Origin: Levilactobacillus zymae DSM 19395
Lineage (GTDB): Bacteria > Bacillota > Bacilli > Lactobacillales > Lactobacillaceae
Direction of reading: 5' to 3'
NCBI RefSeq assembly: GCF_001434115.1
Contig: NZ_AZDW01000022.1
Span: 1-64,000, forward strand
DNA: 64,000 nucleotides
Part shown: positions 1 through 64,000 of the stretch, in pieces
How positions within the stretch are numbered: position 1 is the first letter of the stretch
Layout: every line of letters starts with the position of its first letter
Position numbers and translations under genes: made by a program
Notes under the pieces: model-generated
Database searches by the model: none
What the model saw: the letters and a program-made list of their open reading frames with translations, nothing else
Told to the model about the DNA's origin: nothing

Positions 1-48
1 ACTTGAATCATGTGTTTGATGGGGATTTTGGAGTTTCTGGTGAATAAT

Positions 49-942
49 TCAGGATCGGTTGTCTTTCTTAAGTTTAACATTAAGCATCGTCCCGTAGAAA
101 TGTTCTTTAAGACTATGGACAACCGGATTTACGTGTTGCGGATCAATTCGCAAATGAATATCGTTACAATAAACATCCAACGACCCCTTATTCAATTGGA
201 GAAACTCTTTAATTAAAGCTAACCCCAAGCCACCACTCTCATCACCACGAGTGGTAAACCCATCAATAAATGCTTTGCGGATAGCCTCCTCACTAGAAAT
301 CTTTTGCCCAATTTTTTTATAATACTGCTGGACATTCTGAACGATACCCACGCCCAGGTCCACGACACACAGATCAATATCATGGGATTCACTTTGGCCG
401 CTAGCGATACAGCCAATCGGACTCTTAGAATGTTCCAGTGCATTCGCAAAAAGTTCATACAAGCGGGCCGTAATATCTTGCCGTAAGGGTTCCGAAAAAT
501 GAATATTAGCCTTGGCTAACCATTCCTTCGTAATATAAGTTTGAATTTTATCATTCACGGAACGGTCTTCCGTACTCCCTATAAAATGATTGAACTTTAT
601 GTGATTTGAATCCACGCTCATCATAGAGTGGTATTTCTTAAAATTAGATCCTAAAAAGCCGTCTTGACTTAACGTTTCAAATACTTGGGCGTTTAGACTC
701 CCAATCTCATAAAAGACATGGTATCCCTGTTGGGCGAAAACATAACTAATCGCTCCCAGATACGAAACACCATTTTGTTTGAGAACCTGGCATCTTTCAA
801 AATTAAAACTCACATTAATATCTTTGCTTGGTTCGTCGATGTCCATACCCAAAATATCGTGGCACCGACCATTTAACTTTACCAGTACCTGATAACCCTC
901 AATGCTATCGTCAATTGAAGGAATCTGAATCACCTTTTTCAA
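49..942 (-). CDS. GHKL-type ATPase domain protein, not a classical histidine kinase
   Basis: The C-terminal half carries the Bergerat ATP-binding signature: an N box (ELFANALEHS, about residue 165), a G1 box (DLGVGI) and a G2 box (GGLGLALIKEF). The N-terminal 130 residues match nothing I recognise, and there is no H-box with a phospho-acceptor histidine, no HAMP domain and no membrane segment. It is therefore more like a cytosolic anti-sigma or stand-alone GHKL regulator than a sensor kinase. I chose the TTG at 942 because GGGGGA lies six bases before it; an upstream in-frame TTG at 957 lacks a ribosome site. The partner and target are unknown. It is monocistronic as far as seen. Confidence 0.75.
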   Translation of the reverse strand: MKKVIQIPSIDDSIEGYQVLVKLNGRCHDILGMDIDEPSKDINVSFNFERCQVLKQNGVSYLGAISYVFAQQGYHVFYEIGSLNAQVFETLSQDGFLGSNFKKYHSMMSVDSNHIKFNHFIGSTEDRSVNDKIQTYITKEWLAKANIHFSEPLRQDITARLYELFANALEHSKSPIGCIASGQSESHDIDLCVVDLGVGIVQNVQQYYKKIGQKISSEEAIRKAFIDGFTTRGDESGGLGLALIKEFLQLNKGSLDVYCNDIHLRIDPQHVNPVVHSLKEHFYGTMLNVKLKKDNRS

Positions 943-1245
943 TTTAATCCCCCACAATTGTCAGCCAATCGATACGCTTAGTATCAGTTTATCATACCCC
1001 ACTAACTTTAGCCGTGTGGTTATTCTGCCAATACTGAACTAATCATTTATAACAGCAATCCTTCAAGTACTCTCATTATTAACCAGTTATCACCCCACAC
1101 TCAGATTTTGTTTTTCCCTTTTCAATATTGTTCCGAATTTACTTGGAATTTTTTTCTATTCACTTGTAATTTACCTTGTTTTTCCAAACTCCTTTTGAGT
1201 ATTCTAGCGGTGTTTCAAAATTCTAGAAAGGTAGGTTATGTCATT
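943..1245. other. Intergenic region, about 300 bp
   Basis: This AT-rich stretch lies between two divergent genes, so both promoters should be here, but I see no convincing -35/-10 pair. No RNA gene or repeat was recognised. Confidence 0.4.
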
Positions 1246-1611
1246 ATGCATAATAAAGTTAAACAATGGATTCGCAAAAAAACACAGCAAGCCGCTCGCC
1301 ACTATTCTGATGAGGAATTAAAGCTTCGCATTCAAGCTCTTAATTCTTCATCAGCTAGTTTACCAACCGTTGTATCAACCACTTCATTTCTCGCCCTGGT
1401 TACACTATTTGTCACCATTTCAACTTACACGCTAACGGCTATCTCCCAAGAACATGCAGCAGCGTCCGCTTTATACAACCAACAATCCATTTTAAACGAC
1501 AGTATCTTCGCCATTTTACTAATCCTTATCTTCATTTCGTACAGCCAAAAGTATTACTACCACGTTAAGTCAGAAACTTTATTCGAGATTCTTCGCAAGC
1601 GTACCAAGTAA
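1246..1611 (+). CDS. Small two-helix membrane protein of unknown function
   Basis: The 121-residue product starts with a basic amphipathic stretch (MHNKVKQWIRKK), then has two hydrophobic segments at about residues 38-62 and 82-102, and a basic tail (EILRKRTK). I chose the ATG at 1246 because AAAGGTAGG lies just upstream; the open frame reaches back to 1108 but that part reads like untranslated AT-rich DNA. I do not recognise the family. A strong terminator follows, so it is probably a single-gene unit. Its composition is AT-rich compared with the following genes. Confidence 0.65.
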   Translation: MHNKVKQWIRKKTQQAARHYSDEELKLRIQALNSSSASLPTVVSTTSFLALVTLFVTISTYTLTAISQEHAAASALYNQQSILNDSIFAILLILIFISYSQKYYYHVKSETLFEILRKRTK

Positions 1612-1653
1612 CCATCTAAATTTAGAATTCTAATACCCTTAAAGTATAAATAA

Positions 1654-1691
1654 CGAGTTAGCCCATTTTCAAATAAGCTAACTCGCTTTTT
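1654..1691 (+). terminator. Rho-independent terminator
   Basis: A perfect 9-bp stem (CGAGTTAGC/GCTAACTCG) with a 14-nt loop is followed by CTTTTT, ending the small membrane protein gene. Confidence 0.85.
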
Positions 1692-1897
1692 ATTCGAATC
1701 AGCGCTTCACTTTCGTGATCACTGTTTACTCATAAACCAGCATTGTGCCGCCAGTCTCTGCATTTTAGTTTCCCATAAAATAGTTTTCCTTAACTATAAT
1801 CTTTATATCACTTAATTTATAGTCAGTTCTAATTACCATCCCCACCTAAAAGCGGTAAGATGGATTTATAATGACTAATGAACTGGGAGGAATCACC

Positions 1898-2878
1898 ATG
1901 GGGCTTTTCGGTAATCACACTGATACCGCCGAGCTACGCACCGCCAATCAGCAACTTCAACAACAAACACAGGCCTTACAACAACGATTAGATACCCTAA
2001 GTGAACACCTACAAAACGCCCAAGCACGGTATGATCAGGCTTCCGTGCGGATTCAAGACCTGTTGACCAAGATTCAACAGTTGAACGAGCAAAAACGGCA
2101 ACTATCGACCTGGCACTTTTTCGAAAAGGACGAGGGCCATCACAACTACGTTTACCAATTGCGTCTTCGGGACGGTAAGTATTACGTTGGCTCAACTAGT
2201 CACTTAAGGAGCCGCATTCAGGCACACTTTCTCGGTGAAAACGAGGACGGTTTCAAATGTGCTTACTGGACGACCGACCATCACCCGTTAGAAGTCATCG
2301 GTTTAACGGAATTTACCGACATTACCCGACCCGATTTGGAAGCAGCAGAAACTCAGGCCACGTTAAAGCTGATGAAACGGTACGGTTACCAAGCCGTGCG
2401 GGGCGGCAAATTCACGGCGGTTCAAGAAGACCAACTCGTTAAAGTCCTAAATAACCCCGCTAACCAGCACAAATTTGGCTATCAGCCACAGGAAGTGGGT
2501 ATCTCCGCGACTAAGCCGGTAATCGCCACACATTCACAACCCGATTATCTGTCAAAGTACCTACCCCAGCAACGACGAGCCGCCATCTTAGCCGCGCCGG
2601 CCAATGCCATTATCGCGATTACGGTATCCGACAGCAACGACTATCTGCTCTTTCACCGATTACGAAAAAGTCTTAACTTTGCGTTTAAGAAGTTATCAAC
2701 GGGAAAGTTCACCGTGGCTGGGGATGACCAATCCTCTAAGCGATTCGCCAAAGTCCAAGAAGCCGTTATCTTGACGGACTGTACCAACAGTCAGGAAGCC
2801 AAGGCCTACTTGGATCAACGGCAAAAACAGTTGGCAACTAACCACCACACCGTGTTTCGGGAAGATTATACTAAGTGA
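1898..2878 (+). CDS. Coiled-coil protein with a GIY-YIG nuclease domain
   Basis: Residues about 8-70 are a glutamine-rich coiled coil. A GIY-YIG domain follows: VYQL stands for the GIY motif and YYVGST for YIG, with the expected arginine in LRSRIQAH and a downstream glutamate (AAETQATLKL). The last 110 residues are unassigned. GIY-YIG proteins cut DNA in repair, restriction or mobile elements; here there is no neighbouring methylase or recombinase, so the role is open. The ATG at 1898 is preceded by GGGAGG at ideal spacing, so it was preferred over the upstream ATG at 1871. Composition is GC-richer than the genes before it. Confidence 0.75.
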   Translation: MGLFGNHTDTAELRTANQQLQQQTQALQQRLDTLSEHLQNAQARYDQASVRIQDLLTKIQQLNEQKRQLSTWHFFEKDEGHHNYVYQLRLRDGKYYVGSTSHLRSRIQAHFLGENEDGFKCAYWTTDHHPLEVIGLTEFTDITRPDLEAAETQATLKLMKRYGYQAVRGGKFTAVQEDQLVKVLNNPANQHKFGYQPQEVGISATKPVIATHSQPDYLSKYLPQQRRAAILAAPANAIIAITVSDSNDYLLFHRLRKSLNFAFKKLSTGKFTVAGDDQSSKRFAKVQEAVILTDCTNSQEAKAYLDQRQKQLATNHHTVFREDYTK

Positions 2879-2907
2879 ACCAAATCTACATAAAAGGAAG
2901 TTTTACC

Positions 2908-3282
2908 ATGTTCAAGAAACTCATGATTACCACGTTAACGTTACTCCTCAGCTTGGGTACCCTCGCAACGGTTCAACCTGCTTCAGCCAAAAGCGTCTAC
3001 CGGTCGATTCCTAAGTCATACCGGGGGACTTGGGTTCTGCGCTCCCCTAAAATTAAGCGGGGGCAAAAGTTAGTAGTCCACGCCCGTTCCATTAAGGCCG
3101 CCGCGATTCACCTCAAGGGCAAGCGCCTGGGTATCCACGTCGGTAAGGGCTATGTCACCGTCTTTCAGGCACACAAGGGCGAACAGGTCGGGGAAAACTT
3201 CAACCTTAAGCGTAGCCACTACAAGCACCACAAGGCGTTGAAGATTACTTACGACACCCAGACGGAATACTACACGAAGTAG
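2908..3282 (+). CDS. Small secreted basic protein
   Basis: The 124-residue product has a typical Sec signal peptide (MFKKLMITTLTLLLSLGTLATVQPASA) with an AXA cleavage site before KSVYRS. The mature part is about 95 residues, rich in Lys, His and Tyr, with the motif YRSIPKSYRGTW often seen in small extracellular proteins of lactobacilli. No catalytic motif is visible. AAAGGAAG precedes the ATG at 2908; the open frame overlaps the previous gene but the upstream part lacks a ribosome site. It ends at a bidirectional terminator shared with rmlB. Confidence 0.75.
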   Translation: MFKKLMITTLTLLLSLGTLATVQPASAKSVYRSIPKSYRGTWVLRSPKIKRGQKLVVHARSIKAAAIHLKGKRLGIHVGKGYVTVFQAHKGEQVGENFNLKRSHYKHHKALKITYDTQTEYYTK

Positions 3283-3309
3283 GTCTCTAAACCTAAGATT
3301 TCTCACACT

Positions 3310-3350
3310 AAAACCGCCAACCGGAAAAATCTGGTTGACGGTTTTAGTCG
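3310..3350. terminator. Bidirectional terminator
   Basis: AAAACCGCCAACC (3310-3322) pairs with GGTTGACGGTTTT (3333-3345) around a 10-nt loop with one mismatch. T-rich and A-rich flanks serve the convergent secreted-protein and rmlB genes. Confidence 0.8.
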
Positions 3351-3352
3351 TC

Positions 3353-4402
<1,050 letters not shown>

Positions 4403-4404
4403 TC

Positions 4405-4434
4405 AAAAAGACCAATCCGCAATGAATTGGTCTC
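4405..4434 (-). terminator. Rho-independent terminator after the LCP gene
   Basis: On the minus strand AGACCAAT pairs with ATTGGTCT (8 bp, 9-nt loop) and is followed by TTT. It separates the LCP gene from rmlB. Confidence 0.7.
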
Positions 4435-4449
4435 TTCAAATTAATGATT

Positions 4450-5526
4450 TTAATAGCCGTAATCGGTGGTTCCGGTGGCGTCAGTCGTCGCCGTGGTGGT
4501 TCCGGCCGTCGTAGCGTCCGAAGTCGTCGAAGTTGAGCTAGATGACTTCTTACTGCTGGTACTGCTAAACAGGGCAATGGAACCCGTGGTCTTATGTGGC
4601 AAGTCCAGCCCGTTACGGATAAAGTTCGTCACCCGTTGTAATTCTGGCTTCTTCATGACTTCCATGTCTTGGCCACTAAGTTCTTTTCCGTGACCTTGTA
4701 AGTGGGTTTGCTTAATATTACCAGTTGCCTTTCGGTAATCTTTAGCAATGGCTGTTAAATCATCAAAAGTTAAATCAGTTTGAGTTTGTTCTGCTAATGA
4801 ATTAATGAAATCTTGGTTTAATAATGCGGAAACTGATCCAGTTTTACGTACTATTGCCATCAAAACATTACGTTGCCGAGTCTGTCGACCGTAATCTCCT
4901 TGTGGATCTTTATAGCGCATGTCAACATAAGCCAACGCCTTTTTCCCATTCATGTGGGTTTTAACGCCCTTCGTAAAAGTATATCCCAAATTACTAAAGC
5001 TTAGAGTTGGCGTTACATCAACACCGCCAACTTTATCAACTACCTTAATCAATCCCTTAAGATTAACTAAAGCGTAAAAGTCGATAGGAATATTCAACAT
5101 TTGCTGAACCGTCTTAATTGACGTCTTAGTCTTTCCCCATGCATACGCTGCATTAATTTTTGACGGGGCCTCACTGGTATAACCAGGAATAGACACAGCC
5201 GTGTCCCGCGGAATACTTGTAATAGTCGTTTTATTAGTCTTGGGGTTAAGTGTAACAACCATCATACTATCAGTTCTTCCACGATCAGTACGATTAAATT
5301 CACCTGTATCAGTTCCTAACAAAAGAACGGAAACGGGCTTTTTATCTTTTAATTGTTGCGTAACATTTCTTTCTTTTTGAATTCCTGAGGCTTTAAAAGA
5401 ACTATTTATAGACTCCTTCACACTACGATATCGTTGCATTCCATAAGCGGCCCCTCCAACCACTAACAACAAAATTATAGTTAAAAAAACATTTCTAACC
5501 GTATGTGTTTTTTTTCGATGTTGCAT
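4450..5526 (-). CDS. LytR-CpsA-Psr (LCP) family cell-wall glycopolymer ligase
   Basis: After a short basic cytoplasmic stretch there is one transmembrane helix (residues about 12-30), then the extracellular LCP domain: LLLGTD, RTDSMMVV, SIPRDTAVSIPG, KINAAYAWG and the arginine-rich DMRYKDPQGDYGRQTRQR. LCP enzymes transfer undecaprenyl-linked polymers such as EPS or teichoic acid to peptidoglycan. The tail is a Ser/Thr/Ala low-complexity stretch ending in DYGY. Base composition changes inside the gene: the last ~270 bases (4450-4720) are GC-rich, the rest AT-rich, which suggests a recombination junction. The ribosome site is GGAGGG. Confidence 0.92.
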   Translation of the reverse strand: MQHRKKTHTVRNVFLTIILLLVVGGAAYGMQRYRSVKESINSSFKASGIQKERNVTQQLKDKKPVSVLLLGTDTGEFNRTDRGRTDSMMVVTLNPKTNKTTITSIPRDTAVSIPGYTSEAPSKINAAYAWGKTKTSIKTVQQMLNIPIDFYALVNLKGLIKVVDKVGGVDVTPTLSFSNLGYTFTKGVKTHMNGKKALAYVDMRYKDPQGDYGRQTRQRNVLMAIVRKTGSVSALLNQDFINSLAEQTQTDLTFDDLTAIAKDYRKATGNIKQTHLQGHGKELSGQDMEVMKKPELQRVTNFIRNGLDLPHKTTGSIALFSSTSSKKSSSSTSTTSDATTAGTTTATTDATGTTDYGY

Positions 5527-5771
5527 AAGTATCCCTCCGCTTACTAACTAAAAATAAGTAGCCCTAGGTTAACATATTGTTACCATACATTAGCCTTATT
5601 CACATCAACCATTTTACCGCAAAATACTGGCAATAGTCGGTTAAACTCTTTTTCTTTAAAATATCGATAACCATTCATACTCAAATGTGAATGCAGAAAT
5701 ACAAAACATATTATGTAAACGTCAATTCATCCATGTATAAGCAAAAGAACGTCTTCCTTGTATGATTGACG

Positions 5772-6560
5772 GATTTACAATTGAAGTGCAACAAGTGAGA
5801 AGAGAATAAAAGAACTCATAGCCTGAGTCCTGTAGAATGAAGTCACCACAACAAACATTTAAAGGAAATCTTACCTTAAAAGACCGAGAATGCATCTGTT
5901 GGGCGTCACTTTAAACGACACCTATCAAGGGTTCTAAAGCCACCGCATCACGCGAAATCAAGCGCAATGGCGGTCGTAAGGCCTATTCGGCCGTCAAGGC
6001 TCAAGAGAACTATCAAGGACGTCGGCTAAAAAGCCGACGTCCTAGGCTTCTAACTAACTTGAAGTTACAGGATTTTATCCTTCACTGTATTGTTCAACGT
6101 CAGTGGTCCCCGAAACAAATTTCAGGTCGTTTAGCCCTGGTAACCTTAGTGGACCGTAAATCTCGGTACTTATCATCTCAGCGGGTTCTCAAAGTAAATG
6201 CCAAGAACGTTACACAAACGATGATTGACCTACTGCATACCACGACGCCTAAACGAGTTCGGACGCTTACGCCGGACCGTGGAACTGAATTCTCAGGATA
6301 CCGCGAAGTTAGTCAAGAGCTAAACATTCCGGTCTATTTTCCCAATCCCTATGCGCCCCAACAACGGGGATCCAATGAGAATACCAACGGCCTCATTCGA
6401 GAATATTTCCCCAAGGGAACCGACTTAGACCAACTGACTGATCAAGATATCGACAAGTTTGTCAGGGATTTGAATAACCGACCACGCAAGGTCTTAGGCT
6501 GGAAGAGTCCATTTAAAGTTCTCTTCGAGACAAAGTCGCGCTTGATCTGACAATTCGTCA
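5772..6560 (+). mobile_element. Broken IS30-family insertion sequence
   Basis: The left end (TACAATTGAAGTGCAACAAG, near 5774) and right end (CTTGATCTGACAATTCGTC, near 6541-6559) resemble imperfect inverted ends of IS30 elements. The N-terminal transposase segment (5850-6060) is out of frame and the middle is missing. The same end sequences and upstream stretch recur in inverted orientation at 12009-12394. Confidence 0.75.
6059..6550 (+). pseudogene. IS30-family transposase remnant
   Basis: The readable frame starts inside the protein and has no real start codon context. It contains the end of the DNA-binding region (QWSPKQISGRL), then jumps directly to the DDE integrase core at LVTLVDRKSRYL, so roughly 100 residues including the first catalytic aspartate region are deleted. 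The second Asp (TLTPDRGTEFSGY) and the Glu region (NPYAPQQRGSNENTNGLIREYFPKGTD) are present and typical of IS30. The frame ends in PFKVLFE, close to the normal C-terminus. It is very unlikely to make active transposase. Confidence 0.8.
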
Positions 6561-6645
6561 ATCTGATTCCACCAGTAAAATTGTCTGCTCTTCTAAGTTG
6601 TTTGACTTATCACTAAAACCTAAAATATCCTTTTGTTCTTTTGTT

Positions 6646-6895
6646 ATTTACGGTGTAATAGCCTACACAATTTATTAAATGTGTTTATATTAAACGGCAA
6701 GCTATATATTTCTTCTTTATAATTTACAATTAGACTATTTGTATAATTATTAAACGTTGTAAATTAATATAATCTCACATATTTTTTCATTTTAGCGTGA
6801 AGCTTGAATTCCTTCAACTCTCTAATATAAATATTTACACCAATATAATCTCTATTTTCAACGACTATACTCTTTTAGTAGCCTCATAAGTAAAA
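6646..6895 (-). pseudogene. Eroded fragment of a second glf gene
   Basis: The stretch reads as a diverged copy of the N-terminal part of the intact glf at about 10569-10840. For example TTTATTAAATGTGTTTATA here lines up with TTTATTAAACGTATTCATA there, and the similarity continues through the equivalents of the NMNTFN, YNLPFN and HIFHTSMKNI coding stretches up to the FAD-binding region. Frames are broken by small indels and stops. No other part of the gene was found. Confidence 0.7.
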
Positions 6896-6937
6896 ACTAA
6901 ACCCACAATTCAAGTTATTTTTCTATCCCTTCCGTAA

Positions 6938-8179
6938 CTATTTTACATTGGTTTTTCGAGTCAGATAACCAGCCCAAAAATAGCATAGTAGCAGTAAATA
7001 TATATATGTACCATCAACAATGGTAAATACAAATAAAACAAATGATATTAAAGACAGCCCCAATATCCTTTTAGAATAGACTAAACTTAATACTGTAGGA
7101 ATAACATAAAACATTAAACCTAACACGCCCCCATATGCCAGCACTTCCATAGCACCACTGGAATACCCAGTTAATCCTATTAATCTACGAGAGTCCATAT
7201 ATTGTATAATAGTCGTGTAATTACCAAGTCCATTTCCCATCCAAGGATGATCCTTCCAAGCTAAAAAACCGGCCACTATATCATTGAACCGTATGCTTGA
7301 TGATGAGTTCCAATTTGGATCTATTTTATCCGATAAAATTCTTATAACAGAAAATATTAACGCAGAAATACCAACCAGAAAAATTAATACCTTTAGCACA
7401 GCTGACTCCCTATCAACTACAACGAATTCGTAATAGGCAACTGCAAGAAATGCAATAATCACTCCTGTAGTTGATGTCGTAGTGAGTAATGCTATTCCAA
7501 GTGTCAGCGTAATCCAATTATAACCGCTTTTACTTACGAATAAATTTATTAAAAATGCTAAACTAAGTATGTACGAATACATTGGCGCTTCAACGAATAT
7601 CCCAGTATTTCTAATTGTATCAATTCCCAAAAAATTAACTGATCCTTGAGCAATAAAATGAATGTGAAAGTATCCCGGTATTGAATGTTCCGTCCCCCAA
7701 GCAATGGTGCTTTCAGAATTCGTAGGTACTCCTAAAATAGATAATAACCAGAAGAATAACGAGAGAACTGCTAAACATAAAACAATATTTCTGAATACAA
7801 CAAGTAGACGCCCGCCAGCACCAGACGTAAAGTAGTCATACATAACAATAGTTCCAGCAATCGGAATAAACAAATAGCTTACCATTGACTCCATAGAAAA
7901 AGCATATATTTGATAACTAATCGCTAAAAATGATATCACTAACAACAAAAACAATAATACAAACCATATCAATGGTTGTATATTTCTTTTTAATATTACA
8001 AATCGAAGTACTGCTCTCAAAAGAAATAATGCGGTCAACAATACCCACACTATTTTTATTTTACCTGAATTATTATTTTCACAAAACAACACACTATTAC
8101 ACTGTAATAGTGTTACAAACATATAGAAATATTCAAAAAAGACTAGCATATAGGAATATGTTGCTTTTTTTCTATTCAT
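6938..8179 (-). CDS. O-antigen/EPS polymerase-like membrane protein (Wzy type)
   Basis: The 413-residue protein is almost wholly hydrophobic, with about eleven to twelve transmembrane helices and a larger external loop near residues 280-320 (DPNWNSSSSIRFNDIVAGFLAWKD followed by HPWMGNGLGNY). The segment around HPWMGNGLGNY is the usual signature of the Wzy_C/O-antigen ligase superfamily. In Wzx/Wzy-dependent systems it joins lipid-linked repeat units outside the membrane. Its place next to wzx in a cps locus supports polymerase over ligase. It is very AT-rich, like its neighbours, and last in the central block before the IS30 remnant. Confidence 0.85.
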   Translation of the reverse strand: MNRKKATYSYMLVFFEYFYMFVTLLQCNSVLFCENNNSGKIKIVWVLLTALFLLRAVLRFVILKRNIQPLIWFVLLFLLLVISFLAISYQIYAFSMESMVSYLFIPIAGTIVMYDYFTSGAGGRLLVVFRNIVLCLAVLSLFFWLLSILGVPTNSESTIAWGTEHSIPGYFHIHFIAQGSVNFLGIDTIRNTGIFVEAPMYSYILSLAFLINLFVSKSGYNWITLTLGIALLTTTSTTGVIIAFLAVAYYEFVVVDRESAVLKVLIFLVGISALIFSVIRILSDKIDPNWNSSSSIRFNDIVAGFLAWKDHPWMGNGLGNYTTIIQYMDSRRLIGLTGYSSGAMEVLAYGGVLGLMFYVIPTVLSLVYSKRILGLSLISFVLFVFTIVDGTYIYLLLLCYFWAGYLTRKTNVK

Positions 8180-8346
8180 ACTCTTTCACCACTCAATTTA
8201 GACCCAATCCTTAGGAAATTAATTTTAAAGTGCTTTCAATATATTCTTCACAGGATCTAATGTAGACTGTCCTGAAGTTATCTTTTTAGTAATTCAACGT
8301 TATCCACGATTACTTCATCATATAGTATGATTCCACCTTTCAAACT
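8180..8346. other. Intergenic gap inside the EPS locus
   Basis: About 165 AT-rich bases between the flippase and polymerase genes, which is long for an operon of otherwise tightly packed genes. I see no terminator or readable gene fragment; it may be leftover DNA from gene loss. Confidence 0.3.
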
Positions 8347-9768
8347 TCATTTACGATTTTTAATCATTTGTATAGTTTCACCAACCATTTTAACCCTAAA
8401 TAACAACAATAAAAGAGTATAGATAGTAATTCCTAAAAGCACTTCTATTATAAGCATTAGCCATGTAGAACTTGTATTCCTATCAATTAGATTAGTAACT
8501 ACAAACATTAAGAAACCAGCAGTTAAATATTTAAAAGTATCAGTAAATAATAGTTTATAATTTACTTGTTTTCTAATAGACAGTAATTGATATCCAGTTA
8601 CTGCTATCTCGGATAATACTGTCGCAATAGCCGTTCCAACTGCCCCCAAAAACATAATTAAAGGTATATTTACTATTATATTAATAATGGCCCCTAATAT
8701 AACTGACATCGTATAAAAATGAACTTGCTGTGTAGGTAACAAATACTGAGCGCCAATTACATTACTCCAAGCTATTAGCAGTATAACAATCGATTCAATA
8801 ATCATTAATGGTGTGACGGCAGAAAAACGTGAGGTAAAAAACAGTGGAACAAATTTTGACGATACCGCCATCAATCCAAAAAACATTGGAACAGATACTG
8901 CAGTTACAAATGAAAAACTCTTATATAGATACAATCGTGTTTTTTTATGTTCACCATTTGCATAGGCATTAGCTACATGTGGTAACATAACTGTTCCTGT
9001 AGCTGTAACAATAGCTAGAATCATCTTGACTATCTTATCAGACTGTTCAAAATACCCCGCAGCCTGAACCGATACCATTATTCCAAGCATAGTTTTGTTA
9101 ACGACGGAGTATATCTGGATTGCAATTTGAGGAACAAATAATACAATCGACGGCATAATATGATGGACAATATGCATATCATTAAAATTAGGATGACCCA
9201 CATATTTTCGCAAACTGGGAAACAGTGTTAAATTTCCTAAAAGCAACGATAATGACAGTATCATAATGTAGGTTGTTAAGTCCTGATCTGTTTTTACCAA
9301 TGAAAAGATCAAAATTAGCGTAATTATTTTCACCATAAAGTTTCTAACGACCGTAACAACAAAGTTCTCAACACCCATGAAAAACCACGATATATCAAGC
9401 GCAACCGCAATTAATGACACAGATTGTGCCCAATAATAGGCATGATAATGGTTTGTAGTAGATAAAAATAGTATAAAAGCCATATACGCAATAATTACCG
9501 CAATTATTCTCATAATAAATATTTCGTAAAATGTCTGTGTCATTTTATATTTATTATCCCGCACATAAGCAATTTGCCGATTACCATACAAGTTGACACC
9601 AATACCACCAAGTAAAATAAAATACTGAATAATCGAATTAGTATAAGAATTAATGCCTACGCCCTTAGGCCCCAATACCCGCGATAAATACGGTGTGGTT
9701 ATTAACGGTACTAATAATATAAAAACTTGATAAGACGCATTGTACAGATAATTCTTAACAACTCTCAT
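8347..9768 (-). CDS. EPS repeat-unit flippase (Wzx type)
   Basis: This is a 473-residue polytopic membrane protein of the MATE/MOP polysaccharide transporter family with about 14 helices. The N-terminus (NYLYNASYQVFILLVPLITTPYLSRVLG) is the recognisable start of Gram-positive Wzx proteins. It moves undecaprenyl-diphosphate-linked repeat units across the membrane to the polymerase encoded next. It starts only 6 bases after glf, with no strong ribosome site, so translation is probably coupled to glf. It ends in the basic tail MIKNRK. Family assignment is firm; the transported glycan cannot be read from sequence. Confidence 0.92.
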   Translation of the reverse strand: MRVVKNYLYNASYQVFILLVPLITTPYLSRVLGPKGVGINSYTNSIIQYFILLGGIGVNLYGNRQIAYVRDNKYKMTQTFYEIFIMRIIAVIIAYMAFILFLSTTNHYHAYYWAQSVSLIAVALDISWFFMGVENFVVTVVRNFMVKIITLILIFSLVKTDQDLTTYIMILSLSLLLGNLTLFPSLRKYVGHPNFNDMHIVHHIMPSIVLFVPQIAIQIYSVVNKTMLGIMVSVQAAGYFEQSDKIVKMILAIVTATGTVMLPHVANAYANGEHKKTRLYLYKSFSFVTAVSVPMFFGLMAVSSKFVPLFFTSRFSAVTPLMIIESIVILLIAWSNVIGAQYLLPTQQVHFYTMSVILGAIINIIVNIPLIMFLGAVGTAIATVLSEIAVTGYQLLSIRKQVNYKLLFTDTFKYLTAGFLMFVVTNLIDRNTSSTWLMLIIEVLLGITIYTLLLLLFRVKMVGETIQMIKNRK

Positions 9769-9774
9769 ATTTCT

Positions 9775-10896
9775 TTATTCACCAAATTCCTGCTTAACTG
9801 CCTGTAACGCCGCCATAATAGTTTGATCCATATTATAGTACCGATATTGACCTAATCTTCCTCCAAATATTATCTCCGGATTTTTAGACTTTGCCATCTC
9901 GCTATATTTCGTGTATAATTCTTTGTTTCTCTTATTATTAATAGGATAATACGGCTCTGCGCCCTTACTCCATGTAGTAGGGTATTCATAAGTAATAACG
10001 GTTTTATCTTTATTTCCATTTCCAAATTCAAAATGTTTGTGCTCAATAATTCTAGTAAAAGGAGTCTCTTCATCGGTATAATTAACAACCGCATTTCCTT
10101 GAAAATTACTTGTTTCTTTAAGTTGTGTTTTGAATTTGAGACTTCTGTATTCTAAAGTGCCAAGTTCATAATTATAAAATTGATCAATCATACCCGTAAA
10201 TATTATCTTCTCATATCCACCACTATACTCATTAATAGAATTAAAATAATCCGTTCCAGTATGAACATCTATTAGATCGCTAGCCAACATTTTTTCTATA
10301 ATCTGAGTATAACCGCCTATTGGTATTCCCTGATAAGGATCATTGAAATAATTATTGTCGTAAGTGAAGCGAACCGGTAACCTTCTTATAATAAATGCTG
10401 GTAACTCTTTTGCTGAGATTCCCCACTGCTTTTCTGTATATCCCTTAACCAATTTTATATAAACGTCCGGTCCAACTAATGAAAGCGCCTGCTCTTCAAG
10501 ATTTTGAGGTTTCCCATTTAATACAATGTTCTTTTTTTGTTGATCTATTTTACGTTTAGCTTCATCGGGTGTAATCACACCCCAAAGTTTATTAAACGTA
10601 TTCATATTAAAAGGCAGGTTATAAATTTCGTTATGATAGTTAGCAATCGGACTATTTACATAGTTATTGAACGTTGCAAATCGATTAATATATTCCCATA
10701 TATTTTTCATACTCGTATGAAAAATATGAGCACCATATTTATGAACCTGTATTCCTTCAATTTCCTCTGTGTAGATATTTCCTCCAATATGATCTCTTTT
10801 TTCTAAGACAACAACATGGTGTCCCCTCCTTGCCGCCTCAAACGCAAATACTGATCCAAATAGTCCCGCTCCAATTACTAAGTACTCTTTTTTCAT
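9775..10896 (-). CDS. glf: UDP-galactopyranose mutase
   Basis: A 373-residue flavoenzyme that interconverts UDP-galactopyranose and UDP-galactofuranose. The N-terminus has the FAD Rossmann motif VIGAGLFGSVFAFEAARRGH and EKRDHIGGNIY; RRLPVRFTYDNNYFNDPYQGIP is the conserved substrate/flavin region; GRLGQYRYYNMDQTI near the end is the family's second FAD contact. Length is normal. AAAGGAG lies before the ATG, 4 bases after the GT2 stop. Its presence implies that the EPS contains galactofuranose. An eroded relative lies at 6646-6895. Confidence 0.96.
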   Translation of the reverse strand: MKKEYLVIGAGLFGSVFAFEAARRGHHVVVLEKRDHIGGNIYTEEIEGIQVHKYGAHIFHTSMKNIWEYINRFATFNNYVNSPIANYHNEIYNLPFNMNTFNKLWGVITPDEAKRKIDQQKKNIVLNGKPQNLEEQALSLVGPDVYIKLVKGYTEKQWGISAKELPAFIIRRLPVRFTYDNNYFNDPYQGIPIGGYTQIIEKMLASDLIDVHTGTDYFNSINEYSGGYEKIIFTGMIDQFYNYELGTLEYRSLKFKTQLKETSNFQGNAVVNYTDEETPFTRIIEHKHFEFGNGNKDKTVITYEYPTTWSKGAEPYYPINNKRNKELYTKYSEMAKSKNPEIIFGGRLGQYRYYNMDQTIMAALQAVKQEFGE

Positions 10897-10900
10897 ATAA

Positions 10901-11797
10901 TTATTCTCCTTTAAAATACTCTATCTTAGGACTAAATTTTATTCCATCCATAGTTCCTTTTACCAAAACTTTCAGTTTCAATAATTTATATTTACCTGGA
11001 TAGAAGATGATTCTAAAGAACCAGACTATTCTTCCAACAAGTGTTTTTAGCAATCTTCGATATCCCAATTCACGGCTCAAATAAACACGATTTCTAAAAT
11101 CATAATAGTACCTACTTATCCGTCCAACATTATTATTTTCATGTACAATATTTGTAGAATTATTAGCTGCCATTTTATGTATGATTTTAGCATCTAACAC
11201 TTGAACACCTAAATATCCATTGCTAATCAGTCGTCTAGTATACTCAACATCATCTCCCCATATAAAGAAATCGCGAATAGGTAGTCCAACAGTCAATACT
11301 GCATTTCTGTAAATTAAAATGGCAACAAACGAAGCTTCATCAACATATCTGACACTTTTTTTATCAGCTTTTTTACTTGATATAAGGGGTTTGTTCATAA
11401 CCGCCAGAGAGCCATCAGTCCAATAAGTTTGGCCCACAGCAAAACCTCTGTTTTTTTCTGGTACAGCACTTAATCCCACTTCTAATTTTGTTAAAGCATT
11501 CATATTCGGAACTGTATCATCATCCATTAACCAAACATAATTACTATTACTATTCTCTAGAAACATCTTAAGGCCGGTATTAAATCCACCGGCCCCACCA
11601 ATATTTTTTCTCAAATTCTTTACAATTACTTTTTCATTTTTAGCTTCTATTTGCATCAAATAGTCAAGCGTTCCATCAGTACTAGCATTGTTTACAATAA
11701 ATATATGTTTTAAATTCATCGATAACAAGTTACTTAAACACTCTTTCAACTTATTAATACGATTGTAAGTAACAACTATAGCATCAGTGTTTACCAA
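10901..11797 (-). CDS. GT2 glycosyltransferase, probable galactofuranosyltransferase
   Basis: The GT-A fold is visible from residue 4: DAIVVTYNR, IFIVNNASTDGT, the nucleotide-sugar loop NIGGAGGFNTG and the metal-binding WLMDDDTVPN. FFIWGDDVEYTRR is the acceptor-side acid motif of the rhamnosyl/galactofuranosyl transferase branch. Adjacency to glf suggests it uses UDP-galactofuranose. I chose the TTG at 11797 because AGGAGA lies six bases upstream; an in-frame TTG at 11815 has no ribosome site. It is the first gene after the IS30 remnant, so a promoter from that remnant or read-through must drive it. Confidence 0.88.
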   Translation of the reverse strand: MVNTDAIVVTYNRINKLKECLSNLLSMNLKHIFIVNNASTDGTLDYLMQIEAKNEKVIVKNLRKNIGGAGGFNTGLKMFLENSNSNYVWLMDDDTVPNMNALTKLEVGLSAVPEKNRGFAVGQTYWTDGSLAVMNKPLISSKKADKKSVRYVDEASFVAILIYRNAVLTVGLPIRDFFIWGDDVEYTRRLISNGYLGVQVLDAKIIHKMAANNSTNIVHENNNVGRISRYYYDFRNRVYLSRELGYRRLLKTLVGRIVWFFRIIFYPGKYKLLKLKVLVKGTMDGIKFSPKIEYFKGE

Positions 11798-12008
11798 AAG
11801 GATTCTCCTAACCAAATATTTTTAAAAAGCGGATGTGTACGAATGCGTTTGCCCCGTATTTAAAATCACTATACTTACAAATCAATACGCGGTAAAAATA
11901 GAGACTATTAAACCCGATAGTAAAATTCGCACATGGAGTATTTTACTGGGATTACGAGCCAACTTTGATATTAATAGATATACTACAAATACAAAACTAT
12001 ATAATTCA

Positions 12009-12394
12009 ATTGACGAACTGTTAAATCAAGTTCAACTTTCGTTCTTTAATGGTGCCTTTGACCTTTCGGCTTTTACCACGGTGACGTAGCTTACAGGCTA
12101 AACAATCTGAAACCTAAAAAGTCGTTTGTTTAGCTGACGTCCCTGATAGTTTAGGCCCTGACAGTAAGCTTTACGACCGCCATTGTGCTTAATTTCGCAC
12201 GATATGATGGCTTTAAGTTCGTTTAAAGCGACGCCTAACAGCAGACATTCTCGGTCTTTTAAGATAGATGGTTGTACGGACTCATAACCTAAAATCTCCT
12301 TTAGATGTTTATTGTGGTGACTTTATTCTACCGGACTCAGGCTATGGGTCATTTTTTATTTTCTTCTCACTTGTTGAACTTCAATTGTAAATTC
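12009..12394 (-). mobile_element. IS30-family deletion derivative (MITE-like)
   Basis: Read on the minus strand, this 386-bp piece starts with TTTACAATTGAAGTTCAACA, carries the same leader and N-terminal transposase stretch as the copy at 5772, then jumps to the element's right end (GTTGAACTTGATTTAACAG). Both ends share an imperfect inverted repeat around AAGTTCAAC. No functional open frame remains; open frames at 11835 and 12305 are chance. Confidence 0.7.
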
Positions 12395-12460
12395 TTCGCA
12401 CAAAAAACAAGGTATGGTACTAACGCGTATATAAAAATCATTAAATATAGTTCATATGAA

Positions 12461-13558
12461 CTATATTTCCTCTACTGCTTGTTTATAAAAACCATTTAAA
12501 TTCTCCACTTCTTTTTCTATTGAAAAGCCTTTTTGAACTAAAATATCTTTAATTGTGCTAAAATCGATTTTTCTTTCGTGTACCAGTCGATCTAGATTTT
12601 TTTCCCATTTTAGATTACTTAAATTCAAACTCAATAGTTTAGTAGTGGATAGTATTTTAGCATCTGAATCAATTGTATTGGATATTAGCATTGGTATTCC
12701 TGAACATTGCGCTTCAATAGCCACAATAGGTAACCCTTCATACAAAGAAGGCAATAGAAACACATCCATGACCGAATAATACTTTGACACATTATCAACA
12801 TTCCCAGTAAACAAAACTCGATTTTTGATGCCCAGATTGTCCGCTTTTATTTCCATTTCCTTTTTTAGATCTCCATCACCAACTAGCAAAAGATATGCCT
12901 TACGATTTAAATTCCAATAATAATCGAAAAAAATATCTAATAATCTACCATGGTTTTTTTGATCAACAAAACGACCAATATGACCAATCACTACTGCATC
13001 ACTTGGTATGTGTAGCTCGCGTCTTTCATCCTGATTTTTCTTTCTAATATTAATAAAATTATCAATATTAATCGCATTCCTTATAACCTTAAACTTACTT
13101 TTACCATATAGAAAATGTCCAGCATCTTCCCCGCAAGCAAGTAGTTTTGTAGCAAATATTATATTCAACCTCTTAAAAATCCAATCCACAAATCTAGGAT
13201 TGCTACTTGACGAAATATGTGAATGCGATATTCGAACCTTAACATGGCATATCCACGCTATAAATAATGGAAAAAAATTCAACAAACTCATATGACAATG
13301 CACAATATCCGGTTGTTCACTCTTTATTATTCTATAACTCTGCCATAAATTTTTTAGTGGATGATGCCGTTTATCCGAAATCCGCACGCATTTATCCCCA
13401 GCTCTCTCAAGCTTATTCAGACAAATTTTATCAGGGTCATGTTGAAATACTACGATTTGCGTAAAATCAGTATTTTTATTTAAAATGCCCGTGTAGTTAA
13501 TTAACATTTGTTCTACCCCACCTGATCCTATACCAGATATAAAATGTATAATCTTCAT
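12461..13558 (-). CDS. GT4 family glycosyltransferase
   Basis: A 365-residue GT-B enzyme. The N-terminal acceptor domain begins MKIIHFISGIGSGGVEQML, a glycine-rich loop typical of GT4. The C-terminal domain holds the E-x7-E donor-binding motif (EGLPIVAIEAQCSGIPMLIS) after LLVGDGDLKKEME. It adds a sugar from an NDP donor to the growing lipid-linked repeat unit; the specific sugar is unknown. The ATG at 13558 is six bases after AGGAG, whereas the in-frame ATG at 13564 abuts the ribosome site. It lies 18 bases after the next GT4 gene, in the same operon. Confidence 0.9.
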   Translation of the reverse strand: MKIIHFISGIGSGGVEQMLINYTGILNKNTDFTQIVVFQHDPDKICLNKLERAGDKCVRISDKRHHPLKNLWQSYRIIKSEQPDIVHCHMSLLNFFPLFIAWICHVKVRISHSHISSSSNPRFVDWIFKRLNIIFATKLLACGEDAGHFLYGKSKFKVIRNAINIDNFINIRKKNQDERRELHIPSDAVVIGHIGRFVDQKNHGRLLDIFFDYYWNLNRKAYLLLVGDGDLKKEMEIKADNLGIKNRVLFTGNVDNVSKYYSVMDVFLLPSLYEGLPIVAIEAQCSGIPMLISNTIDSDAKILSTTKLLSLNLSNLKWEKNLDRLVHERKIDFSTIKDILVQKGFSIEKEVENLNGFYKQAVEEI

Positions 13559-13576
13559 AAGCATCTCCTATAAAAT

Positions 13577-14647
13577 TCAGATATTACTTAAATACACTTT
13601 CTGAATACCATTTATCATTTTTTCAATTGAATACTCTGAACTATATAGTTCGAGACTTGCTGCAGAATACGATTCTTCATTTTCTAAAATATCAGCTGCT
13701 CTTTTTTTAATCTGATAAGGTTTATCAGAATCACTCAGTAAATATCCGTTATTTTTAACTAAGGATTTATGTCCAATAATATCCGTTAATAATAGCGGAA
13801 GCCCATACGATAATGCCTCTAAAACAGAGAACGGAAGTCCTTCATACCGTGACGTGGACAGATATACATCCGCCTTTTTCAAATAACTAGCTACGTTATT
13901 TGAATATCCAACAAATTTTATTTTACTATCCAAATCTAATTTCTTTACCTTTGCCCTACATGATTCAAGTAATGGTCCATCCCCAACCCATACAAATTTA
14001 CAATCTAATTCATTCAATATGATTTGAGCCAAATCGATGAACTTAGAGGGGTTTTTCTGATCAGCACATCGAGCAACATTTATAAAGGTTGTCTCTTTAT
14101 GACTTTGATTCACCAATTCTTGTTTCGGAACGCCATTGTTTACAACCACACTTTTTTTTCCTGCAACTAAGTTACTTCTTAGTGCATACCCTTCTTCTTC
14201 CTTTGATACGTGAATAACGCAAGAAAAAAAGTGGTTCATGAACCTTTCTATAAGCCTCAAAATTCCATTTTTCAAAACTCCTCGGTCCATTTCAGAGTAA
14301 TAAGCATGTGGAGTAAATATAACCGGAATCTTGCTAAAAAAAATCATTTTATAAAGTACCATTGCAATACCTGCAATGGTACTATGAGCGTGAACAATCT
14401 GTACTTGATTTTTCTTAACAACCTTATTAATGCTCATTAAGGACTCTAAAAATTTTATTGGATTTTTTATTTCAGACAACTTGTCTTCAATTATATAATC
14501 TGATGGGATTCCATTTTCCCTTTTAGAGCTTACCATTACAACAAAGTCGAACTTTTTCTTATCTAAATAAGTATTTAAAAAATCTAATTGCGTTTTTACT
14601 CCTCCGCCATAAGATTCACAAAGTTCTAGCACACGTATCTTAGACAA
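13577..14647 (-). CDS. GT4 family glycosyltransferase
   Basis: A 356-residue GT-B enzyme. The start MSKIRVLELCESYGGGVKTQL holds the N-terminal glycine loop, and VHAHSTIAGIAM, ARCADQKNPSKF, WVGDGPLLE and EGLPFSVLEALSYGLPLLLTD mark the donor domain with its two glutamates. It resembles transferases that act second in EPS repeat-unit assembly, but the sugar cannot be named. The start is a TTG at 14647, seven bases after AGGAGG. The large gap upstream (14648-14902) separates it from the priming transferase. Confidence 0.9.
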   Translation of the reverse strand: MSKIRVLELCESYGGGVKTQLDFLNTYLDKKKFDFVVMVSSKRENGIPSDYIIEDKLSEIKNPIKFLESLMSINKVVKKNQVQIVHAHSTIAGIAMVLYKMIFFSKIPVIFTPHAYYSEMDRGVLKNGILRLIERFMNHFFSCVIHVSKEEEGYALRSNLVAGKKSVVVNNGVPKQELVNQSHKETTFINVARCADQKNPSKFIDLAQIILNELDCKFVWVGDGPLLESCRAKVKKLDLDSKIKFVGYSNNVASYLKKADVYLSTSRYEGLPFSVLEALSYGLPLLLTDIIGHKSLVKNNGYLLSDSDKPYQIKKRAADILENEESYSAASLELYSSEYSIEKMINGIQKVYLSNI

Positions 14648-14902
14648 AATATCCTCCTAACAATGCTTTTAAATATGTACTCTCCTATCAAAAAGTTTAG
14701 AATTCGTTATTAGGTAAAATTAATTAGACCCATCTTCACAAAAAATCGTACTCAAAAATAACTTGTTTCAAGTTTCCTTTCCCATGCAAATACATAAAGT
14801 AACGCCGATATTGAACCACTCCACTGAAAATTAGAAAATATATTGCATTATCTACTGACATTGAAAACCCATTATAAGCTACCGCTCAAACTTTTATGCT
14901 AA
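14648..14902. other. Intergenic gap in the EPS operon
   Basis: About 255 very AT-rich bases between the priming transferase and the next GT4 gene. No promoter, terminator or gene fragment was recognised. Such a gap in an otherwise compact operon may mark the junction between the conserved cps front end and the variable transferase block. Confidence 0.35.
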
Positions 14903-15571
14903 TTAATAAGCACCTTTTCCATTAAATATTTTTACAATATTCATCCACATAATCTTTAAATCTACACTTAAGCTCGCTTCGTCTATATAATGCATCTCAA
15001 TATTTGCTCTCTCCGGGTACCCAACATTACTTCTACCACTTGCTTGCCAAAGTCCCATTGCTCCCGGCTTAACTGATAATAACTTTTCAACATTATATTC
15101 GGTAAGTTCTTCCTCGACTACCGGTCTAGGACCTATTAGTGCCATATCTCCTTTAAGGATATTAAGGAATTGAGGAATTTCATCTATTGAAGTTTTCCGT
15201 AAAAAAGACCCTAATTTAGTGATTCGAGGATCATCTTCTGGCTTTAACTTAAAATTATTTTCTACATATTTACGATATAAAACTGGGTTATTATGCAACT
15301 TTTCATCTGCATTCACCACCATGGATCTAAACTTAAACATTTTAAAACGCTGTCCATTTAGTCCCATTCTAACTTGTCGATAAAATAACGGCCCACGATT
15401 ACTAAGACTAAATATGTCTAATAACCAGACGACCAAAAAAATAGGAGACAGCATTACCAATGCCAGCAAAGAAATTGTAATATCAATCAGTCTCTTAGTA
15501 AAAAGGTATCCTTTAGAATAACTCTTTACATGTACTTTATATTTACTTGATACTTTTGAATCTACTTCCAT
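14903..15571 (-). CDS. Priming undecaprenyl-phosphate sugar-1-phosphate transferase
   Basis: A short-form polyisoprenyl-phosphate hexose-1-phosphate transferase of 222 residues: one reentrant or membrane helix (LIDITISLLALVMLSPIFLV), then the catalytic domain with PLFYRQVRMG, FKFRSM, the DE pair in TSIDEIPQFLN, IGPRPVVEEE and PGAMGLWQASGRSN. It loads galactose- or glucose-1-phosphate onto undecaprenyl phosphate and so starts each repeat unit. The ATG at 15571 is eight bases after GGGAG; the upstream GTG at 15580 is too close to that site. It follows cpsB by about 18 bases. Confidence 0.93.
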   Translation of the reverse strand: MEVDSKVSSKYKVHVKSYSKGYLFTKRLIDITISLLALVMLSPIFLVVWLLDIFSLSNRGPLFYRQVRMGLNGQRFKMFKFRSMVVNADEKLHNNPVLYRKYVENNFKLKPEDDPRITKLGSFLRKTSIDEIPQFLNILKGDMALIGPRPVVEEELTEYNVEKLLSVKPGAMGLWQASGRSNVGYPERANIEMHYIDEASLSVDLKIMWMNIVKIFNGKGAY

Positions 15572-15589
15572 ATATGACACACTCCCAGC

Positions 15590-16369
15590 TTAAAATAGCC
15601 AGAATCTTTTTTTCTTTAACGATGAGATTCTTGTCACCGTTCCCCGAACCACTTCATCCCCATTAATAATTGCTTTAGCATTCGCATTGAATTGAATAGC
15701 TAACTCTTTTCCTTTTTTTCTTTCTAGTTTTTCAAACGCTTCATGCATTACGAAACGTCGTCCTTTAAAATTATGCGCATCAGACGAAAACGCGAACCCC
15801 AAATTTGCATCAATGATCTGTGATGTCAATTTCTCAACATCTTTATCGAAAATTCCCAAATAGCTACTACTAGTGAGCTGTGTGAGACACCCCATCTCGA
15901 CAAAGTCATATAACTTATCAGGATGCTTCTGAAAACCATGATTTCTTTCTGGATGGGCAATTACTGGCGTAATACCTCTCGCCAGTAGTTCAAACACCAT
16001 ATCCTTGGTATACTCGGGAATACCACTATGCGGTAGTTCCAATAATAGATAATGGCCGCCCTCATCCATATATAAAATATCGTCATTGTCAATGGCTTCA
16101 AGTAACTCCCCAGTTAAATGAACCTCTTGACCCGGAAACACAGTTAACGGAATTTCGGCATCATCAATGGCCTGTTGGAATTTCTCCACACGAACTAAAA
16201 CATCCTGCTTATGATTGGTGTAATCCCCATCCATATGGTGCGGCGTTAATAAAATATGACTAATTCCTTGACCAACTGCTGCCCGAGCCATATCCAGAGC
16301 CATCGGCAAATCCTTAGCTCCATCATCCACTCCAGGCAACATATGACAGTGTAAGTCAATTAAATTCAT
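15590..16369 (-). CDS. cpsB: PHP-type tyrosine-protein phosphatase CpsB/Wzb
   Basis: A 259-residue metal-dependent phosphatase of the PHP fold. Metal ligands are visible in IDLHCHMLPGVDDG, LTPHHMDG, PVIAHPERN and FSSDAHNFKGRR. It removes phosphate from the tyrosine cluster of the neighbouring BY-kinase CpsD and so controls EPS chain length and output. The ATG overlaps the cpsD stop by four bases (ATGA), a sign of translational coupling. The order cpsC-cpsD-cpsB differs from the pneumococcal B-C-D order but is common in lactobacilli. Confidence 0.94.
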   Translation of the reverse strand: MNLIDLHCHMLPGVDDGAKDLPMALDMARAAVGQGISHILLTPHHMDGDYTNHKQDVLVRVEKFQQAIDDAEIPLTVFPGQEVHLTGELLEAIDNDDILYMDEGGHYLLLELPHSGIPEYTKDMVFELLARGITPVIAHPERNHGFQKHPDKLYDFVEMGCLTQLTSSSYLGIFDKDVEKLTSQIIDANLGFAFSSDAHNFKGRRFVMHEAFEKLERKKGKELAIQFNANAKAIINGDEVVRGTVTRISSLKKKRFWLF

Positions 16370-17121
16370 TTCTTATCATCCGTTCCATAATAACCACCAT
16401 AATTACCGCCATAGTAACCACCGTAATAACCACCGGATTTTTCAGCAGTTACACGATTCATCACAGCACCTAAAATATTGGCATGTACCGTTTCAAGAGC
16501 CTGCTTAGCGTGTCGTACACCAACCTTTTCAGCAATACCTTGTGGAACCACCAAAATTGTTCCGTCTACACGAGCCCCTAATAACTGCGCATCAGTAACA
16601 GTGTTAACTGGTGGCGCGTCTAAAATAAGTAAATCCGATTGATTAACCAACTCTTTCAGTAGTACTGCAGTCCGAGAGCTATTTAATAGTTCTGAGGGAT
16701 TAGGTGGAATAGGACCACTTGTAATCACAGACAAGTTAGCAATCATCGTCGGCTGAATAACTTCTGCTAACTCTGCGTTCCCAGATAAATAATTAGATAA
16801 GCCTACTCGATTACTAACATTAAACGTACGATGTATAGTTGGACGACGTAAATCAGCATCCACAAGTATAACTTGAGATCCTTGATCGGCCCAGGTTACA
16901 GCAACATTATTGCTAACAGTAGACTTCCCTTCTGAAGGAGCAGATGAGGTAAACATAATCGAATGTAATTTATTATTCACTGAAGAAAATTGAATATTTG
17001 TACGCAGTGTCTTAAACTGCTCAGAAATCATCCCAGTAGGATCAGAATAAGTAACTAAACCAACTCCATACTTCAAACTGCTATCGTCTAACTTCTTTTG
17101 TTTTCGTTTAAATAATGCCAT
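16366..17121 (-). CDS. cpsD: Bacterial tyrosine kinase (BY-kinase) CpsD/Wzd
   Basis: A 251-residue cytoplasmic P-loop kinase. Walker A is SSAPSEGKSTVSNN, Walker A' is VILVDADLRRP and Walker B is LLILDAPPV. The C-terminus is a glycine-tyrosine cluster (GGYYGGYYGGNYGGYYG), the autophosphorylation tail. It needs the membrane adaptor CpsC encoded just upstream for activation; CpsB dephosphorylates it. The ribosome site is GGTGATGAATA before ATG. The gene follows cpsC by 10 bases. Confidence 0.96.
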   Translation of the reverse strand: MALFKRKQKKLDDSSLKYGVGLVTYSDPTGMISEQFKTLRTNIQFSSVNNKLHSIMFTSSAPSEGKSTVSNNVAVTWADQGSQVILVDADLRRPTIHRTFNVSNRVGLSNYLSGNAELAEVIQPTMIANLSVITSGPIPPNPSELLNSSRTAVLLKELVNQSDLLILDAPPVNTVTDAQLLGARVDGTILVVPQGIAEKVGVRHAKQALETVHANILGAVMNRVTAEKSGGYYGGYYGGNYGGYYGTDDKK

Positions 17122-17131
17122 TATTCATCAC

Positions 17132-17938
17132 CTAAATTCTTTTGTGTCGACGTGGTTCAACATCACCAATGCCATCTGTAATTAAAACATCACCATTATT
17201 TGTGTTTGGACGTATAACATGTCGACTCATACGTTTCTTAATTTCACTCTCGTCAATTTCATTAATTACGCCTAAACTGGTTAAGCCTAAATCTTCAGTT
17301 AAAAAGCTTTCAGTAGTTACTGTCTTATCACTTAATTCACGAACAAAAGCAAAACTAATACCTAAAACCACTCCCAAAAGTAGACCTAGCACCATGTTCA
17401 GAGCTTTTCGTGGACTAACTGCATTGTAATTAGGCATTGCTTTTGAGACAATGGATACATTATGGACGCTCATCATCTTTACAACCTGTTTTTTAAAAAC
17501 CTTTGCCGTAGTATTAGCAATTACCGCAGATGTTCGTGCATTACTCGTCTTTACCGTAACTGAGAAAACCTGTGAATTTTGTTGGCTACTAATAGAAATA
17601 TTATTTTTCAATCCATTAATTGAACCAGGATACCCTGGATAGATATTCACAGTCTTACTAACTTTCTGAAGCACCGTTGGACTAGTAATGATATCCTTGT
17701 ATGTACTAATCATTTGGACATCAGCCTGAGTTTGTTGCAAGGCAGCCCCTTGCATATCTGCAGATAACTTTCTATTTACCAACAGTTCTGTAGTAGCTGT
17801 ATACTTCGGCGTCATCACAAAAAAAGTCACAAATGCTGCAGCCAGAGTGACCAACAAAGTCGTTATAACAATAGTGCGCATGCGCTTACGCAAGATTCCA
17901 AAGATCTGCGTGATGCTAATGGTTTGTTCTGAATCCAT
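17132..17938 (-). CDS. cpsC: Chain-length determinant / BY-kinase activator CpsC (Wzz)
   Basis: A 268-residue Wzz-domain protein, first of the EPS operon. There are two transmembrane helices, about residues 27-49 (VITTLLVTLAAAFVTFFVM) and 180-200 (NMVLGLLLGVVLGISFAFV), with an extracytoplasmic loop between. The proline-rich entry to helix 2 is SPRKALN. The C-terminal cytoplasmic tail is expected to bind CpsD. I chose the ATG at 17938, which follows GGAGG by five bases; the open frame extends to 17956 but that start overlaps the leader. The polar basic tail ends RRHKRI. Confidence 0.93.
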   Translation of the reverse strand: MDSEQTISITQIFGILRKRMRTIVITTLLVTLAAAFVTFFVMTPKYTATTELLVNRKLSADMQGAALQQTQADVQMISTYKDIITSPTVLQKVSKTVNIYPGYPGSINGLKNNISISSQQNSQVFSVTVKTSNARTSAVIANTTAKVFKKQVVKMMSVHNVSIVSKAMPNYNAVSPRKALNMVLGLLLGVVLGISFAFVRELSDKTVTTESFLTEDLGLTSLGVINEIDESEIKKRMSRHVIRPNTNNGDVLITDGIGDVEPRRHKRI

Positions 17939-18035
17939 TGTTTCCTCCACATCCAACGATTATTCTTTACAATTCATCATCAAAATCGTTAAATTTTTCT
18001 AATGACACTTTAGGTAAGCATAGCACTATTAATCG

Positions 18036-18060
18036 CCGCCCACAATCCGTTTTTGGGCGG
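18036..18060 (-). promoter_or_regulatory. Hairpin in the EPS operon leader
   Basis: On the minus strand CCGCCCA pairs with TGGGCGG (7 bp, 11-nt loop), about 100 nt before cpsC. No T-run follows, so it is not a simple terminator; it may act in attenuation or leader folding. A second short stem (GCGGG/CCCGC) lies further upstream in the same leader. Confidence 0.45.
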
Positions 18061-18239
18061 TGCAGTTAACAGTTTTCGCATTTAATCACCGTTACTTAAA
18101 TTTAACGAAAGCACGTGCTAGTTACCTTTTCTTGTCATCTTAGTTCCCAACTTGGCGGCCTAATCCGGGTTATTTTACAATTATATTTCAAATTGTGCGG
18201 GATTAAAATTGCCCCGCTCACCCGTCATAGTCCTCAAGT

Positions 18240-18268
18240 ATTGTAATTGACCCCATTATATTTATCAA
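18240..18268 (-). promoter_or_regulatory. Promoter of the EPS operon
   Basis: On the minus strand TTGATA (18263-18268) and TACAAT (18240-18245) are spaced by exactly 17 bases. Each matches the sigma-A consensus at five of six positions. Transcription from here would give a leader of about 295 nt before cpsC. Confidence 0.7.
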
Positions 18269-18398
18269 GAGCCAATCGCTAGATTCAGGCCTGGCGCCCT
18301 ATTGTTTGGTCAATTTATTTAATAACCATTTTCACCCTACCACATCTAAACCGGCGTTTCTACGGCCATTTTCCTTACCTTTGTCCCCGTTAATCACT

Positions 18399-18457
18399 AA
18401 AAGACAAGGGGTGTCACAATACGGTCAATCCGCATCGTGACACCCCTTGTCTTTTTT
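18399..18457. terminator. Strong terminator at the end of cydC
   Basis: A perfect 19-bp inverted repeat, AAAAGACAAGGGGTGTCAC (18399-18417) and its complement (18437-18455), with A and T runs at the ends so it works both ways. It overlaps the cydC stop codon and shields the EPS promoter region. Confidence 0.9.
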
Positions 18458-20192
18458 AATGGCCCCGATCCAAATCATACAACGCCCGAAACCGCGCGTT
18501 ATCGCGGTAGAGCGCCTGGGGCGTCCCCTGCATGTCGAACTGGCCGTTTTCGATAAAACGGACCTGGTCGACGTGCTGAATGCCCGTCAAGTGGTGGGTG
18601 ACCCAAATAATCGTTTTATCCTGCAGGACGTCAAAAACCGTATCCAACAGGTGTTGTTCCGTAATCGGATCCAGACTGACCGTGGGCTCGTCCAAGATAA
18701 TCACCGGCGTATCCTGCAACAGGATCCGCGCCAGCGACAACCGTTGGCGTTCGCCCCCAGAGAAGCGGCTCCCCGCTTCCTGGACCTGCGTGTTATAGCC
18801 GTCCGGCAGACTGCCAATCAGGTCGTCGAGTTCCACGGCCTTGATCACCCGCCGCACGTCCTCGTCCGTGGCGTTTAAATTGCCCAACCGGACGTTATTC
18901 ATCACCGTGGTGTTGAACAAGTAGGGTTGCTGGTCCAGCACCCCAAAGAGCTGGGCGCGTTGGTCCTGCAACTGTGCCACCGGCACGCCGTTGACCGTGA
19001 CCTGCCCCTGAGTCGGCGTTTCGTCGCCCAGGATCAGTTTCAGTAAGGTACTCTTCCCGGTCCCACTGGGCCCCAGCAAGGCCAATTTCTCGCCCGGCCG
19101 CAGGGTCAACGACAGGTCGTTGATCACCTGCCGTTGGGCCCCCGGATAGGTGAAGCGCACGTGGTCCAGCGTCAGCGTTTCGAAGGCGCCCACCGTGACC
19201 TGGGGGACCTGCACCGGTTCATGTTCGTCCAGCCGGTTGACCCGGTTGATGGAGTCGCGGTAGACCGGCCACTCGCTGACCCCTTGGCTCATGTCCGCGA
19301 AGGGTTCGACCGTCGGGAAGAGCGCCAACCCGAAGGCCGCCACCCAGTTAGCCTGCGCCTGGTCGTGGGTGAACATCAAGCCGGCCCACCAGACCAGGAG
19401 GATGACCGCGGCACCGAAGATGACCTGAATCGCCAGGTTACGCCACCACTGGAAGTAGTGGTCGCTCCGGCGCAGGGTCGCGATTTCGTCGATGGGGGCG
19501 TCCTGCTGGCCCAAGAAGGCCTGCCGCCGCCCGGAGATCAACCAGTCACCCAAGCCCAACACGGAATCGGTCAGCTTGGTGTAGAAGGTCCGTTGTACCT
19601 GCCGCGCCTGAAACTCACGTTGGCCGTTGACCGCCACCGATAGCAGCGGCATCAGGATCACAATGACCCCCAAGAGCAGCAACATCAACAGGCCGAACGC
19701 CCAGTTGAAGTAGCCGATGCCGATGACCACGAACAGGTACAACAGCCAGCCAATCACCAGCGGAAAGACCGTCCGCAGGTACAGATTTTCGATGTGGTCG
19801 ATGTCTTCGGCCAGTATACTCAAGACGTCCCCCGTCTGATGGGTCTGACGAATCGCCACAGCCTGTTTCTCCACAGCTTGGTATAAACGCTTGCGAAAGT
19901 CCGAAACGATGCGCAGAACCCAATTATGGCTGGTCAGACGTTCGGCGTACCGAAAGGCCGGCCGACCGATCCCGAAGGCCCGCGCCAAGACGATGGGCAC
20001 GTAGATCATCAAGATGTTATAGGGGTGCGTGGCCGCCTTACTGATCAGGTAGCCGGAGTTGAACATCAGCGCCCCGCCACAGAAGAAGGTCATGAAGCCT
20101 AGGAACAGGACCAGCGCGAGCAGGCCCTTATACCGTTTCAGGTACGGCATCACCCAGTGATCGTGTTCAAACGTTTTAAAGAAACCTTTCAT
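18456..20192 (-). CDS. cydC: CydDC thiol/heme exporter subunit CydC
   Basis: A 578-residue half ABC exporter with six N-terminal transmembrane helices (to about residue 310) fused to an ATPase: Walker A LLGPSGTGKST, Q-loop, signature FSGGERQRLSLAR and Walker B VIILDEPTVSLD. Position after cydD in a cydABDC cluster identifies it. CydDC exports reductants such as cysteine or glutathione and binds heme, and is needed to assemble cytochrome bd. The ATG overlaps the cydD stop by four bases. GC-rich codon use contrasts with the EPS genes next door. Confidence 0.93.
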   Translation of the reverse strand: MKGFFKTFEHDHWVMPYLKRYKGLLALVLFLGFMTFFCGGALMFNSGYLISKAATHPYNILMIYVPIVLARAFGIGRPAFRYAERLTSHNWVLRIVSDFRKRLYQAVEKQAVAIRQTHQTGDVLSILAEDIDHIENLYLRTVFPLVIGWLLYLFVVIGIGYFNWAFGLLMLLLLGVIVILMPLLSVAVNGQREFQARQVQRTFYTKLTDSVLGLGDWLISGRRQAFLGQQDAPIDEIATLRRSDHYFQWWRNLAIQVIFGAAVILLVWWAGLMFTHDQAQANWVAAFGLALFPTVEPFADMSQGVSEWPVYRDSINRVNRLDEHEPVQVPQVTVGAFETLTLDHVRFTYPGAQRQVINDLSLTLRPGEKLALLGPSGTGKSTLLKLILGDETPTQGQVTVNGVPVAQLQDQRAQLFGVLDQQPYLFNTTVMNNVRLGNLNATDEDVRRVIKAVELDDLIGSLPDGYNTQVQEAGSRFSGGERQRLSLARILLQDTPVIILDEPTVSLDPITEQHLLDTVFDVLQDKTIIWVTHHLTGIQHVDQVRFIENGQFDMQGTPQALYRDNARFRALYDLDRGH

Positions 20193-21922
20193 GCCGGTTC
20201 ATCCCCTTCCATTTCGGCCCGCAGCCGGACGTAGGCCCCGTTTTGCGCCTGCAACTCGGCCGGCGTCCCCTGTTCGACCACGCGACCGTGGTCCAGCACC
20301 AGGATGTAGTCCATCTCGTTCATCCAGTGCAGCCGGTGGGTCGCAAAGAAGACCAGGTGGTCCTTAAAGACCGGCAGCATGGTCTTTTTGAGTTCGATTT
20401 CGGTTTCGATATCCAGGTGCGCCGTGGGTTCGTCGAACAGTAAGATGCGCCGCGAGTCGTCCAGAAACGCCCGGGCCAGCGCGATCCGTTGTGCCTGTCC
20501 GCCGGAAACGCCCCGGGAGCCCTCCCCGATTTGGGTGGCGAGGCCGTCCGGTAACGTGGCAATCCAGTCCGTCAGCCCAGCACGCTCGGCGGCTTGCGCC
20601 ACGGCGGCGTCACTGGCGTCCGGCGTGTAGAAGGCCAGGTTATCACGGAGGCTAGCGTGGAACAGGTACGGTGCCTGGGGAATGTAGACGAAGCTCTTCT
20701 GCCAAGCGGCCTGGTCCAGGTGCGGCACCTGCGTCCCCCGCACGGTGATTTGGCCGGCTTGGGGACTCAAGAAGCCACTGAGCGTGTTGATTAACGTCGA
20801 TTTACCGGACCCCGAGGCCCCGATGATACCGACCTTTTGGAAGCCGTGCACGTTGAGGCTGACGTCCTTTAAGGTCGTTTCGTCGGCGGCGTACCCCACG
20901 TTGACGTGTTGGAGGGTCAACTGGTCGTCGGCCGTCCACACCGGCGTCTGGGCCGGTAGCGTTTCGCGGTCGGTCGGCGTCTCGCGGTGTAAGATGTCCA
21001 GGACCGCCGTTAACGCGTTTTTCCCGTTGAGGGTCGCGTGGTAGTCGTTGGCGAAGTTGCGAATCGGTGCGAAGTAGTCCGGCGCCAGCGTCAAGATGAT
21101 TAGCGCCGGTAGGAGTTGAATGGTGTTGTCCATCAGGCCGAAGCCCAGGAACACCGCAATAATGGCAATCGATAAGGTAGTAAAGAAGTCCAGTGCAAAC
21201 GTCGAGGTCATGGCGATGGTCAGCGTCGCCATGGTCTTCTTCCGGTAGTCCTCGCTGACCTCGTAGACGTTACCGGCGTACTGTTCGTTGAGCCCCAGCT
21301 GTTTGAGCGTTGGCAAGCCCCGCAGGGTATCGACGAAGTGGTTGGACAGCCGCTGGTAGCCCGCATACTGCCGGTCGGCCTTGGCCTGCGCCGCCAGCCC
21401 CAGGATCACCATGAACAAGATGATCAACGGGTAAATCGCCAGTAAAAACAGCGCTTCCTTCCATTGTATAAACGCGATATAGATCAGGATCAGCCACGGC
21501 GTAATTGATAGGTCCAGGACCTTGCCGATGATCATCATTAGGTAGGTCTGAATCTTGTCGATGCCCTCTAGGCCCATGGTGACCACGTTCCCGGTTCCCT
21601 CTTGGGCTACCACGCTGGGACCCAGGTCAAAGAGTTTAGCCATGAACTGCTTGCGTAGGCGCTTGGTGGTGCCCTCCACGAACGGGTAGGTCAGCCAGTT
21701 CTTCAGCACCGTGACCAGGTGCCGGCCCAGAAAGGCGACCGCGAAGATGGCCAGCGGCGTGCCGATGGTGCCGACGCCCTTGAGTTGCCACAGGTTGACG
21801 ATGGCCACCGCCAGGTACTTCGCCTGTAAGATAATTAACCCCGCTTGAATCAGGGTCAACAGGAGCTGCCAGATAATGACTTTGCGCACTCCCGGAAATT
21901 GAAACACACGTTGATCAATCAA
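20189..21922 (-). CDS. cydD: CydDC thiol/heme exporter subunit CydD
   Basis: A half ABC exporter of about 577 residues: six transmembrane helices, then an ATPase with Walker A IIGASGSGKST, signature VSGGQAQRIALAR and Walker B ILLFDEPTAHLD. The start MIDQRVFQFPG, at a TTG (21922) six bases after GGGGGGA, matches the usual CydD N-terminus; the longer frame to 21967 lacks a ribosome site. It forms a heterodimer with CydC. It lies about 650 bases after cydB, with a hairpin terminator between, so the pair may be transcribed separately from cydAB. Confidence 0.92.
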   Translation of the reverse strand: MIDQRVFQFPGVRKVIIWQLLLTLIQAGLIILQAKYLAVAIVNLWQLKGVGTIGTPLAIFAVAFLGRHLVTVLKNWLTYPFVEGTTKRLRKQFMAKLFDLGPSVVAQEGTGNVVTMGLEGIDKIQTYLMMIIGKVLDLSITPWLILIYIAFIQWKEALFLLAIYPLIILFMVILGLAAQAKADRQYAGYQRLSNHFVDTLRGLPTLKQLGLNEQYAGNVYEVSEDYRKKTMATLTIAMTSTFALDFFTTLSIAIIAVFLGFGLMDNTIQLLPALIILTLAPDYFAPIRNFANDYHATLNGKNALTAVLDILHRETPTDRETLPAQTPVWTADDQLTLQHVNVGYAADETTLKDVSLNVHGFQKVGIIGASGSGKSTLINTLSGFLSPQAGQITVRGTQVPHLDQAAWQKSFVYIPQAPYLFHASLRDNLAFYTPDASDAAVAQAAERAGLTDWIATLPDGLATQIGEGSRGVSGGQAQRIALARAFLDDSRRILLFDEPTAHLDIETEIELKKTMLPVFKDHLVFFATHRLHWMNEMDYILVLDHGRVVEQGTPAELQAQNGAYVRLRAEMEGDEPA

Positions 21923-22394
21923 TGAAATCCCCCCAATACAAGTTCTGCTTATCGGATAATGTTTCATGGGGCCTGAACAGGATACCTGACGTAACGCTAG
22001 TTTAGTCTATGCCGGTATTATTCTGCCTATTTGTATGTATGCCAACACGCCGGCTTTTCGTGTCGCCTGTTATCCAATGCTTGGCAACACTAGCAGGTAG
22101 TGACTTTAGAGCCCCATAACTGTTACTCAACCGATGATTGCTAATGCCACACTATCCGATACTTATACCATTTATGATACTGCTTTCATTTCGCTTTGAC
22201 GAGTATGGTGACCGCCGAAAATGTCTGTGTCCCTAGTGTGCTAAATCCTAAAATCACCTAGATATCAAAAGAACCGCCTCACCGATACACAACACCGGCA
22301 GGCGGTTCTTTGAGTATCACCACTTAAACGGTGATACCAGTTCAATTCAGTTTAAATAATCTAATCCATCTTCACCAACAACGACCAGTGTCCA
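21923..22394. other. Gap between cydB and cydD holding a candidate cydD promoter
   Basis: No gene is readable. On the minus strand TGGTATAAG (about 22162-22170) resembles an extended -10 for cydDC with no good -35. The terminator at 22268-22311 and the structured element from 22395 fill the rest. Confidence 0.35.
22268..22311 (-). terminator. Terminator downstream of cydAB
   Basis: AAAGAACCGCCT (22268-22279) pairs perfectly with AGGCGGTTCTTT (22300-22311), 12 bp with a 20-nt loop. On the minus strand the stem ends in TTCTTTT, so it can end cydAB transcripts. Confidence 0.7.
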
Positions 22395-22544
22395 GCCTGG
22401 AGGCGCTCAGGGGCTCAGCCAGCGAAATTATTCTTAGTCGAGTGATTTTCTCGGCTTAGAATAAGGCCGAGTTTTGAAACTCGCGGGTTTGGCGAGGTTC
22501 AAAATCGTGCCCGCAGGCGTTCCAGCCTCTGAGCGCCGGAAGGC
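22395..22544 (+). ncRNA. Copy 1 of a 150-nt structured element (candidate RNA)
   Basis: A three-way-junction fold can be drawn. The closing helix is GCCT/AGGC, then a GGA/GGA internal loop, then 14 bp (22402-22415 with 22524-22537). Hairpin 1 is ATTCTTAGTCGAG with CTCGGCTTAGAAT. Hairpin 2 is TTTTGAA/TTCAAAA enclosing CTCGC/GCGAG with loop GGGTTTG. The non-Watson-Crick pairs are G-U only if the plus strand is the RNA. A second copy of exactly the same length is at 25385-25534. It could be an RNA or a folded DNA repeat. Confidence 0.55.
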
Positions 22545-22567
22545 GAAAACTCACACCTAGCGTAGCT

Positions 22568-23578
22568 TTAAGCGTTTTGCTTCGGTGAAGCCAGCCGCTT
22601 GTAGAAGACCCAGTAACTCCAGATGAAGTAGATCAACACGATCGGTAGGATGGAGAACGTCAGAATCGTCATCAGGTGCAGCGTGTACGGCGAGTTCGAC
22701 GAGTTCTTAATCAGCAGCGAGTACGCCGGATTGTTGGCGACCATGACCCGCGGGAACAGCCCGTTGAAGATCAGGACCACCACGCTAATCAGTGACAACC
22801 CACTACCGACAAACGACAGCCATTCGTGGTTGCCCAGGACGCCCCAGTAAGCCAGCGCCGTGACCACGACCAGGAACAGGACAATCAGCGTCGTGGACAT
22901 GGGTTTCTTGGCGAAGAAGTCCGTTGAGAAGAACAGCAGGATGGCAAAGACCACTTCTCCCGCAAACAGCACGGGGTAGAGAATCTTGTTCCAGGCCCGC
23001 GCACGGTCACGCAGTTCGCCGGAAGTCTTCAACCGAATGAAGTTTAAACCGTGGACTAAGCAGAGGACCGTAACGGCCACCCCACCCACGATGGAGAACA
23101 GGTTGACGTAATCGGTAAAGTGGGCGGTCATGTCGCCGTTTTTATCGATGGGCATCCCCTTGATCATGGCCGTGAACAGCATCCCGAACAGGAAGGCCGC
23201 ACAGCCCGAGCCGATGGTGCCGGCCCATTCCCAGAAAGTCTTCCAGCGTTCCGTTTGCATGTTGGCCCGGAATTCGAAGGACACGCCCCGGAAAATCAGG
23301 CACGCCAGGATCAGGAATAAGACCAGGTAGAAGCCGGAGAACAACGTGGCGTACCACATCGGGAAGGAGGCGAACATCGCCCCACCGGCGGTAATCAACC
23401 AAACTTCGTTGCCGTCCCAGTGCGGGCCGATGGTGCGGATCACGACGTCGCGTTCCGCATCGTTGCGGGCAAAGCTCTTGATCAACATGCCGACCCCGAA
23501 GTCGAACCCTTCGAGGAAGAAGAAGCCGCTGAACAAGACGCCAATCAGAATAAACCAGAGTAATTGTAAACTAGTCAT
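22568..23578 (-). CDS. cydB: Cytochrome bd quinol oxidase subunit II
   Basis: A 336-residue, roughly nine-helix membrane subunit. MTSLQLLWFILIGVLFSGFFFLEGFDFGVGML is the typical CydB start, and GPHWDGNEVWLITAGGAMFASFP is the family signature. It pairs with CydA to reduce oxygen using menaquinol. The ATG at 23578 overlaps the cydA stop (ATGACTAG); the longer frame to 23650 runs into cydA and is not real. In lactobacilli the enzyme works only with external heme, so the operon may serve conditional respiration. Confidence 0.97.
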   Translation of the reverse strand: MTSLQLLWFILIGVLFSGFFFLEGFDFGVGMLIKSFARNDAERDVVIRTIGPHWDGNEVWLITAGGAMFASFPMWYATLFSGFYLVLFLILACLIFRGVSFEFRANMQTERWKTFWEWAGTIGSGCAAFLFGMLFTAMIKGMPIDKNGDMTAHFTDYVNLFSIVGGVAVTVLCLVHGLNFIRLKTSGELRDRARAWNKILYPVLFAGEVVFAILLFFSTDFFAKKPMSTTLIVLFLVVVTALAYWGVLGNHEWLSFVGSGLSLISVVVLIFNGLFPRVMVANNPAYSLLIKNSSNSPYTLHLMTILTFSILPIVLIYFIWSYWVFYKRLASPKQNA

Positions 23579-25022
23579 GGTTGAACGCCCCCTTCGAGTA
23601 AGGATCGATGTCGACGTCGGAAGCCGAGTAACCGTCGGTGTTTTCCGCATCCGGTCCGGCCTTTAACGTCCGGTGACATAAGACGACCATCACGACGCCC
23701 ATGCCCGCAAACATCAGGAAGTAGACAATGTTCGACGTGAGCAGCGACGCCACGGAAACGTTAGGCGAGACCGCATCCGCAATGGTCAGCAAGCCGTAAA
23801 CGACCCACGGGTAACGCCCGAATTCGGTGATGAACCACCCACAGGTATTGACGATGAACGGTAGCCACAGGCACAGGCCCATGATGTACAGGAACCACTT
23901 CTGCTTGACGATGGCTTGCGACTTCTTGCGGTTAAAAATCAACCCCACGATGGCCAGTAAGGCGAACAACGCGCTGGCCCCGGACATGATCCGGAAGCTC
24001 CAGAATAAGGTTTTAGTTGGGACGTAGTAGTTGATGTCGTTGCCGTACTTCTTATCGTACTTGGCGTGCAACTCCTTGTTGGCCTGGTTCATCCCGGTAA
24101 CCGTCCCGGTCAATTTATGGTAACTCAATAAGTTCAAGACATATGGAATATCAACGGACCAGGTGGTCTTGTGGGCCTTAGTGTCGAAACCGGCAATGGC
24201 CGTCCACTCACCCTTTTCCGTAGAATTCTTATACAAACCTTCCATGGCCCCAACCTTCATGGGTTGGTTGTTGAGCAGGTAACGCATCTGCGTATCCCCA
24301 CTAGCAATGGAGCCTAACGAGAAGATCAAGCCGATGACTAAGGCCACTTGCATGGACTTACGGTAGAAGGTCACGTGTTCCTTCTTGAGTAAGCGCCAAG
24401 CGGAGCAACCCGCGATGACGAAGGCAGCGGTTACAAATGCCCCAAAAATCACGTGTGGAAATTCGTTCCACAACTGGGGGTTCCCCACGATTGCGCCGAA
24501 GTCCGTCATTTGAACGTGCCCGGTCTGCTTATTGATGATGTACCCCAACGGGTTTTGCATAAAGCTGTTGGCCGCCAAAATCCACAGGGCCGATAATGAA
24601 GAGCCGAACATAACTAACCAAATAAAGAGCACGTGCACCCATTTGTTAAACCGGTCCCAGGTGAACATCCACATCCCGATGAACGTGGATTCCATGAAGA
24701 ACGCGGCGAGCGCTTCGATGGCTAACGGCGCCCCGAAGATGTCTCCCATGAACCGGGAGTATTCCGACCAGTTCATCCCGAATTGGAATTCCTGAATGAT
24801 CCCGGTCACCACGCCGACGGCAAAACTATACAGGAACATTTTGCCCCAGAACTGGGCCATCTTCTTGTAGTCCTTGTCGCCCTTGACGGCGTACATGGTT
24901 TCCATCACGGCCACCACGAACGCCAGCCCAATGGAAAACGGTACGAAGAAGAAATGGAAGACCGTGGTCATTCCGAATTGGAATCTGGCTAAACCGAGTA
25001 TGTCTAGACCAAGATTTATCAT
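23571..25022 (-). CDS. cydA: Cytochrome bd quinol oxidase subunit I
   Basis: A 483-residue membrane subunit carrying all three hemes. The N-terminal region FGMTTVFHFFFVPFSIGL holds the axial histidine for heme b595, MGDIFGAPLAIEALAAFFMESTFIG the conserved glutamates, and FGRYPWVVYGLL the GRYPW-type motif. The Q loop is short, as in Gram-positive enzymes. It is first in the operon, with GGGGAGG before the ATG. A sigma-A promoter, a dyad and a probable cre site lie upstream. Confidence 0.97.
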   Translation of the reverse strand: MINLGLDILGLARFQFGMTTVFHFFFVPFSIGLAFVVAVMETMYAVKGDKDYKKMAQFWGKMFLYSFAVGVVTGIIQEFQFGMNWSEYSRFMGDIFGAPLAIEALAAFFMESTFIGMWMFTWDRFNKWVHVLFIWLVMFGSSLSALWILAANSFMQNPLGYIINKQTGHVQMTDFGAIVGNPQLWNEFPHVIFGAFVTAAFVIAGCSAWRLLKKEHVTFYRKSMQVALVIGLIFSLGSIASGDTQMRYLLNNQPMKVGAMEGLYKNSTEKGEWTAIAGFDTKAHKTTWSVDIPYVLNLLSYHKLTGTVTGMNQANKELHAKYDKKYGNDINYYVPTKTLFWSFRIMSGASALFALLAIVGLIFNRKKSQAIVKQKWFLYIMGLCLWLPFIVNTCGWFITEFGRYPWVVYGLLTIADAVSPNVSVASLLTSNIVYFLMFAGMGVVMVVLCHRTLKAGPDAENTDGYSASDVDIDPYSKGAFNHD

Positions 25023-25078
25023 TTTTCTAACCTCCCCAAACGTTATGTGTGTGAATAAATAATTGCTGACTTGCCTTC

Positions 25079-25110
25079 ATTATATCGAGTGATAAGTCAT
25101 TATTCAATGA
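25079..25110 (-). promoter_or_regulatory. cydA promoter overlapped by a dyad
   Basis: On the minus strand TTGAAT (25102-25107) and a consensus TATAAT (25079-25084) are 17 bases apart. The -35 box sits inside the inverted repeat TCATT-ATTC-AATGA (25097-25110), a candidate operator. It does not match the Rex or FNR consensus. Confidence 0.65.
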
Positions 25111-25143
25111 TTCACGATGATTATTTGCTCAAAACGTGATTTT

Positions 25144-25157
25144 TGTGAGCGTTTACC
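25144..25157. promoter_or_regulatory. Probable CcpA (cre) site upstream of cydA
   Basis: Read on the minus strand, GGTAAACGCTCACA matches the cre consensus TGWAANCGNTNWCA at all but the first position. It lies about 40 bases upstream of the -35 box, fitting carbon control of cydABCD. Confidence 0.5.
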
Positions 25158-25384
25158 ACTTATTTTGTTCGTTCACCTTGGTAACAGATTGGCCAATGTG
25201 TGCTAATTAAGTTCTATGAAATGGTAGCGATTTCTTACAGCTTATCGAAACCTTCCGTGCTAAAATGAAACTACACCCTGACGACGTGTTGGGTCAGGTC
25301 AAATAGCTACCCGTAGCCGCAGTTCCCAATCTGAAGATGATCTACGCAAAACCGCGCAGTCTGACCAGAAAGAACCACCGTTCA

Positions 25385-25534
25385 GCCCGGAGGTGAGCAG
25401 GGGCTCAGCCGGTGAAATTATTCTAAGCCGATGTTTTTTGTCGGCTTAGAATAAGGCCGAGCTTGAAGACTCGCGGGTTTGGCGAGGATTCAAGTCGTGC
25501 CCACTGGCGTCACGGCCCTTGATCACCGGAGGGC
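25385..25534 (+). ncRNA. Copy 2 of the 150-nt structured element (candidate RNA)
   Basis: Same length and fold as copy 1: closing GCCC/GGGC, the GGA/GGA loop, a 14-position helix (25392-25405 with 25514-25527), hairpin 1 ATTCTAAGCCGA/TCGGCTTAGAAT, and hairpin 2 CTTGAA/TTCAAG around CTCGC/GCGAG. Several pairs differ from copy 1 on both sides at once. An extended -10-like TGCTAAAAT (25258-25266) lies upstream on the same strand, so this copy may fall in the 5' leader of the dehydrogenase gene at 25599. Confidence 0.55.
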
Positions 25535-25598
25535 GAGCAGTTTAGCCGACCTCCCCAACACGCCTAATTATTGTGTTTCACTTAGGAGGATTTTTGCG

Positions 25599-26549
25599 AT
25601 GACAGAACGAATACTTGCGTTACAATCCCTAACCGCCGACCACCTGGCCGCCCTGAAAGCGGACGGTTTAGACGTAGTCACGGCGGCCGACTACCAACCC
25701 GGTGGTGCGCCCATCACCATTTTATACGGCTGGGACGACGACCTGGGGCCCGCCGTGATCAACGACGAGCATAACCAGGTTCACTGGTTACAGACCCTCA
25801 GTGCCGGCATCGACTACCTGCCGTTGGACCTGATTCGCGACCACCACATCAAACTGACCAACTCGAGTGGCGTCTTCTCCGACGCCATCGCCGAATCCAC
25901 CCTGGGCTACCTGCTGTACTTCCTGCGCGGCTTTAACGAAGCCGTCAAGAACCAGGCCGGCCACTTCTGGATTCAACCCGCCCGCACCGACCTGCATAAC
26001 TTGAGCGACCAGACCGTGGTCATCTACGGGACCGGGAGCATCGGGCAAGCCATGGCGAAATTACTCAACGGGTTCGACAACGCCCCGATTGGCGTCAACC
26101 GCAGCGGCCACCCCGTCGATGGGTTCGCCAAGACGGTCAGCCTGGCCGAAGACGCGACCATCCTGGGTGACGCCGACATCGTGATCAACGCGATGCCCGC
26201 CACGGCCGAAACCAACCACTACTTCAATGCCGCCTTCTTCAAACAGCTCAACGGCTTGCGAATCTTCGTCAACGTGGGCCGTGGGACCGCCGTGGACTTA
26301 CCGGCCTTAGAACACGCCCTGCTCTACCAGGAAGTGCTCCACGCCGCATTGGACGTCTTTGAGACCGAACCGTTCCCGAAGGACGCCAAGCTCTGGGACT
26401 TCCCGAACGTCTTATTGACGCCGCACCAAACCGGATTTTCCGACAACAACTTAACGCGGACGTTTGAAATCTTCCGCAAAAACCTCACCAGCTACCTGCA
26501 AGACGGGACGTTGGTGGAGAACATCGCCGACCCGTTACGCGGGTATTAA
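25599..26549 (+). CDS. D-isomer specific 2-hydroxyacid dehydrogenase
   Basis: A 316-residue NAD-dependent dehydrogenase. The Rossmann motif is VIYGTGSIGQAMAKLL; catalytic Arg, Glu and His are in VNVGRGTAVDL, ALDVFETEPFP and LTPHQTGFS. It interconverts 2-oxo and D-2-hydroxy acids, or acts as a phosphoglycerate-dehydrogenase-like enzyme; the substrate is not clear, and the sequence is not that of the main D-lactate dehydrogenase. The ATG at 25599 follows AGGAGG by nine bases, though the frame is open to 25479 through the structured element. It ends at a bidirectional terminator. Confidence 0.9.
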   Translation: MTERILALQSLTADHLAALKADGLDVVTAADYQPGGAPITILYGWDDDLGPAVINDEHNQVHWLQTLSAGIDYLPLDLIRDHHIKLTNSSGVFSDAIAESTLGYLLYFLRGFNEAVKNQAGHFWIQPARTDLHNLSDQTVVIYGTGSIGQAMAKLLNGFDNAPIGVNRSGHPVDGFAKTVSLAEDATILGDADIVINAMPATAETNHYFNAAFFKQLNGLRIFVNVGRGTAVDLPALEHALLYQEVLHAALDVFETEPFPKDAKLWDFPNVLLTPHQTGFSDNNLTRTFEIFRKNLTSYLQDGTLVENIADPLRGY

Positions 26550-26559
26550 CCGGTAATTC

Positions 26560-26590
26560 AAAGACCCGCTGAGGACCAGCGGGTCTTTTC
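26560..26590. terminator. Bidirectional terminator
   Basis: AAAGACCCGCT pairs with AGCGGGTCTTT (11 bp, 7-nt loop), between the dehydrogenase gene and the convergent gene at 26595. Confidence 0.85.
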
Positions 26591-26594
26591 GTGT

Positions 26595-26963
26595 CTAATC
26601 AATGCCACTCTCTTCGATCCTGGCGGGGGCTTCGGCGGCCGTTAAATAGCTCACCGCCCCGTCTAAAATGTCGGCCACGTTTCCGGTCAGTTCGTCAATG
26701 TCGGTGACCTTATCTCCCAGTAATTTCATGACCTCCTCAAATTGGGCTAAGACCCGGTCCTGCTCCCCTAAGCGTTGCCGCATCTGTTCCGACGTCATGT
26801 CGTAATAGCTGTCGCGCGGTGTCAACTGAGTCAACGCCGGTTGGACCAGTTGGCACACCGCCATGGTGGTCGCGCACGCGTTTTGCACGTTGCCCACCAC
26901 CATTTGGCTGTACTGGAGTTTCACCAAAGTTTTCGCTAATTGCTGACTATCCATTGTTTTCAA
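26595..26963 (-). CDS. Small helical protein of unknown function
   Basis: The 122-residue product is probably all-helical and acidic at the C-terminus, without a signal peptide or membrane segment. It has two cysteines (NACATTMAVCQ) near residue 30, a possible coiled region (EQMRQRLGEQDRVLAQFEEVMKLL) and a tail EAPARIEESGID. I do not recognise a family. The start is a TTG at 26963, eight bases after GAGGGGG; the next ATG is 17 bases away from that site. It stands alone between convergent and divergent neighbours. Confidence 0.6.
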   Translation of the reverse strand: MKTMDSQQLAKTLVKLQYSQMVVGNVQNACATTMAVCQLVQPALTQLTPRDSYYDMTSEQMRQRLGEQDRVLAQFEEVMKLLGDKVTDIDELTGNVADILDGAVSYLTAAEAPARIEESGID

Positions 26964-27110
26964 AGTAACGTCCCCCTCACGTCCTTTAGTTACTCAATAG
27001 GATAAACCATTTTATGCGGTGAGAATGTGTGAAAGGGTTTTCTTTGGTATGTGAACTCCTTAACCGGTCGGACTCACCCGAAGACGGGGCCGCAACGACC
27101 GGAAAATTTG

Positions 27111-27119
27111 TGGTACACT
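27111..27119 (+). promoter_or_regulatory. Extended -10 promoter of the small basic-protein gene
   Basis: TGGTACACT is a TGn-extended -10 box about 30 bases before the ATG at 27151; no clear -35 is visible. Confidence 0.45.
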
Positions 27120-27150
27120 AGGGCATCAGAACAACTAAAGGAGACTAACC

Positions 27151-27531
27151 ATGCCTAACACCAATCAACCCGATGAGGCGACCCGCGCCAAGATTCGGCG
27201 AAAAAAACTAAAGACCAAGGTCGGCGACGAAATCTGGGACCGTTACCAGCGCAGCGTTAAGAACGGGATCCTGACCCAGAAGGAAGCCGACGCGGCCATG
27301 CTGGTCGAACACAAGAAGGCCGTCACCAAGAAGAATCGCGAACGCAAGGCCAAGGGCCCCAAGCCTAAGAGTAAAAAGGTCCTCCACCGCGAGCACGCCC
27401 AGAAGCGCGCCGCCAAGGAGTGGGAAGACCGCAAGCACCCCACCGGTCACCGCGCCCGGCGCCGCATGAACGACTATGCCGACCCGGAAACGTATCAATT
27501 GAGTCGACGGTCGGGGGGCCGGCGACGGTAA
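27151..27531 (+). CDS. Small, very basic protein of unknown function
   Basis: A 126-residue protein dominated by Lys and Arg, with a central run VTKKNRERKAKGPKPKSKKV and a C-terminus ending in SGGRRR. It has no signal peptide or membrane segment. The charge suggests nucleic-acid or ribosome binding, but no known fold is visible. GIWDRYQRSVKNG-like text does not match a family I know. AAAGGAG is properly placed before the ATG and the product is encoded with the local GC-rich codon pattern, so I regard it as a real gene. A strong terminator follows. Confidence 0.65.
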   Translation: MPNTNQPDEATRAKIRRKKLKTKVGDEIWDRYQRSVKNGILTQKEADAAMLVEHKKAVTKKNRERKAKGPKPKSKKVLHREHAQKRAAKEWEDRKHPTGHRARRRMNDYADPETYQLSRRSGGRRR

Positions 27532-27544
27532 TTCCAGCATAAGC

Positions 27545-27587
27545 AAAAGTAGTTCCCATCCCCTTTTCGGATGAGAGCTACTTTTTT
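27545..27587. terminator. Bidirectional terminator
   Basis: AAAAGTAGTTCCCATCC pairs (two mismatches) with GGATGAGAGCTACTTTT around a short loop, followed by a T7 run. It lies between two convergent genes. Confidence 0.85.
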
Positions 27588-27589
27588 TG

Positions 27590-30500
27590 TTAGTGATGGC
27601 GGCGTAAGAATCCCATGGCGCCTAAACAGCTAGTTAACAGCGCTAGTCCCAACCATTGAAAGAAGTTGGTAGACCGTTCGGCCGTCTGGGGAAGCTGAGC
27701 TTGAAATTGAACCTGCTGGCGTTGATGAGGCGTTATGGTCGTTAGGTTACGACGGCTCGGCTTCGATTGCGGTTTAGTACCGGTGGCCGTCGGTGGCGTT
27801 GGCACGATGTTGCTGTTCTGGTGGCCGCCCACTATTAGTGGTGTTGGCTTGGGCGCAGCAGTGGACGCCGTTGGTTGGTTGGCAGTCGCCTGGGGGTGCG
27901 GTGCTGGCGTCGTTGTGGTGAGGTCCGACTGGGATTGCGTGATGGGCCCCTGTGGCTGGACCGGCTGCGGTTGCGGCGCTGGCTGGGGATCTGGAACCGT
28001 GGTTGGCTGTGGTATGGGTTGAGGTGTCGGCTTAGGCGTTGGAACTGGCTGTGGCGTTGGTTTGGGGGTCGGCTTGGGCGTCGGAACTGGTTGTGGCATT
28101 GGTTTGGGGGTCGGCTTAGGCGTCGGAATTGGTTGTGGCGTTGGCTTGGGGGTCGGCTTGGGGGTCGGTTTGGGCGTTGGAACCGGTTGTGGTGTTGGCC
28201 TGGGTGTCGGCTTAGGCATCGGAACTGGCTGCGGCGTTGGTGTTGGTTTGGGTTTCGGCTTGGGCGCCGGAACTGGCTGCGGCGTTGGTTGAGGAATTGG
28301 GGCGTAACTGACCCGAACCAGAACATCGTTACTATCTTGAGCCATCCCCACAGCCGGCACCCGGGTTAAGTCCCCAGTAGCTATCGTCATCGCCACCACC
28401 CGTTGCCCCACTACCTGTGGATTCTGGACCGCCGGGAACTGAAATTTCTGATCAGGGGCGACCAAATACCATCCCAGTATCGTTGGTTGATCCGCTGCCG
28501 TGAGCGGTGGCAACGATGCCGTATCGGCGTGTTGATAATGGCTTACTTCTTGCGTAACTTGATTGGTCACGGTCAGGAAAGTCATGGTCTGGGTGCTTGG
28601 CGCAACTACGGGAAGTCCCTGAGCATCGACGTAGAAAATATCTTCGTGTTTGACCTCGCGTTGCGCCGTGATGTTCGGCGCCACCAGAATCTCATAATTT
28701 TTCACTGGCGCTTGACTGGACGCAAACACGATTTGCTGGGTTGGGTCCTGGACAACGTGATAGTGCTGTTGTTGGAGCGGCTCTAGATACGGCTTACTGG
28801 AGAATTGACTGGTAGTTCCCCATTTCCCCCGTAGACTTGGATCCTGGGTGTAATCTAACGACTTTAAAATCTTTCCCGTGGCGACGTCCTTGATGGTCAC
28901 TGTGGCACGATTCGCGGGATTGTAAATCATAATAATTCCTTGGTTGAATCCTTGGAAGGGCACTTGGTGCAAATCCGCAACTTGTTGCCATAAGTCACCA
29001 TTTCTATCAGGACTAGTAACCGCCATTTGGTAGAGATAATCTGGTAAATCCTTAACATAAGTTATCAAGGATTGCGTTGGCGACGCTAGCTGTTGAAACC
29101 GAGCGCTGATGGGCTGGTTTTGAGCGTCCCGAATGACCGTCTGTTGGTTCTGGGGGTCAACGCTAAGATAACGGATGTCCACGTTCCAGGGGGCCACATC
29201 CCGGTAGAACAAGATTGTTACTTGTTGCGACCGGGGGCCAAATACCAGGTTCGAGTTCGTGAGTTGCTGTGCTTTTCCATTTCCCGCTAAAAAGTCTTGA
29301 TATTGACCGGTTCCCGTCAAGGTTAGCGACGCTAGATGTAACCCCTTATTCAGTTGTGTTTGGATCAACGTCTGAACCGCTGGGGCCGTTTTCAAATCGG
29401 TCGTTGCCCCCAATGTTCCCGAAATGACTGCCGCGGGCCCCACCGTTAGTTGTTTACCATCTGCTTGTAAGAGCTGGGCTTGCACGGTCACGATGCCCTC
29501 TTTTGCCGCTAACCTATACGGTTGAATGATGATACCGTCGAATTTATCTTGCGCATCCGACCAAGCAGCCGTTAAGCTACCATCGGCAACAGATGAATCC
29601 GCTTGTAGCTGATACCACGTCAGTGTATTGGCGTTAACGTTTCCCACATTGGCGGTCGACGGAAAACTATTTTGGTAAAGATCGTGTTGAGCTGGGTCTA
29701 ATCCCGTAATCGGTAAGTTCTGATTACGTTGGTCCTTAATGATAAATGACGGTGTCGTGTACCCCAATTGCGTCGTCGCTAATTCCTGCGGTAACACGAT
29801 TGGGGTGAGTAAAATATGTTGGTCACCCATACTAATGGTCTTAAGGTGTTGGTCTGAAGCCAGCGGCGAAATATCCGCAATTTGATTGTGGTCTAACTCA
29901 ACCTCCGTCAGCTGCTTTTTATCGGCTAAGGCGGAAATATCATTGATGGCAAAGCTACTAATATTGACACTGGTTAGCTCTTGAAGGGACTTAAGCGCCC
30001 GAATGTCCCACAAATTTCCGGCCTGAAGTCCCCCTTTCCGCGCGTAAAAGCCAACTAGGGGGTCGGGGGACAGATAAATTGTTTTGAGATGGGTGGCGTT
30101 TTGTAAGCCTTCTAACGAATACATCCCCGTTAACGCCCAATAATACTGCGTGGGCGTTTTACCATCGTTGTTGACGGATTGTAACGACTGCTGAGAAAAC
30201 AGGTCCGTCAGGTCTGTGGCCATCTGAGCCTTCGTAAACTGTTGACGAAATTCATTGAAGGTTTTGTATTGACGGCTAAAATTATTTTCCCAGATAAAGT
30301 CTTGCAGGGCGCCATCCGGTAGCCACTCGTCGATGTATAGTGGATGGTGCCCATCCGCATAAACCAGTGACGACCCCTTGTCTTCCCCCTTAGCGTCTAT
30401 CGCAATATGATTGGCGTACGATTCTCCTTGCCAATTGAAAGCCCCCGGAACCTGATAATTCGGGCTATAGTGATCTACCCGGCGTAAATCCGTATCTTGC

Positions 30501-31006
30501 CCCGCTCCATCTTGATGAACATAGGTTGATTGGGGCCGGATTTGCTTAGGAATCGTCAACCCTTGGTGTGGTTGCGCCGGCACGATGTTCACGAGTTGCT
30601 GCGTGTCGACCGGTGCGATTCCCGCTTGAATCGCTGTGGAATCCGGCTGCGTTACCGGGGTCGCAGAAGCCGCGGGAGTTCCTGACGCCGAGGTCTTCTG
30701 TCGTACTGGCGCTGTTGGTTCATTAGAACCCGCGTGTTGGCCGGAAACCATTGCTTGGGTGCTTGACGATTGGGTTGAATTATCATTCGCTGATTGTACG
30801 TTGGCCTTCAGTCCGACTTGCTTTTGAGTTGCAACGTTCTGCCCATTTTTCTGAATACCGGATGCTAACGCCGGTTGCTGGTCTGCATGTGCCTGGGTTA
30901 AATTGGCATTGAGTAATAACAAGGCTGTTCCGGCCACCGTCCCGGCCGCAACCCATTGCCGCTGTCGTTTTTTCCCCACTTCTAATTTTCGTTTCACGAT
31001 TGCCAC
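27590..31006 (-). CDS. LPQTA-anchored surface protein with leucine-rich and proline-rich regions
   Basis: A protein of about 1138 residues. An atypical basic signal peptide ([14 protein letters not shown] then [14 protein letters not shown]) precedes a Ser/Thr/Gln-rich stretch. Leucine-rich-repeat-like segments lie near residues 300-400 ([45 protein letters not shown]), followed by beta-rich domains and one MucBP-like unit. Then comes a wall-spanning Pro-Lys-Thr repeat ([15 protein letters not shown]), encoded at about 28010-28290. The end is LPQTAERS, a hydrophobic helix and RRHH, the sortase signal. It likely mediates adhesion. The GTG at 31006 follows GGAG; the longer frame to 31069 lacks a ribosome site. 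Confidence 0.85.
28010..28300 (-). repeat. Tandem proline-rich coding repeat
   Basis: Short imperfect repeats encode alternating PTPKP, PKPTPQP and PVPTPKP units in the cell-wall spacer of the surface protein. The near-identical units make this a likely site of length variation. Confidence 0.75.
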
Positions 31007-31158
31007 CCCTACTCCTTTTGAGATTAATCGTTCCGCGACAACTATAGGTCGGAAATGTTGGGTTTTCAATACCTACAATCATTTTTAGTATAAAGCACAT
31101 AATAAAACGTGCATTTCTTATTATAGTTGTAATATTGCGACAAATTGCTCGCTAAACG

Positions 31159-31213
31159 CCAAAACGCGCCACCTAGATCAACGGTTGAGTTGATTTGGGT
31201 GGCGCGTTTTTGG
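31159..31213. terminator. Terminator between two surface-protein genes
   Basis: AAAACGCGCCACC pairs with GGTGGCGCGTTTT at the base of a longer imperfect stem (extended by TAGATCAA/TTGATTTG) with T-runs on both strands. It ends the gene at 31319 on the minus strand. Confidence 0.85.
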
Positions 31214-31318
31214 TTAATCGTTTTGAATCTAGGCCTGTTAATTATTGGTTACTGATTCTATCAAAAATCAATCTGTACCAGTTTAAGCATTCGTATCCTT
31301 AAAATCGATCTAGGTACT

Positions 31319-34300
31319 TTATTTAACTAAATTATGGTTCGCCGTAACGTAACCACCAGCTACGCGGTAACGTAACGTACCGTGTGCTGAGTAGTCCCAA
31401 CCCTGAACCTTCAGCTGTTTGTTAGCCGCGATTCCGCGTAATCGGTGCTTTAATTCAGCCTCTTTGTAGAGCGTGACGCGGTGCTTAGTCCTAATCGTCC
31501 GAGGCATCTTCAGCTTCCCAGCTTGGACCTGTTGCTTGTTGGCCGTGATATACGCCCCATTCGTCAACTGGAAGACCAGTGACTGACCACGATGGATCAA
31601 ACGCTTGGTTCGTAAGACTTGACCTTGACGGTAATGATGCTTCACCTTCCCAGTCAATTTGGCCGACTTGTACCCCGAAAGGCCCTTCGCATTAATGACC
31701 GTTACCCGTTTAACCAGCTTCGTGTAGTCCGCATTTTGGACGTAACTCGAACTAGCCGTGATGTACCCGGTTTGCTTGTACGTCTTGGACTTCCGATTGA
31801 CGTCGCGCACGTGGAACCGCAGACGGCCATTCTTCGCCTTGACCGTCCCTAAGACCGCGAACTCTGGTTGGTGCATTTGCGGTTGCTTACTAAACGAGTT
31901 CATCCGGGCACCCTTAGAGAAGTTCGGCTTCCGGTACAGTGCCAAACCGCGAACCCCGATCACCTTAGCAGGTGTCTTTTTAGCCGTTGGTTTCGTTGCA
32001 CTTGGCGTCGTTGGCTGCGACGGTTCCGGCTTGGTCACACTTGGCTTGGAAGTTTCCGGCTTGCTTACGCCAGGCGTTGCACTTCCTGAAGTTGAGCCTC
32101 CCGGCGTCGAAGTCCCTGGTGCTGTTGAACCCGGATGCGTTGCTCCTGGTGTCGTTGAACCTGGGTGCGTCGTTGCCGTATGGTCCATTGCCGTTAATTC
32201 AGCTGCATCAACTTGGTTCCCCTGAGCATCGACCGTTAATAAGGACAGCTTGTTGCCATCAATTTTAACCGTCAAGAAAGTCTTTTGTTTCTTGTTCGCT
32301 TCGGTTTGAATCATGTCCCAAACTTCAGGTTGGTTCGGCCGAATGTCGTACGTCTTTTCGCCGGTATGTCCCGCCGCGATATAGGTCGTCCCATGCGCGG
32401 CCTTTTTACCTCCGACCAGTGGGAACGTCCGCCCGTATGAGTGGTCATGGCCACTAAAGACCACATCGATACCCAATTCATCACATACTGGTGGTAACAT
32501 CTTGTTAAACATCGTTGAACGCGAATCGGCCGGGTTTTTGTTGTAGGCTGGTTGGTGGGTCGTCACCACCCGCCAAGTCTTCTTAGACGCCTGCATATCT
32601 TGCTTCAACCAGTCCAATTCCCGCTGCATTTCTTTAGGATCATCCGTCCAACCAATTGATGCGATGTGCATGTTGCCGTAGTCGACTGAATACGTCCCCT
32701 TGCGGACCGTCTTCGGCCCATTGCCGTTAGGAACCCCCAGCATCTCGATGGACTTAGACCCATCGTCCCCCATGTACTCATGGTTCCCCATCACGTGGAG
32801 CATATCCATCGAATCGTAATACGGGTGTTCATCAAAGATTCGGGCCGTGGCTTCGGCTTCCGTATAGAGGGTTTGGTCATCGTTAAAGTCCCCGACGTGA
32901 ATACCAAAGGCTGGTTTATCCTGAGACTTTTCTACGCCGTTCAGGAAATTATCGAAATCGTTCAATTGACCATAGTTACCAACCTGGGTATCCCCAAAGA
33001 CGTTAAACGAAAACTTATTACTATCCGTAAGCGTCGTAAAATGCCGAACGGCTGACCAATTAGTGCCATCCCCTACGCGGTACGCGTAGGACGTTCCCGG
33101 CTTAAGTCCCTTAGCATCAACTCGGTTAACCGTCACGGCACTGGTATCACTGTCGTAAGTAAACAGCGAATTCCGCCCACTCTGGCTCGTCTTAAAGGCC
33201 TTGTCCTTGTTTGCCGCGTAGTCTTTGTCCGTGGCGATTTGCATCAATGACTGAATGGTATGATCAACGGGCTTGGTCATCCAGGTAATCGTCTTCCGCG
33301 TCGTTGGGTCTTGTGATGCCCCCGTCAACAAGTGCGATGGCACTTCACTGGTCTTGTCTCCCGGTGCATAAATGATCGTTGGGGCTAAGAAACTATGCGC
33401 TGCCCCGTTATCCGCACCAATTTTGATTTTTCCTGCCTGCGTCGGCAGCTTATCCGTTGGGACTTCACCTTGAGCATTCGTTTTGCCTAACGTAACGGAC
33501 TGGCCGTTAGCCGTTACCGCAAAGACGTCTACCCCGGTTGCGGGTTTACCTGCAGCGTCTAAAATCGTGACCGTATTCTTCAGTCCCGCCACAAATGGGG
33601 TGTGCTTGACCTGATAATCGGCCTGCGCCTTAACCGTGTGTTCTTCCGATGCCACGGTCAACGCCATATCAGTCGGTGCGGCGTCCTTCAGTTCAACCGC
33701 ACCGCTCAGTAATTGATACGTTAACGGGGCATCGGCCGGCGTATCCCGCGGAACGTTTAAGGTAACGGTCATCAGTGGCTTGGTCTTATCGGTACCTAAA
33801 TTCTTTAGCGTAAAGGTCGTTGTGCCGTCCTTTGACTCGGTCGCATACCCGTTTTGTTTGCTATCCTCAACCGCGTAATCAACGGACTTAATGGTAAAGC
33901 CCGGTGCCAACTTCATCTTAAAGACGGCCGACTTCAACTTCGTTAAATCATCGGCGGTAATGTTAAATTTGGCCGTATCGCCTAATTTTACGGTTTTATC
34001 CAATTGATTCAGGTGAATCCCCGTAGCTTGGTTGGCTTTCACCGTAAAGTACGCTTCTTTTTCGGTCTTGTTCCCGAACTTATCCACCGCCACGACCTTC
34101 ACGTGGTGCGTCCCGTTCATGAACTTGAGACCCTTGAGCGTAATCAAACCATCCTTATCCGGAATAAAGTGGGTCTTATCTGCTGAATAGTCATGGTCAT
34201 CCACGTAAACTTTACTATTGTCCCAGTCAATCCCCGACATATTCGGATCATCCGGATCATCGTGCAACTTAGTGGTAATCGTCACGTTGCTATCCGTAAA

Positions 34301-36361
34301 GGTCTTCCCGGCCACGTCGATACTATCAACGATGGGATTCTTCAGGTCATCCTTGTTCACACCGTAGACCGCCCGAATGTTATCCACGAAGATATGGCCT
34401 TTAGCGGCTTTACCACCACCTGGCATCCCCGTCTTAACGGACATTACCCGAATTGCCAGTTTTGAATCGATGCGAATGGGATAAGCCACGCCATCCGGAA
34501 GTGGGGCTTCCACGTACTTCCAGCCCGTCCAATCAATCCCAGTTGACGTATCCACGAAGTCCAACGGCATCGCGGCGTTCGCCCCGTCATGGATGGCCAT
34601 CCGTAGCCAATCGCCCTGGGCTTCTGGCGTAGCGTAGACCCACATTCCGATACTCTTAGGCGCACTCGGAACATTAATAGACTGGTCTTTAGGCCCAGCG
34701 TAGGAACCGGCCGTTTTGTTGTTCAACGATGAGTCCGTGTAGTCAAAGTCCACCCGGAGGGCCTTTTTCCCAAAACGAACCTCGCCGTCGTCTGCGGTCA
34801 CCGTTGAGATGCCACCCTTCACGGCCGGAACTGAAGTACTTGAAGTCCAATCCGGCACACCATCTTCAAAGTCAACGATGGTTTTAGGCAATTGGCCGAC
34901 TTGAACGTTCACTTGCGCTTCTAAGCCACTGACGCTGGGGAGTGTGGCCTTAATGGTACCACCAGCACTACCTTTGACCCCTTGGAACTCGTCATAACCC
35001 GACATGACTCCTAGATTAGCAGGGCAGTCCCACTTAACTTCATCATCTTTTAAGTGAACTTCCCGTTGTCCCGCGTAAGCCGTTAAATTTAGCGACCGCT
35101 TTTCTCCCGGTGCCAAACTAAGTTCCTTGTTTAAGAAGCTCAAACGGTCTGGCTTAGCCAGGGTAACGGTACTCTTCCCTAAGACCTTATTACCTTGCTT
35201 TAATTCGACCGTCACATTTCCAGTCTTACCGTTAGACGTAAAGACGCCTTGGTTATCAATCGAGCCCAAAGACTTGTCATCGATCGTCCAAGTCAGCCCA
35301 GACGTAGGAAGTTTCGCGTCATAGCCAGCTGCATCGACCCCACTCGCCTTAAAATCAACCTTAGTGCCGGCTAAGTAGGCTTGATCTTTTGGGGACACTT
35401 CGGCACGGTCCAATTGATGGTCGGACTTGGCGTTCGTCACAATCAGCCAACTCGTGCTGACCTTCCGTTCCGAACGGTCGGATGGGCGATTTTTTAAGGA
35501 CAGGTCCTTTTCGCCGGGTGTCCGGGAGAGGTAAGTCGTCGAGCCCCCGCCATCAAAATTAATCGCGTCCACGGCTCCCTTATCTTTCATCAGTTTAGCC
35601 AACTCGGATAAACTCATCCCGTCGGAATATGGAGGTTGTTGCCCATCAACGGAGACAAAGAAGACCGTGCCATCCGCCTTGATACCAACCGCCGTATGTG
35701 CCGAATGCGGCGTGCCCGGTACGCCCTTTAAACTATCGGCGGACTGAACCTGTCCGTCTTTGACCAGTCGGCCTAAACCGCCCAGTGCTTGTTCTAGGTT
35801 GCCCTTTTCCTTGTCGTAATCGGCTTGATCCCCAATTACCGGTTTACCCGCTCTAGTCAATCCAAAGAAACTTTCACCGCTATTGGGTTTAGACGCGTGA
35901 ATCTCTTTTCCGTCCTTGATAATGGTCCCCGAGGGTTCCCCGGAACTCATGTTAAAGAAATCGGCGTTGACGGCCGCTACCACTTGGTGTCCCTTCTTAA
36001 TTGCCGCGTTCGCTTGGTCCCGCACGGTCTGCAAACCATACTTCTCTCCGTCATCGGGCAGCCCCGGACGCAAAGTAGCATTCTTACTAAAATCAACGGA
36101 GACCGTGTGCACGACGTCTTGGCTGTTTTTATCCCCAATAAAAGCTGACCGATTATCCGTCACTCCGGGAGCCAATTCGTTTGATGAGCTTTCAATCGGG
36201 TGATCGTACCCCTTAGCGTCATCGGCTTTAGGTTGGACGACCGGCCCCGCAGTTGTTGCTTGGCGTTGCATGGTATTCGCCTGGGCAACCGGTGTCATCA
36301 ATGGTGTTAAAACTAGGGCAATCGCCAAGGTAGCGCCTAATTGCCGTCTTTTCTTCATCAT
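31319..36361 (-). CDS. Giant secreted phosphodiester glycosidase / metallophosphoesterase fusion
   Basis: About 1680 residues. A signal peptide (MMKKRRQLGATLAIALVLTPLMTPVAQA) precedes a NAGPA-type phosphodiester glycosidase domain (HTAVGIKADGTVFFVSVDGQ, AINFDGGGSTTYL). Then come a BIG2-like Ig domain, a galactose-binding-like beta-sandwich (VDFEDGVPDW to IFVDNIRAVYG), an Ig-like and a cohesin-like domain. A purple-acid-phosphatase-like unit follows with its metal motifs GDTQVGNYGQ, GDFND, GNHEYM and SGHDHSYGR. After a Pro/Thr/Gly linker there are three Lys/Tyr-rich cell-surface repeats. It may break down glycosyl-phosphate polymers such as teichoic acid. The ATG at 36361 follows AGAGAGGG. Confidence 0.85.
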   Translation of the reverse strand: MMKKRRQLGATLAIALVLTPLMTPVAQANTMQRQATTAGPVVQPKADDAKGYDHPIESSSNELAPGVTDNRSAFIGDKNSQDVVHTVSVDFSKNATLRPGLPDDGEKYGLQTVRDQANAAIKKGHQVVAAVNADFFNMSSGEPSGTIIKDGKEIHASKPNSGESFFGLTRAGKPVIGDQADYDKEKGNLEQALGGLGRLVKDGQVQSADSLKGVPGTPHSAHTAVGIKADGTVFFVSVDGQQPPYSDGMSLSELAKLMKDKGAVDAINFDGGGSTTYLSRTPGEKDLSLKNRPSDRSERKVSTSWLIVTNAKSDHQLDRAEVSPKDQAYLAGTKVDFKASGVDAAGYDAKLPTSGLTWTIDDKSLGSIDNQGVFTSNGKTGNVTVELKQGNKVLGKSTVTLAKPDRLSFLNKELSLAPGEKRSLNLTAYAGQREVHLKDDEVKWDCPANLGVMSGYDEFQGVKGSAGGTIKATLPSVSGLEAQVNVQVGQLPKTIVDFEDGVPDWTSSTSVPAVKGGISTVTADDGEVRFGKKALRVDFDYTDSSLNNKTAGSYAGPKDQSINVPSAPKSIGMWVYATPEAQGDWLRMAIHDGANAAMPLDFVDTSTGIDWTGWKYVEAPLPDGVAYPIRIDSKLAIRVMSVKTGMPGGGKAAKGHIFVDNIRAVYGVNKDDLKNPIVDSIDVAGKTFTDSNVTITTKLHDDPDDPNMSGIDWDNSKVYVDDHDYSADKTHFIPDKDGLITLKGLKFMNGTHHVKVVAVDKFGNKTEKEAYFTVKANQATGIHLNQLDKTVKLGDTAKFNITADDLTKLKSAVFKMKLAPGFTIKSVDYAVEDSKQNGYATESKDGTTTFTLKNLGTDKTKPLMTVTLNVPRDTPADAPLTYQLLSGAVELKDAAPTDMALTVASEEHTVKAQADYQVKHTPFVAGLKNTVTILDAAGKPATGVDVFAVTANGQSVTLGKTNAQGEVPTDKLPTQAGKIKIGADNGAAHSFLAPTIIYAPGDKTSEVPSHLLTGASQDPTTRKTITWMTKPVDHTIQSLMQIATDKDYAANKDKAFKTSQSGRNSLFTYDSDTSAVTVNRVDAKGLKPGTSYAYRVGDGTNWSAVRHFTTLTDSNKFSFNVFGDTQVGNYGQLNDFDNFLNGVEKSQDKPAFGIHVGDFNDDQTLYTEAEATARIFDEHPYYDSMDMLHVMGNHEYMGDDGSKSIEMLGVPNGNGPKTVRKGTYSVDYGNMHIASIGWTDDPKEMQRELDWLKQDMQASKKTWRVVTTHQPAYNKNPADSRSTMFNKMLPPVCDELGIDVVFSGHDHSYGRTFPLVGGKKAAHGTTYIAAGHTGEKTYDIRPNQPEVWDMIQTEANKKQKTFLTVKIDGNKLSLLTVDAQGNQVDAAELTAMDHTATTHPGSTTPGATHPGSTAPGTSTPGGSTSGSATPGVSKPETSKPSVTKPEPSQPTTPSATKPTAKKTPAKVIGVRGLALYRKPNFSKGARMNSFSKQPQMHQPEFAVLGTVKAKNGRLRFHVRDVNRKSKTYKQTGYITASSSYVQNADYTKLVKRVTVINAKGLSGYKSAKLTGKVKHHYRQGQVLRTKRLIHRGQSLVFQLTNGAYITANKQQVQAGKLKMPRTIRTKHRVTLYKEAELKHRLRGIAANKQLKVQGWDYSAHGTLRYRVAGGYVTANHNLVK

Positions 36362-36589
36362 AAATTCAAATCCCTCTCTGTCTGTAAACCTAAAGTATCT
36401 AAGCAACCAGCTTAACGTCACCACCACATCAAGACGATTGTTGTTTTTTCGCATTGAAGTCGTCGTAACTTGAGTATCAGTTTACGGGATTCCAACTTAG
36501 TTTTGGGTAAGTTTACAAAGTCTGTACAGAGATAGCGGAACCTTTACACGTTTATAAAACCTATGATAATGATTAGCTAATTCTAAAAC

Positions 36590-36632
36590 AAAAAGCCGAT
36601 TTCCTAACTTAGAAGTTAGAAAATCGGCTTTT
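36590..36632 (-). terminator. Terminator after tRNA-Gln
   Basis: AAAAGCCGATTT pairs with AAATCGGCTTTT, enclosing a second stem CTAACTT/AAGTTAG. It is followed by T5 on the minus strand. Confidence 0.8.
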
Positions 36633-36638
36633 ACCTTA

Positions 36639-36710
36639 TTGGGTATACTGGGATCGAACCAGTAAATTACGGATTCAGAGTCCGGTGCCTTACCATTTGG
36701 CGAATACCCA
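36639..36710 (-). tRNA. tRNA-Gln (anticodon CUG)
   Basis: A 72-nt cloverleaf on the minus strand: acceptor TGGGTAT/ATACCCA with discriminator A and the U1-A72 pair typical of Gln tRNAs. The anticodon stem CGGA/TCCG carries loop CTCTGAA, giving CUG. The T arm is CTGGTTCGATCCCAG. CCA is not encoded. Confidence 0.9.
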
Positions 36711-36880
36711 ATGAGCTATGGTGTTGTGCGAAACAACTATTTAATAGTACCTTGTTTCCGAATTAGTGTCAACCGATTTTAACGAAAAATGCATAACTCC
36801 TCAGACCAAGAATTTTTATGCACAAGCCGTTGACAATTTTTCTAAAGAAGCGTAAATTAGATGTTGCTAGTCAATGACAT

Positions 36881-36954
36881 TGCCCGCTGGTCAAACTGGT
36901 TTAAGACGTCGCCCTCTCAAGGCGGAGTTACGGGTTCGAGCCCCGTGCGGGTGA
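36881..36954 (+). tRNA. tRNA-Glu (anticodon CUC)
   Basis: A 74-nt cloverleaf. Acceptor TGCCCGC pairs with GCGGGTG, with two wobbles at the end. D stem is GTC/GAC. Anticodon stem TCGCC/GGCGG has loop CTCTCAA, giving CUC. T arm is ACGGGTTCGAGCCCCGT. CCA is not encoded. CUC for Glu is a minor species in Firmicutes, where UUC usually reads both codons. Confidence 0.85.
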
Positions 36955-36960
36955 TCATAT

Positions 36961-37000
36961 AGGCGCTAAACGTTGTGAACTCGACGTTTAGCGCCTTTTC
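36961..37000 (+). terminator. Terminator after tRNA-Glu
   Basis: GGCGCTAAACGT (36962-36973) pairs perfectly with ACGTTTAGCGCC (36984-36995), followed by TTTT. Confidence 0.9.
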
Positions 37001-37079
37001 GTTTGCCTTAATTAAACTGTTATTCTTCGAATTACAAAATTAGAAATAATCATTTAAATATATTAGTTATATCGAATAC

Positions 37080-37116
37080 AAAAAGGGCGCTTCCACCAAA
37101 CGGAAACGTCCTTTTA
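37080..37116 (-). terminator. Terminator of the adhesin gene
   Basis: AAAAGGGCGCTTCC pairs with GGAAACGTCCTTTT, with T5 following on the minus strand. Confidence 0.8.
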
Positions 37117-37120
37117 CAAT

Positions 37121-40100
37121 TTAATTTCTCTTCCGCCGAAAACCAAACCAACCTAACAGGCTCAAGCCCAACGCTCCCAACCAAGCCCACGGCGTTGTCT
37201 GCTCGTTGGTTTGAGGTAGCGTCGTCGTCGCCGTCGTCTCATCGGCTTGCGTCAAATCGGTCGTGGCCGTCGCGTCCGCGGTCCCCGTGGCGTTCACGTT
37301 TGCCGCAGCGCCACCCGGACGACTGGCCTGAGCTGGTGCCTTAGCGGCCGGTAATTTCTGTCCTGGCTTGACGGCGTTCGCCGCGTTACCGCCCGTTGAT
37401 GGGTCCGGCAAGGCGAGGTCCGGCTGGCTTCCCACGTCAATGTCCGGGACGTCTGGTAACCCTGGTTGGCCCGGGTCGACCGGTGGTAGGACCGTCCCCT
37501 TCTTCGCGTAGGTCACCGTGGTGGTCAGATCCGCGCTGGTAGCCGTCACGCCGTTCACCGCCGCCACGGTCGCCAGGTTCGGCGTGTAGCCGGTGACGGT
37601 TGGCGACTTGATCGCCGCAAAACTACCATTGCCGTCAATATTTTGCCATTCACCCCAGGTCGCCACGCCCGTCACCAAGTCACGCGTTCCGGTCCGCGTA
37701 AACGTCAACCAGGCCGTGTAGTCCGGTGCCGCCGTGGTCCCGTCCGCGTAGACGTAGTGGATGGTTTGGGTGACGCGTTTACTGTTATTGACCGTTGCTA
37801 AGCCGTGTTTCAAATGCACGGTAAACGTCTGCACGTCCGTGGTAAATTCGGCACCCGTGGCCGGGTAATCGTCGCTGACCAGTTCGTAGCCCTGCTGCAG
37901 GTAAGCCTGAATGGCCGCCGCGGTCCGGTAATCACTGATGGTGCCCGCATCGCCCTTCAAGGCCTCCGTGTGCAAGACCTTCCCCGTGGTGTCGTCCACG
38001 TAGGTGATCAGGATGTTCTGCGCATCCCTAGCGGTATAGGTCACCGTGGTCGTAAAGTCGTCACTGGTGGCCGTCACATCGGTAATGGCCGCCACTTCCG
38101 GCTGGTTGGCGATGTAGCCGGCCAGCACCGGTGAGGTCTTCGCCGCAAAACCGGTTTGACCGTCGATATTTTGCCACTCGCCCCAGGTTTCTGCCCCGGT
38201 CACCTGGTCGCGGGTCCCCTCGCGCGTAAACGTCAACCAAGCCGTGTAGTCCGGTGCCGCCGTAGTTCCATCCGCGTAAACGTAGTGGATGGTCTGGGTG
38301 ACGCGTTTGCTGTTATTCAGGGTCGTAACGCCGTGTTTGAGGCGCACGGTAAAGGCCTGGGCCTGATCCGTAAACGCCACCCCGTCAACCGGGTAATCGT
38401 CGGTGACCAGTTCGTACCCCTGTTGGAGGTAGGCCTGAATCGCGGCCGCCGTCCGGTAATCGCTGGTGGTGCCGTAGATTCCCGTTAAGGTGTCGGTCTT
38501 GAGCGTGGCCCCCGTGGTCTCGTCCACGTAGGTCACCGTCACGTTTTGGACTTCCTGGGCCGTATACGTTACGGTGGCGGTCACGTCGGCGCTATCCACG
38601 GTGATCCCGTCCACGGCCGGAATTTCCAATTGGTCCGCCAGGTAGCCGGCCAGCACCGGTGAGGTCTTGGCCGCAAAACCGGTTTGACCATCGATATTTT
38701 GCCACTCGCCCCAGGTCTCCGCCCCGGTCACCTGGTCGCGGGTCCCTTCGCGCGTAAACGTCAACCAGGCCGTATAGTCCGGTGCCGCCGTGGTCCCATC
38801 CGCGTAGACGTAGTGAATGGTCTGGGTGACGCGTTTACTATTACTGAGCGTCGTTAGACCGTGTTTCAGGTGAATGGTAAAGGCCTGCGCCGCGCTGGTG
38901 AACGTCACCCCGTCGGCCGGGTAATCGTCCGTGACCAGCTCGTAGCCCGCATCCGTGTACCCCTGAATCGTGGTGTCCGTGCGGTAATCGCTGGTCGTGC
39001 CCACGTCGCCCGTCAGGTTCTCGGTGGCCAGGGTTTCCCCGGTGGTGTCGTCCACGTAGGTCACCGTGGCGGTAGCGGTGGCTTCACCGATGGGCTGGTA
39101 CACGATAGCCCCCGCCATCAGATCAAAGTCCTTCATGGGTTGACCTAAACTATTTTCGGGATACGTTGTATACGTCGCATCATCATAGTAAAACTGGCCA
39201 TAAACCAGTTGCCCGTTATGTAACATCGGGTTAACCAGCGTGTACTTCCAGACCTTCTTTTCTTGACCATTCTCAATGATCGTTGCTTCGTGGGGTTCCG
39301 CAATCACCAGGTCCCCACTACCATCGTTCTGATAATAACGTACTTGATACTTGACTGATTCGCCTAGAATACCTTTCATGGGTGACGTCACTTCGACCGT
39401 ATCCCCCGGCTGATAAGCAATTTTATCCGTTGCTTGGTAATACTGGTTTCTCCCTACCACTCGCGATGCCGTATTGGGTGACAGGGTGTTCAGGGCACTG
39501 AAATCCATGATGCTGTTCCCGGAAAATGCGACTGTTTGCGACGATGTCGTTGGATTTTCTAAGATTTTTTGAACAAAGGGTGCCAAGATTTCAAATTGGT
39601 GGGTCGTCATCCCGGTAAAATGTATTTTATTAATATTGGTGGCCGTGAATTCCAGATTTTGAATGGTATCCGATTCATACTGCGTTATCGTCTCTAACTG
39701 CTCATCGCTCGCGCTTCCCCAAAAATCAGAGGTCCAATCCAACCAGCTAATCTTCACCCCTAATAAAGGTGAAAAATCAATATTTTGGACTTCCTCACCC
39801 GAGGACCCCAGTTGAGCATATATCGTTATCCCTTTGCGATTTTCTGGCAGATACCTAAAAATTTCTAATCCCTTAAAACTCAAAATCGGTTGAAAAACAT
39901 TGTTACCATTCGCGTCTTTTCCAGTCGTATCAATTCTCAGTGACGCGGACGGACTAGCGTTTCTAATCGTATCTAAATAGATGGCATCCCCATCTTTCAG
40001 GCCCAGCGCCTTCCGCACGGCCGCCAGTAAAACCGGGTCGTCAAACCGGGCACTCAAATCCTCATCGTCGCTAATCTCATCGGGGTCGGGCGTCGGCGTG

Positions 40101-40723
40101 GTTGCCAACGCTGCTGGCGCGGCCATGGCTTTGGCCGGCGCCTGTTGCGCATGATCAGCGTCCGACGCCTCTCCTGCCACGGAATCCGAATCCGCCGGCT
40201 GTTCAGTGGCTGGTGGTGTCGTTGAATCCCGCTGTTCATCTGGCGTTGTGGTTACCGTCGGATTGGCCGGGTTCTCAGTCTGCGGCGCCGTTGAATCCGG
40301 TTGATCAGAAGTATCTGCTTCCGGGGTATCTGCTTCCGGGGCATCCACTTCCGGAACCGTCGTGGCATCTGCGTCCGACGTCTGCGCCGGTTCAGTGGGT
40401 TCCTGTTCCGGTTGGTCGGTCGCTGACTGCGCCGAATTCTTCGGGGTTTGTTCGTCCGGTTCGGACGTCTCGGTCACCGGTGCCGGGTCCTGGGCGGCCG
40501 CATCCGTCTGGGCCTGTTCCGTCGCGGTAACGGTTGTGATCGTTGCCTGCGTATTTTCTGGCGTCGTTTGCGCCGCTTGGCTAGTGGTCTCAACTGGTGA
40601 AGTGGTCGTGTCCGCATGTGCCGTAGTTCCCGCCAAAACCATCCCGGTCAAGACGGCCGTCGCTAGGCTAGACGTAATCCACCATTTCTTACTATTGTTA
40701 GCGGTTACATGTTCTCGTGTCAT
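37121..40723 (-). CDS. LPQTN-anchored mucin-binding-like adhesin with three long repeats
   Basis: A 1200-residue surface protein. The signal peptide ends TAHAD; residues about 40-215 are Thr/Glu/Pro-rich low complexity; residues 220-460 hold an LRR-like N-terminal domain (DDPVLLAAVRKALGL, NIDFSPLLGVKISWLDW). Three tandem units of about 175 residues follow. Each combines a MucBP domain (TVTYVDDTTGETL) and a Mub-type domain (VTQTIHYVYADGTTAAPDYTAWLTF). The end is LPQTNEQT, a hydrophobic helix and RRKRN for sortase anchoring. It likely binds mucus glycans. GAGGAGGG precedes the ATG, with a perfect palindrome just upstream. Confidence 0.9.
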   Translation of the reverse strand: MTREHVTANNSKKWWITSSLATAVLTGMVLAGTTAHADTTTSPVETTSQAAQTTPENTQATITTVTATEQAQTDAAAQDPAPVTETSEPDEQTPKNSAQSATDQPEQEPTEPAQTSDADATTVPEVDAPEADTPEADTSDQPDSTAPQTENPANPTVTTTPDEQRDSTTPPATEQPADSDSVAGEASDADHAQQAPAKAMAAPAALATTPTPDPDEISDDEDLSARFDDPVLLAAVRKALGLKDGDAIYLDTIRNASPSASLRIDTTGKDANGNNVFQPILSFKGLEIFRYLPENRKGITIYAQLGSSGEEVQNIDFSPLLGVKISWLDWTSDFWGSASDEQLETITQYESDTIQNLEFTATNINKIHFTGMTTHQFEILAPFVQKILENPTTSSQTVAFSGNSIMDFSALNTLSPNTASRVVGRNQYYQATDKIAYQPGDTVEVTSPMKGILGESVKYQVRYYQNDGSGDLVIAEPHEATIIENGQEKKVWKYTLVNPMLHNGQLVYGQFYYDDATYTTYPENSLGQPMKDFDLMAGAIVYQPIGEATATATVTYVDDTTGETLATENLTGDVGTTSDYRTDTTIQGYTDAGYELVTDDYPADGVTFTSAAQAFTIHLKHGLTTLSNSKRVTQTIHYVYADGTTAAPDYTAWLTFTREGTRDQVTGAETWGEWQNIDGQTGFAAKTSPVLAGYLADQLEIPAVDGITVDSADVTATVTYTAQEVQNVTVTYVDETTGATLKTDTLTGIYGTTSDYRTAAAIQAYLQQGYELVTDDYPVDGVAFTDQAQAFTVRLKHGVTTLNNSKRVTQTIHYVYADGTTAAPDYTAWLTFTREGTRDQVTGAETWGEWQNIDGQTGFAAKTSPVLAGYIANQPEVAAITDVTATSDDFTTTVTYTARDAQNILITYVDDTTGKVLHTEALKGDAGTISDYRTAAAIQAYLQQGYELVSDDYPATGAEFTTDVQTFTVHLKHGLATVNNSKRVTQTIHYVYADGTTAAPDYTAWLTFTRTGTRDLVTGVATWGEWQNIDGNGSFAAIKSPTVTGYTPNLATVAAVNGVTATSADLTTTVTYAKKGTVLPPVDPGQPGLPDVPDIDVGSQPDLALPDPSTGGNAANAVKPGQKLPAAKAPAQASRPGGAAANVNATGTADATATTDLTQADETTATTTLPQTNEQTTPWAWLGALGLSLLGWFGFRRKRN
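37500..39090 (-). repeat. Three near-identical tandem Mub/MucBP coding repeats
   Basis: Units of about 525 bp recur within the adhesin gene. Stretches such as the code for YVYADGTTAAPDYTAWLTF and GEWQNIDGQTGFAAKTSPVLA are almost unchanged between units at DNA level, pointing to recent duplication or gene conversion. Confidence 0.85.
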
Positions 40724-40738
40724 TCTAGTCCCTCCTCT

Positions 40739-40758
40739 AAAGTGGTCCCCACCACTTT
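40739..40758. promoter_or_regulatory. Palindrome just upstream of the adhesin ribosome site
   Basis: AAAGTGGT-CCCC-ACCACTTT is a perfect 8-bp inverted repeat placed directly before GAGGAGGG. It could be an operator or an RNA hairpin controlling translation. Confidence 0.5.
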
Positions 40759-41179
40759 AAGTTACGCTGTGATTGATTAAGACAATTAGCCAATTCAATA
40801 TCTCACAAATAAATTATACACTATAACTTAATTAAAAACCATTTCTACGATAAGTAATTAATGTTGTCATCTACCGGTAAAGTCGTTGAATTTACAATCT
40901 TGTGAAGCTAATAATCACTATCGTTTCGGCGCTATCGCGGGAATTAGCCCTAGTTTTCACTAGATAACTGAACAATCGCCGATTTCGGAATGTTTTCCGC
41001 AACTTGTCACCAGTCGTTCGTCAGCTACCGGACACTTTTTTAGTTGTGGGTAATCTTTATCTGAATTATGCCGCCAAACCACGGGATTAGCAAAAAATTT
41101 ATCTTATGGGACAAAAAATATTTTATCAACGGCGGTTTGCCGGGCTATCTGTCCCACCAAATGCCCCCTAGAACGACCA
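40759..41179. other. Intergenic region between pgi and the adhesin gene
   Basis: About 420 bases without a readable gene. It should hold the adhesin promoter; TATAAT on the minus strand near 40818 is a possible -10, without a good -35. Nothing else was recognised. Confidence 0.35.
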
Positions 41180-41209
41180 AAAGCGCCCCACAAAATTGTG
41201 AGACGCTTT
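41180..41209 (-). terminator. Terminator of pgi
   Basis: AAAGCG/CGCTTT encloses CCACAA/TTGTGA, and on the minus strand the stem runs into CTTTTGG. Confidence 0.6.
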
Positions 41210-41233
41210 GTCGTGTTCAATGAATAATCAAGT

Positions 41234-42580
41234 TTAGAGCCGGTCGTTCAATTGCTTGCCGAGGTCTTCAAAACCAGGCTTGCCTAACAGGGCAAACATG
41301 TTGGTCTTGTAGGCTTCCACACCGGGTTGGTTGAACGGATTGATGCCGTTCAAGTAACCGGAAATGGCAATGGCCACTTCGAAGAAGTAGATCAGGTAAC
41401 CCAAGGTGTATTCCGTTTGATCCGGAATGTGCACGCTCATGTTCGGCACGCCACCATCGGTATGAGCTAAGGTGACCCCTTCAAAGGCCTTAGTGTTGGC
41501 AAAGCCCATGGTGCGGCCTTCCAGGTAGCCTAAACCGTCTAGGTCGTCGGCTTCCTTCGGGATATCCACGTCATGTTCTGGTTGGTCCACCATCACAACG
41601 GTTTCCATCAGCTTCCGTTGACCTTCTTGGATGTATTGGCCAAACGAGTGCAGGTCGGTACTGAAGTTGGCGGAAGATGGGTAGATCCCCTTGCCGTCTT
41701 TCCCTTCGGATTCACCGGTCAATTGCTTCCACCATTCGGCGAAGGCGGCCAGGCGTGGTTCGTAGTTTTCTAATAATTCAACCGTGTACCCCTTACGGTA
41801 TAAGATGTTCCGTAAGGCGGCGTATTGGTAAGCTTCGTTCTTAGTCAAATCTGGGTTGACGTAGGCGTCCTGCGCATCGGCAGCCCCCTTCATCAACTGG
41901 TCGATGTCGGCACCGGATGCGGCGATTGGCAACAGACCCACGGGGCACAAGACGGAGTAACGGCCACCCACGCCATCGGGGATGACGAAGGTTTCGTAAC
42001 CAGCAGCGTCGGCTTCGGTCTTCAGGGCACCCTTGGCCTTGTCGGTCGTAGCATAGATCCGCTTGTTAGCTTCGGCTTGGCCGTACTTCTTGATCAACAT
42101 GCCCTTGAAGATCCGGAAGGCGATTGATGGTTCCGTCGTAGTCCCCGACTTGGAGATCACGTTAACGGAGAAGTCCCGGTCGCCAATCAAATGAACCAGA
42201 TCATGGACGTAGTCGGCACTGATGGAGTTCCCCACGAAGAAGACTTGGGGACCCTTGCGTTGATCGGCAGGTAAGGTGTTAAAGAAGGTGTCGTGTAAGA
42301 AGTCCACGGCCATCTTGGCGCCCAAATACGAACCCCCGATACCGATAACGACCAAGACTTCGGAGTCCTGACGAATCTTCTTAGCGGCGGCCTTGATCCG
42401 GTCAAATTCCGCTTTATCGTAGTCATGAGGAAGGGTCAACCAATCCCGGAAGTCACTCCCGGCACCGGTCCCTTGCCGCAATTCTGTATCCGCGGCGTTA
42501 ACCATGGCTTGGATTTCTCCAAGTTCATTATCATTGACGAATGGTGCAAGTTTGGAACTATCAAAGGCGATATGTGCCAT
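41234..42580 (-). CDS. pgi: Glucose-6-phosphate isomerase
   Basis: A 448-residue enzyme of normal Firmicute length that interconverts glucose-6-phosphate and fructose-6-phosphate in the cytosol. [12 protein letters not shown] and [11 protein letters not shown] bind the sugar phosphate; [16 protein letters not shown] and the C-terminal [12 protein letters not shown] are the other PGI signatures. The gene has its own promoter with an overlapping cre site and a terminator, so it is monocistronic. In heterofermentative species it mainly links fructose to the pentose route; which holds here cannot be told from this window. Confidence 0.98.
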
Positions 42581-42612
42581 ATTCAGATAACCTCACTTTG
42601 TATTTGTATTGA

Positions 42613-42659
42613 CTAGTCCATTATAACGCTTTCACCCTAAATGTAAATGGTCTAGTCCA
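42613..42659 (-). promoter_or_regulatory. pgi promoter with cre site and flanking direct repeats
   Basis: On the minus strand TTTACA (42642-42647) and TATAAT (42620-42625) are 16 bases apart. TGAAAGCGTTATAA (plus-strand 42621-42634) matches the lactococcal cre consensus WGWAARCGYTWWMA at every position and covers the -10. The 8-mer CTAGTCCA occurs on both sides (42613-42620 and 42652-42659), suggesting a further operator. Confidence 0.7.
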
Positions 42660-42683
42660 CAATTTTTATATAAATTTAACCAT

Positions 42684-42714
42684 AAAAAAAGGCCGACAAC
42701 GCCCGTCATCAGCC
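42684..42714 (-). terminator. Terminator of the sugar transporter gene
   Basis: On the minus strand GCTGATGAC pairs with GTTGTCGGC (9 bp with G-U pairs), followed by CCTTTTTTT. Confidence 0.7.
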
Positions 42715-42723
42715 CGTTTAAGC

Positions 42724-43593
42724 TTATTTCATCAAACCGAGAGTGACCCCACCAGCGATGACCAATAAGGAGCCAATCGTCGTGTAGACCATTTCGCGGC
42801 CAGTCTTCTTTTCGCCCAGTAACCAGATGCTCCCAAAGGTGGAAATGACAATCCCACATTGTGCTAACGAGTAACTGATGGCCAGTCCGACCTTCGGAAT
42901 CGCCATGAACATGAAGAAGTTCCCAATCCCCCAGACTAATCCGGTGATGATGTTCTTCGCGGTCGCCGTATGCCAGACCTTCCGGCGGTTCTGCGGTGAC
43001 AAGACGATAAAGATCAGGGCCCCTAAAATCATCCCTAAGGATTGCGGGAACAAGATCAGCTTGGAATCCAAGCCGGACAAGTTAACGATCACCGTGTAGA
43101 GCACGTAACCCACCGTCGAGATGGCGATGGCCGTGGCCCCGCGACCGGCTTCGACCGGTTCGCTGCTGACCCCTTGCCGCTTGTCCCGTAAGGACGTTAA
43201 GGCGGCCCCGGCAATCAAGACGATTACCGCGATGGTGCCCATGGTCACCATGCTGGCGGTCTTCCATTCATGGAAGAGTAACACCCCGGCCAAGGCCGTC
43301 CCGGCGAGTTGTAACCCCGTTGAAATCGGCACGGTCCGCGAAATCCCAATGAACTTCATCGATTGGAACTGTTGGAATTGTCCCACCGCCCAGCAAAGAC
43401 CGGACGCAATTCCGACCAGCATCGCGAAGCCGGTCAAGTGAACGTGAAAATACATTAATGAAAACAATCCGAACAAAACTGCGCCGGCCGTCATTCCCAA
43501 AGTTTGTTGGTAGGAAGTCCCACCTAACCGGCCACTGATCAGACCGATACTGCCCCAGCAAAGTGCCGGGATCAGTGCGAATAAAATTGCCAT
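42724..43593 (-). CDS. GRP-family sugar transporter (GlcU/RbsU type)
   Basis: A 289-residue protein with ten predicted transmembrane helices in the pattern of the glucose/ribose porter family (start MAILFALIPALCWGSIGLISGRLGG; FQQFQSMKFIGISRTVPISTGLQL is the family signature). It takes up a sugar, likely glucose or ribose, with protons. Its position just upstream of pgi, but with its own terminator, suggests a hexose. A near-cre sequence lies upstream but lacks one base of spacing. The start has GAGAGTGGG upstream. Confidence 0.88.
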   Translation of the reverse strand: MAILFALIPALCWGSIGLISGRLGGTSYQQTLGMTAGAVLFGLFSLMYFHVHLTGFAMLVGIASGLCWAVGQFQQFQSMKFIGISRTVPISTGLQLAGTALAGVLLFHEWKTASMVTMGTIAVIVLIAGAALTSLRDKRQGVSSEPVEAGRGATAIAISTVGYVLYTVIVNLSGLDSKLILFPQSLGMILGALIFIVLSPQNRRKVWHTATAKNIITGLVWGIGNFFMFMAIPKVGLAISYSLAQCGIVISTFGSIWLLGEKKTGREMVYTTIGSLLVIAGGVTLGLMK

Positions 43594-43704
43594 TTGTAAA
43601 TACCCACTCTCGTTTCATTTATGCCGAATTTATTGAAAACGCTTCATAATTAACGCACAATTAAGTGTAATGGTTTCTTCACTAAATGTAAACTATTATC
43701 TTCC

Positions 43705-43749
43705 AAAAAAAGCGCGAAGGAACAGTGGTCTAACCGTTCGTTCGCGCTT
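43705..43749 (-). terminator. Terminator of the RlmI-like gene
   Basis: AAGCGCGAAGGAAC pairs with GTTCGTTCGCGCTT (one mismatch) around a 12-nt loop and is followed by T7 on the minus strand. Confidence 0.85.
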
Positions 43750-43775
43750 GATTGTGAAATTTTCATGCGTTTTCA

Positions 43776-44927
43776 TTAATTAACTGATAGCCGAATTCCC
43801 TTCAAAACTTCGCTTTGACGGTCGGCATCGTTAGTCATAAAGTCGTCCGGCGACTGGAACGTCGTGGAAACAGTTACATGACCGGTATAATTTTCGGCCG
43901 CGTCATTTACCGTTGTCCGGAGCCGTTTTAATGAATAGCTCGGCGCCGTCGTGGTAATCAGGACGGTCGACCCACTCGTTGTGACCTGCAAGGCCTGTTG
44001 GATCAGGTCTTCTAAGTCCTGCGTCAAATCAAACTTGCGCTTCTTGCCGCGGATGAAGGCCGGTGGATTGATGAAGACCGTGTCAAACGTCAGCCCATGC
44101 TTGATGGCGTAATCCAAATAGTTGGCCACGTCCATGGTCCGCATTTCTACGGCGGCCTGGTCGAAGTTGTTGGCGGTCAGTTGCGCCTGGGTCAACGTAG
44201 CGGCCCGGTTGTTCGGGTCGACCGTGACGGCCTCGATGGCGCCCCCGACCATGGCGGCGGTGACCACCCCGGTCTCGGCGCTAAAGAGGTTCAGGACCCG
44301 CCGTTGTTGGCTGTTGTCGTGAGCCCAGGCCCGCACGTCGCGGAATTCCAGGGCCAGTTGTGGCCGGGCCACGCTGAGGTCGACCGGATAGCTCACGCCG
44401 TCTTCAATCACCGTCACAACGTCTTTCGGCAAGTCACCGGCAATCACCTGGGGCTTCTCTTGACCCGGGGCCACAGACAAAATCGTGACGTCCTTGCCCA
44501 TGACCTTCTGAAAACCGGCGTAGATCAGCCGGGCTTGGCGCTTCAACGCCTGGTTTTGCCAGCGGAACACAAAGATGTTTTCCGGGTAGGCGTCGACAAT
44601 CAGGCCGCCTAAGCCGTCCCCCACATCGTTAAAGAAGCGGTAGGCGCCCTGCGCGTTGATGGCCACGCGCTTGGCGTTAGCGGCCCGGAACTTGCCGGCA
44701 AAGAAGCGTTCGTCGATGGCGTCACTTTCGCGCAGGCTCAGCACGTAGCCGGCCCCGCGGTGTTGCTTGGCGAAGTAGGCCGTAGCCACGAAATGGCCGT
44801 GGTTTTCCAGTTGGACCCAGGCGCCGTCGTCGAAGTCCTGCCGGTTTTCTAAATCAGTTAAAGCAATCACGGGATAGCCGTCCTCGAATTTACGAACGGA
44901 CTTCCCGGTAATTTGTATACGTTTCAA
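43776..44927 (-). CDS. RlmI-like SAM-dependent RNA methyltransferase
   Basis: About 383 residues: an N-terminal PUA domain (residues about 1-75, KRIQITGKSVRKFEDGYPVIAL), a linker domain, then a Rossmann methyltransferase (VLNLFSAETGVVTAAMVGGA, AVTVDPNNRA) with the catalytic NPPAFIRGK. This layout is that of RlmI, which makes m5C in 23S rRNA. The expected motif-IV proline pair is there; the position of a catalytic Cys was not confirmed. The start is TTG at 44927, six bases after AGGAGG; the ATG at 44942 would use the ribosome site itself as coding sequence. Confidence 0.85.
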   Translation of the reverse strand: MKRIQITGKSVRKFEDGYPVIALTDLENRQDFDDGAWVQLENHGHFVATAYFAKQHRGAGYVLSLRESDAIDERFFAGKFRAANAKRVAINAQGAYRFFNDVGDGLGGLIVDAYPENIFVFRWQNQALKRQARLIYAGFQKVMGKDVTILSVAPGQEKPQVIAGDLPKDVVTVIEDGVSYPVDLSVARPQLALEFRDVRAWAHDNSQQRRVLNLFSAETGVVTAAMVGGAIEAVTVDPNNRAATLTQAQLTANNFDQAAVEMRTMDVANYLDYAIKHGLTFDTVFINPPAFIRGKKRKFDLTQDLEDLIQQALQVTTSGSTVLITTTAPSYSLKRLRTTVNDAAENYTGHVTVSTTFQSPDDFMTNDADRQSEVLKGIRLSVN

Positions 44928-44975
44928 ATTTTTCCTCCTCATATGGGTGGTACTTTTGGTTTAAGAGCGTCACTG

Positions 44976-45144
44976 CTGTCTAAACTGGCATCTTCCGGGC
45001 CAACCTAAACTGGCTGGAACGGGGTGGGCGCGGCTTTGAGCCCCCAAATCAGGTCTCAAAGTCCGACCTTTCACTAAGCCGGTCAAACCCACCGACTAAG
45101 TGAAATTTCACCCCTGAGCCAGTTTAGGTTGGCCCTACAGACAG
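44976..45144. repeat. Structured intergenic element with a perfect 19-bp closing stem
   Basis: Arms 44997-45015 (GGGCCAACCTAAACTGGCT) and 45117-45135 are perfect complements. Inside are GGGGTG/CACCCC and two hairpins, CTTTGAG/CTCAAAG and TTTCACT/AGTGAAA. Outside, CTGTCT/AGACAG extends the fold. No coding frame. The strand and function are unknown; the three-way layout resembles that of the elements near cydAB but the sequence differs. Confidence 0.6.
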
Positions 45145-45341
45145 GATAGTTCATTGCCTTATCTCAACGTGAACTCAATTCGGTCACGAATTTAAAGCAC
45201 ACTTTCCACAGCTCAATTCATATTTTTCTCTCTATTACAGTTACGTCACGCGAACAAGCCAACATTGGCTTGACCGGAAGCGTTCAGTTTGCGCAATCCA
45301 CACAAATCCTTAACACTCTCCACTATTCTAACATGCTCGGG

Positions 45342-46808
45342 TTAATCCGTCTTGGCTCGGTCGACGTTCGTCTGGTGTTGGTCCGGGAAAATCACGGTGA
45401 AGGTCGTGCCGACACCTTCCTTACTGGTCACGCTAATCTTCCCGTGATGCAACTGCACCAGCTGATGGACGATGGATAGCCCCAACCCGGATTCGCCGTA
45501 CTTGGTGTTCTTCCGCGACGGGTCGGCCTTGTAGTAGCGTTCCCAGATATTCTTGAGTTGCTCGTCACTCATCCCCATCCCAGTATCGGCGATTCGGATG
45601 ATGGCCTCTTCGTACCCCCGCTGGGCCGAAATCGTGATCTGGCCGTCTTGGGTGAACTGAATGGCGTTTTGGGTGATGTTAAACATAATCTGGACGAACC
45701 GGTCGTAATCCGCGTACACCGCCACGGATTCGGGAACCTCCAATTCCAACGTATCGCCGGAATCCTCGGCCTTTTGTTTCAATTGTTCGACGATGTTGTG
45801 CAGCGCATCGACCGCGTTAAATTCGTGCAGGTTCAACGTAATCTGGTTGGACCGAATCTTTTCGTAGTCCAGGTTTTCGTTGACCAAGCGAATCAGCCGA
45901 CTAGTCTCGCTACGCATCAGGTCGATGCTTTCTTCCTTACTCTCTTCGGGAATCGCATCGTAGGCCAGGCCTTCCAGCAAACCATTGATTGTGGTCAGCG
46001 GCGTGCGCATCTCGTGGGACGCGTTGGCCATGAACTCCCGGCGGCGCTGTTCTTGCCGTTGAATCTCTTCTTGGGATTCCTTTAACGAATGGGTCATCCC
46101 ATTGAAATCGTTGATCAAATCATCAATTTCGTCCCGGTTACGGCTGACCATTTGCACGTCGTAATCGCCCAGCGCCACTTGGTTGGTGGCCGCCCGCAAG
46201 CGGTTGATTCGGTTGGTGTAGTAGCGCGCCAGAATGTAGCTGGCCACGATGGCCACCAGAATCGACACGAACAACGCCCGAATCAGGTTGTGGTTGATCT
46301 GGTTGATGTTGGTGTTGATGTCGGACACGAAGGCCCCCATCACCACCACCGCGACCAACTTATGGTTGTAGAAGTAGGGCTTCATGACCTCGGTCATCGC
46401 CGGGGTAATGCGCCCGTTCTTGTTTCGCACGCGGCGGTCGACCACCTTGTGAATGATCTGGTTATCCTTCAACTTGCGCCAATCCGTTTTATTAATGGAT
46501 TGTTGGTAGAGGTTAGCGGGAAACACGATTTTGTTGTCGGCACTATAAATCGTGACGCTGACCGCTTGGTTTTGCAGCAGTTGTTCACTATTTTCCAGCG
46601 CCGTAGTGTCGAAATTGACCGTCTTGGGATTATCGGCACTGATCCGCAGGGATTGTTCGATGAGGCTGTTCGAGTATTTTTCCAGCGAATTCCAGGTGTT
46701 ACTGTACACCATCCGCCGGGTCATCTGGGTGTACGACACGCCCAAGAGGACCAGAATAATCGTAATGGCCGCGAAGAATCCCAGCATTTGTTGATACATT
46801 AACTTCAT
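45342..46808 (-). CDS. Sensor histidine kinase of a two-component system
   Basis: A 488-residue membrane kinase. A helix at about 9-30, an extracellular sensor of about 135 residues, a second helix near 170-195, and a HAMP domain (NRINRLRAATNQVALGDYDVQM) precede the dimerisation helix with the phospho-acceptor in ASHEMRTPLTTING. The ATPase has an N box (NITQNAIQF) and G boxes DTGMGM and GESGLGLSI. It resembles the YclK/HpkA type, whose signal is often envelope stress, but that is inference. It starts two bases after the response regulator stop. CAAGCCA/TGGCTTG (45255-45272) downstream is a hairpin without a T-run. Confidence 0.93.
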   Translation of the reverse strand: MKLMYQQMLGFFAAITIILVLLGVSYTQMTRRMVYSNTWNSLEKYSNSLIEQSLRISADNPKTVNFDTTALENSEQLLQNQAVSVTIYSADNKIVFPANLYQQSINKTDWRKLKDNQIIHKVVDRRVRNKNGRITPAMTEVMKPYFYNHKLVAVVVMGAFVSDINTNINQINHNLIRALFVSILVAIVASYILARYYTNRINRLRAATNQVALGDYDVQMVSRNRDEIDDLINDFNGMTHSLKESQEEIQRQEQRRREFMANASHEMRTPLTTINGLLEGLAYDAIPEESKEESIDLMRSETSRLIRLVNENLDYEKIRSNQITLNLHEFNAVDALHNIVEQLKQKAEDSGDTLELEVPESVAVYADYDRFVQIMFNITQNAIQFTQDGQITISAQRGYEEAIIRIADTGMGMSDEQLKNIWERYYKADPSRKNTKYGESGLGLSIVHQLVQLHHGKISVTSKEGVGTTFTVIFPDQHQTNVDRAKTD

Positions 46809-46810
46809 TG

Positions 46811-47539
46811 CTATTCGGCTCCACTATCGTCAAATTTATACCCCACGCCCCAGACCGTCTGAATGATCTGTGGGCCGACCTTTTCGATCTTTTGCCGCAG
46901 CTTCTTGATGTGCGCGTCCACCGTTCGTTCGTCGCCGTAGTATTCGTAGTCCCAGACCAACTGTAAAAGCTGTTCGCGGGAGAAGACCTGCCGTGGCTTT
47001 TGGGCCAACGTCTTTAACAGGTCGAACTCTTTAGGCGTCAAATCTTCGATCTGCTTGCCGTTGAGGTAGGCTTCACGGGTCTTGGTGTTGAGCTTGAAAT
47101 GTTCGGTGACCACGTCAAAGGACTCGGTATCGTCTAACGGCGCGTCCTCGCTGCCCTTCGACACGGGCCCCAATTCGGCGCGGCGGTGTAGGGCCTTGAT
47201 CCGCGCAATCAGCGTAATCGGGCTAAACGGCTTGGTGACGTAATCGTCGGCGCCCATTTCGAGGCCCAGGACCTGGTCGCTTTCCGAGTCTCTGGCAGTC
47301 AGCATGATAATCGGGACCGTCGGCGACAGTTTCCGAATCTCGGCGCTGACCTGCATACCGTCTAACCCGGGTAGGTTCAGGTCCAGCGTGACCATGTCCC
47401 AGTCGTTGGGACTGGCGGCGAACATTTCCACGGCTTCGTTGCCGTCATAGGCAAACTGCGCGTCCCACTTTTCCTTTTTGAAAAACATCGACATCATTTG
47501 TGAGACGGAATGATTGTCTTCAATCATCAATAACTTCAT
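46811..47539 (-). CDS. OmpR-family response regulator
   Basis: A 242-residue regulator. The receiver domain (1-120) has the acidic pair IEDN, the phospho-acceptor Asp in MVTLDLNLPGLDGMQ, the Thr in MLTARD and Lys in DYVTKPF. The C-terminal winged helix includes LTPKEFDLLKTLAQKPRQVFSREQL and ERTVDAHIKKLRQKI, followed by the wing sequence VWGVGYKF. It is cotranscribed with the kinase gene. An unusually long acidic linker joins the domains. On the minus strand a TATAAT (47703-47708) upstream is a probable -10, though the -35 is weak. Confidence 0.95.
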   Translation of the reverse strand: MKLLMIEDNHSVSQMMSMFFKKEKWDAQFAYDGNEAVEMFAASPNDWDMVTLDLNLPGLDGMQVSAEIRKLSPTVPIIMLTARDSESDQVLGLEMGADDYVTKPFSPITLIARIKALHRRAELGPVSKGSEDAPLDDTESFDVVTEHFKLNTKTREAYLNGKQIEDLTPKEFDLLKTLAQKPRQVFSREQLLQLVWDYEYYGDERTVDAHIKKLRQKIEKVGPQIIQTVWGVGYKFDDSGAE

Positions 47540-47762
47540 ATTTAAGGACGACCTCCAAAATGGTTCTAATTTGTGGCCGACTAAAAGCTGGTGGGTGATA
47601 TGACCCCGAGCTTACCCGGTGAATCAGACCGCACCATGATAGAATCGTGAAGTTTCTGTAACTTTTAGCGGCAGCCGAAACGTTGCGGCTTGGTATTTAC
47701 CTATTATACTATACTGTCTGGCCGGAATTTGCCTTAAATTACCCGCGATTGGGCGAAATATT

Positions 47763-47790
47763 TTGCAGGTCTCCCAGAGTATGGTAAACT
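47763..47790 (+). promoter_or_regulatory. tmRNA promoter
   Basis: TTGCAG (47763-47768) and the TG-extended -10 TGGTAAACT (box 47785-47790) are 16 bases apart, about 17 bases before the mature 5' end. Confidence 0.6.
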
Positions 47791-47806
47791 TGATGAGTAT
47801 CGTTTT

Positions 47807-48174
47807 GGGGCCGTTCTGGATTCGACTGGTATAGGTCGAGCCTTGGTTGCACTCCGTAGCGGCATCTACGTTAAAAGGTCCAGTTTATTATAACTGCAAA
47901 AAATAATAACAATTCTTACGCTTTAGCTGCTTAATAGGCGCTTAACGTAGATCCTCCTAGTCTTACCCGCGGGCTAGATCTGGGTCCTAAATTTAACGGG
48001 TTACGCTGACTGGCTTCCACCTGGAGCTGTTCAGAAGAGCTTAATCAGGTTAGCTCAGCATGTTGGCCCTGACAGGCGGCAAGTTGTTGGGTGAAAATTT
48101 AAGTAGTCTGCCTATGAGTGTAGAGGCTGGGGTGGCGATATGCTAGGACGCGGGTTCGATCCCCGCCGGCTCCA
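47807..48174 (+). ncRNA. ssrA: Transfer-messenger RNA
   Basis: The 368-nt RNA starts GGGGCCGTTCTGGATTCGAC and ends GATCCCCGCCGGCTCCA, forming the Ala-tRNA-like domain with encoded CCA. The resume codon GCA opens the tag frame, AKNNNNSYALAA then stop, near 47895. It rescues stalled ribosomes with SmpB and marks the peptides for proteolysis through the ALAA tail. Confidence 0.97.
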
Positions 48175-48207
48175 TAAAAGACTTTTTGCGGGATGAGATG
48201 ATCCCAG

Positions 48208-48237
48208 AAACGCTGGTAAATCAGCGTTTTTATTTTG
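48208..48237 (+). terminator. tmRNA terminator
   Basis: AAACGCTG/CAGCGTTT (8 bp, 6-nt loop) followed by TTTATTTT. A short GGGAT/ATCCC stem precedes it. Confidence 0.85.
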
Positions 48238-48440
48238 GTCAATTTTAATGGCTAGTGTGATTTGATTACCGGTTAGACAGCCAAAATGACATTCAAAAAT
48301 CAACCAGTGGTGGTCGGAATAATCAACTGTTAGCTTAGCGGCTAGCAGTTTTTATTTGGCCATTTTCGGCTCCCCTCAGATTTATTTAAACTTTTTGCCG
48401 GCCCTTCTCACCTGCGCCAAATGGTGACCGCCCTCTTTCG

Positions 48441-48475
48441 TACAATAAGGGTATCGATTGCAACGATGATCGATA
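48441..48475 (+). promoter_or_regulatory. Possible promoter and operator of the next gene
   Basis: TACAAT (48441-48446) may be a -10. The perfect dyad TATCGAT/ATCGATA (48452-48458, 48469-48475) with a 10-base spacer would lie at the transcription start. The rest of the 48238-48499 gap holds nothing I recognise. Confidence 0.35.
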
Positions 48476-48499
48476 ATTACATTAAAGGGGTCGATTTTT

Positions 48500-49465
48500 A
48501 TGCAAACTAAGCAAACTGTTTATTCTCAATTAGTAACCGAACCAACTGGCTTTTCACTGGTAAATGAAGCGGGACAGCCCGATCGGCCCCTGCACCTTTA
48601 CGACTTTGCGTCCTTTCTTTCCTACAAAAACTTACCGACGAACCAGGCCATCCGCGACGCCATCGCGACCCAAACGCAACCGCTGACCCCCGCGACCGCC
48701 GAAACCGTGGCCGGCGTCGACGTCACCGTTGACACCACGCCCTTCACAGACTCCGCACGGAACCAAGAACCGTTTAATAACGACTACATGTTCGTCGCCC
48801 TCAACTGCGCCGTGCGGAAGGAAAACTACAGCGACGAAAAATGGCGGATGTTCCACGACGTTCAACGCAAGCCCAACACGTTCTACCTGGCTTTCAAAAC
48901 CAACGCCCCGCGCTTCCGGGAAGCCTACATTACCGATATCTTGAAAAATAGTCTGGAAAGCCTCGCCAGCAATGCCAAAGCAAAATTTTTCGTCGACGAG
49001 GAACAAAAGGGCACACACCACCTACTCACGGACGACGTCACGACCCTGGCCACGATTCTGCACGCTAAAGACGTCAAACGCTTTGCCCGCGACCAAAAGG
49101 CCAACGCTCGCCGTGCCACGCCGAAACCCATCTTACCCGTGACCGCCGTGGCTGAATTCGCTGCGTTGATTCCCGCCTACCGCGACACCTACCGCAAGAG
49201 CGCCGCGCTATTTAGCCGCGAATGCGCCATCGTGCAACCCAAACAACTCATCGTGTTCGGCAACGATGCGCTCGCCACGATGCAAAACATGGTCAACGAC
49301 GGCCTATTTGACGCTGACCCGACCGTTCAGGGCCTGATCAAAAACGCGCTGGAAACCGAACATTACGCCGCTCAAGGCAAGGTTAAGGGAAAGGGCATGG
49401 CCGCTCGGTACTGGATGGCGGCCGCCGACACCCTCACCGCCGCGACCGACCGCGCCACTAACTAA
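48500..49465 (+). CDS. Possible uracil-DNA-glycosylase-superfamily protein
   Basis: A 321-residue cytosolic protein without a confident family. YMFVALNCAVRK, FYLAFKTNAPRFREAYITDILKN and ECAIVQPKQLIVFGNDAL follow the spacing of the uracil-DNA-glycosylase-like fold (FVGLNP..., GAYMTDI..., P.LI..FG), so a DNA-repair-like or catalytically divergent member is possible. The usual catalytic Asp/His motifs are not clear. AAAGGGG precedes the ATG by a good distance. It lies just after tmRNA, alone on its strand. Confidence 0.55.
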   Translation: MQTKQTVYSQLVTEPTGFSLVNEAGQPDRPLHLYDFASFLSYKNLPTNQAIRDAIATQTQPLTPATAETVAGVDVTVDTTPFTDSARNQEPFNNDYMFVALNCAVRKENYSDEKWRMFHDVQRKPNTFYLAFKTNAPRFREAYITDILKNSLESLASNAKAKFFVDEEQKGTHHLLTDDVTTLATILHAKDVKRFARDQKANARRATPKPILPVTAVAEFAALIPAYRDTYRKSAALFSRECAIVQPKQLIVFGNDALATMQNMVNDGLFDADPTVQGLIKNALETEHYAAQGKVKGKGMAARYWMAAADTLTAATDRATN

Positions 49466-49542
49466 TTTCATCCGTATCACCACTAAGGGCCACCCGCAAC
49501 CGGGTGGCCCTTTCACTTTTAACCCATCGCCCTGCCGTGGTT

Positions 49543-49818
49543 TTAGAGTTGGTGAGCCGTCATAAATTGATCCGCGGAAACGCGACTAATTCGACAAATA
49601 TTGCCGACGATGGTGACCCGTAAGCCTTGCCGGATGAAGGCCGCCAGGGTCACGGGCGACACGTGCAAATATTTAGCCGCCTCTGTTTTAGTCATATACG
49701 GGTTGAACTGCTGCCGTTCGCCGGCCTCCCTAAAGGCCCTCACCGCCATGGCCTGCATGACCGTCCCAATCTGTTGAATGGCCTGGTCTGATAATTCTAA
49801 GGGAATCTCCACGCTCAT
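49543..49818 (-). CDS. Small excisionase-like helix-turn-helix protein
   Basis: A 91-residue protein whose C-terminal 50 residues form a winged helix of the excisionase/MerR type (YMTKTEAAKYLHVSPVTLAAFIRQGLRVTIVGNICRISRVSADQFM). The N-terminal half is helical (LSDQAIQQIGTVMQAMAVRAFREAGERQQ), perhaps for dimerisation. Such small proteins regulate phage or plasmid genes or act in conjugative elements. Here the only partner is the upstream gene, whose stop it overlaps by four bases (ATGA). No integrase or attachment site was found nearby. Confidence 0.7.
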   Translation of the reverse strand: MSVEIPLELSDQAIQQIGTVMQAMAVRAFREAGERQQFNPYMTKTEAAKYLHVSPVTLAAFIRQGLRVTIVGNICRISRVSADQFMTAHQL

Positions 49819-50996
49819 GCCTTCCTTTCCGACGCGTCTTGGCCGTCACCGTCAAACTTCTGGTACGCCGACCCGAACCGCGCCATGAATTCCGCTAACA
49901 GTTGCGGATCCTGCCGCTGACTGACGACCGGCCCGCTGACCGGCGTTCCCGTGGTCAACGGCCAGAAGTGCGCCACCGTGGCCGCCAGATCCGGCGCCGT
50001 CACATGTTGGCTGACGTACGCGTCCCAGAAACGTTTCATCTTGGTGGTCTGCGCCCGAAAATCCTGTTCCGCCTGGTCGCCTTGAATCAGGTCGTCTTGG
50101 AACCGCTCAATGGTTTGTTGCCGCTCAAGCGCCTCGGCCCCCGAAAAGGTGATCTCCCACAATAACCACGCCACGCCTTCCCAGAAGTGGTCCGCCGGTA
50201 AGGTCAGGTCCATCCCCAGAAGCTCCGGGTACGACCACAGATACAAATCGGCGTGGTCCTGGCCGTCCGCGTCATCATGCCGCTGCTCGGTCCAGGGCCG
50301 GTCGGCGTGACGCGGCTGGTAGCGCACCACGATATGTTGCTGGGTGGTCGGCTGTGCCAAGTCGCTAAAGCTGCGCAGTTCCGTGAGCGCGGTGGTCAGA
50401 ATGGTGCGCACCTGGGTTTCGTCGTAAGTATCCCCCAGTTGGGTGGTCAGTTCACCGACCATCACCGCGAAATTCAAGGAATCAGTCGCCGCCGGTAAAA
50501 TATCGGTCCAGTACGTAATGGGCACGGGCCAGGCCCAGAGTGTGAGGGTCTCGCTGGTCAGGGCTACGTGCTGGTTCAAGTTTTCCTGATCGACGGCAGA
50601 CAACGGGTTCCAGGTCACCGAATAGTGCCGGTCGGTCGTAGCCGTATGCACAATCAGTTGCGTCACATCCTGAAATGCCAAGACCCGGTCGCGGCCATCG
50701 CTTAGGCGCGCCTTACCCGTCGCAAACGTTTGGGCGTGAAAGTTAGCTGGCTCGGCGGCCACTTGGAGTTCGAAGCCGACCAGGTCGGTCGCCGGGCCCG
50801 TCTCACCGGGCAAGAGCCAAAAATTCGTGACGGCCGCTGCTTCGATGGTGACCGTTTCGACGTTTTCAAAAACCAGTTCCACGGACAACGCCATGAGCCG
50901 CGTGAGGTCCACCTGCGTGGCGGTCTGGCGTAACCGTTGGAGATAAGCCCGAGTGGCCCCGACAGACACCCGGCGTTGATAAGTCGTTAGATTCAC
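49815..50996 (-). CDS. Protein of unknown function, coupled to the HTH gene
   Basis: A 393-residue soluble protein rich in Thr, Ala, Trp and acidic residues. It has no signal peptide, membrane helix or catalytic motif that I recognise. The first 150 residues look beta-rich (VELVFENVETVTIEAAAVTNFWLLPGE), while the later part is helical with aromatic clusters (HFWEGVAWLLWEITF, MKRFWDAYVSQHV). I chose the GTG at 50996, seven bases after AAGGAGGGG; the frame is open to 51038. It overlaps the excisionase-like gene, so the two products are probably functional partners. Confidence 0.55.
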   Translation of the reverse strand: MNLTTYQRRVSVGATRAYLQRLRQTATQVDLTRLMALSVELVFENVETVTIEAAAVTNFWLLPGETGPATDLVGFELQVAAEPANFHAQTFATGKARLSDGRDRVLAFQDVTQLIVHTATTDRHYSVTWNPLSAVDQENLNQHVALTSETLTLWAWPVPITYWTDILPAATDSLNFAVMVGELTTQLGDTYDETQVRTILTTALTELRSFSDLAQPTTQQHIVVRYQPRHADRPWTEQRHDDADGQDHADLYLWSYPELLGMDLTLPADHFWEGVAWLLWEITFSGAEALERQQTIERFQDDLIQGDQAEQDFRAQTTKMKRFWDAYVSQHVTAPDLAATVAHFWPLTTGTPVSGPVVSQRQDPQLLAEFMARFGSAYQKFDGDGQDASERKA

Positions 50997-51235
50997 TGCA
51001 ATCCCCTCCTTAACTCGTTGCGCCCCTATCATAGTCAAAAATGCCGGTCAAACCCAAGTTAACGTCTTACAAATTTAATAATATGAAGGATTAGCTTTTT
51101 CCGCAAAATTGGCTTCCGTCACGCCAACCAAACAACTCAGCCCCTTCACGGTCATCTCACCATACCAACGGCCGCTCAAATAGTTTATAATAAATCGTAA
51201 TTGTGTTGCTTGAAGACCCGTGAGGAGGCGCTACC

Positions 51236-52288
51236 GTGCAAGTGAAGTTAACCGATATTACCCTAAGCTATCCGTCACAACCGCCCGTCTTGACTCACCT
51301 CAACTTGACGGTGGCTAACGGCGAATTGGTCGCGTTATTGGGCCCGAGCGGCAGTGGCAAAACCACCCTACTCAACCTGTTGGCCGGTCTGCTGACCCCT
51401 AGCGCCGGGACGTTGACCTTCGACGGCACCGACGTGACCCAGCAAGACCCGCGCCAACGCCACATCGGCATGGTCTTTCAGGACTACGCGCTGTACCCGC
51501 ACTTAAGCGTCTTGGCCAACATCGCCTTCCCGCTGAAAATGGCCCACGTCAAGCGGCCCGAACGGCGGGCCCAGGCACGCCACTACGCCCAACTGGTCCA
51601 CGTCGACGACCAACTGACCAAGTTGCCCCGTGCCCTTTCCGGCGGCCAGCAACAACGCGTGGCCTTGGCCCGCGCACTGGTCAAACACCCCGCGTTATTA
51701 CTGCTCGACGAACCCCTCTCCAACCTCGACGCCGCCCTTCGCGTCGAACTACGCGACGAGATTCGTCGTCTCCAGCGGCTGACCGGTGTCACCACCCTGT
51801 TCGTGACCCACGACCAGACCGATGCGCTCCGGATCGCCGACCGCATCGTGGTCCTTGCCAACGGGCAGATTCAACAGGTCGGGACCGGCGAACAGCTCTA
51901 CCGGCACCCCCACACCCAATTCGTGGCCGAGTTTATCGGGACGCCGCGCCTTAACTGCGTGCCCTACGCTACCGCGGCCCCCTTCCTAACCATCCCCGGC
52001 CTCCCCACGGCCCGCACCCTGGGCATCCGCAGCGAAGCGCTCACCCTCGTCCCGGCCACGGCAACGCCCCAGCCGATCCTCGCGCAGTTAACCGCGACCG
52101 TGACCCGGCAAGTGGTCATCGGCCGCGACCGGCAGACCAACCTGGCCACGCCCTGGGGGTCCCTGCTCAGTACCACTCTGCCCGCCATGCCGGCCGGTCA
52201 ACCGGTCCAACTCGCCGTCACCGCCCGCGGGAGCTTTCTGTTCGACGCCGCCGGACACTGTATTTGGGACGGTGATTGCGATGCTTAA
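51236..52288 (+). CDS. ABC importer ATPase, UgpC/MsmK type
   Basis: A 350-residue ATPase: Walker A LLGPSGSGKTT, signature LSGGQQQRVALARALV, Walker B LLLLDEPLSNLD and the switch His in VTHDQTDAL. The C-terminal TOBE-like regulatory domain (residues about 235-350) is typical of carbohydrate importers of the CUT1 class. It powers the two permeases encoded next. The start is GTG at 51236, seven bases after GAGGAGG. In many lactobacilli such an ATPase serves more than one importer. Confidence 0.93.
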   Translation: MQVKLTDITLSYPSQPPVLTHLNLTVANGELVALLGPSGSGKTTLLNLLAGLLTPSAGTLTFDGTDVTQQDPRQRHIGMVFQDYALYPHLSVLANIAFPLKMAHVKRPERRAQARHYAQLVHVDDQLTKLPRALSGGQQQRVALARALVKHPALLLLDEPLSNLDAALRVELRDEIRRLQRLTGVTTLFVTHDQTDALRIADRIVVLANGQIQQVGTGEQLYRHPHTQFVAEFIGTPRLNCVPYATAAPFLTIPGLPTARTLGIRSEALTLVPATATPQPILAQLTATVTRQVVIGRDRQTNLATPWGSLLSTTLPAMPAGQPVQLAVTARGSFLFDAAGHCIWDGDCDA

Positions 52289-53174
52289 CGCTAAACCGAC
52301 CTTAAAATCCACCCTGGTGGCCCTCCTATACCTGGCCCCCTTGCTCCTGATTGTCGGGGTCTTTACCCTGTGGCCGCTACTGACCTCGTTTCTGATGAGC
52401 GGCTACACCCACTATAACTATTTCACCAACCACGTTGGCGGCTTCGGCGGGGCTAATTTCAGCTACCTGTGGCACGACCCTAACTTTCACCTGGCCCTCC
52501 GGCACACCCTGATCTTCGTTTTAGGAGTGGTCCCGGCCACGGTAATCCTCGCCCTGGGAATCGCGCTCCTGTTGAACCGCATCACCTGGCTAGCGACCTT
52601 CTTTCGCACGGTCTACTTTCTGCCGTTCGTCACGGCCACCGTGGCCATTTCGTTGGTCTGGGGCTGGTTGTTGCGGCCAGACAACGGGCTGATCAACCTC
52701 CTCTTTCGGACCCACATCGACTGGCTCAACGACCCGCGGTACGCGCTGGGGGCGGTGATCATGGTCTGCATTTGGCAAAATCTCGGCGTCAACATCATCC
52801 TGTTTCTCGCCGGCCTGGGCCGCATCGATCGACGCTACCAAGCCGCCGCCACCCTCGACGGGGCGTCGACCTGGCAACGCCTGACCAACGTGACCTGGCC
52901 ACTGCTCCTGCCCATGACCGTGCTGATCACGGTCAACGCCATCGTGACCAACTTCAAGGTCTTCAACCAAATCTACGCGCTCTTTCACGGCACGGCCGGT
53001 CCAGGCAACGCCGCGCTGACGTTGATGTACTACCTGTACCAGCAGTTCTACGTGGAAAACCAATATCCCGTGGCCGCGGCCTGCGGGGTGGTCCTGTTCG
53101 CCCTGATCTTACTGGTGACCGGACTGGCGGCCCTGTACTTTCACCGCCACGCTTGGTGGGAGGGTCGTCGATGA
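52281..53174 (+). CDS. ABC importer permease, UgpA type
   Basis: A 297-residue permease with six membrane helices and the EAA loop YQAAATLDGASTWQRLTNVTWPLL, which contacts the ATPase. The first helix (LVALLYLAPLLLIVGVF) and the periplasmic-side loop after it match the MalF/UgpA class. It is one half of the membrane channel. The ATG at 52281 overlaps the ATPase stop by eight bases; a GTG nine bases earlier is possible. Confidence 0.92.
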   Translation: MLNAKPTLKSTLVALLYLAPLLLIVGVFTLWPLLTSFLMSGYTHYNYFTNHVGGFGGANFSYLWHDPNFHLALRHTLIFVLGVVPATVILALGIALLLNRITWLATFFRTVYFLPFVTATVAISLVWGWLLRPDNGLINLLFRTHIDWLNDPRYALGAVIMVCIWQNLGVNIILFLAGLGRIDRRYQAAATLDGASTWQRLTNVTWPLLLPMTVLITVNAIVTNFKVFNQIYALFHGTAGPGNAALTLMYYLYQQFYVENQYPVAAACGVVLFALILLVTGLAALYFHRHAWWEGRR

Positions 53175-53989
53175 AAATTTACAAGATCACGTTCATTTAC
53201 CTGCTGCTCACCCTGGGCGCGGTGACCATGTTACTGCCGTTCGGCTGGATGCTGTTGACCAGCCTCCAACCGGCCGCCACCACGTTTGCCACCGGCCACC
53301 TGGCGATTCCTACCGCCTGGCAGTGGGTCAACTACCCACGCGCCTGGCACGCCGCCCCGTTCGCCCGGTACTGTCTCAACTCACTAGTGGTCACCCTGAC
53401 CACCACGGTCGGGCAAATGCTTACCAGTATTCTGGCCGCCTTTGCCTTCACCCACCTGCGGTTCTACGGGCGCCGGGTCCTCTTTGACGGCCTGATTGCC
53501 CTGATGATGGTGCCCGGTGAACTCCTGTTGATTCCCAACTTCGTGACCATGACCCGCCTGCACTGGGTCGACACCTACGCGGCCCTCATCGTCCCCTGGC
53601 TGGCCAGCATCTTCGCCATGTTCGCGCTCCGGCAGGCCTTTACCGCCCAGTCACCGACCACTTACTACGCCGCGCGACTCGACGGGGCCAGCAACTGGCA
53701 GTACCTCTGGCAAATCCTGGTCCCCGCCAACCGCTCGACGTTAACGGCGGTCGCGGTGCTGCAGATCATCGGCTCCTGGAACGCCTTCATGTGGCCGTTG
53801 ATCATCACCAATTCCGACCGGTTGCGGACGTTACCGGTCGGACTGATGGCGTTCACCAGCGAGGCCGGTACCAATTACCCGTTACTGATGGCCGCCACGG
53901 TTTGCGTGCTACTCCCGTTATTGGTCCTGTACCTTCTGTTACAAAAATACATCATCGCCGGGGTCACCCGAACGAATCTGAAAGGATAA
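53171..53989 (+). CDS. ABC importer permease, UgpE type
   Basis: A 272-residue permease with six helices and the EAA loop YYAARLDGASNWQYLWQILVPANRS. The N-terminal segment FIYLLLTLGAVTMLLPFGWMLLTSL is the usual MalG/UgpE start. It completes the heterodimeric channel. The ATG overlaps the stop of the previous permease (ATGA). A longer open frame starting at 52772 runs through the previous gene in another frame and should be ignored. Confidence 0.92.
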   Translation: MKIYKITFIYLLLTLGAVTMLLPFGWMLLTSLQPAATTFATGHLAIPTAWQWVNYPRAWHAAPFARYCLNSLVVTLTTTVGQMLTSILAAFAFTHLRFYGRRVLFDGLIALMMVPGELLLIPNFVTMTRLHWVDTYAALIVPWLASIFAMFALRQAFTAQSPTTYYAARLDGASNWQYLWQILVPANRSTLTAVAVLQIIGSWNAFMWPLIITNSDRLRTLPVGLMAFTSEAGTNYPLLMAATVCVLLPLLVLYLLLQKYIIAGVTRTNLKG

Positions 53990-53999
53990 CCAAATACAT

Positions 54000-55262
54000 A
54001 TGAAATATCTTCGTCAATTACTCTTATATGGGCTGGGGGCCCTCGTCGTTGTGACCCTCAGCGCCTGCGGCCGGTCCCAAGCGGCCACGTCGACCACCAG
54101 GCCCGTGACCATCACCTTCTGGCACGGAATGACCGACCAGCACAAGGCCACGCTGAACCACCTGATCACCCAGTTCAACCGCTCGCAGACCCGCTACCGG
54201 GTCGTCGGCAGTAGCCAGGGCGATTTCGCCAGTCTCCAACACAAAATCATGGCGGGCGCCAAGGCCCACACGTTGCCCACCATCGCGCAAACGGCCTACA
54301 CCAACGTGCCCACCTACGTTCAGGGCGGCTTCATCACGCCCCTTGACCCCTACCTCAAGCCAGGCGCGCTCAAGGATGTCTACCCGGCCTTTCTAAAAGC
54401 CACCACCTACCGAGATCGGACCTACGCCTTTCCGTTTTCCAAGTCGGCACGGATTCTGTTCTACAGTCCCCAACTCCTCAAACGGACCGGGTTACGGGTG
54501 CCGCGGACCTGGGCCGAGCTCAGTCGTGACGGGCAAAAAGTCCACGCCCAGGGCCTGACCGGGGTCGCGTTCGACCAAAGCTTCATGAGCGAACTCGACG
54601 ACCTGATTGCCCAGACCGGGACGCCGTTGATTTCCGACCAACTGAAGGTCAACGCCAACAGTCCCGCCGCGCTGAAAGCGACTCACGTGATCTACGACAT
54701 GCTCCAACAAAAGACCGCCACGACCGCCGGCACGGACGGCTACGGCAGTACCCAATTTTTCGCCGGCAAGACCCTCTTCTACTGTGGGTCGTCGGCGGCC
54801 ATCCCCATCATGCAGGCCAGCGCACCCAAGGGCTTCCGGTGGCAAACGGCACCCCTGCCCAGCTATCAGGGCCACCACGCCACCTCGATCGCCGGTAACG
54901 ACCTGGTCTTGTTCAAGTCCGCCTCACCGGCGCAACGGCGGGGGGCCGCGGCCTTCATGACCTTCCTGTTACAGAAGCGCCAGACCACCTACTGGGCGCA
55001 AAAGACCGGATACCTGCCGTTGACCAAGGCCGCCCAGCGCGACACCAAGTTTCAGGCTTACCTGGCCAAACACCCGACGGCCAAGGCGGCCAACCAGTCC
55101 ATCAAGTTCGGCTTCCAGGACGTGGCCTTTCGGGGGTACCCGCAATATTTCATGGCGCTTAGCCAGGCCACCGACCAGATGACCAGCCAGCACCAGACGC
55201 CGGAAAAGGCCATGGGCAGGCTACAACGACAAACTGAACGGATTATTAAGCAGAATCGGTAA
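54000..55262 (+). CDS. ABC importer substrate-binding lipoprotein, UgpB-like
   Basis: A 420-residue extracellular lipoprotein: signal peptide with lipobox LSAC (Cys at about residue 23), then a solute-binding fold. TITFWHGMTDQHKATLNHLITQFN and YRVVGSSQGDFASLQHKIMAG are typical of UgpB-type proteins that bind glycerol-3-phosphate or glycerophosphodiesters; the ligand is inferred, and a sugar is possible. It is last in the four-gene operon, where binding proteins usually come first. The ribosome site AAAGGAT is some distance from the ATG. Confidence 0.9.
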   Translation: MKYLRQLLLYGLGALVVVTLSACGRSQAATSTTRPVTITFWHGMTDQHKATLNHLITQFNRSQTRYRVVGSSQGDFASLQHKIMAGAKAHTLPTIAQTAYTNVPTYVQGGFITPLDPYLKPGALKDVYPAFLKATTYRDRTYAFPFSKSARILFYSPQLLKRTGLRVPRTWAELSRDGQKVHAQGLTGVAFDQSFMSELDDLIAQTGTPLISDQLKVNANSPAALKATHVIYDMLQQKTATTAGTDGYGSTQFFAGKTLFYCGSSAAIPIMQASAPKGFRWQTAPLPSYQGHHATSIAGNDLVLFKSASPAQRRGAAAFMTFLLQKRQTTYWAQKTGYLPLTKAAQRDTKFQAYLAKHPTAKAANQSIKFGFQDVAFRGYPQYFMALSQATDQMTSQHQTPEKAMGRLQRQTERIIKQNR

Positions 55263-55267
55263 ACGCA

Positions 55268-55317
55268 AAAGCGACTGCCCGCCACATGTATGCTGTGGTG
55301 AGCAGTCGCTTTTTTTG
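55268..55317 (+). terminator. Terminator of the ABC importer operon
   Basis: GCGACTGC (55272-55279) pairs with GCAGTCGC (55303-55310), with CCAC/GTGG inside, followed by T7. Confidence 0.9.
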
Positions 55318-55353
55318 AATTAACTGGTTAGCGTTACCGGGTCAAACCCAATC

Positions 55354-56190
55354 CTAATAGTCTTCGTTGATGGCGTTGTAGATGCTGTCACCCTTTTGGG
55401 CCCAGCCAATCCCAATCTTGGTCGATTCTGGGTGTAACAGGTTATCCCGGTGTCCCCAGTCGGAATCCGCATCGTCATACAGGTATTCGTAGGCCGCCCG
55501 TTTGCCGACACTCAGCGGATCATACCCGCTTTCCATGTAGAGACATTCCGAAACGCCTGAAGTGATTCCGAATTGGGGCGCCCGGTCAAAGGCAATGAAG
55601 TTTCCCGCCTGGTCGTAATGGTCCAGGGCGTTCAGTTGCTTGGTATCGTTGGCCCGGCTCGCCGCTAGCTGCATGAACTGGCTATCGATGACCAGCGGTG
55701 CCGCGTGTTTCTCGGCCCGGTACTTGTTGACCGCGGCTAAGAAATCCTGGTTAGCCTGAGCTTGCCAGTTAGTGGTCGTGGCCTTGGTCGTCGTTGGTTT
55801 GGTCGTGGTCGTTGATTGGGGCGTGACCTTCGTGGCGACCTTGGCGGGCTTAACCGTGACCCGCTTGAGGTAGCCGTGCCAGATCCAGCCCTTAAACTTC
55901 TTGTTACTTATGTAGTAGTACATTGCGGCGGACTGATTGCCCTTTTTGATCTTCGCGTGCTTAGTGACGTAGAGCGTGGCGCGCTTAGTGGTCGCAGCCT
56001 TGGCTCGTACCTTGGTCAGCTTCGTGGACGTGTAAATCTTGCCCTTAGTCGCGCGGTAACCCTTCTTGGCCACCTTGGTAACCTTCAACGTCCGGGTCTT
56101 GGTCTTGGCTTGCGTGGGGACGGGCGCAACGGTGGCCAGTCCCAGCACGGTCGTGAGCACGGCCACTCCGGTCAATTTCATCAACTTCAT
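55354..56190 (-). CDS. Secreted CAP-domain (SCP/PR-1-like) protein
   Basis: About 279 residues. A signal peptide (MKLMKLTGVAVLTTVLGLATVAPVPTQA) is followed by a Lys-rich SH3-like region that may bind the cell wall, a Thr/Lys linker, and a C-terminal CAP domain from WQAQANQDFLAAVNKYRAEKH to the end. The two CAP histidines and the glutamate are visible in LDHYDQ, SECLYM and DWGHRDNLLH. The function in bacteria is mostly unknown. GGAGG is close to two adjacent ATGs (56193 and 56190); the second has better spacing. A TATAAT (minus strand, 56255-56260) is the likely -10. Confidence 0.85.
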   Translation of the reverse strand: MKLMKLTGVAVLTTVLGLATVAPVPTQAKTKTRTLKVTKVAKKGYRATKGKIYTSTKLTKVRAKAATTKRATLYVTKHAKIKKGNQSAAMYYYISNKKFKGWIWHGYLKRVTVKPAKVATKVTPQSTTTTKPTTTKATTTNWQAQANQDFLAAVNKYRAEKHAAPLVIDSQFMQLAASRANDTKQLNALDHYDQAGNFIAFDRAPQFGITSGVSECLYMESGYDPLSVGKRAAYEYLYDDADSDWGHRDNLLHPESTKIGIGWAQKGDSIYNAINEDY

Positions 56191-56351
56191 CATTTTTCCT
56201 CCAATGGATAAATTTTGATTGGTCGTCTGAAACCGATTCCAATCAACGTTTCCCATTATACCCTGCCGGCCCGTCATAATTTGTCATCTGCGCCGCTGAT
56301 CCGTAACTTTTCTAAAAAATAACGTCAATTATTATTTGATGAGGGTTCATT

Positions 56352-57317
56352 TTAACCCTCTTTATCATCAGCAATCAAATATTGGTCCCGTGCAGCCGTC
56401 AATTCAGCGCGCATTCGGTTCACTAGCGACGGTGGCGACACCACTTGCAGGTGCGCGCCCTGACTCAGCAGCCAAAACATCGCACCATCCACCTTGACGT
56501 AGGCTTCAATCAGGTGACTACCGTCCGGCCGCGTTTCCAAGACCCGCGACCCGGGAAAGTGGTCCAGCACCGTTTGTAAGTAGTAACGGTAGATAAAACG
56601 GATCTGGGTCAGCGACCCCGAATCCAACAGGTAGGTCTGGTGGCGGTGGTCCTGTAAAGAGAACCGTTCGGCGTAATCGAGCTTTTCACCGGCCGCCTTT
56701 TCCAAGATTTGCTCGATCCGGTCGAGGCGGTATAACCAGTAACCGCCCCGCTCCTGGCTCAGCATGGCCACGTAGAAGTAGTAGTTTTCGAAAAATAGCG
56801 CTACGGGCTGGGCGTGGTGCGTCAGTGGCTGGGGTTCCGTGGCGTGACTACTCAGGTAAGTAAACGTAAGCCGCTGGTTATTCACGATGCAGTCGGCCAC
56901 TTCCTTTAAGCGGTGAAGCAACGGTTTGGGCCGCGATAAGGGCGTGTAACTGCCCCGCGGCACCGTGAGTTCGCGGCGGACCAACGCGCGCATGGCGGGT
57001 GAAAGACTGGCACTCAAAAAATCCAGTGTCGCGGCCAACTCGGGCGAGTTCAACGCCCGCGACCCCAGCAAGATATTACTGGTGGTCAGGACCATCTCCA
57101 AATCGGCAGTCTCACTGCGTCGAGCCAGCCGGTAGGTCCCCGGGCGTTCTTCGATTTCACCGACCCGGTATTCCGTTAGTGCGCGGCGGATGTAGGAAAT
57201 GTCACGCTGACAAGTCCGCAAACTGATCTGATATTGTTTTTTTAAGTCGGTCTGCTTCAGCGTTTCGCCACTCATCAGTCGGACCATCATCTCGGCGACC
57301 CGTGCGTTGCTCTCCAT
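56352..57317 (-). CDS. WYL-domain transcriptional regulator
   Basis: A 321-residue regulator of the YafY/DeoR-like class. The N-terminal HTH includes LKQTDLKKQYQISLRTCQRDISYIRRAL; the central WYL domain spans about residues 145-235 (LTFTYLSSHATEPQPLTHHAQPVALFFENYYFYVAMLSQ); a C-terminal WCX extension follows. WYL domains sense small nucleic acids or metabolites. GGAGG precedes the ATG by seven bases. The regulated genes are unknown; the phosphoesterase gene upstream is separated by a terminator. Confidence 0.9.
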   Translation of the reverse strand: MESNARVAEMMVRLMSGETLKQTDLKKQYQISLRTCQRDISYIRRALTEYRVGEIEERPGTYRLARRSETADLEMVLTTSNILLGSRALNSPELAATLDFLSASLSPAMRALVRRELTVPRGSYTPLSRPKPLLHRLKEVADCIVNNQRLTFTYLSSHATEPQPLTHHAQPVALFFENYYFYVAMLSQERGGYWLYRLDRIEQILEKAAGEKLDYAERFSLQDHRHQTYLLDSGSLTQIRFIYRYYLQTVLDHFPGSRVLETRPDGSHLIEAYVKVDGAMFWLLSQGAHLQVVSPPSLVNRMRAELTAARDQYLIADDKEG

Positions 57318-57372
57318 CCCGGTTCCTCCTCATCCAGTTGATTAGACCTTCATCATAGCACGTTTTGCCACG

Positions 57373-57397
57373 AAAAAAGCCGTCATCACGGCTTTTT
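57373..57397. terminator. Terminator of the phosphoesterase gene
   Basis: AAAAAAGCCGT-catc-ACGGCTTTTT is a tight, perfect hairpin with T5 on both strands. Confidence 0.85.
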
Positions 57398-57400
57398 CAT

Positions 57401-58264
57401 CTATGGTTGTTCGGTTAACGCACCCAGTCGGCTGACGGCGGCTTCGCTTAACGGCTGCTCGCCGGGCGTCAAGTGTTGCTTGACCACGCGCACGGTCTGC
57501 ACCAGTTGCCCGCCGGCCGTTAACGTCAACGCCAAGATGCCGCCATCGTAGGCGTCCGTGTGACTGCCGGCATCAATCAGATACCGAGGCACGTCGTTAG
57601 CGGTGGCCTGCATTTTCAAATAGCCCGCCTGGCCCGGCCCCTGCAGCGTCTGAACCGGCGTGTGCCCGGTGACCATGACCTTCCCCAAGGTGTTGGGATG
57701 CCAGCCCAAATCGTGGTGAGCGGCGTCACGAAAATAGTAGTCGTCCCGAATCCACAACAGGTCGTCGCGGCGCTGGTCATTGGCCGGCCGGTTCCAATCG
57801 ATGCCCGCGTGCGCGGCAAACAATTGATTTGTCTCCCAGGTCAGTGGCAAATGGGTCAAGAAATCCGTGAACGGTCGTAACGGGCCATGGGTCAACGCCG
57901 CACCGACCCGGGCCAACCGCGTCGAGCGAATCCCCAGCTGCCGCCAAGTTTGCACGCCGTGGTTGATTTTCCAGGTCTGGTAGGTCAATTCGTCCCGCCG
58001 TGCGGTCTGGACCCAAAAGTCGTCGTGGTTCCCCAGTAAAGCCACGTCGCCGTGGTGGGTGACGCGGTCTTGAATGATTCGTAAGACCCCCAACGGATCG
58101 CGCACGACCGGCTCCACGTGGTCACTAAACCGTCGGATGGTGCGTCCGTCGATGTAGTCGCCTAAGAAGATCAGCCGACTGGCGGCTACCACCGGGTCGG
58201 TCAACAAGACTCGCAAGTCGGCCGCCGCCCCGTGAACGTCCCCAATAAACGTAAAGTTTTCCAT
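57401..58264 (-). CDS. Calcineurin-like metallophosphoesterase
   Basis: About 287 residues. The dimetal motifs are all present: FIGDVHG, FLGDYIDGR, LLGNHDDF, AAHAGIDW and VTGHTPVQ. The spacing and the GHTPVQ motif match Ser/Thr-phosphatase-like or Ap4A-hydrolase-like enzymes; the natural substrate is unknown. The ATG at 58264 lies nine bases after GAGG; an in-frame TTG at 58279 overlaps that site. It is single-gene, ending at a bidirectional terminator. Confidence 0.88.
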   Translation of the reverse strand: MENFTFIGDVHGAAADLRVLLTDPVVAASRLIFLGDYIDGRTIRRFSDHVEPVVRDPLGVLRIIQDRVTHHGDVALLGNHDDFWVQTARRDELTYQTWKINHGVQTWRQLGIRSTRLARVGAALTHGPLRPFTDFLTHLPLTWETNQLFAAHAGIDWNRPANDQRRDDLLWIRDDYYFRDAAHHDLGWHPNTLGKVMVTGHTPVQTLQGPGQAGYLKMQATANDVPRYLIDAGSHTDAYDGGILALTLTAGGQLVQTVRVVKQHLTPGEQPLSEAAVSRLGALTEQP

Positions 58265-58372
58265 ATCGCTTGGCCTCAATTCTCTTAATTCCAGTTCCTC
58301 AATAATTCGATTCTACCTAGAAACCCACGGCCAACGCAATTCAGACGATTCGTAATTTTGGGGATGACAATT

Positions 58373-58397
58373 AAAAAATCCGGCCGATTTAGCCGGA
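58373..58397 (-). terminator. Terminator of the leuCD-transporter operon
   Basis: TCCGGC/GCCGGA with a 7-nt loop, followed by T6 on the minus strand. Confidence 0.8.
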
Positions 58398-58407
58398 CTT
58401 ACTCGTG

Positions 58408-59817
58408 TTACCAAATACCAATGAGTTTCATCCACCCCAGACCCACACCGACCCAAATCACCAGGTAGTAGAGTCCCAGGATAAAGTTCAACCGCCACCA
58501 ATCATTCTGCGGAACGTAACCCGACCCGAAGAAGACGGAAGCCGGACCGTTCGCGTAGTGCGTGGTGGACGCATAGATGGCCGACGTAAAGGTCAGAAGT
58601 AAAGCCGCCAAAAGATGTGGGACCCCGGCCGCCAACGCCACCCCTAGCAGGGCACTGTACATCGCGGTCACGTGAGCCGCCTGACTGGCGAACAAGTAGT
58701 GTGAGTAGAAGTAGACAATTACTAAGACTAGTAAGACGGTCAACCAATTAAGTCCCTTCAACTGACTAGAAATAGCCCGCGATAGCCAAGGAATGAATCC
58801 CAGTTGGTTGAGTTGATTAGCCATAAAAATCAGAATCGAGAACCACACGACCACGTTCCACGCCCCGGTCTCGTGTAAGACGTCTTGAGCCGTCAGCACG
58901 CCCGTCAGGAGCAACAACGCTACGGCAATAAAGGCAACGACCGTGGCGTCTAGCCCCAGCATCCCCGAGAAGATCCACAGCACTAACGCCAAGCCGAAGA
59001 TTCCCATCATGAGTTTTTCTTGTAATGTCATAGGCCCCATTTTGGTCAGCTCACGTTGGGCCCAGTCCCGCGCGTCCGGTGTCTCCTTGATTTTCGGCGG
59101 ATACAACCGGTAAACCAGGTAAGGTACCGTGGCTAAACAGATAATGCCAGGAACCAGCGCGGCCAAGAACCATCCGAACCACGAAATTTTGATGCCAAAC
59201 GAAGCGGCTAAACCTAACGCAATCAGGTTAGGGGCCATGGCCGTCATGAACATGGCACTGGTCACGGTGTTCGCATGAAATTCCGTGAAGATCAGGTAGG
59301 CTCCAATGTCGCGTTCCGTGTGTTGCTTAGGCGTCGAGCCAAAGGTTTCCGACAGCGACTTGATAATTGGGTAGATGATGCCCCCGGCCCGGGCCGTGTT
59401 ACTCGGCGTGGCCGGAGCCGTGACCAGGTCAATCCCTTCGATGGCGTAGGCCAATCCCAGTGTTTTCTTGCCAAACAGTTTCACGAACCAGAGTGCCCAG
59501 CGTTGCCCCAATCCCGTCTTCGAAAAGCCCCGTGAAATCATGTAGGCCATAGCAATTAACCAAACGGTTGTGTTGGCAAACGCCTGAATCGCCGTTTCGA
59601 TGGGGGCAATCCGTAAGACCAGCAACACGGTCAGGCCCAGAATGGCGACCCCCGCCAATGGTAACGGCTGCGTGATGCAGGCCACGATGGTCGCCAGAAA
59701 CAACGCCAGCAAATGCCAAGCAACTAACGAGATTCCCGCCGGTCGCAGGGGGCTGGCTAACCAGACGACCAGACCGAGAATTACCGGTAGCGTGAACGCC
59801 TTATACTTAACAGCCAT
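58408..59817 (-). CDS. DASS-family carboxylate transporter
   Basis: A 469-residue polytopic membrane protein with 12-13 helices of the divalent-anion:sodium symporter family (SodiT/2-oxoglutarate-malate translocator branch). Family features include TAPATPSNTARAGGIIYPI and the second half-repeat SAIYASTTHYANGPASVFFGSGYV. It imports or exchanges a di- or tricarboxylate. Translation follows leuD directly (one base apart), so the imported acid is probably the substrate of the hydro-lyase, or its product. Confidence 0.9.
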   Translation of the reverse strand: MAVKYKAFTLPVILGLVVWLASPLRPAGISLVAWHLLALFLATIVACITQPLPLAGVAILGLTVLLVLRIAPIETAIQAFANTTVWLIAMAYMISRGFSKTGLGQRWALWFVKLFGKKTLGLAYAIEGIDLVTAPATPSNTARAGGIIYPIIKSLSETFGSTPKQHTERDIGAYLIFTEFHANTVTSAMFMTAMAPNLIALGLAASFGIKISWFGWFLAALVPGIICLATVPYLVYRLYPPKIKETPDARDWAQRELTKMGPMTLQEKLMMGIFGLALVLWIFSGMLGLDATVVAFIAVALLLLTGVLTAQDVLHETGAWNVVVWFSILIFMANQLNQLGFIPWLSRAISSQLKGLNWLTVLLVLVIVYFYSHYLFASQAAHVTAMYSALLGVALAAGVPHLLAALLLTFTSAIYASTTHYANGPASVFFGSGYVPQNDWWRLNFILGLYYLVIWVGVGLGWMKLIGIW

Positions 59818-59818
59818 C

Positions 59819-60340
59819 TCATTCGCGCACCTTTCCCTGACTCGTCATGGCTCGCATCAAGGGCTTGATCCCCCCGTGAGAAAGGATATTCATGATGTAA
59901 TCGTCAAGGGGTTCAACGGGGGCCGTCCAGCCGTTGGTCAAGTTTTTAAATTCGCCGGCTTTCAGGTCCAATTGAAGTTGGTCGCCCGGTTGAACGTGGG
60001 CGTGGACGTGCGGACAGGTGATGACCGGAAGCCCCAGATTAATCGCGTTACGAAAGAAGATCCGGGCAAAGGATTCCGCCACGATGGCGCCGACCTGGTT
60101 GCCCTTTAGGGTAATCGCGGCGTGTTCACGTGAGGAACCGCAGCCGAAGTTAGTCCCGGCCACGATGAAGTCGCCCGGTTGCGTTTCCTGGACAAAGTCG
60201 GGATCGTCGCTGCCCGCCATGGCGTATTTCTTGATATCGGCCTCTTCGGTATATTCAATGAAGCGTGCCGGATAAATCTGATCCGTGTCGATGTTCTGAC
60301 CAAATACATGTGCGTGACCCGTTCTTAAAGTTTTCATCAT
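59819..60340 (-). CDS. leuD: LeuD-type hydro-lyase small subunit
   Basis: A 173-residue swivel subunit of the isopropylmalate isomerase family, of the short archaeal/HACN-like type. Motifs: NIDTDQIYPARF, FGCGSSREHA and AESFARIFFRNAINLGLP. With the large subunit it would move a hydroxyl group between carbons of a hydroxy acid. The ATG overlaps the large-subunit stop (ATGA); a second ATG three bases on is equally possible. No leuA or leuB is nearby, so a role in leucine synthesis is doubtful. Confidence 0.9.
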   Translation of the reverse strand: MMKTLRTGHAHVFGQNIDTDQIYPARFIEYTEEADIKKYAMAGSDDPDFVQETQPGDFIVAGTNFGCGSSREHAAITLKGNQVGAIVAESFARIFFRNAINLGLPVITCPHVHAHVQPGDQLQLDLKAGEFKNLTNGWTAPVEPLDDYIMNILSHGGIKPLMRAMTSQGKVRE

Positions 60341-61596
60341 TCAGCCTCCACGTAGTCTCTAGGATCCGTAATCTGACCGGTCAACGCCGCCGTAGCGGTC
60401 GCGGCCGGAGAAGCCAGGTAAATCTGGCCCTTTAAACTCCCCATTCGACCGGGGAAGTTCCGGTTCGACGTCGACATGCAGACCTCATCGGCGGCAATCA
60501 GCCCTTGGTGAATCCCGATGCAGGCCGCACAGCCCGACGGCGACAGGGTGGCGCCGGCGTCCAATAGATCTTGAATATACCCCCGCGCAATGCATTCTCG
60601 GGTTACTTCGCCACTGGCCGGGACAATAATCAGGCGGGTATCGAGTGCAATATGGTGCCCCTTTAAGATCTTGGCCGCAGTGGCAAAGTCCTGTAACCGT
60701 CCGCCGGTACACGACCCAATGTAGGCTTGATCCACGTGGACACCCTGATAGTCGCTTAAATCGTGAACGTTATCCACATCGGCGGGGGCGGCGACCTGCG
60801 GCCCAATCTGTCCCACGTCGTACGTGATTTCTTCTTGGTAGTGATAATCCTCATCGGTGGTGTAGACGGTGTAGTCCGTAACGCCCTTCGCCTTTAAGAA
60901 ATTCCGCGTCCGGTCATCCGGTTGGATATAGCTGGTCGCCGCCCCCATTTCCGTGGTCATGTTACACAAGGCCAAGCGTTCGGAGATGGTCATGTCCTTG
61001 AGCGCCGGCCCCGCAAACTCAATGGCCTTGTAGATGCCGTGGTCGGCTTTCAGGTCACCCAAAATATGTAAAATCACGTCCTTAGCGTAAACGCCCGGGT
61101 GAAGGTGCCCCGTAAGGGTGATTTTGATGACTTCCGGCACCTTGAACCATAATTTTCCAGTGATGAGAATCGTGGCAAGGTCGGTCGCCCCCACGCCGGT
61201 CCCAAAGGCTCCCAAGGCCCCGTGCATGGTCGAATGCGAATCCGTGATGACCACGATTTCGCCGGGCTTGGCTAACCCGCGATCCACCACCACCTGGTGA
61301 CAGACCCCTTGGTTAACGTCCATCAGATTCGCGATACCTTGTTCGTGGGCGAACTGCCGGAACTTCTTGTGGTCCTCGGCCTGAATCACGGTCGCACACG
61401 GCGCGTAATGGTCGAAGAAAATCAGAACATCGTCGGGATGTTTGACCCGTTGACCGCCCATCTCCACAAATGACTTCACCGTTTGATAATACAAATCATT
61501 GATGCCGGCCACGTCAACGTCACAATTGACGATTTGACCCGCGTGAACCCGGTCGACCCCCGCCTTAGCCGCGAGGAGCTTTTCGATTGCGTGCAT
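60337..61596 (-). CDS. leuC: LeuC-type hydro-lyase large subunit
   Basis: A 419-residue subunit carrying the 4Fe-4S cluster, with cysteines in YIGSCTGGRLQDF and CAACIGIHQG. DSHSTMHGALGAFGTGVGATD is the aconitase-family substrate loop. Length and sequence match the archaeal-type LeuC/homoaconitase/dimethylmalate dehydratase group rather than the 470-residue bacterial LeuC. The substrate is therefore open: isopropylmalate, citraconate/methylmalate or a similar acid. AGGAGG precedes the ATG. It is first of three genes with leuD and a DASS transporter, divergent from a LysR gene. Confidence 0.92.
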   Translation of the reverse strand: MHAIEKLLAAKAGVDRVHAGQIVNCDVDVAGINDLYYQTVKSFVEMGGQRVKHPDDVLIFFDHYAPCATVIQAEDHKKFRQFAHEQGIANLMDVNQGVCHQVVVDRGLAKPGEIVVITDSHSTMHGALGAFGTGVGATDLATILITGKLWFKVPEVIKITLTGHLHPGVYAKDVILHILGDLKADHGIYKAIEFAGPALKDMTISERLALCNMTTEMGAATSYIQPDDRTRNFLKAKGVTDYTVYTTDEDYHYQEEITYDVGQIGPQVAAPADVDNVHDLSDYQGVHVDQAYIGSCTGGRLQDFATAAKILKGHHIALDTRLIIVPASGEVTRECIARGYIQDLLDAGATLSPSGCAACIGIHQGLIAADEVCMSTSNRNFPGRMGSLKGQIYLASPAATATAALTGQITDPRDYVEAE

Positions 61597-61647
61597 GTGA
61601 TCATCCTCCTAGTTGGTTAGCTACATCTTGATAGTAACTTCACAAAG

Positions 61648-61684
61648 GCATAAAATCTAATACAGATAATTTACTTTGCATAAA
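61648..61684. promoter_or_regulatory. Direct repeats in the leuC-lysR divergent region
   Basis: GCATAAA occurs at 61648-61654 and 61678-61684, 30 bases apart (about three helical turns) in the 110-base spacer. This is a candidate binding region for the LysR protein. Confidence 0.4.
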
Positions 61685-61706
61685 TATTATTTATGGAGGA
61701 AACCAC

Positions 61707-62630
61707 ATGGACCAATTTCAAAGTTACTTTTACGAGATCTACCAGACTGGAAACCTCACGCAGGCCGCTAAAAACCTCTACCTCTCCCAACCCGCCCTCA
61801 GTATTTCCTTAGCCAAGCTGGAACGTCGCTTGGGTGTGACCCTCTTCGACCGCAGCCAAAAACCACTAGCGCTCACGGCGGAAGGCCAGCTATATCTGCA
61901 AGAAGTCCTCAAGGTGCGCAATGCCGAGGCTGATTTTCGGCACGAATTAGCCGACCTCCAGGGCCAAACGACCGGGGAGATTCGAATCGGGTCTTCGCAA
62001 TACTTCAATTCCTATTACCTGCCAGACGTGTTACTGGCCTACGAACGTCAGTACCCGCGGGTCACCGTGCGGATTCTTGAGCGCAACTCCGAATTACTCA
62101 ACCGGGAATTGTACGCCGGTAACGTCGACCTCATCGTTCACTGCGGGCACGTCGACACCCGTAAAGTTACCGTGCAACCCGTACTCGTCGACCAGGTCGT
62201 TCTGGCCATCCCCAAGGTCCTCATCACACTCGACCAAGCCCACCAGTTGCGTTCATTCATCCAAGGGGCGTCTCAACCGGACGTCATTGCTTGGTTGGAA
62301 CAGCTGCCCTTCATCTCGGTGTCTCCCACCAATAACTTCCGCGAGCGCATGGACCTGATCTGTGCCGCGTTGAGTTTCCGGCCCCACGTCAAGTACGAGA
62401 TGTACCAATTAGAAACGGCTTTTCACTTGGCCGCTCACGGATTGGGCGCCACCTTCGTGACCGACCAAATTCGACAGAGCATTGCCAACCACGACCTGTA
62501 CTACTTCGACCTGAAGCTCCCACTCGCTCAGCGCACCTTCTTTGCGTTAACGCGAAAGCGCGGCTATCTGGAGCGCCCCTTACAAAACTTTCTGACCACC
62601 TTAATGGACCCGCCTGCTCCCACCCGTTAA
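61707..62630 (+). CDS. LysR-family transcriptional regulator
   Basis: A 307-residue regulator. The N-terminal winged helix (FYEIYQTGNLTQAAKNLYLSQPALSISLAKLERRLGVTLFDRSQKPLALTAEG) is textbook LysR. The rest is a type-2 periplasmic-binding-like effector domain (GEIRIGSSQYFNSYYLPDVLLAYERQYP). Divergence from leuC implies that it controls the leuCD-transporter operon and senses its substrate, as CitR- or CcpC-like proteins do. GGAGG precedes the ATG by seven bases. Confidence 0.92.
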   Translation: MDQFQSYFYEIYQTGNLTQAAKNLYLSQPALSISLAKLERRLGVTLFDRSQKPLALTAEGQLYLQEVLKVRNAEADFRHELADLQGQTTGEIRIGSSQYFNSYYLPDVLLAYERQYPRVTVRILERNSELLNRELYAGNVDLIVHCGHVDTRKVTVQPVLVDQVVLAIPKVLITLDQAHQLRSFIQGASQPDVIAWLEQLPFISVSPTNNFRERMDLICAALSFRPHVKYEMYQLETAFHLAAHGLGATFVTDQIRQSIANHDLYYFDLKLPLAQRTFFALTRKRGYLERPLQNFLTTLMDPPAPTR

Positions 62631-62661
62631 ACTAGGGGTAACTTAACTTGGAGGTGCCCCC

Positions 62662-63486
62662 ATGGCGTTCAACTTACTCTTCGCCGTCGACGACCACTTC
62701 GTCGACCGCATGCTTACCACCCTGTATTCTTTACGACAAACCACCGCGACCACCGACCCGATCCACGTCTACGTGATTCAGGACCGGCCATTTGCGCAGG
62801 CCGACCGGGTGACTCACATCCTGACCAGCCTAAACATGACCTACCACCCCGTTATCGTTGACGAGACGCTCTTCGCTGACGCCCCGTTGTCCGACCGCTA
62901 CCCCAAGTCGATCTACTACCGGTTGTTGGCGAGCGACCTCTTACCGGCCACGGTCGATAAGGTCCTCTACCTCGACGCCGACATCTTAGTGATCAACGAC
63001 TTCACCCCGTTCTACCAAACGGATCTCAGCCAAAACCTCTACGCGGCGGCCATGCACACCGACTTTTTCAACCTAACCGGGACCGTTAACCAGTATCGGC
63101 TGGCCACTAACACACCGCACTATTTCAACTCCGGGGTCTTGCTGATCAACCTGGCCCGGGCGCGGCAGGTAGTCGATGCCGCCAAGATTTTTGCGATTAT
63201 CCGTGACCATCACGACGAACTCCTCTTGCCCGACCAGGACGTGCTCAACAAGCTCTACGCCGACGATACCCTGGCGGTCCCCGACGTGATCTATAACTAC
63301 GACGTGCGCAAGAATCTGACCTACCAGGCCACCAGTCAGGGAAAATGGGACCTCAACTGGGTGGTCGCTAACACCGTATTTCTCCACTTCTGTGGCACCA
63401 AGAAGCCCTGGTTACCCGGGGCCACGGACCGTTTCGCCTTCCTGTACAAGCACTATCAGCACCGGTTAGAATTTTCACTTTCCTAA
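62662..63486 (+). CDS. GT8-family glycosyltransferase
   Basis: A 274-residue GT-A enzyme. LLFAVDDHFVDRM is the donor-site start of GT8, VLYLDADILVINDF holds the DxD metal motif, and YFNSGVLLINL and LPDQDVLN are further family signatures. The end, VFLHFCGTKKPW, carries the conserved HFCG/KPW motif. It moves a hexose from a UDP donor, in Gram-positives often onto lipopolysaccharide-like glycolipids, teichoic acid or surface glycoproteins. GGAGG precedes the ATG. It follows the LysR gene by 32 bases, but functional linkage is unlikely. Confidence 0.9.
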   Translation: MAFNLLFAVDDHFVDRMLTTLYSLRQTTATTDPIHVYVIQDRPFAQADRVTHILTSLNMTYHPVIVDETLFADAPLSDRYPKSIYYRLLASDLLPATVDKVLYLDADILVINDFTPFYQTDLSQNLYAAAMHTDFFNLTGTVNQYRLATNTPHYFNSGVLLINLARARQVVDAAKIFAIIRDHHDELLLPDQDVLNKLYADDTLAVPDVIYNYDVRKNLTYQATSQGKWDLNWVVANTVFLHFCGTKKPWLPGATDRFAFLYKHYQHRLEFSLS

Positions 63487-63653
63487 CTATCGAAAATCAC
63501 CATCGTTTGGCCGCTTAAGTGTTTGTCACAACCGACATCTTGGTCATCAAACCGTTAAAGTTTGTTATCGGGCCGCAACCACCGGGTAACCTCACTTTTC
63601 TATACTGGAACTTGTACGTTAGGTACATACAAATTCTTGTTATGGAGTGATAC

Positions 63654-64000
63654 ATTATCAAAGCTTTCACTAAATCCATCTTACTCGGTTCCTTAAGCGC
63701 CGCGGCCTTACTAATGGGCGGGGCCCAGGCCAGCGCCAGCACGGTGCGGGTCCAGGCCGGCAACACCGTCTGGAGCCTGGCCCAACAGCACCACGTGTCC
63801 GTCAACGCCATCGTGTCCGCCAACCAGCTGGCCAACGCCAACCGGATCTACGTGAACCAAAAATTAACGATTCCGGACGGCCAAACCACCAGTGCGGCCA
63901 CGACCAGTGGGACTGCTGCGCACCACAGCTCCACTACCACCACGACCTCATCTCCTAAAACCACGACCAGCTCGACCACGACGGCGTCTGCTTCCACGGG
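63654..64000 (+). CDS. LysM-domain secreted protein, 5' part, with a non-standard start
   Basis: The frame from 63654 reads IIKAFTKSILLGSLSAAALL then MGGAQASAS, a clear signal peptide with an AXA cleavage site. One LysM domain (VRVQAGNTVWSLAQQHHVSVNAIVSANQL...RIYVNQKLTIPDG) and a Ser/Thr-rich linker follow, cut by the window end. LysM binds peptidoglycan, so a cell-wall hydrolase or structural protein is likely. There is no ATG, GTG or TTG between the stop at 63648 and residue 21. GGAGTGA lies six bases before ATT (63654) and nine before ATC (63657), so translation must use one of these, or the sequence has an error. Confidence 0.75.
   Translation, partial: MIKAFTKSILLGSLSAAALLMGGAQASASTVRVQAGNTVWSLAQQHHVSVNAIVSANQLANANRIYVNQKLTIPDGQTTSAATTSGTAAHHSSTTTTTSSPKTTTSSTTTASAST

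Follow-up and report, generated by a model that had tools for sequence, protein, structure and literature searches.

The window, a 64,000-nucleotide stretch from Levilactobacillus zymae DSM 19395 (contig NZ_AZDW01000022.1), encodes a large protein in which a NAGPA-type phosphodiester glycosidase is fused to a purple-acid-phosphatase-like module. Computation gave its domains, folds and conserved sites, and showed that the architecture is widespread, that PhoP-type sites recur in Bacillaceae and that Levilactobacillus has a pst-like repeat. As PhoP-type sites lie upstream of the gene in many relatives, we consider that the fusion is probably, with some reservation, a secreted, wall-associated, phosphate-responsive two-step phosphate scavenger, whose activity, substrate and regulator are predicted. 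In the presumed order of steps, the NAGPA domain would hydrolyze a sugar-1-phosphate diester (sugar–P–R) to free sugar and a phosphomonoester, and the purple-acid-phosphatase domain would then take the phosphate off the latter. The CBM-like domain and the DUF5776 tail would hold the enzymes on glycan and wall, PstSCAB would import the inorganic phosphate released, and transcription would follow phosphate supply via PhoP acting at the PhoP-type sites. The product of interest would be inorganic phosphate taken up via Pst, not glycerol phosphate taken up via Ugp. The candidate substrates are teichoic acid (its linkage units), whether the cell's own or foreign, as well as EPS and yeast phosphomannan.

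The ORF (31319-36454, minus strand) gives 1711 aa when counted from its first ATG. By eye, a start at 36361 (MMKKRRQLG...) is better, since it opens a signal peptide and the L. acidifarinae protein, 91% identical, starts likewise. Four Pfam families matched the protein, all above their curated cut-offs: NAGPA (PF09992, E = 1.2e-41, 143.2 bits with a cut-off of 25), Pur_ac_phosph_N (PF16656, E = 4.1e-13), Metallophos (PF00149, E = 6.2e-18) and DUF5776 (PF19087, two stretches, E = 1.9e-24). A domain search had been suggested in the initial annotation, which was made from the letters of the window; its 1680-residue polypeptide with NAGPA and metallophosphoesterase parts was confirmed here by Pfam and by folds, and its cell-surface repeats proved to be the two wall-type DUF5776 stretches. 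These are preceded by a Thr/Ser/Pro/Gly-rich linker. The stretch between the CBM-like sandwich and the phosphatase looked Ig- and cohesin-like by eye. The features are listed in Table 1.

Table 1. Positions of the fusion gene, its parts and its surroundings in the window
Feature	Position	Strand	Basis
Whole CDS, NAGPA–PAP fusion of 1680 aa, predicted to be secreted	31319..36361	(-)	ORF, Pfam
N-terminal signal peptide, about residues 1-29	36275..36361	(-)	Judged by eye from sequence
NAGPA phosphodiester glycosidase domain, Pfam residues 126-307	35441..35986	(-)	Pfam, PDB sequence match, fold
His222 (CAT) in the [P/A]R[T/S]AVG motif	35696..35698	(-)	51-row alignment
NAGPA signature DGGGS, residues 270-274	35540..35554	(-)	51-row alignment
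CBM-like beta-sandwich, residues 488-670	34352..34900	(-)	Structure comparison of AlphaFold model
Purple acid phosphatase N-terminal domain, residues 1016-1110	33032..33316	(-)	Pfam, fold
Calcineurin-like/purple acid phosphatase catalytic domain, residues 1119-1309 (GDTQ, GD..D, GNHE, H1269, GHDH)	32435..33007	(-)	Pfam, alignment, fold
C-terminal part, residues 1441-1680, two DUF5776 stretches	31322..32041	(-)	Pfam
TTTACA-N5-TGTACA repeat, pst-like (candidate PhoP-type) site, near edge 151 bp upstream of the start codon	36512..36528	(+), opposite to gene	
Surface-protein genes flanking the fusion (LRR; MucBP LPXTG)	27590-31069 and 37121-40723		

Among solved structures, a sequence search matched 3ohg, a DUF2233 protein from a bacterium (E = 3.8e-19), NAGPA of animals (E from 4e-13 to 6e-12) and purple acid phosphatases (E = 1e-7 at best). 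Residues 50-685 and 690-1400 were modeled using AlphaFold, each from an alignment of 49 sequences (the window protein and 48 relatives; L050 and the second L052 copy were left out of both), and the mean pLDDT values were 90.8 and 90.5, respectively. The models were compared with the chains ranked by Foldseek. The first model aligned with 3ohg at a Z score of 34.9 (rmsd 2.2, 258 aligned) and with animal NAGPA 6pku at 28.5, and the fold match began near residue 50, before the Pfam match. The second aligned with kidney-bean purple acid phosphatase 6hwr at 39.5 (rmsd 2.8, 371 aligned) and with the PhoD structure 2yeq at 24.3. Fold and signature motifs are common to the window protein and the DUF2233/NAGPA family (BACOVA_00430, 3ohg; the animal uncovering enzyme, 6pku and 6pki), but the phosphatase module is absent from these solved chains, and the window protein has His where the family usually has Arg in the [PA]R[TS]AVG motif. 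With plant purple acid phosphatases (6hwr, 1xzw) it has in common the two-domain fold and the metallophosphoesterase motifs, although the identity over the fold match is about 19% and its first motif is GDTQ.

Residue conservation was read from a 51-row alignment of the window protein and 50 fusions. The metal-site residues D1124, Q1126, D1158, D1161, N1193, H1194, H1269, H1305 and H1307 were kept in 48-51 of the 51 rows, and N132, D134, D270, G272, G273 and S274 of NAGPA in all 51. The initial annotation had named missing catalytic residues as grounds against it. Both enzyme domains are apparently complete. The window copy keeps the NAGPA N.D, DG and DGGGS motifs and all metal-site motifs of the phosphatase, and the one departure is a NAGPA Arg that is His222 here. 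Position 222 is Arg in 43 rows, Tyr in three, Lys in two, Val and Ala in one each, and His in the window protein; nine Levilactobacillus copies have Arg, that of L. acidifarinae among them. His222 may weaken the NAGPA of the window copy, and because it replaces the usual Arg, activity is less certain here than in the relatives.

To see how the architecture is distributed, a sample of 301 Lactobacillaceae genomes, the L. zymae genome included, was searched, and 73 matched the query. The match was full or nearly full in L. zymae itself and in four further genomes, of which three belong to Levilactobacillus and the fourth to a different genus. A fifth other genome matched the NAGPA half, and most of the remaining matches covered the DUF5776 tail region only. 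A collection of named species yielded 97 relatives, and the best 80 of the 97 were kept; the nearest named relatives among these were Levilactobacillus species. Both halves occurred in 51 ORFs of the kept loci and the Lactobacillaceae loci, or 50 after L006 (the same protein as L035) was dropped. These 50 fusions belong mostly to Bacillota (Levilactobacillus, Schleiferilactobacillus, Lacticaseibacillus, many Bacillaceae, Paenibacillus, Lachnospiraceae and other Clostridia), and one is from a Coriobacteriaceae MAG. Within Levilactobacillus, 13 of 35 genomes contained a NAGPA gene, 15 genes in total, with two copies interrupted (G316 and G307 contig 51). A second, nearby fusion copy in genome G305 (L186:2588-7906) is without the DGGGS string and without the exact promoter repeat described below; its NAGPA profile match remains and its Arg motif is present.

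The combination of NAGPA with a purple acid phosphatase is already known and widespread, and it is not new here. According to Updegrove et al. 2024 (PMC11488536), NAGPA can be a fusion partner of proteins from the ShfP radiation. As described there and in PMC11188070, the ShfP (YvnB) radiation comprises secreted cell-surface proteins with Ig/FN3-like domains, including the Pur_ac_phosph_N version, and a calcineurin-like catalytic domain, as in the window protein. Bacillus subtilis ShfP itself differs, being described (PMC11488536, PMC11188070) with a lamin-tail domain and seven Ig domains, a place of action in the forespore and the release of glycerol. The window protein combines NAGPA, calcineurin-like and Ig/FN3-like domains and looks secreted, and by these domains it was likened to the ShfP-type fusions. 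Among the matches listed from an open-licence literature search, none assigned a physiological role to the NAGPA–phosphatase fusion. What the present analysis adds is regulation, namely Pho-type sites upstream of fusion genes.

We take TTHAYA hexamers at an 11-bp period to be the PhoP box consensus of B. subtilis; the review PMC4415409, searched for PhoP motif wording, gave none. The 250 bp upstream of 17 Bacillaceae homologues were scored for four such hexamers (maximum 24) with a scheme devised here, and start codons were chosen with a home-made signal-peptide rule. The 17 promoters include that of L046, whose ORF ends before the phosphatase domain and lies outside the 50 fusions. The score was 23 in one promoter, 22 in seven, 21 in four, 20 in two, 19 in one and 17 in two. 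A score of at least 21 was reached by 12 of 17 Bacillaceae promoters and by 2 of the 249 regions upstream of other ORFs in these loci that served as controls (Fisher p = 2.7e-15, a value that overstates independence because the sequences are related: for the 16 of 17 compared, the median pairwise identity was 0.73, and six pairs, in two groups of three, exceeded 0.8). At least 20 was reached by 14 of 17 promoters and 6 of 249 controls, and no control reached 22. With dinucleotide shuffles, p was below 0.05 in 15 of 17, again for related sequences (exceptions, L039 and L041). The gene strand scored above the other strand in 16 of 17, with one tie, and in 15 a distance of 97-126 bp separated the beginning of the best match, weak in one, from the start codon chosen downstream.

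In two loci (L047:14160-16466 and L036:14156-16486 (-)) the fusion adjoins a phosphoesterase of calcineurin type that also has a PQQ beta-propeller. The PhoP-type repeat upstream of the phosphoesterase gene is 60 bp away in L047 and about 436 bp away in L036. The L047 control region that scored 21 and the L036 repeat are both upstream of this phosphatase and may not be true negatives.

No consistent PhoP-type signal was found in the 26 rows of fusions outside Bacillaceae and Lactobacillaceae; the gene strand gave p ≤ 0.01 in five (both L052 copies, L071, L068 and L088) and weaker signals or none in the others, and some starts in this set were poorly guessed. In Lactobacillaceae of genera other than Levilactobacillus, L. 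parakribbianus had TTTACG, TTTACG and CTTACA at 11-bp spacing (p = 0.013 and 0.037). The S. perolens promoter showed no TTHAYA signal (p = 0.95 and 0.63).

On its own strand the window gene did not pass the TTHAYA test (p = 0.07 for three hexamers and 0.13 for four). A pst promoter of the same genome (contig C18) reads TTTACA, TTTACA, TCTACA, TTTACA with an 11-bp period, and an opposite-strand TNTACA repeat with this period was common to all seven promoters first compared. The pattern TNTACA-N5-TNTACA was chosen after inspecting those seven, and the pattern read backwards served as the control. The window genome had six matches at four places (one pstS promoter, the fusion promoter, the EPS region and one more), and the control had two. 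The match at 11142 falls within a glycosyltransferase ORF of the EPS cluster. Genomes G159, G182 and G265 had four matches each (controls 0, 3 and 1); in all three, one match was close to a pstS and another was upstream of the fusion. The repeat was present at one pstS promoter and at the fusion promoter in all four genomes in which pstS was located. The second pstS promoter in each of these four, that on contig C40 in the window genome, had no exact site.

The repeat was upstream of a NAGPA gene in all of nine additional genomes, six of them new and three known before from named loci. For the six genomes whose promoters were unseen when the pattern was chosen, this amounted to 6/6 genomes and 6/8 NAGPA genes. 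The Levilactobacillus totals were 13/13 NAGPA genomes and 13/15 NAGPA genes, counted over related genomes that are not independent samples; the repeat was lacking at two genes, G305's second copy and G307's interrupted one. The thirteen genomes had 4-14 matches each against 0-5 for the backward control, and since the backward pattern also matches, single matches elsewhere may be chance. In the seven genes measured, 128-151 bp lay between the gene and the near edge of its upstream site. Lineages differed in the register of the repeat and also in the upstream neighbour (a MucBP gene, another same-strand gene or a divergent gene), so the site seems tied to the fusion. Its orientation was opposite to that of the gene in 13 of 13 cases, in contrast to the sites at pst and in Bacillaceae. 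This could mean repression, a different or sister regulator, or a site that tolerates either orientation.

On the strand of the gene, the window site reads TGTACA-N5-TGTAAA and so comes close to what is presumably the WalR consensus, TGTWAH-N5-TGTWAH. The fusion might then remodel the surface of its own cell by trimming sugars bound through phosphodiesters in wall teichoic acid or EPS, with a WalR-type envelope regulator in control. Suitable polymers are suggested by an EPS/capsule cluster at 8-18 kb (8347-17956), with UDP-galactopyranose mutase, galactofuranosyltransferase-like and priming glycosylphosphotransferase genes, and by three gene matches of the teichoic-acid-type glycerophosphotransferase family in the host genome. 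Yet exact WalR-type matches in the genome were about as frequent as those of the reversed control (11 vs 10), none was at the fusion promoter, and one overlapped the pst promoter on the other strand; WalR control was rejected for the lack of enrichment and the absence at this promoter. The fusion repeat is also common to a pstS promoter, and the Bacillaceae homologues carry PhoP-type sites on the gene strand. We regard remodelling of this kind as unlikely.

Foreign glycans are another candidate. The initial annotation had described the beta-sandwich as carbohydrate-binding-like, and the fold agreed: the top match of residues 488-670 was the flagellar sheath protein FlaA1 (9cyn, Z 17.9), and CBM-type domains followed (CBM27 1oh4, Z 12.5; CBM11 6r3m, Z 11.8; many at Z of about 10-14). 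CBM27 is a mannan binder, Levilactobacillus species live in fermented foods, and the nearest named relatives of the fusion belong to this genus. The enzyme could accordingly forage, cutting mannosyl-phosphate from yeast phosphomannan or similar material in fermented food or soil for both sugar and phosphate. The animal NAGPA substrate GlcNAc-P-mannose (PMC12024695) has a bond of similar type. However, FlaA1, CBM11, CBM16, CBM22 and others match the sandwich about as well as CBM27 or better, so the fold names no ligand, and no mannanase or mannosidase family was found among the window proteins scanned (about 6.9-57.4 kb; several matched nothing). Foraging for mannosyl-phosphate is in our judgement decidedly unlikely.

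Phosphate scavenging, the reading we prefer, has a counterpart in the Pho-regulated teichoic acid hydrolases PhoD and GlpQ of B. subtilis, which resemble the fusion in proposed role and in Pho control (PMC6232261). The teichoic-acid-type glycerophosphotransferase genes of the host speak for this reading too. PhoD and GlpQ cut the phosphodiesters of glycerol- or ribitol-phosphate teichoic acid (PMC6232261), whereas NAGPA would cut a sugar-1-phosphate diester. If confirmed, the fusion would add a sugar-phosphodiester route to PhoD/GlpQ mining of phosphate from cell-surface polymers, and it would be a candidate for trimming or detaching glycosyl-phosphate polymers in phosphate-starved Gram-positive bacteria. 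NAGPA domains are common in bacteria, and the recurrent PhoP-type promoter sites make a phosphate response directly and cheaply testable.

A narrower version concerns the linkage unit. The GlcNAc-alpha-1-phosphate-6-MurNAc bond ties teichoic acid to peptidoglycan and is of the same kind as the animal substrate GlcNAc-1-P-6-mannose. NAGPA might cut this bond and the phosphatase might remove the MurNAc phosphate, making the fusion a wall-teichoic-acid release enzyme under PhoP control. Among the matches listed from an open-licence literature search, none proposed teichoic-acid release by such a fusion, and we hold this specific version to be improbable.

On either side of the fusion are surface-protein genes, one for a MucBP LPXTG protein and the other for an LRR protein with an LPXTG-like end, and tRNA-Gln (36638-36711) is just upstream. 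For large Bacillota proteins with NAGPA and a TelC-like enzyme, a weapon or defence role is proposed in PMC12419801. The window fusion is likewise large, modular and secreted-looking among surface proteins, and it could be an enzyme directed against other bacteria. But the Pfam scan matched no toxin-type domain in it, its promoter sites resemble phosphate control, and clustering of 595 flanking ORFs from 46 named loci found no partner gene common to most of them. A weapon is therefore very improbable. The largest flanking clusters were an ABC-type ATPase (10 loci), a 618-aa protein (six clostridial loci) and a sugar permease (five loci: L035, L064 and L068-L070), and the few neighbours that were scanned in L035, L064, L036 and L032 varied locus by locus.

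An ABC importer lies at 51.2-55.3 kb, where four proteins matched the UgpC, A, E and B models, all below the curated cut-offs. The initial annotation had held this UgpB-type importer to suit glycerol-phosphate products. Among 35 Levilactobacillus genomes, NAGPA was present in 13 and a UgpB-like gene in 19 (both in 8, NAGPA only in 5, UgpB-like only in 11, neither in 11), with no association between them (Fisher p = 0.73), and a functional tie was rejected as unsupported. In 7 of the 8 genomes with both, the two were on one contig, with about 14-27 kb between the nearest copies, and this closeness appears to be plain synteny. The known NAGPA reaction is on glycosyl-1-phosphate diesters, not on the glycerol-phosphate backbone, so glycerol phosphate is not the expected product. 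The initial proposal was borne out in part: both enzyme domains are apparently complete, the sandwich has a CBM-like fold, the tail repeats are of wall type, and many relatives carry upstream PhoP-type sites in keeping with phosphate scavenging. Stepwise breakdown of a glycosyl phosphate is still a predicted activity, and the UgpB link is not supported.

When 29 window proteins were searched by tblastn against seven relative loci, flanking genes (glucose-6-phosphate isomerase, MucBP and LRR) were refound only in L. acidifarinae. The other loci gave only partial matches, to ABC transporter parts, a kinase and a mucin-binding repeat; one of the transporter parts was a UgpE-like permease of S. 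perolens (36%), encoded at a distance of about 8.5 kb from its fusion. Next after the fusion, L. acidifarinae instead has an AAA-ATPase gene with a small companion ORF (L032:15299-17267). In genome G308 (L190:7366-9241), and likewise in L185, L186 and L188, genes for a 303-aa protein without a Pfam match and a BacA/UppP undecaprenyl-diphosphatase are divergent from the fusion. A TTTACA-N5-TTTACA repeat with the orientation of the BacA/UppP gene lies immediately upstream of that gene, which is possibly phosphate-controlled too.
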